From Vitis vinifera (lineage: Eukaryota; Streptophyta; Magnoliopsida; Vitales; Vitaceae): a stretch of DNA of 64,000 nt. Shown here piece after piece: positions 1-64,000 of the stretch (the stretch's first letter is position 1; every line of letters begins with the position of its first letter). The position numbers and the translations under genes are program-made. Location: NCBI RefSeq assembly GCF_030704535.1, contig NC_081818.1, positions 1,315,001 to 1,379,000 on the forward strand, read 5' to 3'. Under the pieces are notes generated by a model that was not told where the DNA came from, searched no databases, and saw only the letters and a program-made list of their open reading frames with translations.

Positions 1-3000
1 GAGCAGATGGGCGGTGTTGGCACAGAGTGAACCTCGCTCCTCCTGTGCTCGAGGCCATATGCAGCTAAGATAGTGTGTGTTGAACTCCTTGCCACGTCCT
101 TGAAGGTACTGAGACCTGCACCCAAGGAGGTGAGACAGTATGAGTATGACCCATTGGATGGTGTTTTGAAATTTTATTCAACATAGCAATGATGCATTAG
201 TAAATGGCAATTTCAGGGCTGCAAATAGTGCAAAATTAATCATGAAACTAACATTCCTTAAGCACTAGTTGCGGGTTAAGTGCATTGAACTCATGTGTCA
301 ATCCCGCGAAAAAACCTGAAAAACATAGTGGGCTGCTACTCTAGGCTTCTGCCAGAACTGGCCATGCACATGTTTCTAGGAGATGGATGGTATCGTGGTT
401 TTTTGAAGCACAAAGTGGTTCAACTTGAAAGCCGAGAATGCAGCCAAGTCCACTTTCAGTAAACAGAAACTCTCACTCCTAATTTTGTAAGTACATTAGG
501 ATGGAAATGTAGCTTCCTATCCTTGCCGAATAAACAGCATTTCTATTGGGACTTCAACCTGAAGCCTTCCACAAGCCCTCTTCAACCCTTTACTGCTTGA
601 GCCAGGCCTGAAGGGCATGTGTGTATATACACAAATGCAAAAGCTAAAATTTCCTTACAAAATCATATAGCAAGTTAATCAAATCTATAAATTAGGGATC
701 CAAACAATCAGGAACATATGCATGTTTATTTGTTTATATCAAAAGGAAGCCAAAGCAAATAAGCAAACATTCAGTGATTGAAGAATATTAAAATCTCAAC
801 CTCTTCATATCAAATACACTTAAACTTATGATGCATGTCATGAATCTCAAAATTGTGGGGCAATAGTGATTGATTATAATGAACTTTGACTAATTATAAG
901 CAATAGATAAGAGGGGTTATTAGATGATAAAACAACTATCTTCTCTTTTTATAAGGCAGGACATCTCTATTAAGTTATTAGATTATATCTTTAACTTCAT
1001 AATCAGTATAAATGCTTATTCCTTTTTTTCTTCCTTTTTTTTTTTCTTTTTTAAATTTAATTTAATTTTATTATTTTCAGGATTTTCAGAAGTTTATGGG
1101 TGCATTATTATCTGATAAATGTTCTACAACTATCTCAACTTTAAATGGTATTAAACATGGATAATTGCCATGTAGCACCCATTGGCATGACTATGTTTCA
1201 GAGACAAGTTTGACAGTAAACAAAAAGTCCTACCAGATTTACTAGGCTGGTACTAGTACAGTATATTATTCACAATCTTTTGAACGTAACAAGATATTGC
1301 TGAAGTGCCCCAAGAAATGCAAGCACACAAAACACATGAATTTCCTATCTTTTTGTATGCAACAAGATATCAGCATCAAAGTAAGAATGCACAGATAAAA
1401 ACTAATATATTTGAAAACACCCATATCTAAGGCTCTTTCCAGCCTCTTCAACTACATTGTCTAAAAAGAAGGAATGGTATGTGAAGTTGAAAAAAGGAAC
1501 TCCGAACTAAACTTACCTAAATCAATATCTTTGGACAAGCTTTTCAAATGGCTTCTAACCATTGATTGCAATTGTTCCTTCACCACATGGAAATGGTTCC
1601 CCTCTCTAACTGCATTAGGGGATACACTACCGTCTGACCTGATGCTTGATCTGCTGCTGCACTGATGGAGTTGCTCATTACCTGATATTGAATTGAATGC
1701 TGAACTGATCCCTACAAGTTCATCCCATAATGTCCCACGGGCAGGGCCAGCAGTAGCAGTAGTAGTTGGAGCCTGGATGTCTTGCCTCCTTGACTGGCTC
1801 AATCTTGGAGAAAGAAGATCCATATTTTGCAATGATGGATAGCGGTTGTCCTGTAAACTTTCCTCTAAAAATGTACTGTGAGATGTCCCAGTTTCTAGTG
1901 CTTTTGTATGTTGAGATGCTGTATCCAAACCCTGATCAATTTGAGAATTTAAAAAATCACTTCCTGAATTGGGAGCTGAATTCCCAATATTTCTAACGGC
2001 CACATGGCTCATTCTATTATTAGAACGGATTTGATGGATCTGACGGTGTATCCACCGTCTCCCTGATAGAGTTGATGCCCCTGATGCTGATACTGGAGAA
2101 GCAGCTTCAGCATTTCTGTATCTAGGAGATATATTGATCCCAATACCTTGAGTGAATGGTGTAGACAACAAAGACAGAGAGGTCACCAAACTTTCCCCAA
2201 TATTTCCAACAGGAGATGGTCTGTCAGACAAGGTGTTCTGTGTTGTTCTGTGATCAGATAAAGGATCCTGGACTTGAGAAGGCCTACAGCCTTCACAATA
2301 CCAATTACCCTCAGGTACTTCCCGTCCAAGACCAACACAATAGGTGTGTGCAGGTGAATCACAGAGATCACACAGTAACATGAGGCCATCATCCCCACCT
2401 TGGTGGCATTCAGTACAGATCACATTCTCATATGGATCAAGATAACCCCTAATTTCTTCCTCAGATGGTAGATAGACCTGTAGCAAAAAAACCATTTTAA
2501 AATTAATGAAAACAATAAAGGCATAAAGCAAAGGGAGTAGACATTGTGGGCCAATTTCTTCTTTGTATATCTGCAATATGGTTTTGGGAAAGCAAAAACA
2601 TACCTGGTCACGCTCTGGAACTTGTATCATCACATCTCTCAAGTCAATTCCTGTGTTTGCTCTTGCAGGCTTGCTGATTGTCATAAACCTCTGCTTGCAC
2701 AACGGGCAACGGGATTCCACTTTCGACCATTCCATGATGCAACCAAAACAAAAATAATGACTGCAACAGTCTAATGTTCCTCGTACCCTTCTTTTTCCTT
2801 CTTCTGACAGACAAATCCCACACACCTGTTTTCCCACCTCATTCTTGACATCCTCAACCTTCTCCTTACCCTTTCTCACTGGAGGCTTTCTTTCTTCCTC
2901 AATGGTTTTAGCTGGCAGAGATGCACTCCTCATATTATTCGTTGATCTTCTGCAGAACTCATCTGCTTCTCTCACCTGCTCCCTCTCTTCCTCAGATATA

Positions 3001-3833
3001 GTGAATTCAAAATCAGATGATCCAGAACTTACAAATTCTGAATCAGATGCTGGAGCCAATCTCCTCTTTCTCTTATGAGATTTTCTCTCTCTCACGACTG
3101 GCCTTTCATCTATGAAATCACCATCATTATCAACCTTGGCTTTCTTCCTCGACCCAGTATTCCTTTTTCTTTTCTTTCTCAAACCCTTCTTCAAAACCTT
3201 GGAATTTCTCTTTGGTTTCCGGCCTTTGGCAAACACCTTCTTCTGTGAAGCTCGGCTGGCCACCCTCTTATTACCGTTTTTCTTCTTTCTTATTGGCGCC
3301 TCTTCCTCTTCATCCTCACAATCCATTTCCTCTGGTGTAAATTCCTCGTCATCCTCATTATAATCCTCATCATAATCCTCATCTTCTTCCTCCTCATACA
3401 AAACTTTTTGTCTCTTCCATGATGTTTTAATCCTATTTTTCCTCCGACCCAAAAACTCCTCTTCCACTTCTTCTTCTTCTTCCTCCTCCTCCTCCTCTTC
3501 ATAATCCTTATCATCGTCTTCTTCATTCAGTACTCTTCTCCTCTTTTTTGATGTTTTGCACCCAATTTTCCTCTGACCAGCTGCACCCATCTTCGCTTTT
3601 GACCTAAACCCCTTCCTCATGTCTTCCTCCTCTTCTAAGCTACATAAACTTTCCTCTACTTCATCTCCTTCAAGAGAATAAGAATAGTCTTCTGAATCAC
3701 CACCATCAGATACTTCAATTTCTTCATCTTCCCCGACTACATAATCCTCATCTGAATCATCTGAACCCTTATCTTTTGACCTAACTTTTCTCTTAAAAAT
3801 ATGCTTACTCCCAACCTTCCCTCCCCTCCCCAT
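1..3833 (-). CDS. RING finger + PHD finger nuclear protein (PHRF1-like), 3' end outside window
   Basis: Coding exons on the minus strand are 3833-2604, 2477-1517 and 115 to beyond base 1; a noncoding exon ends at 4496 and a 5'UTR intron runs 4495-3852. The N-terminal third is very acidic and lysine-rich with Glu/Asp runs. A C3HC4 RING (CGICLSEEG ... CPLCKQRF) lies near residues 336-381 and a PHD finger (CTECHQGG ... CDLCDSPAHTYC ... WYCEGC) near 429-475, followed by a Ser-rich region. RING+PHD proteins of this type are expected to be nuclear E3 ligase or histone-tail readers; the substrate is unknown. The start at 3833 is the first ATG; the open frame extends upstream only to a TTG. The frame also runs through the donor at 1516, but those last 18 codons are intron: the exon at 115 joins in phase and gives FKDVARSSTHTILAA, which I recall as typical of the family's C-terminus. 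About 768 residues are in the window. Confidence 0.87.
2478..2603 (-). other. 126-bp frame-preserving intron between RING and PHD
   Basis: The donor GACCAG|GTATG and acceptor TTGCTACAG|GTCTAT are both canonical on the minus strand. The intron is 126 nt, a multiple of three, and contains no stop, so keeping it would insert 42 largely hydrophobic residues between the RING and PHD fingers. Excision gives a hydrophilic linker, so I treat it as an intron. Confidence 0.8.
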
Positions 3834-4660
3834 CAGTACTTGCACCAAAAACTGTCAAACCCCAATATTATATCAAATCAAACCATATAAATGTCAAGTT
3901 TTTCTCATTTTCTAACCAATACCAGATCAAATCAATGCAGATTTGTTTCCCAATTCTCCAATTTCTTCTTTATTGCTTAAGCCCTAATCAAATGAGGTAA
4001 CAAATTCCCATCAATCTAACATAGAAACACTCTAAGATCCATATCACCCAAAACAAAAACAAAAACAAAAACCAAAACCCCAGATCACAAAATTCAAAAT
4101 AAAACAGTGTTGATATACCCACAAATCCTTTTTATTTCATATCAAATCCAAAGAAAAAAAAAACAAAGATTCATCAATCATATCCAAAATTACCAGCAAA
4201 ACATCAAACGTATGGCATACACTGAGAGATAAAGTCTAGATGAAGATGCGTTTCACCATCCAAATCCACTGAATCAAAGTCAAAAAGACATGCGTTTCAC
4301 CCACCAATCATATTGAAATCATCATCCAAATACACCACCCGAAAAGGGGAAAAAAAAAACTGTTTTCAAAAAGCAAAAATTTTTTAAAAATGAAAATGAT
4401 GCAATCAGAGGTACAGCATATCATATTCAAATTGGGATTTTACAGAGAGAGAAAATTCTAAAAACAGAAAGATAGGGTTTGGCGTGTAGGCATACCTGAG
4501 GGCTGGGAGGAGGGGGAAGAAGAAGAAGAAGAAGAAGCAGCCACCACCGAAACAGATAAAATGTTTCTTTTTGTTTTTGGTTTTTTTTTTTTTTTTTTTT
4601 TTTTCGGTGAAAGTGTTTTCTTTGTTTTTTAAAAACAGTTTTATTATTTTCTGAGTTTCG

Positions 4661-4670
4661 TTATATATAC
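4661..4670 (-). promoter_or_regulatory. TATA box of the RING/PHD gene
   Basis: The minus strand reads TATATATAAC here, about 165 bp upstream of the 5'UTR splice donor at 4495. This would place transcription start near 4630. The leader between them carries a GAA triplet run (about 4518-4536 on the plus strand) and a poly-T/poly-A tract. The call is by motif and position only. Confidence 0.45.
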
Positions 4671-5333
4671 CGTTATTGCACGGAACTGCCTCTTATGTGA
4701 ACTAGAGTCGGTAGATGTAAGAATTTGATTGGCTGATTTTTTTTGAAACGACAATACTACCCTCCATACGTAGCAACTTGTAATTGGTGGTGCTGAGGAT
4801 GGAGAGGTCAGAGAAAGAGGAAAATGAAGGCCCAATGTGAACGGGCCTTGGGTTATTTTCTGAAAGTTAGGCACTGTTTGGTTGGATCTTTTTGAAAAGG
4901 TTCATTTGTCCCAATCATAACCTCTTTTATTGTTTGTTTTACTTTAAACTATTTTGGGTTTTTTTCTATTTTTTTCCTGCAAAATGGAAGTAGAAAACCT
5001 TTTAATTTTTGAAGAAAAAATTCATAAAACTTAACTCCATTTTTGGTTTTTGAAATTTTTAAGAGGAAATGGAAATAAAAGAAAATGGTATGGAAAAGTT
5101 AAAGAAAATAAAGAATATTTTAAATTTATAAATTAATTTTAAAATTTATTTCACATATGTAAATTTCTAACTTATTTTTAATTGAGAAAAAAAATCAGAA
5201 AAAAGAAAAGAAGAAATTAAGAGTCACAGTGATTCTATCTGTCGAGGTAGCCCAATTCTATCCTAAATTTTTTATATTAAAAAAAAAGTCACAATGATTC
5301 TAAAAGTGTTTTTTAACCTCAAAAGTATTTTTT

Positions 5334-5705
5334 GAAAAAAAAAACAAGATATTTGATAAAATTTATAAAACATTTTTAAACATTCAAAAAAATCATTTAT
5401 AATAATAAAAAATTATTTACAAACGTATTATAAGTTGAATAATTTTCTTTTTATGAATTATGATAATAAATAAATAAAAAATTAGTAATAAAAAAGATAG
5501 TCAAAATTTTGTTTTTTTTGAAAAAAAAAACAAGATATTTGATAAAATTTATAAAACATTTTTAAACATTCAAAAAAATCATTTATAATATTAAAAAATT
5601 ATTTACAAACGTATTATAAGTTGAATAATTTTATTTTTATGAATTATGATAATAAATAAATAAATAATTAGTAATAAAAAAGATAGTCAAAATTTTGTTT
5701 TGAAA
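5334..5705. repeat. Tandem duplication, 186-bp period
   Basis: The sequence from 5334 (GAAAAAAAAAACAAGATATT) recurs from 5520 with only a few differences over the whole unit. Both copies end in the same AGATAGTCAAAATTTTG segment. The unit is AT-rich and noncoding. It looks like a recent local duplication, not an array. Confidence 0.85.
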
Positions 5706-7470
5706 ATGGAAGTGTTTTTGTTTCTTCCAAAGTGCAAAATCTTGCTTTGGCTTTTATAATTTGTTTATTCTCAATAAAATTCTGAATTGGGCTAAGATAC
5801 CCTACGGCGCAATCCACAGCTCCTGAGCATTATCATCAATCAGGACCGTGGAAATCATCGGCTGCTAGATCAGAAAGAATAGGCGACTTGCACCGTTGGA
5901 TTTCCATTCACGTTGAAAACATGCGTAATTGGAGATGTGGCTGCGGAATGGTATTGACGGTGGTGATCTTTTGTATGGACACGTATAGGTGGATGCACGC
6001 GTCAATCGGCACACAGCATCGCTCATCTGCCGCCGTTTTGGAAAATGGTTTTGACAGCAAAAGTCAACGTGGCTTGCTCGGTTGCCACATGCGGAAATCA
6101 CGTGCCATCCAACTCTATGAATGCACCATTAATTCCTCATCTACCCCCCCACCTTTATTTTTTATAATAAATGTTTGAAATGGTTTTTCATTTTGTCTTC
6201 TTAGATGTAATGATTTATTATTATTCTATTAAAACTACAATAAGTGGCTATGATTTTAGATATAAGGTTAAAATCATAGTTACCAACCGTGATTTTCCCT
6301 GAAAGTTAAAACAACAATTATTGATTATGATTTTAACATGTGATGGAAAAGTAGTTTGGTAAATATTTAAAAAAAATACTATGTTTAGATTTTTTTTAAG
6401 GATTAATTTTATGGTAAATTCATCAACTTGGTATCATTCCCCCATGTAATATCGGTCTTTTGAATGAGTTGGAATAAATCTAAAATGTTATAATTGTATG
6501 CTCTATATAATCGTAAGAACTTTTGTGAGATGTGATAATCATCATCATAAAAACAAATTGTATTTGTTGTATTCTATGAAGTTTCAAAGTTATTCATAAT
6601 TTTCATTTAGACGTATTGGAATTGATGTCGATACTAATACGACTTAAAATAATTTATTTTTTTCTATATAAATATTATTCATTTTGATTTAATGAATCCT
6701 TATGATTTTAAAACGTCTCTCTACATATGGTATTAAGAATTCCCCTTATCGATATGAGATATCTCATAATTACTCTAAATATTTATGAGATATTTTCACC
6801 TCTTCATGTTTTACGGGATTTCAAGTCTTCATCAATTAAGACCATTGTAAGAAGATTCAAATGTTTTACCATGTTCACCCATAAATGCTTAAAGGTGTGA
6901 TTGCCTCTGGTCAAACTGATCTAGCTCACTAGAGTATGTTGCTTCCTACAGAGAAATTTGTCACCTCTTTGAGCTAAATTGCATAAGTCAACTACTTTGA
7001 AACATTTCTATTGTTTTGCACATATAACTTTTTAATAAAATCAATATTTTCAGAATTAGATCGATCAATAAATTAGAAAAATTATCAGTTCACGGTTCAC
7101 TGGTTGGATTGACGGTGGAACCTATGAAGTCATAAATATATAATTTATATATCATTAAAATTGAAAATAATTATAAAAATAAAAATAATAATTTGGATAT
7201 TATTTAAAAATTAAAATTTTATTAGAAAATAAGAAAATTAATTTCAAATTAGAAATTAAAATTAAAATCAGAATTTTATTTTAAATTTTGAATTTTAAAA
7301 TTTATTTTTAAATCAAAAACTTATTTTAAAATCAGAAATTTATTTAAATTATAACTTTTTCAATAATTTAAATTAAAAATGACAAATTTTAAAACTCATC
7401 AAATAAAAAAATAACCAATATAAAATAAAATAGATAATAATGGAGATGAGGTAAAAAATAAAAAAAATAA

Positions 7471-7935
7471 AAATCTGGAAATGAAAGGGGGAGAGGGGCG
7501 GGCAAAAAGGAAAATGGGGTTGCACCATGAGGGGCTGGAAGAAGGAAGGGTTGGTAGGGGGAAGGGGAGCGACAGTGGCAACCAGAAATGGAAAGGGAAA
7601 AAAAATCTGGAAATGAAGAGGGGAAAGGGGCGGCCAAAAGGAAGAGGGGGGCTGGAAGAAGGAAGGGTTGGTGGGGGGGTGGGGTGCCAACCGGAAAAGG
7701 GGGGATGGGGGACTAGGAAGAAGGAAGGAGAAAGGGGAATGCGAAGGAGGCCGAGTGGGGCTGAGGAGAAGGAAGGGGTGGGGAGCGCAGTTGAGGCAAC
7801 CGTTCGGTTCACCCGAAATCTGCCGGGTCTTCCGGTTCTGACGGTTTGACGCCGGAACCGACTCAAATGGCCGAACCGAATCGGATTAATGGCCGGCCGC
7901 CGGTTGGACCGGTTTTTTAAAAGGGTTATTTGATT
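7471..7935. repeat. Purine/G-rich block with a diverged tandem duplication
   Basis: One strand is strongly G+A rich from about 7481 to 7790. AAATCTGGAAATGAA occurs at 7471 and again at 7603, and the blocks after each (GGGGCGG, CTGGAAGAAGGAAGGGTTGG) match, giving a period of about 132 bp. Runs of G such as GGTGGGGGGGTGGGGTG near 7668-7685 could form G-quadruplexes. The block ends in a sequence rich in CCGGTT/AACCGG words (7800-7915), a style common at ends of plant nonautonomous elements. Long frames on either strand come from the composition bias. Confidence 0.55.
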
Positions 7936-9334
7936 AAAAGGAACTCTCAAAACCCAATTTTTTAAATTTAATCTTTCACCATTTTTTGGCATCGTCTGAA
8001 AAAAAATATCCTCATTATTTTCTTGTAAAAATAACAATTTCTTTTAAAACTTATATGTAAATATTTAAAATAGAAAATGATATTTATGTTAAAAATGGAC
8101 TACTTTTCCAGAAAAAGCATAGAAAATGTTAGATTTTCAATTTTGAGGATTATTTCATCAATTTTAACCAAATATGTCTTTTTAAAACATTGCTAAGAAT
8201 GTATGAGAGATTTAAGGTAGATAGATTTAACAATTCTTATATAATTTTTAATACAAGATTAAATTTACATTTTATCTAAAGAAGTAACATTAATTTTTCT
8301 AATATTATGATATAAATTTTCTTTTTGAAGAAAAAATTTATATTATCAATTTGATATCATATCTTATATGATATTAGTTGTAAGGGTATTAATTTGTATT
8401 GATGGATCATATTCGTATTGTGTCAAAAATTTAGATATTTCATTATATAGGTCAACTTAAACCTAACATGAATGTAAAAAATATAAACCTAAATACTACC
8501 TAATTATTAAATAGGTAATACATCGTGTAACTCATTTAATAATTAAGTTAAGTTAGATATTGTGTAAGTCTATATGATTAATATCTCAATAAAATATATT
8601 TATGATTTAATTTACTTATTTATTTTTAAAAAATTAAAATGAATCAAATACGAATTAAATAATTTAAATTTATGATTAAAATAATCAACAAGATTATTAA
8701 ATGAGTTAATTTGTATTATACGGATTAACCAAAATACTACTTATTTATTAAAGGAATTATGCAAGCCGATCCAAACCCAATTATATTCAATTCAAACTTG
8801 TAAAAAACATGTTGAATTCAAGTTGTGTTGATGAATTGTATCAAAATTTATCACCCCTTGTTAGTTGTACGATGAGACAAAACAAAAATTATTTTATCGT
8901 ATTATAAAATGACCTTCATGAACATTATTGCATACATAAAAATTTATACTACAAAATAAAATAAGAATTTGTTAACCTACTACATCTACCCAAGAGGGTG
9001 TCCTCTTCATATCTAAAAATTAAAAAAAAAAAATTATTAAAGAAAACTTTAATTCACAAATATATATATATATTACTTAACTTGGTTTAACTTATATTTT
9101 CTTTTAGTGCAAGTCCTTTGTAGATTCACCAAACCATAACTACCTCACATTTTAGGTAAGAATAGTTAGTTAACCATGTTGGGGTTTTAATCAAAGGTTT
9201 TCTTCATTGATAGGACCCAAGGGACAAATCTTTCCATAATGGGAATGTTTTTAACAATTTGATTAAGCAAGTACTAGGACATTCCACTAGTGAGATGAAG
9301 TTGGGTTTGGTTTCTCTTTCAAATGAGGATGCTA

Positions 9335-9530
9335 TTGAGGACAAAATTGGCAATTTTCTTGGGAAAATTCCATTTCTTGTGTCACATTTCATTGAAAACA
9401 TGTCTCTTGTAGTATGAATGGGCTTGGTTGGTTTGAGGACAAAATTGGCAATTTTCTTGGGAAAATTCCATATCTTGTGTCACATTTCATTGAAAACATG
9501 TCTCTTGTAGTATGAATGGGCTTGGTTGGT
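9335..9530. repeat. Tandem duplication, 98-bp period
   Basis: TTGAGGACAAAATTGGCAAT at 9335 recurs at 9433, and both copies run on identically through GGGCTTGGTTGGTT. I see a single clear substitution (ATTTCTTG versus ATATCTTG). Near-identity implies a young duplication. It has no coding content. Confidence 0.88.
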
Positions 9531-12500
9531 TCTTCTAATTTCACTTAGATTGGACCCTCTTTTTTGGATTCAAGGTTCTAAAATCATCCATGCCAACATA
9601 AAAAAGAATATCCCACTTAAATATATTACCATACAAAAATAATTAGATGTATTTTAATCATTTAATCCCAAAACTCAATCAAATCCTCTATTTTTCTCAA
9701 TCAATTGGTCATGCAAAGGTCAAACAAGCATTCGATCCCACACGTGAAACAAACCTAACACAATTTATAAACCATCGCTTGTATTTATAGACTATCGAAA
9801 AAAATTTAATAGTCCTAGAAGGCAATTTCTAGGATTTTTTTTTCATACCATTTTTGGTCATTTACAAGTAGAGATATACAACTTGGGTTCTTGATGAATG
9901 CCTTTTTTTTTTACATTATAGCACCATTTTTCTTGTTCTTAGATGCCAATAATACCATTGTATTTGTGAATTATTTTTATTTTTATTTTTATTTATTTAT
10001 TTATTTTTTGTGAAGTTTTATTTTTATCTCACAATAATACCATTTTTAACACTTGGGCTTTAAATTTTGTGCATGGAAGAACAGTGAATACCACTAAATG
10101 TGGCCATAAGAACATGATATAAAACATTCCTTTGATATGTTTTCTAGAATCAGTGAATTCTCTAATGCAGTTGAGAAAGTCAAGAAAGAAATTGCCAAAA
10201 AAAATAAAAATGATAGCAATTTTATAACTATGTTTGCTTACGAGATTTTGAAAAAATATTTTTGTAAATATGTTCATCCTAAAATTATTTTCAAATTTAT
10301 GATACTTTTCGAGTTATTAATATATACAAAATTGTCTATCAAAGAGACAATTCCTTTTTTGTCTTTTCAAAAAATAATTGCACTTGGTCGACTACCATAG
10401 ATATAAAAATAGTTTTAAAATTGTCATATTCTAAAAAATATTTTTTTAAAATAATTTTATTTTTGTCAAAATTTGGAGAAACATGAGAAAGAAAATAGAA
10501 GAAAAATAAAAAATAAAATTAAAATTAATATATTATTTTTATATAGTATTTCAAAATCATTTAACTGGTTTTAATTATTCCATATAAAGATCAAATAACT
10601 TAAAAATACATAAATTACTAACTAATATTTTTTTCTCATATTTTTTTATTGTAAAATCAAATACGAGAAAACCGGCTTCCTCAACTTTTTTTTTTTTTTG
10701 CTTTCTTTAATATTTTTCTTGAAATCAAACATAATTTAAGAGAATGAAGCCTGATTGTAGGGGTTTTTATTTATTTTTTTAATATTTAAATGGTCTTGTA
10801 GGGTACTTAAGGAACATGGAGGACAAAAAAAAAAGAAAAAGGAAAATACATGTGGAAAAAATCATACAATCTCCCATGCTCAATGACTATGTACTCAGGA
10901 GTCAGGAAGACATTGTTCAGCAATAGGGGCCTCCTGGTTTCCTCCACGCAATGCTTCACAGAGGTGTCTGGTAAGGCCATAACCAGATTCCTCCCCCCAT
11001 CTCCATGACAAAATTCTCTAAAGTTCTTTAGGATATGAAAAGCTGTAAGACTTTTTTCATCATGTGTACCTGAAACCAATCCATATGGTTTCAATAATTC
11101 TTCAATTATTTGTTGAGTACTTGGTTTTTATCTAATTAATGGGATAGGGAGGCTTTTAGACCTTTAGGGTACCTCTCAATATCCAATCTAAGAGCCATAC
11201 AACTAGGACAAAAATGAAAAAAAAAATCAAATTATGCACTATGCTAGAGCTGTAATTCTTGGTAGTCTCGGAATTATGTAAACACCGAAATATTAAGTAT
11301 TAGATAACTTGATGTACATTGTTGGTTTTCAAACTCTTCAACTTTTTTATATAAGTCGACTGATCAATAAGAAATTTAACAAGTTTAAAATGTGATTTAT
11401 ATCGTCTTATATTTGTAACTTTGCTTTTATGGTATAGTTATTTTTTTCTTTAGAATTTTATGACTACTTGAGATGAAGATATCATATATTAAAAAATGGG
11501 TCAATCAATAATACCGATTCAGTACATACCAAAAAATACAATGAGTTAGGTCATACCATATATATAATTATATTCAATTACTTTATATTCGATCAATTTC
11601 ATTCTTTTGTACTTTAATTTATTATTTATATGGATCCTATATATTTATATTTTAATTTAAATTTCACCATAGATTTTCAATGGATAAGACTAAATTTTGG
11701 ACCTATACTAAATTCATACCTTTCCCTTTCCTTTAAAAAGAAAAAAAAGGCTAGTTTTACTAGGTTGCCAAAACTCTTGTTGGAGCTCTCACAACCACTA
11801 CTTTTAAGTGTTGAATCACACAAGCTGTCTACTATAATTAAACCTAAAAATTCTACTAAATTGAGAGTAATAGCTGTAGCCTTTATAGCCCATGATTGTA
11901 TGGAAGCCCTTTCTCATCTATACTATATGGGAATCACTTTCTTCTAGAAACCAAACAACTCATCACTGTCCTCCTTTTCTCCCCAACTCAAGGCTTTGGG
12001 GGAAGTTGAGTTGTCCATTTCAATGACTTCTTGTGTTGATGACAACCATATGGGAAGTCACTCAAACTTCTCAAAGTTGATATTACATAATGCCCAAATC
12101 AGGGGACCAACCCAATATATTATAATGAGGAACTGATACCATGTACTTGAATAAAGGTTGTGTGTGTATAATCTTTGCCCCTAAAAAGAACAACATGCCC
12201 CATCTCTAAGCTTTAGGTATTAGCCCTTGATTTGTTTAGATTATGTCTCTTCCTTTTTTTTTTTCTTTTTTTTTTTCTTTAATGCTAGATTTAGTATAAC
12301 ATTAAAGGGGTTTGGACATAATAATTCGACAAGTCATTGAGTTTTTCTTTTTTGATTTGGAAGATTAAGACAACGATGGGGTCATTCGAGAAAGAAGTTT
12401 GCTAATCCAAACATGAAGATTAGTATTAGGAGCTTAGAAGAGAAAAAAATTAAAAAAGATGGTTTACGACGAGACTTAGACACATGGGTTGTGTTAAAAA

Positions 12501-14661
12501 GAAAGCTCAAAATAATAGAAGTTGATAAAACATGTGATGAACTCATGATTTTTATCAAAGTTTAAGGGGACAAAGGTGTTTTTTCTCTTCTTAACTTTAT
12601 GGTGTCAAAGCTTTTATATAAGTTGTTGGTGTTAGGAAGACTCGGAAAATATCTAACAATATCTTACCTAATAGAAAAAATAATTAAAAAATATGAAGGG
12701 TTTTTTTTCCTTTTTAATTCAAAAATTAAAAATTAAATTTATTTATATGTATATATATCTTTGCTTACAGCAAAATTAAATTTAATGGACCATGAAGTAT
12801 ACTATCTAAAGTGAATGGGACTTGCAGAGTTTGGTGTTGAGTTTGACCCTCACTTTTGGCTAATTTTTTTTTACCTAAAAGTGCTTTCTTGCAGTTTGGT
12901 CATTGTATCAAAGCACTTTGAAGTAAAAGATATTTAAGGTTTATAAGGGTTTTTTTTTTTTTTTAATTTTTGTATGGGAGATGAATAATGTTTATATTTT
13001 TGGTAAGAAGTGAACTCATTCACTCAACAAAGCTTTCCATTATTTAGATTTGACAATAGAAGTTATTTTCCACTATTCATCGATAAATTATAGACGATAA
13101 AGTATGATCTTATTTATGTTGCCATCATAATAAACTCTTTCCTACATTCTTTTGTTTCCCTTCATCTCTAATCATAATCACTTATTGTACAAAAACTTGC
13201 AAAATTTTCTCAACTCTTTTTGGTTTTATTAAATAAAAATTAATTCATTTATAAAATAATAGAAAGATATCCAATTCCATCCATCTTTGTCACGAATCAC
13301 TTCATTGTAGGGTTTTGAATTTTTTGCGACGTCAATGATGAAAATGATATGTCCCTCAAACTTTAAGATATTAGCATGCTAGACATTGGCATGCCAAACG
13401 AAAAAAAAGGACTCACGCAACTTGATAATAACATACTTATTTTGGAAAGGGGAGTGTTACATCATTGAAAAATAAAAAACTAAAAATAAAATGTAGAAGT
13501 TCTTAAATATCCCAAACATTCCCGAGTCATGCCTCTCGATAAGGTTTTGATTCAGTACCATTAATTTTTGCTTTACATAAATTCAGTTTATTGCCTTAAT
13601 TTAGACTTCATATCTATGCCGGCATATTTGTTATTTTAACTATAATTGTAAAGTTATTGCAATTTTACATAAGTTTGAAAATAAGTGACCTTTTTATTAT
13701 TATTATTATTTAATACTTTAGAGAACTTAAATAAGGACATTTTTCTTGAAATAATAATAATATTAAAATATATGCCATTTTCTAAAAAAAAAATTTATTA
13801 AATAATAAAAGGTTGTATTTGACTATTCATTGACCATATAATTTAGGAACTTAGGTGACATTTGGAGACACTCCCAATTTTTTATTTTTTATTTTTAAAA
13901 ATATTATACAAAATATAAGAACCCTAATGCACAATGTAGAAATTTATTTTGTACTCTTAAAAATTCTTTCTAAAATTTTAAAAATTTAAGTAAGTGAAAA
14001 AAAAATTACTTAAATTTTATAAATTTAAAAAATATTTCAAAAAATGTAGAAAAAAAAAAGTTCTCATCTTTCACTTTTGAATCGATATATTATTTTAGGG
14101 TTTTTTTTTTTTTTTTTTTTCTTTTGGGGGGTTGCCTCGTTATTGTCAACAAGGTTCGGCCGGTGGTCCCAGGGCATGGCCGGATTGGGCTTGGGCCGGC
14201 AGACCTGGGGCTTTTAAGAAATGCATGCCGGCATGGTGTAATGGGCCCCACCATCGGACGCTCCCCCTCATGGGCCCATTTCACAATTTTGATCTGGTCC
14301 AACTTTTAAATATCCTAGTCGTCCCCAAACCTCCTTGCTTCGGTTCCGAACCATGGGTTTGAATATTTTCGAACGTTGGGGGGAAAATAAGTCGAATCCA
14401 CCGTAAGGACCCCTCACTGTTTCTTCTTATCCAAAAGGGATAAATTTTTCCATTGATTTATTTTTTCCATAAAAATAAAAATATTTTTTATTTCTTTCCT
14501 TTTTTTTGTGTATAAAGTGTTATTAAAAAAATATTTATAAAAAAACCTGATAGATCTTATTCATCATAAATTTTTTATTTTTGAATTTATTTGAAAATCC
14601 CGACTCAATCTGAGTTTAAACTTTTGTGAAAAAAGATGCAAAATAAATGAGAATATATATA

Positions 14662-14768
14662 CTTGTTTGATCATGTTTTCTAAAACTTGTTTTTTAAAAA
14701 TTATTTTTTATCCTTTAACTTAAAAACAATTTTTAAAAGCAAGTTTTAAAAAATATAGCCAAACAAGC
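14662..14768. mobile_element. Small fold-back MITE
   Basis: The left end CTTGTTTGATCATGTTTTC and the reverse complement of the right end, CTTGTTTGGCTATATTTTT, match imperfectly over nearly 30 bp, making an AT-rich palindrome of about 107 bp. A second member is at 27774-27888. No coding capacity is expected for this class. Confidence 0.55.
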
Positions 14769-16053
14769 CCATGGTTTTTTTTTTTTTTTAAACTAGTAAA
14801 AACAACTGTGACTTGTTATCTAAAAATTATTTTTTATTTCATTTTAAAAATTATTTTTAAATCATACTATCAAACAGACTCTTATATTTTTTTAGTTATA
14901 AAATGTTTTTTTTTTTTTTTTCATAAGATAGGTTGTAGTTTTCATTAAAGGAAAAAACTTTCAAATAAACATCATGACAATGATGATTAATTAAAAAACC
15001 ACTTACCAAGATTAGGATAGGAAAACAAGCTCGGTAAGATTATAAAAGTAGAGCATGTAATTCTTTTTTAGAAAACTTGATCAACATTTTTCTTCCTTTC
15101 TCTCTTGAAGATCAATACAAAAAAATGTAATCATAAACTAGAAAAACTCTAATGTTTATTGGAAAAATTAACCCTAAAGATATGAGACAAAAAAATGGGC
15201 AGCGATAACCACTAAATAAGTTTCTTCAACTTATGTTAGATTATAAGTCCAAAATATATTTGTTTCGGTATCATATTAAAAAAAGAGAGTATATTTTCTA
15301 TTATAACTTCATGAATAGCGCATGGTAGAGTAGAGCCTAATATACCGACCGACAATCCCGCAATATGAAATGAGGTTTAATATCCAATTATGAAGCCCTT
15401 GAAAGAAGATGATGAATTAAAATATATAGTCTTTATATAAAAATTAGAGGCAAATGTGATTTAATATGGAATCTTAATAGATGGTTCCCCTCCAATTTAG
15501 TTGCAGGTGGTGTAAATTGATAGGGACTTTTGGTCATTGTCCTTGGTATGGGGACATTGGCTTCTTTGTGTTTTGCTTCAAAACCTCTTCACTTCCCCAA
15601 CCACAAAAAACACAACCAAAAAAAAAAAAAAAAAAAAAATCCAAACAAAAGCAAAAATTTAAAAATAAAACAAAGAAAGAGGAAATGGGGAGGGGTGGTG
15701 TTCAAGGAGTTGATATTTTTTGCAGTCATCTACAATCATGAAATGATGCATGCACGTTCACTTTTCTTGGAAGCCTGTAACTCCATAATGAACATGAAGA
15801 TAAGGTAGTGTATGGTGCTCCATTTCCTTCTCTCCCTCTCTCCCCTTCCCCACACTCGCCCCTTTCTCTATCCATCTTGTTCTTCTCTCTCTCTCTCTCT
15901 ATCTTCTTCTTCTTTTTTGGTTTCACGTCACTCGGGGCTAAATCCAAGTTTGGTGTGTAGGTCTACTTCTGCATGCCCCCCCCTTTTGATTTATACCCTA
16001 TTCTCCTTTTTCCTATAGCTTTATATTTTCAAGGGGAATTTTCTCTTTTCCTC

Positions 16054-16082
16054 CCTCTCTCTCTCTCTCTCTATCTCACACA

Positions 16083-16117
<35 letters not shown>

Positions 16118-16121
16118 AAAA
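16054..16121. repeat. Compound microsatellite (CT)n-(CA)n-(A)n
   Basis: A CT run is followed by a short interruption, a CA run (about 16076-16096) and a long A run to about 16121. It lies in a pyrimidine-rich stretch (15830-16080) that resembles a leader, but no gene follows. Confidence 0.9.
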
Positions 16122-19100
16122 CCATTTAGAACTATCATTTTTTTGTATTACATTTTATTTTTGTATATAAAGAGCACTTCTCTATATTTTTGTTTTTTAA
16201 ATTTTTTAAACTTTAATCCTATTTATTTGTCCATAAATTTCATCTTTTTTATCTTTTATTTAACGTTCAAAAATTTCAAATTTAGCTATACCCATTAGGG
16301 GCTTAAATTCAAAATTTAATATATTAAGTAAAATGGATGCTTTGAATGAAAAAATGTAAAAAAAAAAAAAAAAAAAACTCACATAATTACAATGGCTTAA
16401 ATTATAGTGTCATCATTGTTCCATGTTTCTTAATACCTTTCTTTTTGGTTATTTTAAGATGATGACCTATAAAATTAGTGTCTCAATTAATTAATTTTTT
16501 TTTTAACTCAAAGTTTGAAGTTAAGCTATTAAATAATTTACTCATCATTATTTTTATCAAGAGGTGTTGATGACCAAAAATGACACCCCATTGGTGGAAG
16601 AATATTTAATACTTAGTATATGGTAGAAATAATAATCTTTAATTAATTTTTTTTTAAATAATATAAAATTTGCTTTTCTTTATTTCTCTTCTTTCTTATT
16701 TTTACTTTAGTTTTTTATTTTTTTATTTTAACATATGATCACATTCCAATAACAAGTTGAGATAATGATAGGAGGTGTTGAAATTCCATAATTTATATGA
16801 TTTTAATTTATTATTTATGATATGATTTAAATTTTTTAGAGGGTCCCTTTAACATTAAGGGAATGCTAACTAATGTCCTAATAATTGAATTAGATTGAAA
16901 GGGGTCTCTAAGTAACTTAAATTTAAGAATGCTTAAGAGAAGGATTTAGATAAAGTAAATCATTCATCTTACTTGTTATGAAAACCGTAATACAATACAT
17001 AATGAGATTATATATATAATATCTGAATCGAGTTATCGAAATATTTCATTGAAAATCTAATTTAGGATAATATTTTTATATTATGTGCATTTAATGAAAT
17101 ATATTAATATGGAAAATGCCAAGGTATCGTTAGTGGTACTTATATAACAAAAAATCCAAACCGTTGAATATATATAGTGAGATCCAGACCGTTAAATGAT
17201 GATATAAGTGTATGAATCAAAGTGCAAAGGTATAAATAAATGAAATTATGATACAAATAATGAAATTTGAAAATATGTACATGATATTTGTTAAGTGGCA
17301 ATACCTTTTCGATAGGTATAGAGAAAATACATTTCCATATCGTAGTCAGACCATTTCAATGAACTTTTTTAGATATTCTAAATTCAATGGATTAAGATCT
17401 AAGTGAAAAACGAATATTTCCTTAACCTAGGGAAATTGAGATCCTTCCTTAGTTGTTTGATCAAGGCATCTCTTTATGAAAGGGGTTGTCCCAATAAGGC
17501 ATTTGAGACCATGCCGTAAGAATGAATTGTTATGATTGTCACTTGAAAATGAAATTGTATTCTAATGGGTTTATGGTGTTGATCATTTGTCAAATGTTTT
17601 TGTCATGTTAGTGTAAAATCAAGATTTGTTCTATTTATATATGAAAGAAAAGGCCAAATATATTGAATAATTTTATTGCCATAATTTTGAAAAAATTAAA
17701 AAAATTACTTTAGAAATAAATTAGAAGACACGAGATGCAACTAATGTGTATGCTGATAAGAAAATGTGAAAGTAATTAATTATTGAATATAGTTATAAGA
17801 AAATTAATGACAAAAAAGAAACAAAGAAATATGTAGAAAAAGAAATTGGTGAAGGTAACTAATTTTATAAATTTTTTAATAGTAATTTTAGAGAAGTTAT
17901 GAAAAAAATAATTGGTTCAAAAAAAAAAAATTCTACAATATCAAAGGAGGTTTATAAAAAGTTTTGTATCTTGATCTATTATTGTACTAATTTAAATTTT
18001 TTTTCTGCACATAATTATTGTTTTTAAACATTGATCATATTATTTTAAACATGATTTAAATTTTACATATATCTAAATAAGTTTGGACAAGTACATTCAA
18101 GCCTTGTTTGGGAACTATATTTGAAAATAATTATTTATTCTTCTAAACAAAAGAAATAAGAAATTACATTTGATAACAAAAAGTTAGAAAATATGGTATT
18201 TTTAGAGAATAACTTTTAGTTGTTTTAACTTATTTTTTGAAAATTGTTTTAAAAAATAATTATACAAATATGAATAATAATTAAACGATATTATAAATAA
18301 AAGTTATTCTTAAAACATATTTAAAACAATAGAAAAATAGTTAATAATATTTCAAGTTTTTAAATAAACTTTTGTTTTTATACAACATTAGAAAATATTT
18401 CTCAAAAACTTTTATAAAAAACACTTTTCAAACAGAGTCCCAACATACATTTAATAATGTCTCTCTTCGAAGTATTTTTAGTGGAAATATCTCATTTAAA
18501 AATAGTTTTATGAGAATAACCGTAATTTCAAAAGGTGAGTATGACATCGAAAAACATTTTTCTGTAATAAATTCTATAAGTAATTTTTCAGTCTTTAAAA
18601 GTATTTTTAAAATTTTGTTAAATGTCTAATTTTTCTTTAAAAACATTTTTAGGTTAAAAATGTTTTTTAAAAACACTTACAAATCAACTCAAATATAACA
18701 TCCAAAAGCATTTTTCTATAATAAAGACTAACCCTAATTTACAACACTTTCTTCTAACGTAGATTTTAAATTATTTTTTATTTAAAAAAAAAAGGGAAAA
18801 GAAGTTAAATTAGGAAAAAAAATAATAAAGGGAAGATGGAAGGCAAGGATTAGCGGTAGAATACAAACCATCAGATATCCGAGCCTAAAGGTTCGGAACC
18901 AGGTTTGGTATGGCTTTTGGGAACAAAAATGTTTGGAAGAGAAGAAAAAAGAAAGAGAAAGTGAGAGAAAGAGAGAGAAAATTTTTTAAGAAAAAAGTGA
19001 AAGAAAATTGGAAAAAAAAAAAATCAGAGCTGTTCTCTCTTTCTCTCTCTACGCTTCCCTATAACTCCCCTCTCTCTAGATTTCTCCTTCAAAAACCCAG

Positions 19101-19272
19101 TCTTTGTAACTGCATTCTCGTTCACAATTCAATCCAAATCTCTCTTATTTTCATTGAATTGATTTGAAGCAAGTTTCTATTGTAGAGGTTGTGGGTGGAG
19201 CTCAGATGGGTATGCTTTGAATTGGGGATTTGAGTTGGTTGGCATTTGGGTTTCTTGGCGTTTGGTGTGGCA

Positions 19273-21429
19273 ATGGCGACTGCAGAGGATGGAGTATTGG
19301 ATTTCTCTGTGGCTTCTGTCGTTGAGGATGTTCTTCAGCAGCAAGGGAATCGATTAAGTGATGTTGATTTGGCGTCCAGGAAGGCCGAGGAGGCTTGTAT
19401 GATCATTATTTTCCTTACATTTTGATGATTTTCTTTGTTTTATATTTTGCTTCTTTTTTTTTAATCAAATTTAAGATTTTTTTTTTCTTGTTTTGAATTT
19501 TGTTTGTGAAAGTAGATGAAATTCATTTGCATTTGGCATGGTTTTTATTCTTCTTGATGCTTTTTTAGTTTTGATTGAGATTTTCTATCAATTTTGAGTT
19601 CTTTTCAATGAACATAGAAGACATTTATTAGCATTTTGATTTTATTTTCATTGGGTTTTTATCGATTCTAATGTGTTTTCATTTCTCGTAAGATTATTGA
19701 ATTTCTTGAATTCTGTAATGGGATGCCTTTGATATAACTTGGTATCTGTTAGTTTCAACAGAAAATGATTCCCGGAAAAAAAAAATTCCCGGGCTTTTTT
19801 CCCTTCTCTTTTTTGTCCAGGCTTCTGCCACTAAATCGATAATGCACTGCAATTCTTGAAGAAAATTAATCGCTGTTCTTTAGATTGCTTCAAGAAAAGA
19901 TTATTTTTACACTTTAATATGATTATTTGCCGGGAAACTTTTTGGCTTGAAATATTTTCCCTCCAAACAAACAAAAGTTAGTTTTCCTGAAATTTCATTT
20001 TGCAATGATGTTGTAACGGTTCCTTCCCATCCTCCATAGTCACTGTTCCCATGTCATCTTTCTCCCTGCATTTTCAGTAGAGGGTTTCCTTTTCTTTCTT
20101 TTTTTTTTCTTTTAAATTTGATGTTTCATTTTTCCTTTTTATTATGTTGGTAGTGAAGTTTGGCTTCTCTTACTTCCAATTTACTTAAAAGAACTTACAT
20201 GGGAACACTGTTTTGCAGCTTTGAGAAGGTATGAGGCAGCCGGGTGGCTAAGAAGGATGGTTGGAGTTGTTGGAGGTAGAGATTTGGCAGCAGAGCCTTC
20301 TGAAGAGGAATTCAGGCTCGGGTTGCGGAGTGGAATAATCCTTTGTAATGCCCTCAACAAGGTTCAACCAGGAGCTGTGTCAAAGGTATAGTTTGTCCTG
20401 ATTTTTGTTATAGTTTCGATTTTTTTTCTTCATTATTTTCTTTTTCTTTTCTTTTAGTGTTCATGATGTTTATTGCTTATTCGTTATTAGGTAGTGGAAG
20501 GCACATATGATTCTGTTGTTACACCTGATGGAGCAGCTTTATCTGCATTCCAGTACTTCGAAAACGTGAGAAACTTCCTTGTGGCTCTGGAGGAAATGGG
20601 GCTTCCTTCTTTTGAAGCCTCTGATTTGGAACAGGTGAGTTTGCAGCTTCATTGACAAGAAAATGATGGGTTTTTGGTCTTGCAAATTTGCCTCAATTTT
20701 TGGAGTGCGATCGACATTTACTAAGATAAAATTTGGGAATGAGTAGACGATACAAAATGGCCCAAATCCAATATCACTTTTCCATTTTCTTAATTTTCAG
20801 GGAGGCAAATCTGCAAGGATTGTGAATTGTGTTCTGGCACTTAAATCTTATTACAACTGGAAACAAGGAGGAGGAAATGGATCATGGAAATATGGTGGGA
20901 CTTGCAAACCCCCCATCTCTGGGAAACAGTTTGCAAGAAGAAATTCAGAGCCATTCGTGAATTCCTTTTCAAGGAGCTCATCAATAAGTGACAGGTCTCT
21001 AGATGGTTTCTCCAACGAGCAATTCCTAAACAGTGATCTTGGCAATGACCCGAGTGAAATGGTTAGCTTGCTTCCCTATTATAAAGAAAGAGTAGTAAGG
21101 ACTTCCACTTTTGTTTTCTATTTTTATTTATTTTTTGCATTCTGATATGCAGAATACCTCTCGCCCCTTCAATACGCTTGTCCGTGCAGCGCTTTCTGAT
21201 AAGAAGCAAGAAGAAATTCCAAATGTGAGAGTCCTAATTCCTTTTTTGTTAATTACAATACTTAACAAACAAACCCCGTTGGGGTAGGCATCTTGAAGGT
21301 GAATATTTATCACTCTCTGTAATTAGCGTAACACCCAAGGGGGTTAACATGGACAAAACTTTCATTAACTCCCACTGAAGATTATTTCAGACCACAAAAG
21401 GACCCAGATTGAGATATGTATGTATGTGA

Positions 21430-21463
<34 letters not shown>

Positions 21464-24400
21464 ACCATATGATTTGCATCACTCTCCTATGTAGTATAAT
21501 CAATTCAGAAAGATGTCCATGGATCACTTGCCCATCAACTATATATATAGATTTCACTTTTACGAGGAAGATGGCTTCTTCACATCCTTCATGATATGAG
21601 CATTCTCTACTGAGTCCAATTAATCTATTAATTATTATTTATTCTGAGAGAAGCATATTCCTTTCATCAGATTGTGGAATCTTTGCTGAGTAAAGTTATG
21701 GAGGAGTTTGAGATTCGTTTAACGAGCCAGAATGAGCTGGTAAGTGTCGTTTTATATCAGTTTTGTATTATGTGATTATATACCAATACATTTTTTTACT
21801 TAAGGCTCCTTGCGAATGTTTGTGTATGATAATTGTCAAGAGCCAAGCTCGGAGTGAAATTTAAGTCAATTGTCTAATTGTTTCATTTAGAACCAGTTCA
21901 CAAGCACAGGTTGTGAATTTTCTCATTGAGCTATTCACTGAGTTCTTGTCATTGCTTTGGTGGTCTGACAGATGAAACCAACTCCTAAAGATGCAGCTGT
22001 ATCTGGTTTGAACAATTCTCTTTCACGAACTGCTTCAGGTGAACACAATTCTCTTTCAAGATCTGCTTCTGGTGAAAACAATGCTCTCTCGCAATCTGCC
22101 TCAGGTGAAACTAAGGTACAATCTTGGAATACCTCCTATGGTTCATTTTTCAGCATGCAAGTTGATAATGTTTATAATGAGCTTTTGATATTTAACAAAA
22201 CTAAGTGGCATCTCCCTCTGCTGATGCAATGATTAAGATGGAGGAAAAGGCTTCAACACAGATAATAAAAGAGGAGTGCTACAATCAAGATGATACCCAT
22301 GATGAGGAATCAGAAAGGCCATTTCTGAAACAGCAACTGTTGTTTGAACAACAACGGAGAGATCTTCAGGTATTTTACTGCAGTATCATTCTAGCCGCAT
22401 AATTTTATTTTTAAAAAATATGTATAGGTCTAATTTGCTAATTGATAATGATATCCTGTAGGAACTGAAACATACTCTTCATTCTACAAAAGCTGGTATG
22501 CAGTTTATGCAAATGAAATACCATGAGGAATTTGAAAATCTAGGTACTATCTCAGATAAAATTTGTGCATGTTTCTTTGAAGGTTCATAAACTTGGAACT
22601 GTTAATCTTATTTTGACTTTGCTTTATAGGCAACCACTTGCATGGTTTAGTTCATGCTGCTTCAGGATACCGGAGAGTTCTTGAGGAAAACCGGAAATTA
22701 TACAACCAATTGCAGGACCTTAAAGGTAAAATTAGAACTGGCTTATGCCAAGACTTATCAAGATGATGCAATTAAGTTTCTCATCTTCATCATTCTTTTT
22801 ACGTTGAATTAGGAAGTATTAGGGTTTACTGCCGAGTGCGACCCTTCTTGGATGGACAACCGAAGTGTTTGAGCTCTGTGGATCAAATAGAAGAAGGAAG
22901 TATTTCAATCATCACCCCATCAAAGTATGGGAAAGAGGGCCGGAAATCTTTCAATTTCAACAAAGTTTTTGGTCCATCTGCAACCCAAGGTTGTTAAGGT
23001 CTCCATTTGGATGTTCATAAGATCCCCCCACATGTTAGTATTTCTTTTAATCATCCACTTTCATTTTCCTGCAGAGGAGGTATTTTCAGACACCCAGCCT
23101 CTGATTCGGTCTGTTCTTGATGGTTATAATGTTTGTATATTTGCATATGGCCAAACGGGATCAGGAAAAACTTATACTATGGTAAGATTTTCCATATATT
23201 ATAATTCTTAATCATGATGATGATAAGCATTTTGTCACTGGCATGCTATTGATCAATCATATGACTATTTTTTTATTCCTCTTATTGACTTGTGCAGACT
23301 GGACCAAAAGAACTTACAGAGGAAGGCCTAGGCGTGAACTACAGGGCATTAAGCGACTTATTTCATCTCTCAGAACAGAGAAAGGGCACCCTTCACTATG
23401 AAGTTTCTGTTCAAATGATTGAAATTTACAATGAGCAAGTTAGGGATCTCCTTGTGACAGATGGTCTTAACAAGAAATATCCTTTTCTGCTTCATGGCAG
23501 TGGTCTTTTTCCCTATACTATTATGTTTTGTTCAATTGAACTCTTATTTCTAATTGTGTTCTTAACTCCTAAGCACAGTAGAAATCCGTAACAGTTCTCA
23601 GAATGGAATAAATGTACCTGATGCAAACCTTGTACCTGTTTCATCAACATCGGATGTTATTTATCTGATGAACCTAGGGCAAAAGAATCGTGTAGTGAGT
23701 GCTACAGCGCTTAATGACCGAAGCAGTCGCTCTCACAGGTATAGTTAATGTTGTCCTGTCCTACTAGATGTCTTAATTCTGAGCAGTGTCACTTCTTTAA
23801 TTTTGTCTTACAATTCATGGAACCTCTTGAAAGAAATCATCTACAAGATTCTAGTCCTATTGTATGTTGTCTAAACAGATAATTACTTCTATGTGATATG
23901 TATTTGCAGTTGTGTGACGGTTCATGTTCAAGGAAGGGATCTAACTTCTGGAGCAGTTATTCGAGGTTCTTTGCATCTAGTTGATCTGGCAGGAAGTGAA
24001 AGAGTTGACAAATCTGAGGTGACGGGAGCTGGATTAAAAGAGGCACAACATATTAACAGATCTCTATCTGCATTAGGAGATGTGATTGCTTCCCTTGCTC
24101 AAAAAAATTCTCATGTTCCTTATAGAAACAGTAAACTCACTCAACTGCTGCAAGATTCTCTTGGTAAGATTTAATTGTCCTAGCATGTGGACCCTTCCCT
24201 GAAGTGTTGTGACTCTTAATTATGTTTTTGATTGTTGAATCAATCAGGCGGGCAAGCAAAGACGCTAATGTTTGTTCACATAAGTCCCGAGCCTGAAGCT
24301 CTTGGAGAAACAATTAGTACACTCAAATTTGCTGAGCGGGTTTCTACTGTTGAGCTTGGTGCTGCTCGGGTTAACAAAGAAAGCTCAGATGTCAAAGAGC

Positions 24401-25757
24401 TAAGGGAACAGGTGCTTATGGTTTTTTTGTTTCCCCTTTTCTTATTTTGCTTGATATCTTAAGAATGTACCTTCTATGTTTCTCCATTTTCCTGGTATGT
24501 TTTAGAGGGCTCATCTTGAGGCTGCCTCAGCTGATCAATATGTATTCTGTTTGCCTGCCATCAGATTGCTAACCTTAAGGCAGCTTTAGCAAGGAAGGAG
24601 GGAGAATCAGAGCACCAAATGTATTCCAGATCCAGCAGCCCAGAGAGACTCAAAATGAAGTCTCGTGGGTCTTCTCCTTCACTTCCAAGTTTGCGGAGTG
24701 TGGCAGACATATCTGGCAGTCGCAGGCAACCAATGGAAGATGTTGGTAACATACAGGTATACTCACCTTCTAAACAGAGTATTTCTCTCTCCATGAGTGG
24801 TATTCCTTGTTTGTTTGTTTTTTTATTTTCAATACCACTGTCCAATTTATTTGTTGTGTGTACATAAACATCAATTCAACTGCTGCGAATGCCATACTCG
24901 ACCAACATTGGATCACTCCCACTGCAAATTTGATGTAACCCATGGAAAAACTGACTGATTATTAGATGGGAATTCATGTTTGATCTTCTGCCCTGCAGGT
25001 TCGAAACAACTCTGCACTAAAGCCAAGAAGGCAAAGCTTTGATCTCCATGATTTGGCGAAAGCCTCAGCTGCCTGGAAAACTGGCAGTAGTCCTGCGATG
25101 AGCTCCCAAAAGGAAGATGAGGGAGAAATAGGCTCTGGTGATTGGGTTGATAAGGCCATGCTGAACAAGCAATACAATGTAAGTAGAGACAGGAACTCGC
25201 CAGGAAGTTGGGAAGAAGACAACAGACAATTGCCCGAAATGTTTTTCCAAACTCATCTCCCAAACCCCGCAAAGATATACCCTGAACAACCTTTCAATAA
25301 ATTTTCAACAAATCAGAAGGATGGTAGAGACTACGATGGACAGAGGAATCGGTTTGAAGTAGCCACCGATGATTCAGATGAGCTTGAAGCTGCCACTAGT
25401 GATTGTTCTGAGCAAGACTTGCTTTGGCAACAACTGAATCTTCCCAGAGTCTCCAACATTCCTAATGGGTTGGGGTCAAAAAACAAGAGAACCAATTCAA
25501 AGCTAGTAAAAAGCCCAGAAAAAAGGTAATCTGCTTGATTCTCAACTCTTCTATTCAAAAACCTCCAACCATTGCTCTTTACCTCGCCATTTTCATCATT
25601 CTAATGCAATGTCGTGAATTTGTTAATAATTAGGAGCTTAATACCATCATTGGGTACTTCAGCATCACGGAAACTACCCATTGGAATCAGTCCACCATTG
25701 CACAGAAGGCAGGCAGTTGCCGTTGATGGGAAGCAGAGAACTGGGAATGCAAAGTGA
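19273..25757 (+). CDS. KIN14: Kinesin-14 motor with N-terminal calponin-homology domain (1065 aa, 19 exons)
   Basis: Exons: 19273-19396, 20219-20385, 20491-20634, 20801-21061, 21153-21224, 21671-21739, 21972-22104, 22206-22369, 22462-22543, 22630-22725, 22813-22989, 23075-23181, 23298-23476, 23577-23738, 23910-24163, 24248-24411, 24565-24756, 24999-25525, 25634-25757. They sum to 3198 bases with no internal stop. A CH domain (about 45-160) precedes a Ser-rich linker with three SASGE-type repeats, a coiled-coil-like segment, and a kinesin motor from about 437. The motor has P-loop GQTGSGKT (522-529), switch I SSRSHS (near 646) and switch II DLAGSE (671-676). A central-to-C-terminal motor with a CH domain is the plant KIN-14/KCH architecture: minus-end-directed microtubule motors, some of which bind actin. 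The intron at 23477-23576 is U12-type. The exon 7/8 junction is chosen by phase; its acceptor is weak. The 5' leader is GA- then CT-rich (18940-19090). Confidence 0.95.
21429..21455. repeat. (TA)n microsatellite in kinesin intron
   Basis: An uninterrupted TA run followed by TGTATGTATAC lies inside the kinesin intron between exons 5 and 6. Confidence 0.95.
23477..23576 (+). other. U12-type AT-AC intron in the kinesin motor domain
   Basis: No GT donor is available in the right phase. The exon ends ...AACAAGAA and the intron begins ATATCCTTTT, an exact match to the U12 5' splice-site consensus. TTCTTAACT at 23559-23567 matches the U12 branch-site consensus with one difference, and the branch A lies about 11 nt before the terminal AC (23575-23576). 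Joining the flanks gives AA|A GTA GAA ATC CGT (K-V-E-I-R), restoring the conserved motor sequence before NSSQNG. The intron is 100 bp; if retained, translation stops at 23589-23591. Confidence 0.92.
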
Positions 25758-27773
25758 GAATGGAGTCTGTTTCCAGAACATGGTTTTATGATTTTGTTTT
25801 TGGTTTTGAATTTATAGTTAGGGAGAGAGAGAGAGAGAGGCTTTCTCACATATCAGAATGGCAACAATTCCAGTTGCCTGTGTTTTTATCCAGTGGTGAT
25901 GGGGATGGTTATGGTGCCTCCTGCTGCCTGGTTTTTCGGTTTGTTTATACGAGTGTTCTTACTATAAAGGAGAAAAGGAAAAGGAAGATGACAAGTTGAG
26001 AGTCAAAAGAAATGTAGAGTTCTCTTACATACACATTTTTCTGTCCTGTGTGTTGTGTTGATGATCTTTTTCCCAACCAAACTTGAATTCTGGATTGGAA
26101 ATGAGAGAAAAGAAAAGACAGTAAGCAGCAGAAAGAAAAGATGTTTCATCACCATCTGTTAACTAATATTCACTCAACCCTATCTGTTTTTCTCACATAC
26201 ACATTCTTGAGTTCCTTAGCTTCTGGTATTTCAATGGAGAGGAGGCATTGCATATTGAACATCTGATTTGAATACATGTGGGTCACCTTCAAAGACCCCA
26301 AAAAAACCCTAGTCTTTGTGCATTTCTCTATAGAAATGTTACCATTTGAAGCTGCCAATTAACTTAAAAGCTTAAATGGTACGACCAATGTTTTTCCGAT
26401 GATTTTACAAAGTGAAATGAATTCGAAAAAATATATAAAATTAATTTATTAATTAAATTTTTTTTTTCCTATTTTCTTTCTTTTACATTTTCCCCGAGAA
26501 CTAAGTTACCATATCCGATTGGACTAGGTATGATCTGTGATGAAAATCGGAGATGAAAATAACATGATTGATTGTATAGGTCTGATCTATGCTAAAATCG
26601 AAACTTAATTATTGAGATCTATCTGATTGAGTGGGGTCAACGATGAAAACTAGACAGAATAATGATGTGAACGATCGTATAGGTGTGATTTATATCGAAA
26701 ACCGTCATAGACTTCATAATAAAAGATATTAAAATGAGATTTAATTCTTTTTTTCTTTGTCGCTTGAGGCATCAACTTTGCTTTTCTTGGTTTTTTTTTT
26801 TTTTTTTTAGGGTTTTTGATTGGTCAATTTAATCTTAATCTTAGGTCCACAAAACCATGATGTAGAGAGGTGTGATGAAGGGGGACCAAGTGTGTATTGT
26901 GGAAGCTTACACCACTTGAGTTGTTTAACAATACACAATTCCCCAACTAACATCCACTTGTATACATCATCTTTCCAGCTAGTTCAGGACCCCTTCAAAT
27001 TGAGTGGCTAAACCCTAAGTAGGACCCACAAACACATGGCCACATCACCCATTTGCTTTTGGGGTCTTATTGCTTTTTGATCCCCAAGATCTCTTCTACA
27101 CAAGTAGCCCACAAAGAACATTCAACAATGGCCTCTCACCCTATTAGTCTCATTTGTTGCCTCCATTGACCTCTTCTTCTTTTCAAATGACAATTCCTAA
27201 TTACCATAAAAATTATCATAATTAACAAATATTCTATTTTACATTTTTAATTTATAAATATTTTTTATCATTAAATCCAAAAAAAAAAAATATTTTTTTA
27301 ATCAAAATTATTGTACTTTCATGAAAATAACTTCTAACAAACAAACCCTAATTGACATGATTGAACAAGATTTTCCATTCTGTTCTTTTCTTTTCTTTTG
27401 AGGGTAGGCAAGTATGACAAGCAACCCAACTTGAGAAGTCATTGTCACAATCTCCAAACCCTAATTGATTGACTTGCAAGCTTTCCAATTGCATAGCCAT
27501 GAAAAGGGACATGGCTTCAAATGTCATAGCTAGTGGGAAGGTCATTGATATTTTAATACACATGGCCTGCAAATTTTCTTCAAATTTGCTATTATATTGC
27601 TCCATGGGCCCTACCCATCACCTAAAAATTTCCATTTTATTTCTCTAAAATCACCAAAATAATACTACCATCATGTGTTATTACAAGTGCTTTCTACTTG
27701 ATATGGCACTTCTACCATTTTTATGTATCATCAAAATAGTTTTTTTTTCATAAAAAAAAATAAAAAATTAGGT

Positions 27774-27888
27774 TCTGTTTAACCATGTTTTCTATAACTT
27801 ATTTTTAAAAACTGTTTTTTATTTTTTAATTTAAAAATGATTTTTAAAGATAAGTTTATGAAAATATGATCAAACAGTACTTAAGTTT
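27774..27888. mobile_element. Fold-back MITE, same family as 14662-14768
   Basis: The left end TCTGTTTAACCATGTTTTC and the reverse complement of the right end, ACTGTTTGATCATATTTTC, pair over about 30 bp with an AT-rich middle. The GTTTGATCAT.TTTTC core is shared with the copy at 14662. Confidence 0.55.
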
Positions 27889-29475
27889 TTATTTTGTTTT
27901 TAAAAACGGATGAAAATCATTTTTACTTGTTTTTTACAAATTGTTTTTTATTTCACTTTATTTTTAAAAATTATTTTCAGATAACAACAATCAGATAGTA
28001 TTAAAAAAAAACTATTTTTAAATCATATGACTAGGCTTTTATTTTTAAATGGCATATAAAAAAAGTGATGATCAAGAAAAAATATTCATATTCGATGAGC
28101 TTACACATATTTCATATACAACATCGAGAAATTTTAAAAATCTAACGAATTTATATTACAAATGTAATTTTATCTATATTTATTGTATGTTTGGATATAA
28201 TTTAATATTTTATATATATATTTTTATACTTTAATCTCATTGTTTTACATCTTTATTTCACGGTTCGGATTTAACCATAAACATATAGATTGAAATTTCG
28301 ACACGAGACACAATAATATTTAGGTTTGTCGATGAAAAAGAGGTATTAACTTTATAATCATAAAGTAAAATGTCTTTATGTAGGTCAACGGGGACACCTT
28401 CTAGTTTAATTTTTGAACCAATCATTCCATACTATAATGCTTAGATATAAAAGTAGGATGCTAAAATGATTTCATTTTCACCATATTTTTTCTTACACTA
28501 TTGAGGATTTTTAAACCCTGTAAATTAAATGATTGCATTTTTTTCAATGTCCAAATTAATTCTTTGATTTTCAAAAGTAATTTTTGTTATATAAATACAG
28601 TGTAATGTTTCATTAAATATAAAATATTTTTAAGAAATATTTTATTTTATAGATAAATTTCTAAATTCAATAAGCTCTTACATGGTCTATTAGAGAGATT
28701 GAGATGAAAAATGTCTTAAATATTTCTTTATTTAAATTTATTTTTTTATTTTTTTTAAAGTTCAACAATGTGTAAAATAAGATTCATTTTACAATGATTT
28801 TAGAAAACGCTTGTAATTTAAAAGTGTTTTTTTTCAAAAAAAATATTTAACAAAATTTTAAAAAATAATTTTAAAAATATGAAAAATCATTTATAATGTT
28901 GTAAAATAGTTCGTTTGGTAATAATCTTATAAAGTTTTTAAGATTTCTAATATTTGAAAATTTTTATCATTTAAGTATTAAAAATATTAAAAATATTTTT
29001 TAAAATTACTACCAAACACACTAAAAAAAATACTTAATAAATCATTCTCTTAAAAATAATTTCAAAAAATCATTTACACTCAAAATATCAGCAAACCCAA
29101 TCTATCTCTTAAATTTTCTTATCGGGATTTGAATTGATTTGTGTAATATTTAAAAAAAAAAAATTAAGCTTGGTAATTGAGTATACTTTGATTGTGTGAC
29201 CAATTAGAATTAAATTAATTTAAAGTGAAATTTTGAAAAAAAAATAAAAATAAAAAACAACAATAAATAGCTGGTTTGGGATTGTCAATTAATTTGATAA
29301 TAATCCCATTTTTTAATGTCTTAATCCACCTAATTGTTGCCAACCCTCATGATATTGAAAGGAGGACTTATCCCCCGTGGCCAGACCCACGCGTTCCCTG
29401 TAGTCCACCTCCATAAGGTAGACTTTTCACCATCGTTGACTCACTCTGATCATGCATCAACCACTTCACATGCAG

Positions 29476-29484
29476 CCACGTGTC
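29476..29484 (+). promoter_or_regulatory. ABRE/G-box CCACGTGTC upstream of PP2C
   Basis: CCACGTGTC contains the ACGTGTC core bound by bZIP (ABF) factors. It lies about 445 bp upstream of the first ATG in the leader, in a locally GC-richer block that also holds ACGCGT near 29390. Function is inferred from the motif and position only. Confidence 0.35.
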
Positions 29485-29918
29485 ATTGGTGATCCATGAA
29501 GTAGGTCCGGCGTCTGATTTAAGGTTTCTGTATCAGTGGAGACAGCGTAGAGGAACCCCCCTCAGCGCAAGGGTCAAATCAGAGAGATGTCAAAGGAAAG
29601 CAATTTAAGGGGCATTTTCGTCATTTAGGGGGGTTTTATTGGCCGATTAGGACCAGAGTTGAGGACAAAGCTGTCATTATCGGAGCGATTTGCCGAAACC
29701 ACCCTTATATTTTTTTTCCTTTTTCCTCCTCCAAAAACCCGCTTTTTTCTCTCCGCGTTTCTCTCACTTTCTCTCCACATTTTCTTTCCTTCCAATCAAA
29801 TCACAGCGAAAAGCTGTTTCTCTCTCTAAAACACTTTTCTCTCTCCAGAACTGCACTTTCTCTCTCTAGTTCTGAGTTCTCTTCGGTTTTTACAGCTCGA
29901 TCTGCTCGAGTATTCTCA

Positions 29919-30353
29919 ATGTCTGCACTGTAAGTCTAGGGTTTCTAGATTTCTCCAATTCCTTCACATTTTTTTGTTCACATTTTCAAGATTTTTGCTG
30001 TGCGTACTGTGTAATACAGCTTATTGAGCGGAATTTCTATGTAAGATTTGAGGTGTTAGGTGAATGTTTGTTGTTTGGTTGCTGAGAAAATGTGGGAACA
30101 GGAAGGAAAATGAGAACTTGAATCGAGTGTTTTTGTGCTGTTTTGGTCTCGGGGAAATGGAAAACTCAGCTTAGATGAGGCGGCTAGTTGATGGGATTTT
30201 TTATAGTGATGAGCAATTTCAGATTTGGAATTTCGATTTGTTTTATTTCCTGCATTTTCTCGGCAACCGAACACGGCATTAGTGGGTACGTTTTGATGGA
30301 TTTGGAATTTTGACAGGAAGATCTTGGAAATGTTGAAACATAGATTAAGATGA
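29919..30353 (+). CDS. 15-codon upstream ORF overlapping the PP2C start
   Basis: The leader exon ends ATGTCTGCACT|GTAAGT at 29929, and the next exon starts at 30317 after TTTTGACAG, giving a 387-bp 5'UTR intron. The spliced message then reads an ATG at 29919, fourteen further codons (about [15 protein letters not shown]) and a TGA at 30351-30353. That TGA overlaps the phosphatase ATG at 30350 as ATGA. Such geometry suits termination-reinitiation or translational dampening. It depends on the inferred 5'UTR splice. The leader upstream is CT-rich (29740-29880). Confidence 0.5.
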
Positions 30354-33300
30354 GTGAGACTGAAGTTTCGAGGATGAAGTCTTCTCTGGTTCCGCTGGCA
30401 ACCTTGATTGGTCGCGAGCTTAGGAACGAGAAGGTCGAGAAACCTTATATTAAGTATGGACAGGCTGCTTTGGCAAAGAAAGGGGAGGATTATTTTCTGA
30501 TCAAAACCGATTGCCAGAGGGTTCCTGGGAATCCGTCGACTTCGTTTTCAGTCTTTGCGGTAAATATATTTTCTCTAGTTGTTTTCATGAGCTCATTTCA
30601 ACTTCTAACATATGTTCGATTGCTGACTATACTGAGGGAAAGAGAAGAAAACGCATCTGGCATCGTGGTTTTGTTTTTTTTGTTTTAACTAAGAAATTGG
30701 TGTCTGAATATCTCAAAAACAGCATGTTTCCAGAGATCGTTGGTTGTGTTCTGTGTGTCATCGCAAATTATGTTTAAGCAAATGTCTAAACATCGTCCAT
30801 TTCATTCTCCAAATCCCTTAGACAATCTCTGAACATTGCCCATTACGTATTCCAAATTGTATTTGAACCAAAAGGTCCTTAAGGTTTTGACTTTCATGTT
30901 CTATGTTATTTATAAATGGTGAAAAATCTAAATTCAAAATTTTTCTAGAGTAACCAATTATAGTGTCATTGGATTGATGCATCCTACACACCAGTTGCAA
31001 TTCTAAACTTGGGTTTTGATTTGTAGATTTTTGATGGGCATAATGGTATATCTGCTGCTATCTTTGCAAAGGAGAATTTATTGAATAATGTTTTGAGTGC
31101 AATTCCTCAAGGCATTGGTCGGGAAGGTTGGCTTCAAGCCCTTCCTCGGGCTCTGGTTGCCGGATTTGTGAAAACTGATATAGAATTTCAGCAGAAAGGC
31201 AAGAACCTATTTCCCTAATTTCAGCATCTCTAAGCCTTGTTGCATATATTTTTGTGTTCTTATCTTTAATATTTGATATAAATGACAGGTGAAACTTCTG
31301 GCACGACAGTGACATTTGTTGTGATTGACGGGTGGACGGTGACTGTTGCATCTGTAGGGGATTCTCGATGCATATTGGACACACAGGGTGGTGTGGTTTC
31401 TTTGTTAACAGTTGATCACAGGCTGGAAGAGAATGCAGAAGAAAGGGAACGTGTCACTGCAAGTGGGGGTGAAGTTGGAAGGCTGAATGTTTTTGGGGGC
31501 AATGAGGTATAACATATTTGATGCCCATACAACTCAAAGCTGAAAGAAATTTTAATTGATTATTCCCTTGTCTTGAATCTTCATGGGTCAAATGTATATG
31601 GTTTGTAGGTTGGCCCACTCCGCTGCTGGCCTGGTGGATTATGTCTCTCCAGGTCAATTGGTGACACAGATGTGGGAGAATTCATTGTCCCAATACCACA
31701 TGTTAAGCAAGTGAAGGTGTGTGCACCTTATTTTGTACTGGTGATGGTTTTATTGCATTTGTGGTAGTCCACCATATTGTACTGGTGATATTTTTATTAC
31801 TTTCTGATGGTACATTCTAAGTTCAATCTCTTTTAATTGATTATTAAGCTTTCAAATGCTGGGGGACGGCTTATTATTGCTTCTGATGGAATCTGGGATG
31901 CTTTATCATCTGACATGGCTGCTAAGTCTTGTCGGGGTTTGCCTGCAGAGCTTGCTGCAAAGCTGGTTGTTAAGGTAACAGCTGACATGGGCTCTTTTCT
32001 GACAGTCCAGACTGATCCATGTCGACTTCCCTTTTTTTTTTTATCTTATTATACCTGTCTGTTCACTGTTCAGGAAGCTTTAAGGTCAAGGGGCTTGAAG
32101 GATGATACAACATGCCTAGTTGTTGATATGATTCCATCAGATAATCCTGTCTTACCTCCAACACCAAAGAAGAAACAAAACATGCTCAGTTCATTTATCT
32201 TTGGGAAGAGATCTCAGAATTTTATGAACAAATCAACAAATAAGCTTTCTGCAGTCGGGGTTGTGGAGGAGTTGTTTGAAGAGGGTTCTGCAATGCTTGC
32301 GGAAAGGTATGTTTATTATGATACTCTTTTATCAAATGATATTGCTGCTATTCAAACAGCATCAGTGTGAACAACTTTTGAAAGTTAAACTAGTTTTACC
32401 TGGAACCTTGGTCTTTCCATCTCCTTTGCAGGGTCCTTTTTTTATTTCATTTGTGATATTTGTAAATGTCTCTGAAAATCATGTTTTGAGTGATGATTTG
32501 ACTTATTAATTGCATTATGAATACTGCTATTTGATCACAAGAACGAAAGGGTTACTTGGAAGTGTATTATGTAAGTTCAATAGATGCAATATCATTAATA
32601 TGCCTGATCCAAGAAAATATCACTAATATGCCATAGCTTTTGTAAATTTTAAGTTTATCAAACTTGAAAGTACCCTTTCAAAAAAAAAGTTTATCAAACT
32701 TGAAAGTAGTTGTTCAACCACGATTAGTAGGTATATAGAATTTACTTCATTATTACTATTCTTTCCTTTGCATTATGTTAGTTAATAATTAGAAGTTGTA
32801 ATAAGCTACATGAATGTTATTTCTCATATTTCTTTTTGTTTCTATAGGCGTAAGATTTGCTTTTGACTGAGGTATTTATTTGTGTTTTACCAGTTTTGAT
32901 TCACTATATCTCTTGTTTGTGTGCTTGCCAAGGAGCGAGGCTATAATCTTTTATGAAGCAAAAGGCTGCTATTGAAGTTACTAATAACCAACATTAGTTT
33001 GTATCTTGAACATAACATTCATTTTTACAATTCATTCTGTGTGCTATTCTTGCTCCATCATGGCTAATTATTTGATTGCTAATCATCATGTCTCATGCAA
33101 TTATATTCATAGGCAGTGATAGTGTTTCAAATCTGGCAGGCACAACATGTGAAGACCTCCAATAGAAAATTAAGTTATGAGAATAATGAAGGCTTTGTGT
33201 GTGAATAAAACGTAAAATAATTAAATATTAAACCACTTCTAGGAAAAAAGGGAGGAAGATGCCAAAAAAAGATAGGGATATGAGTTGCTAACACCCTCTT

Positions 33301-36300
33301 TAGGGAGAAATGTGGAATATGTTAATTCTATTTTATTTGTAATAACTTGCCTATCAAAACAAAAAAAAAATTATTTGTGATAAGTCATAAAAAAAATGGA
33401 TCAAAAAAAGGAGAGGGAGAATAAGATATTGACTTGACTAATAGTATCTTTTTTCTTAACAAGTTTGACCACCTGCTATCAGAAAAAAGGTTTAACCAGT
33501 TTAAAGATTATGGACACTGAGGAGAGAGGAAAATGATATATTGGTTGACTCTAGTTAATCATGTGTTATTCTTAACAAGTCTAACCTCCTCTATAGGAAC
33601 GTGGGAGAGAGGAGTAATTTTACAAAGTGGATTCCAAGGGGAGGGACACCAAAATAGAGGAGCATTGGTTATATTAATTAAGCATTACTTCTTAGTATAA
33701 AACCAATAAGAAGGAATGAGAAGAAGGTTAGCCCTTTGGAAAAGACAATATTTGTCAAAGGGCGGGAGAATTACCCTCATTAAAAGTACTTTGGCCAGCA
33801 TACCTATTTACCAATTGTCTCTCTTTCGAATGCCCAAGCTAGTAGCAAAAAGGCTCGAAAAATTACAAAGGGACTTTCTTTGGGGAGGGGGAAGCTTGGA
33901 AAGGAAAATCCACTTAATCAATTGGGAGGTGGTGTGCACTTAAAAGGAGAAGGGGGGTTCTAGGCATTCGGAAGATTGATCTCTTGAACAAGGCCTTGTT
34001 GGGCAAATGGATCTGGAGATTTGCCCTTGAAAAAAAAATCCTTTGGAAGAAGGTGATCGGGGCGAAGTATGGCCATGAGGGTTTTGGTTGGAAAACTAAT
34101 GAGGCTCGCGGAACATTTGGAGTGGGGGTTTGGAAGGAGATTTTGAAGGAGACGAATTGGTGTTGGGATAACATAGGGTTCAAAGTGGGAGAGGGGACCA
34201 AGGTCAATTTCTGGACTGATCAATGGTGTGGTAATGAGGTGTTGTCCCAAACTTTTCCCCAGCTATTTGCCTTGGCGGTCCAAAGGAACGCTACAGTCAA
34301 TGAAATGTGGGATTCTAGCCTTGGTCAAGGAGGTTGGAATATTAGATTCTCCAGAGATTCTAATGATTGGAAGTTGGATGCTATAGGAGAGCTGTTTCAT
34401 ATGCTGAGGGACTTGAGGATTTCTTCAGAAGAGGACTCAGTGATATGGAAAAGAGGGGGTCATGGTTCTTTTCGGATTAGGGATGCTTATAAGCTACTGG
34501 CAGCCCCTAGCGCCATCACCTTCTTGAAAAAGAGCATTTGGGTGTGCAAATGGAGTTGGTGGTTTGCGGTCGAAAGGGATTCCTATTGGAAGCTTATAAT
34601 TGGCACGAAGTTTGGGGTTGGTAGTGGAGGTTGGTGCACTTGCGGGGGTAGGGAGGGCTATGGGGTGGGGCTTTGGAAAGAAATCAGCAAGGAAGGGTTG
34701 TTGTTGCTCAACAATGTTTCTTTTTCGGTGGGGGATGGTAAAAGGGTGAGGTTTTGGAAAGATAATTGGTGCGGGAACACTCCTCTTTGTGAGGCCTACC
34801 CCTCCTTGTTTGATTTAGCGGTTTCTAAAGATGCGAAGGTTGCGGACTGTTGGGACTCAACGGGGGAAGTGGGTGGGTGGAATCCCCGCTTCCTTAGACC
34901 TTTCAATGATTGGGAGGTGGAGGAGGTGGAGAGCTTCCTTCTGATCATTCAAGGAAAGAGGCTGAATGCTGATTTGGAGGATAGGATGGTGTGGAAGGAG
35001 ACGAAGGATGGGATTTTCTCTGTAAAATCCTGTTTCAACTCTCTTGACCACAGCAGTGCAGTCCCGTTTCCTTGGAGAATTATTTGGAGTTCGTTTGTTC
35101 CTTCCAAGGTGGGCTTTTTTGCTTGGGAAGCCTCTTGGGGGAAGGTGCTCACTCAAGACCAACTAAAGAGGAGGGGCTGGAAATTAGCTAACAGGTGCCC
35201 CTTGTGTTGTGATGAAGAAGAGTCGATAAATCACATCCTTATTCACTGTTCTAAGGCGAAGGTCTTGTGGGATCTCTTGTTCTCCTTATTTGGTGTTAAT
35301 TGGGTTATCCCTTTTTCGGTTAGAGACACTCTTTTAGGTTGGTTTGCTCCCTTAAAGGATAAGAAGCGGAGTAAGGTTTGGAGGGCAGCTCCTCTTTGCT
35401 TATTTTGGACGATTTGGAAGGAAAGAAATAGGATAGTTTTTGAAAATGAAGTCCTATCAATTCAAAGATTGAAAAATTCCTTCATGTGTAATCTCTTATC
35501 TTGGGCTAATTCTTCCATAGTTGAAGGCCCCTTTTCCTTGTTTAATTTTGTGGACTGGGTGGGTTCTTGTTGAGGGCTGGTAAGGGTTTGTCCTTTTTGT
35601 TTCTGGTTTTTTTTTGTAGGTGATGCTTGTATACTCCCTGTATACTCTGGGTCGCCTTTTATGCCCCTTTTTATAATATTTCTGTGCGTTTATCTATCAA
35701 AAAAAAAAAAGGTTCCAACCAAAGTTGCTTTTTTGCTTGGGAGGCCATGTGGGAGAAGATCCTAACTTTGGATAGGCTCCAAAGACGGGGCTAGCACCTT
35801 CCTAATCGTTGCTTTTTGTGTGGTTGTGAAGAGGAAAATGTAAATCATATTCTTTTACACTGTATAGTGGTCAGGGTCCTCTAGGAGATCGTCCTTGCCT
35901 TGTTTGGGGCTCATTGGGTGTTCCCAAAGACAGTCAAAGAGGTGTTACTTAGTTGGAGGGGCCCCTTTGTAGGGAAAAAGAGGAAAAGGATTTGGAATTC
36001 CATCCCGTTATGTATTTTTTGGATGGTATGGAAGGAAAAAAATAGATTAGCCTTTAGGGGGGGCTCTTTAGCTATACAAAAATTGAAAAATTCTTTTGTA
36101 TGTAATTTGTAGAGTTGGGCTAGGGTGTATATGGGAGAGGAGTCTTCTTCGCTTTTGGGTTTTTTGGAATGGCTTGCCATTCCTTAAGGGGTGGTGAGGT
36201 TTTTGTTCATGTGTTTTTGTTTCTAAGCTGCTGTGTATACTTCCTGTATGCTTTGTGGCTTTCCGCCCTTTAATATATTTGCGCTCATTTATCAAAAAAA

Positions 36301-37263
36301 AAAAAAAGGAATTTTTTTTTATTTTTTTTAAAATGACATTGAATCTGTATAAGCTACTATTGACCATGGTTGAAACTACTACCTTCAGGTTTAGTAAAGT
36401 TACAAGCAAAAGGAAAAGACATAATACACATCTCAAAAGCCTTCAGATAATAAGTCATTTAAGATTATCTCCAAGATCCACTGTTTTGATTGCATGCATT
36501 TCTTTTATTTTTGCTGGCCCTACTAGAAAATACTCCTGAGCTAAAATTGCACTGCACAAACAAGGAACTTGACCAAGATTTTATGTCTACCCAATGACAC
36601 AATCCTTTGATGTTAATGCAGCTCACTGGGATAGAAGTTTGGCTTTTGATCTGCCGAGGGATTTATTGACAGTCCACTTTTTCTTGCTTCAATCATTGAT
36701 ACGCTTAGCTGATCAATCACCTATTAGTAGAACATTTGATGACTCAGTCTTCACAGCCAAAGGATCTCTAATAAACCCTAGTTCCTAGTTGACTTAGATT
36801 ACAAAATATTGGAAGTCTTAATATTCCTGTGATTTGTTTAGGAAAAAGAAACATTTCATTTTGATATGGGGTAATCTTGCATTTGTTTCATTAAAGCATG
36901 GACTGTTGTTTTTGCCCTTAAATTAATTGGTTGACATCCTTAACCTAATGACACAGCTTCTTTTCCATAAATAGTTATTTGGAAATTTTAAAAAATTTCC
37001 ATCTCAAACTATAGTTCTAAACTCCTCCCAATTGCAGGTTGGGTAAAGATATTCCTTCAAACACCAACTCTGGGCTTTTCAGATGTGCAGTCTGCCAAGT
37101 GGATCAAGATCAGTCACCAAGCGATGGTTTATCAGTGAACTCTGGACCGTTCTTCTCACCTGCATCCAAGCCATGGGAAGGTCCCTTCCTCTGTGCAAAC
37201 TGTCGGAAAAAGAAAGACGCCATGGAAGGAAAAAGGCCAAGCAGACCTACAATCACCGCATAA
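30350..37263 (+). CDS. Protein phosphatase 2C with C-terminal zinc ribbon (430 aa, 7 coding exons)
   Basis: Exons: 30350-30559, 31027-31198, 31289-31506, 31609-31716, 31849-31974, 32074-32306, 37038-37263; they sum to 1293 bases, 431 codons with the stop. PP2C hallmarks are visible: FDGHNG (72-77), [28 protein letters not shown] and KDDTTCLVV, carrying the Asp residues that bind the metal pair for Ser/Thr dephosphorylation. The last exon encodes two CxxC pairs (C372/C375 and C408/C411), a zinc-ribbon tail seen in one plant PP2C subgroup (related to Arabidopsis At1g47380, from memory). No signal peptide or membrane segment is seen, so a cytosolic or nuclear location is likely. Intron 2 uses a GC donor (AAAG|GCAAG). 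The last intron, 32307-37037, is swollen by LINE pieces, and the zinc ribbon depends on splicing across it. Confidence 0.94.
31199..31288 (+). other. GC-AG intron in PP2C
   Basis: The donor is CAGAAAG|GCAAGAAC and the acceptor AATGACAG|GTGAAAC. Only this junction gives the phase-1 join restoring [13 protein letters not shown]. No GT donor lies within the adjacent conserved sequence. GC donors usually have an otherwise strong consensus, as here (AAG|GCAAG). Confidence 0.88.
33716..34548 (+). mobile_element. LINE fragment 1 (RT C-terminal region), lacks 3' end
   Basis: Frames here encode non-LTR reverse-transcriptase tail sequence: [18 protein letters not shown], then (after one stop) [11 protein letters not shown] and [15 protein letters not shown]. 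The piece starts mid-gene and has no poly-A end; around 34545 it passes without a frame break into a second, related LINE segment. It lies in the sense orientation inside the last PP2C intron. Confidence 0.8.
34549..35711 (+). mobile_element. LINE fragment 2 with 3' UTR and poly-A tail
   Basis: This piece restarts at the homologous point already covered by fragment 1 ([35 protein letters not shown]) and continues into a zinc-binding zf-RVT domain ([21 protein letters not shown]) and the element's C-terminus, with stop near 35573. A short 3' UTR ends TTTATCTATC followed by an A run at about 35699-35711. Together with fragment 1 it gives one chimeric open frame of 529 codons (33984-35573). Confidence 0.85.
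35712..36308 (+). mobile_element. LINE fragment 3, 5'-truncated, with poly-A tail
   Basis: The sequence begins GTTCCAACCAAAGTTGCTTT, homologous to about 35097 in fragment 2. It repeats the zf-RVT and tail region ([41 protein letters not shown]) with several stops. It ends TTTATC followed by an A run at about 36294-36307. It is a separate, more decayed insertion adjoining the tail of fragment 2. Confidence 0.82.
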
Positions 37264-39527
37264 CAGTTCATCTGGTAACATAGTAAATATGGGGTATATT
37301 TTTTTTTCTCTGGCAGTGTAAGCATGCTTGGTTTTCCTTTCCAAAGGGTGATTATTAAAGATGTGTGTAAGAAATGAGGTAGAGTTACAAGGAATTAGTA
37401 GGTGTTTTGGATATTATTAAAAGGGTTTGTGTTTATTCTAGTTTGTGCTCAGCTGGACTAACTGACAAAGAACAAGCATGCCATCTGGTAGACGTATTTG
37501 TGATAGTTTGATTGCTAACAGCTTGAATTTGTAAGTAAAAAACGAAGATTGCATAGTAATATCTTCTGTTGGGGGGGCATTTTCTGCGGTTCTGTTGGAA
37601 TGTTGCCACAGCATGCTATTGATATTTCTGTCCTCTATTTGCCCGGATCTTGACCTATCTTTTCTGTCCCCTTGAGGCTTTGTATCTTTGATCACTGACT
37701 GGTTAATGATCTTGGGGAAGACAATGAGAAGAAACTGTCGTGCCGAAAGATTCTATTGAGCAATCTATTCATTCTTGTTGACTGATCATCTTTGAAGTAG
37801 GATCAAGAACTCAATATTTAATGGGCCTAAAACATAGATGTATTAAGCCTTCTTTGTCGTGGCAAATTATTATTGGATTGATTTTTAGTGGGAAGATTGA
37901 ACTGTCTTTTTAAGTGTAGGTTTAAGTTAACTGCCCCTTATCTAAATTTTCCCACAATAAACTTTGCTTTTGCTCTTTTAAATATTTTCTTGATCTACCT
38001 TTGACTTTTTCATATTTGTTGGAAGTGTCTATGCAAAAATTAGAAATAATGGCATGGCACTATTACCTTTTCAACTCCTCCATTATCATGCTATTTCTAT
38101 TTTAAATTTTATCTTCACACTAAAGTTGATAGTTCATGTGACTAGACTTCATTTCCCAGGGCCAGCCTGCATATCCTAAGCACCTTTGTTGTGGGTGGGT
38201 TAGGGTAATGTTTGATAAAAGAAGATTGAGTAGATTCAAATACATGTCATTTTCCACCATAAAAGGGTTGACACCTGTCCTACACAACCAAAGCATTAAT
38301 CAATTAGGTTTTTGATTTCCATAATATAAACAAGAGCCATATGTTACAACCTCAGAGGGTTTGACTTAGCAACATCAAATAGGCTTGAGTGGTCCAAGTT
38401 CTAGACACATTAGATTTTTTATTTTCAAAATATAATAATGAGTGACATGTTGTGCATTCCAAAAGGTTGATTTAGCAACATCAAGTAGGCTTGAGTGATC
38501 AAAGTGCCACATGGATGCTTAAGAGAGGTCCGAGTCCTGTACAGGTAGCTTCCAAATATTCAAAGAAATAACAGTTGCAGCAACTTCAGAATGGAAAATC
38601 AGTGCTTTTTTCTTAGTCCAACAGTTTAGAACTCGATTTTATCCTATAACCCTGGCCTCTGAGAAAACAGACCTGACGTTGAGCTTTGAGAGTACCACAT
38701 TGAATGCTAAGGCTTAAAAAGTATGAAATGGTGCCCTTTCAGTTTTGGGCTGGGGAGCTGAAGTTGAATAATAGAAGACTTTTGGTCTCATTGTCAATTA
38801 AACAGAGGCCAGCTTCCTTAGCAGAAGTGGTTGGTGCATTTTATCATTATGAGAATAATGGCTACTTCAATATGACAGAAGTCTTCTTACTGTTGTGAAT
38901 TCAATTAGAATGGAACAGAGTCCAGATCACTCAGACAAAGTGGCTTGTGGTTCTACCATTCTGAGAATGCCGCCTTCTTCAAGAACACATCCCTCCCGTA
39001 TCATAATATAACAAGAAATGCATGGCTTAAATATTTCTCTCTCTCCCAAACTAGAATCCTATAATGTAACATGAAATACAAGACTAGATAACCAACTCCT
39101 TTCCTCCTCACAAAGAGTATAACTTGACATCTAATACAAAAAGGGTTCTCAAAAATCTCTCCAATAGAGAAGAGCATCATATGAAGCATGAGACTCATAT
39201 TTATTCACTTCATATCAAAGCAAGAACAAAACAAATACAACACAAGAGAAAACAAGTAAAGGAGAACATGAGCATGTCATACATAGATGACATAACAAAC
39301 TGCAAAAGATGAAATGGTCTTCAGCTCCAACTCACCAGTGCCATTATGGTAAGATACCATGATCAATCATTTTCATTCGCATGATCACCGGCTGAAGAAG
39401 GGCCTCAACTTTATTGGAAAAGGAATGACAACTGAATTACCCAGATACCCTAGCATTACTGGAAAACAACAAGCATCTCAATGTACCATGACATTCGCAT
39501 AAATGATCATCGGCCAGACAACAGAAC
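37264..39527. other. PP2C 3' UTR and intergenic sequence between convergent genes
   Basis: This lies between the PP2C stop and the stop of the minus-strand WAK-like gene. The first few hundred bases are probably PP2C 3' UTR and the last 100-200 the 3' UTR of the minus-strand gene. The middle holds no ORF or repeat I can support. Confidence 0.55.
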
Positions 39528-40157
39528 TCAGTTAGGGGGCACCCATTGTAGCTCAATGCCATAGTTCCATGACTCAACAGTCCGGTCTGGATTGAAATCC
39601 ACCACAGAAGTATAAGCAGTGCACCCACCAACTCTGACCCGAATTCTATGTGACGTCATGGCTGAATCTTTCAAGAAGGAGCAGCACAGAGTGTCTATAC
39701 ACCCACTTTCAGCCTCCACCTTCTCAAACTGCCTACAAGGGCTGACTGAGGAACAATTCAATGGTGACAAAAGAATAGTTTCAGAGCAGTTAAATAACAT
39801 AACAGTGTTATGAGTAGATATGTTGAAGGGAGAGTTCTCATCAAGAAGCAAACCTCCTACATCAAGATCAGAAGAATAACATGTGTTTTTCTGTATGAGG
39901 GGTGGACGTATGATGAACTTATAAGCACTAGGGTTAATGCTGAGGATCTGATAGAAAAAATTTTGCGCTGACAAGAACTCTAGGCTTCCATTGTTACAGT
40001 AAACTCTGTACCTAGGGTTCCCACAATTGTCATTGGTGCTAAGAGGGTATGGAACTTGCATGCTGCCACAGTTAGGGCAGGCTTCAAGTGCAGAAACATG
40101 GCTTATAGAAACAAGCACAAACATGATCAGAACAGACATCATCTCTCTCACATTCAT
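39528..40157 (-). CDS. Secreted WAK-type galacturonan-binding-like protein, no kinase (209 aa)
   Basis: A single-exon frame on the minus strand. The first in-frame ATG is at 40157; the open frame upstream starts only with TTG and is leader sequence. Residues 1 to about 23 form a signal peptide (SVLIMFVLVSISHVSA). The mature part starts with a Cys-rich segment (CPNCGSMQVPYPLS, DNCGNPRYRVYC) like the N-terminal galacturonan-binding domain of wall-associated kinases, then conserved Cys and NCS glycosylation sites, ending GIELQWVPPN. There is no membrane segment or kinase domain, so an apoplastic wall-bound protein is likely. Family members I recall are longer, so it may be a short paralogue or truncated at the C-terminus. 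Confidence 0.78.
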   Translation of the reverse strand: MNVREMMSVLIMFVLVSISHVSALEACPNCGSMQVPYPLSTNDNCGNPRYRVYCNNGSLEFLSAQNFFYQILSINPSAYKFIIRPPLIQKNTCYSSDLDVGGLLLDENSPFNISTHNTVMLFNCSETILLSPLNCSSVSPCRQFEKVEAESGCIDTLCCSFLKDSAMTSHRIRVRVGGCTAYTSVVDFNPDRTVESWNYGIELQWVPPN

Positions 40158-40160
40158 GGT

Positions 40161-40266
40161 TAGAGCTAGCAGGAAAACAGAAGATGAGAAATAATTGGCA
40201 CGAGACAAGCGCCTAGAGCTAGCAGAAAAACAGAAGACGAGAAATAACTGGCACAAACGCCTATTT
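40161..40266. repeat. 53-bp tandem duplication in the WAK-like gene leader
   Basis: TAGAGCTAGCAGGAAAACAG at 40161 recurs at 40214 with a few substitutions, through AAATAA(T/C)TGGCAC. It spans the 5' UTR immediately upstream of the ATG (minus strand), doubling the leader length. Confidence 0.85.
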
Positions 40267-40270
40267 ATGC
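40261..40270 (-). promoter_or_regulatory. TATA-like box of the WAK-like gene
   Basis: The minus strand reads GCATAAATAG about 104 bp upstream of the ATG at 40157, immediately beyond the duplicated leader. This position supports a short leader and the chosen start. Confidence 0.4.
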
Positions 40271-43200
40271 AAATTCACATGAGTCACTTGTATTGACAAG
40301 AAAGAATAAATTATGAGAAGGAAGACTCTAAGGAATTAGAAGAAATAAACAATAGTTTAAAGGAGCACAACAATCCCATTAAGGAAAGAAACTGACAGAG
40401 AATTATTTCTCATTTTAACTTATTTATGTATTTTTTTAATTCCGTTCTTGACACATTCTTTAACACCGGATCCTTGTTGGAATGAGGGGATTTGAGGAGA
40501 AGAAAGTAATTTGACTAAATAAACTAAATTCGATTGTTTGGATGGAACTAGCAAATGGAAAGGAATTAGAGGAACTAGAATACATGTTTGAATTCTACCT
40601 AAAACTGGTGGAACTTGGATGGAGTTGAAGTCTACCACTTAAAAACTTTCCCACATTCCTATCTTAACCTCATTTTCTTGTTAACAGTAAAGGCAAACGG
40701 TGGCAACAGAAAACTCCATTGTATTAAAATCTTCCCTATGTCAAACAAGCAAACAAGAGAAAGGAAACGCAGTCAAATACCTTTTATCTCCTTGCTACTA
40801 GTTAAATTCTTTCCCCTAGATTTGATCCCAGAGTTGAGAAAAAAAATTCAATATCCAATGTGAGTGCAGTTTTCTTTAATTCATTATCATCCAATCTGTA
40901 ACCAGATACATGCCAACGTCTCATTTTTATTAACAAGATCAAGAGAGACCACTGAATATGTTATGACCAATCATAGAGGGAATAGAATAGTTTTCAGCTT
41001 TAATGTCATCTCCATGAGCCTTGAAGCTACTTAGTTTAGATTAGTTGATTGACAATGTAAAAGACCATCAAATCTGATGAATACAAGACCAGATTTGGTC
41101 CACTGTCATCAGACTGCTTAGCAGTCAATAGGACTCCATTGATTGGAATAATTTAAGGTTTCCAGAATAGTTGGTGATACTGGGCACACAAGAAGTTGAT
41201 AGAAAAAGAAGTAATCTTTCAAATAAGATAATAGTCAGCTATCTGATAAATCAACACGAGCTAGACTGTCAAGTAATAAAGGTAAATCAACTGAAGAGTT
41301 TACTTGAATTTCTTAGAACTATATAGTGATCAGAAGAGAACCCATTTCTTAGAATTATAAATTACAGGAAAAGCCGAGGACAAAGTGGTTCAAGCTTCAA
41401 AGAAAATCAATAAACACTACTATGACTCAATGAAACCTTGGATAGGCACATTGGACTATCAAACAGATAACACAAAACATCTTGTGAGTCACTAATAAGA
41501 AAATCCATGCTTCCTATTGTTAACCAAAATACACCTCGTAGCCAAAAGACAAACAGGGCCATAATACCAAATGGAGATACTATTGTACAGATACAACCTA
41601 AAATTCATGTAAAAGAGTAAATAATTTAAAGAAAGGTATGCATAAGTGCTAGCAAGCTGGTCAATTAGTCACCACCATCAGATTTCATCATGAACTGCGG
41701 ATTCCCTGTTTCTGGCTATCAAATGCTTCTGAAGTCGACACCTAACCAGGACAATATGATATAAAGTAAAACAACACACTAATCCCACTTTCCTTGTATA
41801 GAATATTTAGGGATTCTTTAGCCCATGAGGGAATCCCATTTCCTGAAGTGGTGTCTCTCAAATATAAAAAACTAATGGGTTTGAATATAAGAGGAAAGGA
41901 CAAACTGACAAAGGACTAAAGTGTAGGGCTCTTAATCAAACATATTTAGGCCACTAATGAATAGACGTGGCCATGTTTCCTGGGTAAACAAAACTTTAGA
42001 ACTTTATTAGTGCACTATAAACAGTCAGTACAATTATACAGTTAGAAAGTAACAAAACCTAGGTCACATGTGTCAACCTATTATCACTTCGTGGCTGAAA
42101 TCTTTCAGAACTAAATACTAAATAATCTGCAAATCATTGCAGAAAACCAAAGTCTGTTTGAGAGGAGAAATCAAATTAATTAGATTTTTACTTATATCAT
42201 CATGCATGATGTTCAACATAACTTTAACACAAAAACTTTTAATATGTAATAATAGAGTTTCCTAACTCAAATTACTGTGATTCAATCTTTGTATTATCCT
42301 GATCATATCTCAGTTCCAAATTGAATAGCTTAGAAAGCATTTTTAGAAAGAAAAAGATAGATCAGCAAATGCTGAACAACCAAGTCCAACCCAAAAACCA
42401 CTTCATGGGATTGCAGAAGCGTTAATGTAATTTTAATTCGAGGACAGATTAGGAATTACCACCATTCTGTCCATTTTGTCCAAACAGATATCAGATCAGT
42501 AACAGAAATGACTCTCAGATGATTTTTACAACACTCGGTGAAGTAATGCAACCATTCTAAGCTCCCAAGTTCCTAGTTCAAAATGCAGGATTAAAGTTGG
42601 ACTACAATGATAATGGTTACAATCAAAGTTTATTTATTAGAAAAATCAGAGTTAGAAAATATATAAGATAGGAACAGTTGTACGATAAACTATTTATCTT
42701 TTGATATCATGTTTTTTCTTTTATAGGTATCTTTTGATATCATGTTGATGAAAGCAACATCACATATAGGAATCAAAAATTGACAACAGGGTTAGTTTTG
42801 GGTAGTGAGTTGAGTCTATACTATCATATACCTAATTTCTAGAAACCTTTGAGCCTACTTCAAATTCAGGTAAGTTCAAGCAAGTTTGTCAAATCAGAAT
42901 TCCCCAACAAGACTTAAACATGATAGCTCCTTCTTTGATGTGGAAACATGAAAAATGCAGCTTTTCATGGAGCAGCAGAAAAAGAGCCCTATAAATACCA
43001 CAAAACAAGGGGTAAAAAAAAAAAAGACAAACAAACAAACAAAAAAATAACTCTAAAAAGAAAAATAGAACCACCAAGTTATTTTGTAATCCACAAACTA
43101 CAAGGGAAAATCCTAGTTGTAGTTAATTAGTTTGACAAGATTTATTAAAAACAAGCAGGTCATCAGTGATGCCTTGATGAGCTTATTACCATTCACCAAG

Positions 43201-43700
43201 GTCAATGAATAAACTTTTAAGTATTTATATTAGAAGTTAAGGCTTAAAATTCTTTTCTCCATCTTCCAAAAATTTACAGCTGAAGTTGGGCAGTAACACA
43301 TTTAGATCTATACCCACTTTCAAAATTCCCCCTTTTGTAACCTGAATTTTAAACCTTACTGGTGAAATTAATGACCTGTCTCTGCACATGCTTTCCCTAC
43401 ACTTTTATCTCTCTATATCCAGATGGGATACGGATTTTGGAAACTTCAGGTCCTTTGTCCTGTAAAATTTTCTTTTGCAACCCTTGCAAAGTTGAATACA
43501 ACATCCCTTCCTCAAGCCAGCGTTATTTGAAAATCTAAAGGTCCATCAAAGGTTAAAGCCTTTACAGAGTCGGTCAATAATAAGAAGATTAATAGTAACA
43601 ACTTACTATGAGTTCAAGGCCTAATAAAGCCACCAGCCCAGAGCATTGTGCCTTCTGCCTGATGACTGGGAAAACTATGGACCATTTTTTCTCCATTTCC
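40271..43700. other. Intergenic, no supported gene
   Basis: About 3.4 kb of sequence with moderate complexity and few homopolymer runs. All frames are short and none shows a domain or splice-consistent exon series. It includes the upstream region of the WAK-like gene. A short direct duplication, TATCTTTTGATATCATGTT, occurs near 42695 and 42728. Confidence 0.55.
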
Positions 43701-44995
43701 TTTCTTTTTTTTTTTTCTTTTTTTTTTATGATAGGCAAAAGAGCAATAAATTAAGTGCGTGCAAAAAAAGGCCACACAAAGTACACACAGAGTATACAAG
43801 TCCCCTTCAAAGCAAAAAAACAAGAAAAGAGAACAAAAAGATGGCCTCCCCTTACTAAGGGCCTAACCAATTGACAAAATATATCATGGGCAAGGACCAA
43901 AACCCCCAAGCCCCCTTTGGTCCAATCTAAAAAGTTACAAAAAAGGAGAACTTAAACTCTTAATATAATAACTCAACATTTTCAAAAGCTCTTCTGCTTC
44001 TCTCTTTCCAAGTAGTCCAAAACAAACAAAGAGGAGCAACATTCCTAGCCTTTTTTCTCTTCTTTCCAATGAAATGACTGTGCCAACTTAGAAGCATTGC
44101 TTTGACTGAGGAATGAAACACCCAAACCACTCCAAACAATGAGAAGAGCAACCGCCATTATAATCCTGCCTTGGAATAGTAAAGCAGGATGTTGTCAGCA
44201 GATTCCTTGCTTTTGCACAAAAAATATTTGCTCACTAACAACTAATATCTCCTCTTCAAGTTGTCCATAGTTAGAATCCCTTTCCAAGTTGCTTCCCAAA
44301 CAAAAAAGCTCACTCTTGTTGGAGCTAAGAATTCCAAATAAGTGCAACTAGGAAAGAATCCAAACTCCTCTCAACCATCCCAGAATAAAATGATTCAACT
44401 GCAAAATTCCCTTCCTTCATGGTCATCCACACTGCCTAGTCATCTACCTCCCTAAACGATTTGCCTTGCAGTCTCAAAAAGAAAGCTTCAGTATAGTCCA
44501 ACTCCCAATCATAGAGATTCCTTTAAAAACATGGGTTCCAATGTGCCCCCCTCCCAATTGTTAGCTTATTCCCCAACAAAAAAACCCAAGCATCCTTTGA
44601 GGTAGCTATAGCGAACAAAGAAGTGAAAGAGGTCCTCAAAGGGGTGTCCCCACTCCAAATATCCTAAAATATGACCCTTCTTCCATTGCCCACAACAAAA
44701 GAAATCTTACTTTTGAAATCATTTCACCATCTCCTTATAACCTTCCACAACTCTATGTCCCTTGCCTCCAAAGAGCACCGACCCCCCTCTTCAACCTCAA
44801 ACTTGCCAATGATTACTTGCTTCCACAAGGGCTCCCTTTTGGATGCAAACCTCCAACACCACTTTCCTAAGAGAGCCTTATTCAAAATCAAAAGATTTTG
44901 AATGCCTAGCCCTCCTTCTTTCTTTGACATACAACCTTTGACGCAATTCACCAAGAGAGGCTCTTTCCTCAAATCTTCTTCTACTATGGGATCAT
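43701..44995 (-). mobile_element. 5'-truncated LINE, minus strand
   Basis: A T run at about 43701-43728 is the poly-A tail read on the plus strand, next to ATGATAGGCAAA (minus TTTGCCTATCAT), the same 3' end style as the LINEs at 33716-36308. Minus-strand frames encode LFGVVWVFHSSVKAMLLSW and LCLFWTTWKERSRRAF, then upstream [20 protein letters not shown]. Many stops show decay. The 5' part is missing. Confidence 0.82.
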
Positions 44996-45045
44996 GGTAG
45001 AGGCTATTCTATTTAAAAGTTTGTTAACATTGCAAGCATGATTAT

Positions 45046-45209
45046 TGTTGAAAGAGAGAGAGAGAGAAAACCTTATTCTCATTCATATGATTAACTTCTT
45101 ACAATAGAGAAATATATATACAAGACTAGGTTGAACTAACTACCATATATGTGACCTATATTAAGAAAGAAAAGAAAGATTGTATATTATAAATACATTA
45201 TATTCAACA
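45046..45209 (-). repeat. Copia LTR (3' LTR, left end)
   Basis: It begins TGTTGAAAGAGAG and ends TATTCAACA, with the inverted TGTTGAA/TTCAACA ends expected of an LTR. It closely matches 48362-48521. Confidence 0.92.
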
Positions 45210-45222
45210 CTCCCCCTCAAGC
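45210..45222 (-). other. Polypurine tract
   Basis: The minus strand reads TTGAGGGGGAGTG directly before the 3' LTR, the typical copia plus-strand primer. Confidence 0.85.
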
Positions 45223-48040
45223 TGGAGCATATATGTCATATGCACCAAGCTTGTTACAAATGTATTTAATCCTAGGACCTTTGAGAGATTTAGTGAAGAT
45301 GTCTGCTAGTTGATCATTTGAATTAACAAAACTTGTAGCAACATACCATGATGCGATCTTCTCTCTAATGAAGTGACAATCAACTTCAATATGTTTGGTC
45401 TTTTCATGAAAGACTAGATTGGATGCAATATGTAATGCGGCCTGATTGTCACAAACTAGTTTTATCTGTTCATCTTTTCCAAATCTCAATTCCTGAAGGA
45501 GTTGCCTCAACCATATGAGTTCACATATTGCCAAAGTCATAGCTCGATACTTAGCTTCAGCACTTGATCTGACCACTACATTTTGTTTCTTACTCTTCCA
45601 GGATATTAAGTTACCTCCAATAAAAACACAATACCCTGAGGTGGAACGCTTATCTGAGGGTAAACCAGCCCAATCTGCATCTGTGTAACCAACAATTTGG
45701 GTATGGCCCCTGTCTTCATATAACATACCTTGGCTTGGTGTTCCTTTAATATATCGAAGAATGCGGATCACAACATCCCAATGGCTGTCACATGGTGACT
45801 ATAGAAATTGACTAACCACACTCACAGGAAAAGGGATGTCTGGCCGAGTGATGGTGAGGTAGTTCAGTTTGCCTACAAGTCGTCGATATCTCCTATGATC
45901 TCTTAGAGGCTCCCCCTGTCCTGGTACAAGTTTAACATTTGGATCCATAGGAGTGTTAATAGGTTTACATTCTAACATACTTGTTTTTTCCAAGATGTCT
46001 AAAGCATGCTTCCTTTGTGACATATCCACACTTGAACTGGATTGAGCTATTTCAAGTCCCAAAAAGTACTTGAGTTTGCCCAAGTCTTTGTTTGAAAGTG
46101 GTTGAAAAGGTATTGCTTTAGTCTTTGGATACCCTCCTGATCATTGCCTGTAATGACAATGTCATCCACATAAACTACCAAATAGATGCACTGGCTCGAA
46201 GAGTTGTGATGATAGAAAACTGAATGATTTGTTTCACTCCGAAGCATTCCAAACTCTTGAACAACTGAACTAAAACGCCCAAACCATGCCCGAGGAGACT
46301 GTTTCAAGCCATATAGAGAGCGGCGTAACTTGCACACTAAACCAAACTCCCCCTGAGCAACAAAACCAGGTGGTTGCTCCATATACACTTCCTCGAGAAG
46401 TTCACCATGAAGGAAAGCATTCTTAATATCCAACTGATAAAGAGGCCAATGACACATAGCTGCCATGGAGAGAAATAAGCGAACAGAAGCAATCTTGGCA
46501 ACAGGAGAGAAGGTGTCACCATAGTCACAACCATAAATCTGAGTATAACCTTTAACAACCAAACGGGCTTTAAAGCAATCAACCTGACCATCAGGACCAA
46601 CTTTAACAGTGTAGACCCAACGACATCTAACTGTAGATTTACCAAGAGGTAAAGAAACAAGATCCCATGTGCCATTGGAGTGCAGAGCAGCCATTTCATC
46701 AACCATTGTCTGTCGCCACCCAGGATGAGAAAGTGCCTCACTAGTGCTCTTAGGAAGAGAAATAGAGGATAAAGTAGAGACAAAGGCATAATAGGATGAA
46801 GATAATCGATGGTAGCTCAAAAAATTATAAATAGGATGAGGATTACGAGTAGATCGATTACCTTTCAGAAGAGCAATAGGCAAATGGTTAGTAGATGACA
46901 GGGCCGGGGTAGAAGAAATCAGTGGGACAAGAGGTGAGTCATCAGGTACCTCAGCTGAAGAGAGAGGAGGAGCAACAACACGATGTCGACGATGATAAAC
47001 CTGAAGATGATGAGAGAGCGCATCTGAAAGGGGGGATATATAGGGAAGTGAATACTTCAGAAATGGGAAGAGATTCAAAGGATGAGAAGAATGGAGAGTC
47101 CTCAAAGGTGACATCAGTGGAGAGAAAATAACGATGAGTGTTAGGGGAATAACAACGATAACCCTTCTGAAGTCAAGAGTATCCCAAGAAGATACATTTT
47201 GTAGCCTTGGCGGAGAGCTTGTCCTGTCCAAGTGTGAGAGTATGAACAAAACAAGTACAGTCAAAGATACGAGGAGGAAGGAAATAAAGAGGTTGGGTAG
47301 GAAAAAAGAGGGAATGGGGGATTTGGTCATGTAATATAGATGAGGGCATACGATTAATCAAGTAACGGGCTGTAAGAATAGCATCCCCCCAAAAATGAAA
47401 AAGGAACATGACTATGGAGAAGGAGGGTATGAGTTGTCTCAACAAGATGTCGATTTTTACGTTTAGCAACCCCACTTTGTTGAGGAGTATGAGCATAAGA
47501 TGACTGATGGAGGATCTCATGTTGGGACATAAAAGAAGTAAAGGGTGTAGAAAAATATTCCCGAGCATTGTTACTGCGTAACACTCGAATAGAAACATTG
47601 AATTGTGTTTGGATTTCAGCATGAAATTTCTGGAAAATAGAGAATAACTCAGCTCGATTTTTCATTAAAAGTAGTCAAGTACATTTTGAATAGTCATCAA
47701 TGAAAGTGACAAAATACTGAAATCCTAAAGTAGACCCAATCCAACATGGACCTCAAACATCAGTGTGGACAAGTTCAAAAGGAGACTTTGGCCGATTATT
47801 CAAACACTTTAGGAACGAGACACGAGTATGTTTTCCAAGCTGACACGACTCACACGCAAGCGACGACAAAGTGGAAAAACGAGGGACCATCTTCTAGAAC
47901 TTGGAGAGACTAGGATGACCCAGACGATTGTGAATGAGAAGAGGAGAATCGTTGGAAATGCAAGCTACAGGAGATGAAGGTGACGTGAGGTGATAGAGGC
48001 CTTCCCAAGGCACACACAGGTCTCGGCCAAGGAAGGGAGC
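45217..48040 (-). pseudogene. Copia pol remnant: integrase, reverse transcriptase, RNase H
   Basis: From the 5' side: the GAG-pre-integrase/integrase start reads RLGHPSLSKF (near 47900) and CESCQLGKHTRVSF, then an integrase core through HTPQQSGVAKRKNRHLVE (near 47480), with a frame change around 47450. Reverse transcriptase follows (KARLVVKGYTQIYGCDYGDT, YVDDIVITGND near 46170), with a frameshift near 46080. RNase H follows (IVGYTDADWAG, SAEAKYRAM, VCDNQAALHIA, EKTKHIEVDCHFIRE), after an in-frame TAG near 45800. No gag or protease is seen. It is not a functional polyprotein. Confidence 0.88.
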
Positions 48041-48349
48041 TGCCATCAAAGGCCGGAGGAGGCTAAAAGAAGACCCGCGGAGGCTGAAATGTTAAAAAAA
48101 TGGAGAGCAAGTTTTTGGCTCCTGTGCTTTGAGAAAAGTTGTAGATCTCCTCTTTGAAAGTCGCTAGAAAAGTCTTTGGAAAATATTGCCGGAAAAATGT
48201 TGACGGTGATGAGGGTTTTCTGACCACGATATGGCTGACCGGAAAACTTTGGGAGATAGAAAAGGTGACTAGAATGAAACACGATCACTGGACGGATTCC
48301 TGGAATTAGTTACACGGGTAAACCAGAAAGAATAAAGTTTTCTCCCTTG

Positions 48350-48361
48350 GCTTTGATACCA
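48350..48361 (-). other. Primer binding site
   Basis: The minus strand reads TGGTATCAAAGC immediately inside the 5' LTR. This matches the standard plant initiator-tRNA-Met complement TGGTATCAGAGC except at one base. Confidence 0.9.
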
Positions 48362-48521
48362 TGTTGAAAGAGAGAGAGAAAACTTTAATTCTCATTCATA
48401 TGATTAACTTCTTACAACAGAGAAATATATATACAAGGCAAGGTTGAACTAACTACCATATATGTGACCTATATTAAGAAAGGAAAGAAAGATTGTACAC
48501 TATAAATACATTATATTCAAC
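48362..48521 (-). repeat. Copia LTR (5' LTR, right end)
   Basis: It starts TGTTGAAAGAGAG like the left LTR and ends TATTCAAC, where a hAT terminus begins; the final A of the LTR is missing or replaced. Confidence 0.88.
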
Positions 48522-49665
48522 CAATGTTTTTAAAGGCGTTTGTGGGGCGTGCCTTGAGGCGAGGCGAGGCGCAACGAAAACGCGTTGAGGCGTTAAAAAT
48601 AAAGCGAAACACCTGAAAGACGTACGCTTTTCTGGTGAGGCGTGATTGAGGAGCGTTTTGATCGCGCTTTTAACGCTTTTCCGGTGAGACGTACGCTTCG
48701 TCGGATCTGATGTGGCAATGAACAGAGATTTAAAAAAAAACCCTAAGTAATCCCTAAAACCCCAGTCCCGACTAAAAACAAACCCAAAACGAAACCCTAC
48801 CTCTTCTAGTCAAGCGGTGACGGAGTGCTCACCCTCGGCGGCGACCAATCGCAACGATCTTCTCCGGCGGCAATCCCTCTCATCTCCAGGTATGTTGCGA
48901 ACTCCCTCTTCCATGGTTTCTCCCTCTTCGTTTCTCTCTCTGCAATCCACATGGGCGTCGGCTCTTCATCCAAATTTTTTTTTTTTTATCAAATCAGATG
49001 TGCTGTATATCTATTCAAGTTTTAAACCCTTTTTTTTCTCTCTCACAACATTTAAATTCTCTCATAGGCTCACAGCCCACACTTCTGGTCCACACTTTTC
49101 TCTCTCTCCCAGTAGGTTTTCCATCTTTTATTTATTTATTTTTTTTTAAATTATCAAATCAGATGTGCCTTTTGTTAATAAGATTTTTTTTTGAAGTTTT
49201 TTATATGTTTGCTTATAGTATCAATAAACAAATATAATTAAAATTATATAAAAGATAATTATTTGTGAATTTTGAATTTTTTATTTCTGGTTTAATTTTA
49301 ATTCTCACACCAATTTTCTTTATTTCATTATTAAATTCCAATTAAAATTTACGTGTATAATTTTTAAACTCCTTTAAAAAAAATTGGTTTTTTTTTTTAA
49401 TTTAAACCAATTAAATTTTGTATTTCATTTTTAAATTTCTTTCAATTGTGCTTTGTTATTATTTTTTAGTCAATTATATTGTTATATGGAAATTTGAATA
49501 TTATTATTGGTGATTTTTTTTAGAATGAGTTCCTCCGATTCGAAAAATTCAAGAAAGGATTTTGTGTGGAAGTATGTGATTGAAGTTTCTGGAGAGCAAT
49601 ATTTAAGATGTAAATTTTGCAATCAAAGATGTACGGGAGGGGTGAATATACTAAAGCATCACTTA

Positions 49666-49673
49666 GTCGGAAC
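49666..49673. repeat. Left target-site duplication of hAT B
   Basis: GTCGGAAC. The uninterrupted sequence, seen at the equivalent place in B (minus, 52419-52412), is GCCGGAAC. The difference is C to T at a CpG. Confidence 0.85.
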
Positions 49674-52600
49674 CAAAGTTTTTAAAGGCGAAAGCGTAAG
49701 GCGAGGCGTTTTTGTGTTCGTGAGGCGAGGCGTAAGCTTTTTGAGCCTTACATTATATAATTAATTAATATTTTAAATTATATAAAATAAAATAGCATAA
49801 ATAAAAACATGAAAACAATTCATTAGAATCATAAAAAAAAACATACTAGTTCCCTACTTTCACAAAAAACCACAACAAATTCATAAAATAGATTATAGAT
49901 TCAACTATACTAATAGTTTCAAACTTTAACAAAAAGCCATAACTAAGTCATGAAATAGAAAATAGAGTCAACCATAATAATAGTTCTAAACTTTTACAAA
50001 AAATCCATAACTAAGTCATGAAATAACAACTAGAGTAAATTGTTTCAACTTAAATCCTCCTCTCCAAGGTCATCATCATCCTCATCCAATGTATCAATAG
50101 TAGGAAAATGTCCACTATCATGTATCCCCATTTCATCTAAATCTTCATCTTCATCAATTGGTGTCAAATTCAATTCCTTCTCTTTGCCTTTGCCTCCACT
50201 TGTACCTAGCTAAAGTATTAATTATGTGTAAATATTAAAAGTTTTTTTTATTAAATTTAATCAAATTTATGATTTCAATTTTTGAGTACTTACTTGGTAC
50301 TTCATTATGTTTCCTTTTGTAGGAATGTGAAGAAACCATATGATCCGATGATGCTTGCGTCTCTTGGGAGTTGGATGACACAACTCTAATGGCATCAACA
50401 TTGAATAATTCATTATCTTGAAGCCAACAAAGATCAAGGGGGAGGAGGAGATCTTCTTTTTCCGCAATCCATTCATCATCGGAATCAATCTCCTCTACCA
50501 AGATTGGATCAACATTTTGTTTCCTTTGTAGACTTCGCTCTCTCAATCTAGTGTTGTACCTTACATATACTAGAGCATTCAACCTTTGATGTTCAAGTCT
50601 ATTTCTTTTTCTTTTTTGTATGGATCTACAAATAATAAAAGAAACAATTTTATGTGTTAAAATGAAATAAAGTTCTCTAACATTGAAATAGAAATATATG
50701 TATAAAAATTTACAAAAATAGAAGTATTACCGATTCAAATGTGCTCCAATTTCTTTCACATCCCGAAGCACTACAAGTAAGGCTAAGGACTCAAATAGCA
50801 AACTTTTGCAACTCCGGTGTTGAACCCCCAAAACACATCCACCAACTTGTAGGACTTCTTAATGTTCGAGAATCAATTGCAATACGACTCCCAAATTCAC
50901 CCATTGCTTGGCCATATGAGTCCAATTGAATGTCAGCTTTTAAACGTTCTTGATAATCCAACATCGTATCCATGCATTCAAATAATCCCTTCCTCACTTC
51001 ATCAACATTAGAGAACTTATCTCCATACCGCAATTGAGGATTAAGATAATAGTCTGCTGCATGTAAAGGTCGATGAAGTTGCGAAGTCCATCTTACATCA
51101 ATTTTTCTCCAAATTGGGCCATATTTTCTCTCCATGCCCCGACAATTAAATGCAATCTTCTCCTTAGCTGAATCCATCAACTCATAAATATAACCCATGG
51201 CTGGTCTTTCCTCTGAATTAACCTCTCTCAAGACACTAACTAATGGAACAGTGGTCTTTATGCAAAAAGCAACATGAGGCCAAAAATTTGGATCAAACAA
51301 CACTGTACTTCGAGTTTTCACACCTTCTATCTTTTTAACCCATGTGCTTGAACACCATTTTTCCGAGGAGAACATTGCTATAAGAGCTTGCTTTTGATTA
51401 TAAAGACTTTGGAGAGTAAGAAATGCAGTAGCAAACTGTGTAATTGCTGGACGAATAAGTTCATGATTTTTTGTAAATGTTCTCATCAAGCTAAGAACCC
51501 AAGTATGCCCATATATAAACTTCACAACTTGCCTAGCTCGAGAAAGTGTAGTAGCATGAACATTTAGCTTTCCAATATCCTCCAACATCAAATCAATGCA
51601 ATGAGCAACACAAGGAGTCCACCACAATCTACTCTTTTTTTCCATAAGCCTCATTCCAGCATTCACATAATTAGAGGCATTATCAGTGATGACTTGCACA
51701 ACATTCTCCTCTCCAATTTCTTCAACCACCTCATCAACATATTTGAACATCAATTCCCCATTTTTTATTGTATCAGAAGCATCAATTGATTTCATAAACC
51801 AAGTGCCAGCAGGACTATTCACCAAAAAATTGATAAGACACCTACTTTTTCCATCTGTCCAACCATCTGACGTAATTGAACATCCATATTGTTTCCAAGC
51901 TTTTTTGTGATCTTCCTTAATGATACTTAGGTCATTCACCTCTTCTTTAAGAATCCATGTCCTCAATTCGTGCATAGATGGAGGCTTAAACCCGGGCCCA
52001 AAGTTTGCAACAATGTCTATCATAGGAAACCAATAAGGATCATTCACAGTGTTAAATGGGAGACCTTTTGAATACATAAACCTACCAATTTTTCTACACA
52101 CTTCCTTCCTTTCTTCTTGCTTCCACTTTGAATTCAAAGTACTTTGTCTAAGTTGTGAAGTGGTAAATTTATCCATGGGTTCCCTAGGAATAGGTTCCCC
52201 ACTCCCACTTACACTCCCACTCCCACTCCCACTCCCTAATGTCCCTATTGTTTTAGACAAGGCACTTTCATGCATTGAAGTTGAACCCATACCAATTTCT
52301 TGGAGCAATTCATTTCTCTTCGTTTTTTTATCCTTAAAATTAGCCAATGCCTCTTTACATTCCAATCTAGCATCTTCACTAACTTTGTTGCATGGTTTCA
52401 TACCATGATGAGTTCCGGCTAAGTAATGCTTTAGTCTATTCACCCCTCCCGTACATCTTTGATTGCAAAATTTACATCTTAAATATTGCTCTCCAGAAAC
52501 TTCAATCACATACTTCCACACAAAATCCTTTCTTGAATTTTTTGAATCGGAGGAACTCATTCTGAAAAAAATCACCAATAATAATATTCAAATTTCTATA

Positions 52601-53473
52601 TAACAATATAATTGACTAAAAAATAATAACGAAGCACAATTGAAAGAAATTTAAAAATGAAATACAAAATTTGCTTGGTTTAAATTAAAAAAAAAACCAA
52701 TTTTTTTTAAAGGAGTTTAAAAATTATACACATAAATTTTAATTGGAATTTAATAATGAAATAAAGAAAATTGAGGTGAGAATTAAAATTAAACCAGAAA
52801 TAAAAATTCAAAATTCACAAATAATTATCTTTTATATAATTTTAATTATATTTGTTTATTGATACTATAAGCAAACATGTAAAAAACTTCAAAAAAAAAT
52901 CTTATTAACAAAAGACACATCTGATTTGATAATTTAAAAAAAAAAAAAATGAAAAACCTACTGGGATAGAGAGAAAAAAGGGTTTAAAACTTAAATAGAT
53001 ATACAACACATCTGATTTGATAAAAAAAAAAAAAAAAAAAGATGAAGAGTCGACGCCCGTGTGGATTGCAGAGAGAGAAACAAAGAGGGAGAAACCATGG
53101 AAGAGGGAGTTCGCAACATACCTGGAGATGAGAGGGATTGCCGCCGGAGAAGATCACTACGATTGGTCGCCGTCGAGGGTGAGCACTCCGTCGCCGCTTG
53201 ACTGGAAGAGGTAGGGTTTCGTTTTGGGTTTGTTTTCAGTCGGGACTGGGGTTTTAGGGATTACTTAGGGTTTTTTTTTAAATCTCTATTCATTGCCACA
53301 TCAGATCCGACGAAGCGTACGCCTCACCGGAAAAGCGTGAAAGACGCGATCAAAGCGGGCCTCACCAGAAAAGCGTACGCCTTTCAGGTGTTTCGCTTTA
53401 TTTTTAACGCCTCAACGTGTTTTCACTGAGCCTCGCCTCAAGGCGCGCCCCACAAACGCCTTTAAAAACATTG
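49674..53473 (-). mobile_element. hAT transposon B (inner), 3.8 kb, minus orientation
   Basis: Termini are CAAAGTTTTTAAAGGCG (49674) and CGCCTTTAAAAACATTG (ending 53473), inverted repeats shared with A. The 8-bp flanks GTCGGAAC and GCCGAAAC derive from one octamer, consistent with hAT integration. B is closely related to A throughout, including noncoding ends. Confidence 0.93.
50045..52560 (-). pseudogene. hAT transposase of element B, with stop and frameshift
   Basis: ATG is at 52560 (MSSSDSKNSRKDF), and exon 1 would run to the donor at 50731, exon 2 from 50625 and the last exon to 50045. The BED finger is intact (CKFCNQRCTGGVNRLKHYL), followed by a Gly-Ser repeat, the DUF659-type core and the C-terminal region. 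An in-frame TGA at 50793-50791 replaces the Arg CGA seen in A (FAI-stop versus FAIRALN), a CpG transition. An A-rich tract near 50605-50618 differs in length from A and shifts the frame in exon 2. It is therefore unlikely to make full-length transposase. Confidence 0.9.
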
Positions 53474-53481
53474 GCCGAAAC
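53474..53481. repeat. Right target-site duplication of hAT B
   Basis: GCCGAAAC; it differs from the inferred original GCCGGAAC by G to A at the same CpG that is C to T in the left copy. Confidence 0.85.
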
Positions 53482-56208
53482 TCATCATGGTATGAAACCA
53501 TGCAACAAAGTTAGTGAAGATGCTAGATTGGAATGTAAAGAGACATTGGCTAATTTTAAGAATAAAAAAACGAAGAGAAATGAATTGCTCCAAGAAATTG
53601 GTATGGGTCCAACTTCAATGCATGAAAGTGCCTTGTCTAAAACAATAGGGACATTAGAGAATGGGAATGAGAGTGTAAGTGGGAGTGGGGAACCTATTCC
53701 TAGGGGACCCATGGATAAATTTACCACTTCACAACCTAGACAAAGTACTTTGAATTCAAAGTGGAAGCAAGAAGAAAGGAAGGAAGTGTGTAGAAAAATT
53801 GGTAGGTTTATATATTCAAAAGGTCTCCCATTCAACATTGTGAATGATCCTTATTGGTTTCCTATGATAGATGCTGTTGCAAACTTTGGGCCCGGGCTTA
53901 AGCCTCCATCTATGCACGAATTGAGGACATGGATTCTTAAAGAAGAGGTGAATGACCTAAGTATCATTAAGGAAGATCACAAAAAAGCTTGGAAACAATA
54001 TGGATGTTCAATTATGTCAGATGGTTGGACAGATGGAAAAAGTAGGTGTCTTATCAATTTTTTGGTGAATAGTCCTGCTGGCACTTGGTTTATGAAATCA
54101 ATTGATGCTTCTGATACAATAAAAAATGGGGAATTGATGTTCAAATATGTTGATGAGGTGGTTGAAGAAATTGGAGAGGAGAATGTTGTGCAAGTCATCA
54201 CTGATAATGCCTCTAATTATGTGAATGCTGGAATGAGGCTTATGGAAAAAAAGAGTAGATTGTGGTGGACTCCTTGTGCTGCTCATTGCATTGATTTGAT
54301 GTTGGAGGATATTGAAAAGTTAAATGTTCATGCTACTACACTTTCTCAAGCTAGGCAGGTTGTGAAGTTTATATATGGGCATACTTGGGTTCTTAGCTTG
54401 ATGAGAACATTTACAAAAAATCATGAACTTATTCGTCCAGCAATTACACGGTTTGCTACTGCATTTCTTACTCTCCAAAGTCTTTATAAGCAAAAGCAAG
54501 CTCTTATAGCAATGTTCTCCTCGGAAAAATGGTGTTCAAGCACATGGGCTAAAAAGGTAGAAGGTGTGAAAACTCGAAGTACAGTGTTGTTTGATCCAAA
54601 TTTTTGGCCTCATGTTGCTTTTTGCATAAAGACCACTGTTCCATTAGTTAGTGTCTTGAGAGAGGTTGATTCAGAGGAAAGACCAGCCATGGGTTATATT
54701 TATGAGTTGATGGATTCAGCTAAGGAGAAGATTGCATTTAATTGTCGGGGCATGGAGAGAAAATATGGCCCAATTTGGAGAAAAATTGATGCAAGATGGA
54801 CTCCGCAACTTCATCGACCTTTACATGCAGCAGACTATTATCTTAATCCTCAATTGCGGTATGGAAATAAGTTCTCTAATGTTGATGAGGTGAGGAAGGG
54901 ATTATTTGAATGCATGGATACGATGTTGGATTATCAAGAACGTTTAAAAGCTGACATTCAGTTGGACTCATATGACCAAGCAATGGGTGAATTTGGGAGT
55001 CGTATTGCAATTGATTCTCGAACATTAAGAAGTCCTACAAGTTGGTGGATGCGTTTTGGGGGTTCAACACCGGAGTTGCAAAAGTTTGCTATTCGAGCCC
55101 TTAACCTTACTTGTAGTGCTTTGGGATGTGAAAGAAATTGGAGCACATTTGAATCGGTAATACTTCTATTTTTGTAAATTTTTATACATATATTTCTATT
55201 TCAATGTTAGAGAACTTTATTTCATTTTAACACATAAAATTGTTTCTTTTATTATTTGTAGATCCATACAAAAAAAAGAAATAGACTTGAACATCAAAGG
55301 TTGAATGCTCTAGTGTATGTAAGGTACAACACTAGATTGAGAGAGCGAAGTCTACAAAGGAAACAAAATGTTGATCCAATCTTGGTAGAGGAGATTGATT
55401 CCGATGATGAATGGATTGCGGAGAAAGAAGATCCCCTCCTTCCCCTTGATCTTTGTTGGCTTCAAGATAATGAATTATTCAATGTTGATGCCATTAGAGT
55501 TGTGTCATCCAACTCCCAAGAGACGCAAGCATCATCGGATCATATGGTTTCTTCACATTCCTACAAAAGGAAACATAATGAAGTACCAAGTAAGTACTCA
55601 AAAATTGAAATCATAAATTTGATTAAATTTAATAAAAAAAAACTTTTAATATTTACACATAATTAATACTTTAGCTAGGTACAAGTGGAGGCAAAGGCAA
55701 AGAGAAGGAATTGAATTTGACACCAATTGATGAAGATGAAGATTTAGATGAAATGGGGATACATGATAGTGGACATTTTCCTACTATTGATACATTGGAT
55801 GAAGATGATGATGACCTTGGAGAGGAGGATTTAAGTTGAAACAATTTACTCTAGTTGTTATTTCATGACTTAGTTATGGATTTTTTGTAAAAGTTTAGAA
55901 CTATTATTATGGTTGACTCTATTTTCTATTTCATGACTTAGTTATGGCTTTTTGTTAAAGTTTGAAACTATTAATATAGTTGAATCTATAATCTATTTTA
56001 TGAATTTGTTATGGTTTTTTGTGAAAGTAAGGAACTAGTATGTTTTTTTTTATGATTCTAATGAATTGTTTTCATGTTTTTATTTATGCTATTTTATTTT
56101 ATATATTTTAAAATATTAATTAATTATATAATGTAAGGCTCAAAAAGCTTACGCCTCAACGCCTTGAGGCTTACGCCTCGCCTTACGCTTTCGCCTTTAA
56201 AAACTTTG

Positions 56209-57617
56209 GTATGGACTGAAAGGAGGCTTGTGGCTACTTTAGGAGATGGGCCCTCTCCTATATTGAAACTTCAGCGGCTTCGTTTTGATGGGTATTTGTC
56301 GGTCAATCCAGACAGATGATAGAAGCAGTTTGGTCAAAGCCTTTCTAAGCCATTTGGGTGGGAGAGGGGGGAAGCATAGTTTCTTGCTTTATTGGAGGGA
56401 TTAACAGAAACAACCTCACTAAGCCTCAGTTGCCATTGGTATTTGGGTATTGTCCTCACTCCACTTTTCTAAGGTAGGAGAAGATTTTAGAGATATAACT
56501 GTGTGATGCACAGGAAAGTGAACGTTTCCAAGCCTCTGGGTTGTTCCTGTTTTTGGAGGCTAGGTCAGCCAACCAGATTGCAGATTATTTGGCATAAACC
56601 ATTATATTGGAGGTGTCTCTGTTGGGAACTTAGGCCCCTTGCCCTACATTTAGAGGGGGTTTGAGAGGCGTTTATCAAGTGCCAGTGGCTTTTGGGCAGG
56701 TTTATTTATATTTGGTAGTAGTCTAGGGTTTCTCTTCCTTCCTGTACTATAATCTTGCTTTTACTAAAAATAATAATAATTTATTCTGTTGAAAATTCTT
56801 TGCTGAAGGAACTAATGAATGACAAAAACTTGTCCCTACTATAAGTTAAATGATCTAGAAATTTTGACACTCATATGTGACATGATCCAAATTACATACA
56901 TCTGTACTATAATAGTATTAAGAGAACCCAAATAGAACATTCAAATGCAGAATTGTCAAAAAATCTATTCATAGCTTCATATATGTGTACTGTGATCACA
57001 TATGGTCAAATTGGTTTGGGATGGATTTAGCTACCTAGATTCCCCAATATCAACTTCCTTCTGCCACACAAAACATGCACTGCACACAGAGCAGAGAATA
57101 AGATGAGAATAACCCAAGATAATAACATAAAATTCTGATATGAATATATGTCACCTTTATCCAGAAAGGATGGCATTCAACAGAACAATGAAATAGAAAG
57201 GAAATAAAAATTTTTAACCACCACTGAAAATTCAGGTTATGGATAGAAATAAAACAAGAAAAGCAACTGTCTTTGCCTGGTTACAATTCAGACCAACTAA
57301 AACAATTTACGTTTCCCACAAAGTTGAGGCTTCAACTTTTCTTCCTTTATAAGAAGAAGAATGATTTCCACAATGTGCCAATTAATTAAACAACCCCTCT
57401 CCTGCCAGAAGCATAGAAGTGCATTAATCACAAGATAAAAGGTAGAAAAAAGAAATTATAGCACTGAAAGACAGCTGTTGGGTTGGAAAATAATGTTGCA
57501 GGAGTACAGCCCACAAAATCATTATTTCCCCATCCAACAGCTGTGATTGAGGAAGTATGCTAGTACCATTACTTGTAGGACAAGACATTATCAGAAATTT
57601 TTAATTAGAGAAAAATA
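56209..57617. other. Decayed retroelement-like stretch, then mtSSB 3' flank
   Basis: From 56209 to about 56770 the plus strand gives broken frames (LVATLGDGPSPILKLQRL, GGKHSFLLYWRD) that resemble transposon-derived ORF sequence in composition; I cannot name the family. It ends near AATAATAATAAT at 56770. From about 56800 to 57617 the sequence looks ordinary and probably includes the 3' UTR of the minus-strand mtSSB gene. Confidence 0.3.
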
Positions 57618-60600
57618 CTAACGCAGTTCATCAACAGAAATATTGCTGATGCTTTCTCCTGTCTTTATAAGGCGAATCCTCCCTGCAATAACAATGTGCC
57701 GCAGTAAGGACTTTCACTTATTTATGATTTTATATTAAATTCAAACTTCCAGAGTAATATTGCATTCTCGTTGTCTAGAGACTGTTGTATCAAAACCTTG
57801 TATCCATAGACGACACTGACATTCATGTTTCAGCAGATTACCAATGTCAATTTGTTACCAAGGAGCTCATGATTGCAAAGAACATTCAAGACAGCATGAG
57901 AGGATAACCAACCCAAGGGTATACATATCTTTCTGATGTGAAAACTCATAATCCGGACATTTGATTTTAACCCAAACTACACCTTTTAGATTTAAAGGAA
58001 AATGGCAACTAGCAAAGGAGGGATAAATTTTCAGCATTGATATCCATCATTCAGATCCTGATGCTACCACAAAATGTTATGAAGTAAAAGCATAATATAA
58101 GAAGAATACTAATAAAGCTGCAACCAGTTTCTTAGAAACAGCCCCAAAGAGGGATGGAAGGAGGGTTGGGTGCCTGTATTTAGCGTTTGGCAATAGGAGA
58201 AATGAATCCAGGAAACATCTAGCCAAAGCTAAGACATACATGCTGAAAAGCTGACACTTGGTGTGTTCTCCTATATGTTCAGTAGAAACATTAAGAGAAA
58301 TTTTTGGAGTAGAATAAGAGAGACCAAATGCTACCACATAAACTCAAAAAACTGTACAATTATTAAAGAGTAGGAGTGGAGGATCATAAGAAACAAAAGA
58401 AGAAATCTTACACGGGCAAGAAGTTTCAAAATCTCAACTGTCATGAAGTTTCAACATTTATATATAAGGTAAATCGATCGATTACTTCCCAAACGATTAG
58501 TAAAACAGAAAAAAGAACTTTGACAAGAAAGTATTACTATGATCAACACTGTGACCAATAAAACAATTGCAATAGAAGCAGAATAAGAAAATTTTCTTCC
58601 CTAACAGAGACAATGGGTCATTCATTGACCCAATTTGATGGCTGGTTCCTGGTTCGACTAGTTTGACTAGTGGCTCAATCAGTTGCCCAGGCCCGACTGG
58701 ATTAAATCTTGAAAGTTTCAAAATTTTATATAAGGTTAAAACTAGCATCCTTTAAGCATCTAAATATTCATGGTTTTATTCTCTCCAACCGCACCTCTCA
58801 TCTAAATCTTTGAACTATGTCATGCAGTTCACTAGTCCAATTAGCCAGTCAAGTTCAGTTCTGACATCGGTGTGCTACAGAGTTGGAATTCTTGAGTAAA
58901 ATTTCAAACTGAATATAAAAACTTTATAATTGACCAAAAACAAGAATGGATGAGTTAACTGAACACACTGACTCACTTTTATTCCAGATCATTCAAACTA
59001 CTTTCAGTTTTGCCTATCACTTGCATACCAAGTCAATAAGAATGATATTGAAGAAACTAAATAGCATTGATAGCAAACTAAAATCGTGAATGCTTGTCTT
59101 GTTTAAAAAGGAATAAAAAATAACATTGAGAAATAACAAAACAAGCAAACATACCATCACGACGAATACAAATCTCAGGCACATGTTTAACTTCACCATT
59201 GATGCTATCATTGTAAACTCTAACTTCAATGTCACCCTCAACATAAACTGAAGAGCTGCATAAAACTTCTATGCGTTAGCCAGCTCATTACAAACAGTTA
59301 TATTGGGGAAGGAAAATAGAGTACTTTTTGACAAGTTGTTGAACAGCATAAGCCCCAAGTGGTTCATTATGTACTGCAATTCGATGCCATTGAGCTGGCT
59401 TCGGCAAGTCTTTTCCTCCAATTCTTTGATCAAACATGCCCCCAGTCCCAACAGTAAATATCGTCACCGTTCGGCCATTTCTCAAGATTTTCTGCACGGG
59501 AGCTTGCCCAACTTTGCCACAAATAATTGCCTGCATGAAGATATTACAACTTCAGCTAGATATTACATTTGGTAAAACATATGCAACTAAAAATAAGTAT
59601 ATTCGGTCTTGTTGCTAAAAAACCTAAAGAGGAGGAAAAAAGAATGTGGATAAATCTTAATTATGGATTACACCTAGAGGGGGGTGAATAGGTGTTTTTT
59701 GATAATTTGAAAAAGGTTCCCTAAGAATGCTTCTCCCCCTCCTTAGAATTTTTAATTTGAATATTTTTCTCCTTCAATTCTTTACAACAAACAAGCTAAA
59801 TTACATCAAAGAATGAATGCATCAACACTATCCTAACAAGTATATCAATGCAATTCACATGCAAATGTAACAACACTCCCCAATCAGAATTTTCATCATC
59901 TTCCAACTACTTTAAACATAAATGCAAATATCCTTTACTTCAAACAAAAATCAAGCTGAAAATTATCAAGCCATTTCAAATCAGATTTTAGCTCAAATTC
60001 TCTACTAACCTACTCATTAAAACAACATAATTTTCTTAATCAAGATAAGCACAAAGAATATTAACTAAAGAAGGGATAGAGAGAATAAAGCAATGGTACC
60101 AAGATTTAATGTGGAAAATCTCCAAAGAGATCAAAATCCATGGGCCTACAAGTGATTAAAAGGACCCACTATGAAGAAAAAAACTAAATACAAGGTTTTA
60201 CCTAGCTCAAGTCTACCAACCCTCCCAAACCACTAGACTAGAACCTTTCCACTTCAGCTACTCGTCTTCTTCCTCCAAAGCATACTTGGAGTCCACACCA
60301 AGAACAAAGAGAGAATGGATGGAAGAACCAAATGAATCAGCTCATGTTTTAAAGAAAAATCCAATAAAAATTGTTTTTCAATTCAAAATGGGATGGATTT
60401 TCTTGGGAAACAAACAAGCCCACACTTAGAATGGGAGAGGAGCACAATGGGTATGTGTGATGGCTGCTAGTGTTCTCCACAACCCTAAAATGAAAAATCT
60501 AGGTTTAAATAGGTTGGAGAACTCTTGATCTAATGGCTGAAAAATGATCTAGCAGTAGATGGATCAATCTTAGATAAATTTAGATCAATCTTAAAACAGG

Positions 60601-62519
60601 GCATAAAAATACTTTGCCAAAAAAAATGTTGCCCCAAACTCCCAAAACTTCTTTAAATGATTTTCATTAATTTGAAAAACCCAATTAATTTGATTTCATC
60701 CATCCCTACCTCAACAGCGTGCCTTAGCCTCTAAGCACTTTCAACACCTTGAAATTCTTCATTAGGCAAGTAGTCCAAGGGAGGATTTGGTACACTCAAG
60801 TTGGGAGAACACTTAGGAGTTTTTGACCTAAAATTGTCAACCTAATTAAAGCACTCACAAAGTACAATATTATGAATCTTATATTCCATCTCATATTTAA
60901 AACATTAAACTCAAAAAACCCAACGCAACCAAGTTAAGTTGGTGTATTATACTTTGTTCAGCAGAGTTGCCTTTTTTCTCAGATCATAAATCATGGAAAG
61001 TAAGCTCTGAACAGTAACAAAGAGGAAATCCCTCCTTTTTGTTGAGTGAACTACATACAAATTTCAGTTATCTTAGTAAGGGATTTTGGGGTTTAGCATT
61101 CCTTCCTTTATCTGATTCCAGGAACAGTGGTTGAATCTGTAGATCACTATGAAGGGAAGAGGCAAACCAAAGAGGGTTCATCTTTATGGAGAGGGAGGAA
61201 AGGGCTATGGAGGTTATTTGTCCATGATTAGTGTGGTTCCAGGTTCCCATTGAGGTGGGAGGGTGAATAATTGAAAAAAAAAAAAGGCACTCTGCACTTG
61301 AAACTGTTATGTTCATGGTTCGATGGATCAGAAGGAGCATTATCTTTTTATGATAGGCAAATTATGAGGAAGTATACAAATAGGTGATGAACAAAAAGGA
61401 GTAACCCATGTAATAGAAAATGGCCAACAAAGGAACAAAAGACACCAAACAAAAGAAGGGTCTAAAACAACACAAGCTATCATCAAAATCTAAAAAGGAG
61501 GATGAGAAGATTTTGGAGAGCAGTTCCTTCATATCTAACTTGGGGAGTGAGGAAAGTGTGAATAGAACAATATCTGGAAGGATGAAATAATACACAGTGG
61601 AGGACGAAATAATACACAGTGGAAGCTCATGGAAATTGTATTTCGACCACTATATCTATGGACGAGGCTTTCAACCATGAATTTCTTTTTGGCATTTCAT
61701 GGAAATTGAATCAGTGAATTACACCGTTATGTCTTAAGAATATTGCAATTCCTTTTAAAATCTACCATCAAGAACAAGCCATTACAGAACATGGAAGATA
61801 TTAACACAAATTATGCTTGAAAATTAAAATGCCACTATTTCAATCATATCTCAAAAACGTCATTTCTCATCATTCATGTTAGTGCCTCCCATTTTCCATA
61901 GCAAAACCATTCTTAGTTTCCAACTATACCTCCATATGCAACACAAAACGCAATAAAGCCATTCAAATTTCGCTGGAACATCCGAATATCAATAAGTTTT
62001 TTCATTGAAAACTAATATCAAATACCTTGTGCACGCCCCGGAAACCCCAACCCTTCCTGGGATCCACACCTTGGAGTTGCAAGTTAGGCTTCTCAGTAAC
62101 CAAATCATTATCAGACTCTTCACCTTCACCATTCTTCCCATCACCATCGCCACCATCAAACGACACTGTTGAGTACCACGCCTTCGAGTTTTTTTGTACA
62201 CCCACCACTAGAATACATCACAAAATAACCACAAATTATCAAGAAGGAAAACACCCATTTCCACAAATTCCTAGATACCCAAATATCGAATCCCAGTTCA
62301 TATGATAAAACCTTCTTAGAACAATATACGATCAATCCGCTAAAATCTTCAATAGATGTTACTTTGGATTCGAACTAAACCCATAAACACCCATCAACAG
62401 AGAAACGCTAATCTCAACTCGCATCACATAATGCAACAAAACCATATAGAGGGAATTTTACCGAGTGAAGTGGTGGGTCTGACTCGTAAAAACCTGGCGA
62501 GGTTGGCAAGTGAACTCAT
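57618..62519 (-). CDS. MTSSB: Mitochondrial single-stranded DNA-binding protein (203 aa, 5 exons)
   Basis: Minus-strand exons are 62519-62462, 62207-62026, 59530-59325, 59255-59155 and 57682-57618 (stop TAG at 57620-57618). They total 612 bases with consistent phases. The N-terminus MSSLANLARFLRVRPTTS is basic, Ser/Ala-rich and lacks acids, as a mitochondrial presequence should. An acidic linker follows, then the SSB OB fold from about residue 80: GWGFRGVHKAIICGKVGQAP, TIFTVGTGG, AQWHRIAVHNE, SSVYVEGDIEVRVYND, ending GRIRLIKTGESISNIS. Bacterial-type SSB of this kind binds ssDNA in organelle replication and recombination. Length fits plant mtSSB (about 200 aa). Intron 2 (2.5 kb) holds repeats. 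Confidence 0.94.
59650..60940. repeat. Probable dispersed repeat in mtSSB intron 2
   Basis: It begins near GATTACACCTAGAGGGGGGT, a phrase I recall as recurring in many plant noncoding repeats, followed by low-complexity text and segments such as ATTTAATGTGGAAAATCTCC typical of LTR-type repeats. No terminal repeats or coding domain were found, so boundaries and class are uncertain. Confidence 0.35.
61345..61600 (-). mobile_element. Short LINE 3'-end fragment in mtSSB intron 2
   Basis: TTTTTATGATAGGCAAA matches the tail junction of the minus-strand LINE at 43724-43740. The following AGTATAC and lysine-codon-like text are also similar. It would be a strongly 5'-truncated insertion in the same orientation as the gene. 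Confidence 0.4.
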
Positions 62520-64000
62520 AGTGAACTAGCATGCTACGGATACACTGTAAAGGGTTTATAAACGGAAGAATAAAGGGTTGAAGGAGGGTTTTAGAATAGA
62601 TGCGGGTCGGGTTTAATAGTCCGGGTTATGGGGTATCCGGATCCACATTGTCAACATGCCATCCCATTTTGTATATCTAACCTGTCACTTTTTTTAACCA
62701 TAAAAAATATTCGTTTTGGACAAAAATATCCTAACCTTTTCCTTACAAAAATCACATTTTCTTTTAAAATATATATGTAAATAATTAATATATTGAGGGC
62801 AATTATGTCAAAATTATTACCAATGAGAAGTTTTAAAAATTAAATCATAAAATGAAAAGATGAAAAAATAAATAAATAAAGGCTTATGTAGACTTAACTA
62901 ACACAATAAATTGATTTATGAGTTAAGTTGAATAAGAGTTTCGTGCATAAAAAAAATATAAAATATAAAATATAAAAATAAATTATCCAAAATAAGTAAA
63001 AATGTAATATTGAAATATAAAAATTTGTGGTAACTAATATAAACATATACGTACATTAAAATGCGTATAATTGAAAATATAAAAATAAATAAATAAATAA
63101 AATTATCTAAAAACGGGGAAGAAAAATTATCTGTTATTGAAAAATTCAATATTGGTAACTAAAAATTAAAAAATTAAAAAAAAATAAAACCAACAACATT
63201 TCTTGTTCATGTCACCAGAATTTAAAAACATTACTTTGAAAAATAATTTTATACTCAATATATTCCCCTTATTTTTAAAAAACAAATAAATAATGTATTA
63301 TCTCCGTTTTAAAAAATAAATAAATAGATAATACTTTTTTTCTTATTGCTGAAAATATTTCATCTTTAGTAAGATTTTGGACGTGTTGCTTATATATTTA
63401 CTTGTCCAATGGGTCATGATTATCGGCCCTTACTTAAAAATTGTGTTGGGTCGGGTTAACCCATGCAAACCAAATAGGTGACCCAACATGGCCCACAACC
63501 TCGCGGGCCAATTGTGCCCTGCCATGCCATACCATACCAACTGTACTAATTGTGTCATGCCGACAAGCTGTGCTAGTGGCCCATGGCCCACTTATTTTGT
63601 TAAAATTTTTAATTTAATTTTTAAGTCATTGTCTCTTAATTTTTTTTATTATTAAATGAAATTTCTTTTTGTTACTTTAAACATCTCTAATAATTATACT
63701 TTTTATTTTTTACATTAATATTTATCAAATTTTTAATTGTAAAATTTTTATAAATGTTAATTTTTTGTTTTTAAAAAAGGTATAAAAAATCATATTTGAA
63801 TTTGGTTTTTAATAATAATAATAATAATAAATTTAAAATAATGGAATATAAAAGGAAATGAAATATAAAAAATAATTATTTTATTCAATATTTCAACAAA
63901 TTACATGAAAAGAATAGAGAGAGAAAAAAAAAGTGAGAATTACATTTGACATGTAATAAAAAAGGAAAAAAGAAGAAAGAAAAAGTGATATTTGATAAGA
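62520..64000. other. Upstream region of mtSSB and AT-rich intergenic DNA
   Basis: Immediately upstream of the mtSSB ATG is a short GC-richer stretch (62590-62650). Then AT-rich sequence with A/T runs follows. A block at 63460-63600 has repeated GGCCCA/TGGCCC and CCATGCCAT words, possibly a decayed element. An (AAT)n run lies at about 63810-63829. No gene is seen. Confidence 0.5.

Follow-up and report, generated by a model that had tools for sequence, protein, structure and literature searches.

A predicted U12-type AT-AC intron within the motor domain of a grapevine KCH-type kinesin gene

We analysed a 64,000-nt stretch of Vitis vinifera DNA (the window) and found that intron 13 of a predicted KCH-type kinesin-14 gene is very probably an A-type U12 (minor-spliceosome) AT-AC intron, as judged from its sequence. 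The 100-nt interval, read directly at 23477-23576 (+), starts with ATATCCTTTT and ends AAGCAC, and the second A of its branch-point sequence TTCTTAACT (23559-23567) is position 23565, 11 nt before the intron end. The first-pass annotation had pointed to this start, branch point and AC end as hallmarks of a minor-spliceosome intron, had placed the interval inside a kinesin motor domain and had held that its removal restores the conserved motor sequence; all three readings were borne out. Papers are cited here by PMC accession.

The KCH-type host gene

The gene model was built by hand, with the start codon and exon borders predicted from the DNA and the frame open over all joins. The end of exon 7 was set at 22104 (CAG closing the exon, GTGAAA opening the intron) from frame and consensus, and a full frame results. 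The features used below are as follows.

19273-25757 (+): KCH-type kinesin-14 coding sequence, 19 exons, 1065 aa (hand-built model; open joins and Pfam)
23298-23476 (+): exon 13, ending GGTCTTAACAAGAA, phase 2 (direct reading and gene model)
23477-23576 (+): predicted U12-type AT-AC intron 13 (sequence read, frame, pair scan and shuffles)
23477-23484 (+): 5' splice site ATATCCTT, 8/8 to the U12 donor signal of PMC2426677
23559-23567 (+): branch-point sequence TTCTTAACT, first eight letters 7/8 to TCCTTAAC, second A at 23565
23575-23576 (+): 3' splice site AC, 11 nt past branch A 23565
23577-23738 (+): exon 14, residues 592-646, with the switch I stretch NDRSSRSH at 638-645 (gene model)

Pfam placed a CH domain at residues 47-164 (E = 8.5e-13), Microtub_bd at 425-584 (E = 1e-43) and a Kinesin motor at 445-764 of 1065 (E = 4.5e-109), the last spanning codon 592, which intron 13 splits at phase 2. 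KCH kinesins are described as combining a CH domain with a motor placed internally, and an N-terminal CH domain and an internal motor are common to the 1065-aa model and to the kinesin-14s OsKCH1, OsKCH2 and the Arabidopsis KCHs (PMC7921805, PMC5852081). On these two domains, the predicted product of 19273-25757 is assigned as a plant KCH kinesin.

Joining 23476 to 23577 keeps a single frame across a 31-residue motor stretch within the continuous 1065-aa reading frame; the junction codons are AA/A GTA GAA (slash at the join), and NDRSSRSH lies wholly within exon 14. The five phmmer alignments shown for the motor part all extend across this junction. Among the best 60 of 154 matched sequences, the top solved motors were entries for KIFC3, KCBP, KIFC1, NCD and KAR3, which we take to be kinesin-14s.

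Scanning the motor part over bacterial and archaeal contigs gave 39 matched stretches that reduced to one locus (L001, 49% identity), and three stretches matched in viral contigs yielded no locus. The match to L001 spans query residues 57-123, short of the intron 13 junction. This locus (L001:4-192), a kinesin-like fragment, lies at one end of a contig that is recorded as a Planctomycetia MAG, and is possibly a eukaryotic contaminant.

Several other features were recorded in the window. Ten inverted-repeat pairs at 48561-56157, the longest with arms of 1623 nt that are 98% complementary, flank a pair of open frames that face each other, 50794-52587 (-) and 53408-55174 (+); each has DUF659, and the latter has a hAT dimerisation domain as well. 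Copia-like retroelement remains lie at 45220-47674 (-), with an RVT_2 match within 46050-47357 (E = 4.8e-58) and no Pfam match for the frame 45220-45798. A 551-codon open frame at 33918-35570 (+) with zf-RVT (E = 3.7e-23) is a LINE-like remnant, and a 797-codon stop-to-stop frame at 1464-3854 (-) matches RING and PHD fingers and contains long acidic runs. The frame at 39531-40274 (-), with a GUB_WAK_bind domain (E = 2.7e-09), may belong to a receptor-like kinase gene.

U12 signals and their chance expectation

The donor ATATCCTT at 23477 matches, at all eight positions, the donor signal that PMC2426677 gives for U12 introns and conforms to [AG]TATCCTT, with which none of the other 17 introns of the model, all GT-AG, begins. 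TTCTTAAC, the first eight letters of TTCTTAACT, matches seven of the eight positions of the U12 branch signal TCCTTAAC, quoted in the same paper as lying 10-15 bases upstream of the junction. The spacing from A 23565 to the AC at 23576 is 11 nt, within the 11-13 nt given as the optimum for U12 introns (PMC3584512), and the phase-2 position is in keeping with the tendency of U12 introns to avoid phase 0 (PMC7367187, PMC10639083). The branch signal alone is non-specific, because one of the 17 U2-type introns of the gene (intron 3) carries a branch-like match too, beside an ordinary donor. Rfam returned no minor snRNA at gathering score within the 64-kb window.

The background for chance occurrence was 300 dinucleotide shuffles of the window. 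The octamer ATATCCTT carries no meaning by itself, because it occurs twice on the two strands against a shuffle mean of 4.6. For a strict pattern (ATATCCTT, T[TC]CTT[AG]AC no more than 500 nt later, and AC 9-14 nt past the branch A) the window has one match and the shuffles 0.047 on average; relaxing it ([AG]TATCCTT donor, AC or AG ends) leaves the window at one match and raises the shuffle mean to 0.12. A looser branch pattern admits a second site at 59928, with the other ATATCCTT of the window; no open frame of at least 90 codons covers that stretch, and it was dropped as a U12 intron for want of coding support. The stronger argument for 23477 over chance is that its signals fall where a junction restores the frame within a conserved domain.

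Across 121 plant genomes, about 0.06% of splice-site pairs are AT-AC (PMC6310983), in line with the rarity that the first-pass annotation had supposed. IAOD holds 269 Arabidopsis U12 introns, 26% of them AT-AC (PMC7367187), so a single such intron is rare per window yet expected per genome, and intron 13 adds one case to the plant U12 AT-AC introns already known. It has the same donor, branch signal, distance and non-zero phase as the Arabidopsis introns of this class in IAOD and ERISdb, and no difference was seen in those features.

Alternative splice-site pairs

Beyond the AC at 23576, which the sequence allows, we considered all donors in 23298-23599 and acceptors up to 23659 that leave an intron of at least 60 nt. 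This pair scan gave 94 stop-free in-frame pairs: 12 GT-AG, 15 GC-AG, 42 AT-AC and 25 AT-AG. The first-pass annotation had maintained that the phase admits no GT-AG alternative, a claim refuted by the 12 GT-AG pairs, besides the 15 GC-AG ones. Candidate sites were scored with matrices built from the other 17 introns of the gene, whose own sites were scored leave-one-out; with 17 introns only, these scores are rough. Three sites define the alternatives discussed below.

23572-23573 (+): alternative AG end, giving an AT-AG intron of 97 nt that ends 8 nt past the branch A (in frame, one residue extra)
23464-23465 (+): weak GT of an in-frame GT-AG pair with AG 23578, product 1060 aa (pair scan and matrices)
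23439-23440 (+): weak GT of the best-scoring in-frame GT-AG pair, with AG 23601, minus 21 motor residues (pair scan and matrices)

It is unlikely that the same U12 intron ends at AG 23573 instead, or that both ends are used as a tandem acceptor, which would place LNKNTVEIR rather than LNKKVEIR in a product of 1066 aa. Such an end is in frame with the donor and branch point unchanged, and human A-type minor introns with AT-AG ends exist (PMC8280824), but it falls only 8 nt from the branch A, short of the optimal 11-13 nt, and AT-AG termini are reported to be disfavoured (PMC3584512). Non-canonical ends also account for only about 4% of orthologous plant minor introns, with AT-AA making up almost 75% of such ends (PMC10639083). 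Pairing the U12 donor with AG 23578 or AG 23581 truncates the protein at 595 and 594 aa, respectively. Protein length leaves the 3' end undecided, because loop length at the junction varies among five aligned solved relatives, one being a residue shorter, two a residue longer and two longer by at least three. The Arabidopsis KCH loop is presumably of the shorter length, which counts against the AG at 23573.

Seven of the 12 GT-AG pairs cost the protein 5 to 56 residues, and the other five leave it with a net 6 to 10 residues encoded by the intron. Their strongest donor has a score of 3.1, a value that 16 of the gene's 17 other donors exceed. By score sum the top pair is 23439-23601, whose acceptor, at 3.4, is ordinary rather than weak, because it exceeds 5 of the gene's 17 acceptors; the most conservative is 23464-23578, which loses GLNKK and has an acceptor score of -1.3, under 16 of the 17. 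A dosage switch, in which weak minor splicing would lead not to a null but to in-frame fallbacks (GT-AG 23464-23578 or AT-AG 23477-23573), is very unlikely. If it did operate, minor-spliceosome capacity would tune both the properties and the amount of the motor, through a loop minus five residues or plus one.

That the interval is simply a U2-type GT-AG intron, such as 23464-23578 or 23439-23601, with the ATATCCTT match accidental, we regard as extremely improbable. Both forms keep the frame free of stops, and acceptor 23601 lies inside the range of the gene's own acceptors, but their donors (3.0 and 3.1) each score under 16 of the 17 others by the same rough matrices, as does acceptor 23578 among acceptors. 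Moreover, 23439-23601 would excise a conserved strand region (RDLL) that has an aligned counterpart in KIFC3, and neither form accounts for the U12 donor, the branch signal and their spacing. Excision of an AT-AC intron by the major spliceosome has a precedent in the known U2-type AT-AC class (PMC6310983, PMC8280824) but is just as improbable here, given the full U12 donor match and a U12 branch signal at the right distance.

Retention, splicing factors and significance

With intron 13 retained, the frame stays open throughout the intron and reaches a stop in exon 14, truncating the protein inside the motor as the first-pass annotation had anticipated.

23589-23591 (+): TAA stop reached on intron 13 retention, 629-aa product (translation of the retained form)

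The 629-aa product keeps the P-loop GQTGSGKT (522) and ends before switch I (NDRSSRSH) and switch II (DLAGSE, 671). Downstream of this TAA the model has five exon junctions, so the retained RNA would be expected to decay.

Under the favoured reading of a U12-type AT-AC intron, we infer that the donor ATATCCTTTT would be recognised by U11 and then by U6atac, that TTCTTAAC would pair with U12, and that the minor spliceosome would make the AA/A GTA GAA join at the AC 11 nt past the branch A. Successful splicing of intron 13 would then give the full-length KCH kinesin of 1065 aa. Failure would lead to the stop at 23589 and a 629-aa protein with a P-loop and without switch I and II, and most of the unspliced RNA should stay in the nucleus or decay.

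In human cells, A-type minor introns require CENATAC; their basal retention is relatively high, and they are outcompeted by minor GT-AG sites in direct competition (PMC8280824). In plants, the counterpart of CENATAC's partner TXNL4B is DROL1, mutations of which are cited as impairing AT-AC U12 introns in Arabidopsis (PMC11039992). Intron 13 has AT-AC ends like the CENATAC-dependent human introns, although organism and genes differ, and a similar dependence on A-type factors would be expected. By this analogy the KCH gene may depend on CENATAC- or DROL1-type factors.

In the openly licensed literature we found no plant kinesin reported to have a U12 or AT-AC intron, and absence there is no proof. 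The word 'intron' occurs nowhere in the KCH papers PMC7921805 and PMC5852081, which give no intron classes; a kinesin survey treats intron presence and number (PMC1434745), and none of four KCH gene codes looked for appears in the excerpt of PMC4892727. An alternative-3'-splice-site event is common to genes of cucumber, melon, papaya and peach that bear the name kinesin-like KIFC3 (PMC8547070); for the intron 13 junction this is a lead only.

For annotation, a gene finder restricted to GT-AG introns would misplace the border between exons 13 and 14. For the biology of the family, intron 13 adds a likely target of the minor spliceosome in a motor that links actin and microtubules. Should KCH genes share this intron position, minor-splicing mutants would be tied directly to phenotypes in plant cell division or pollen.
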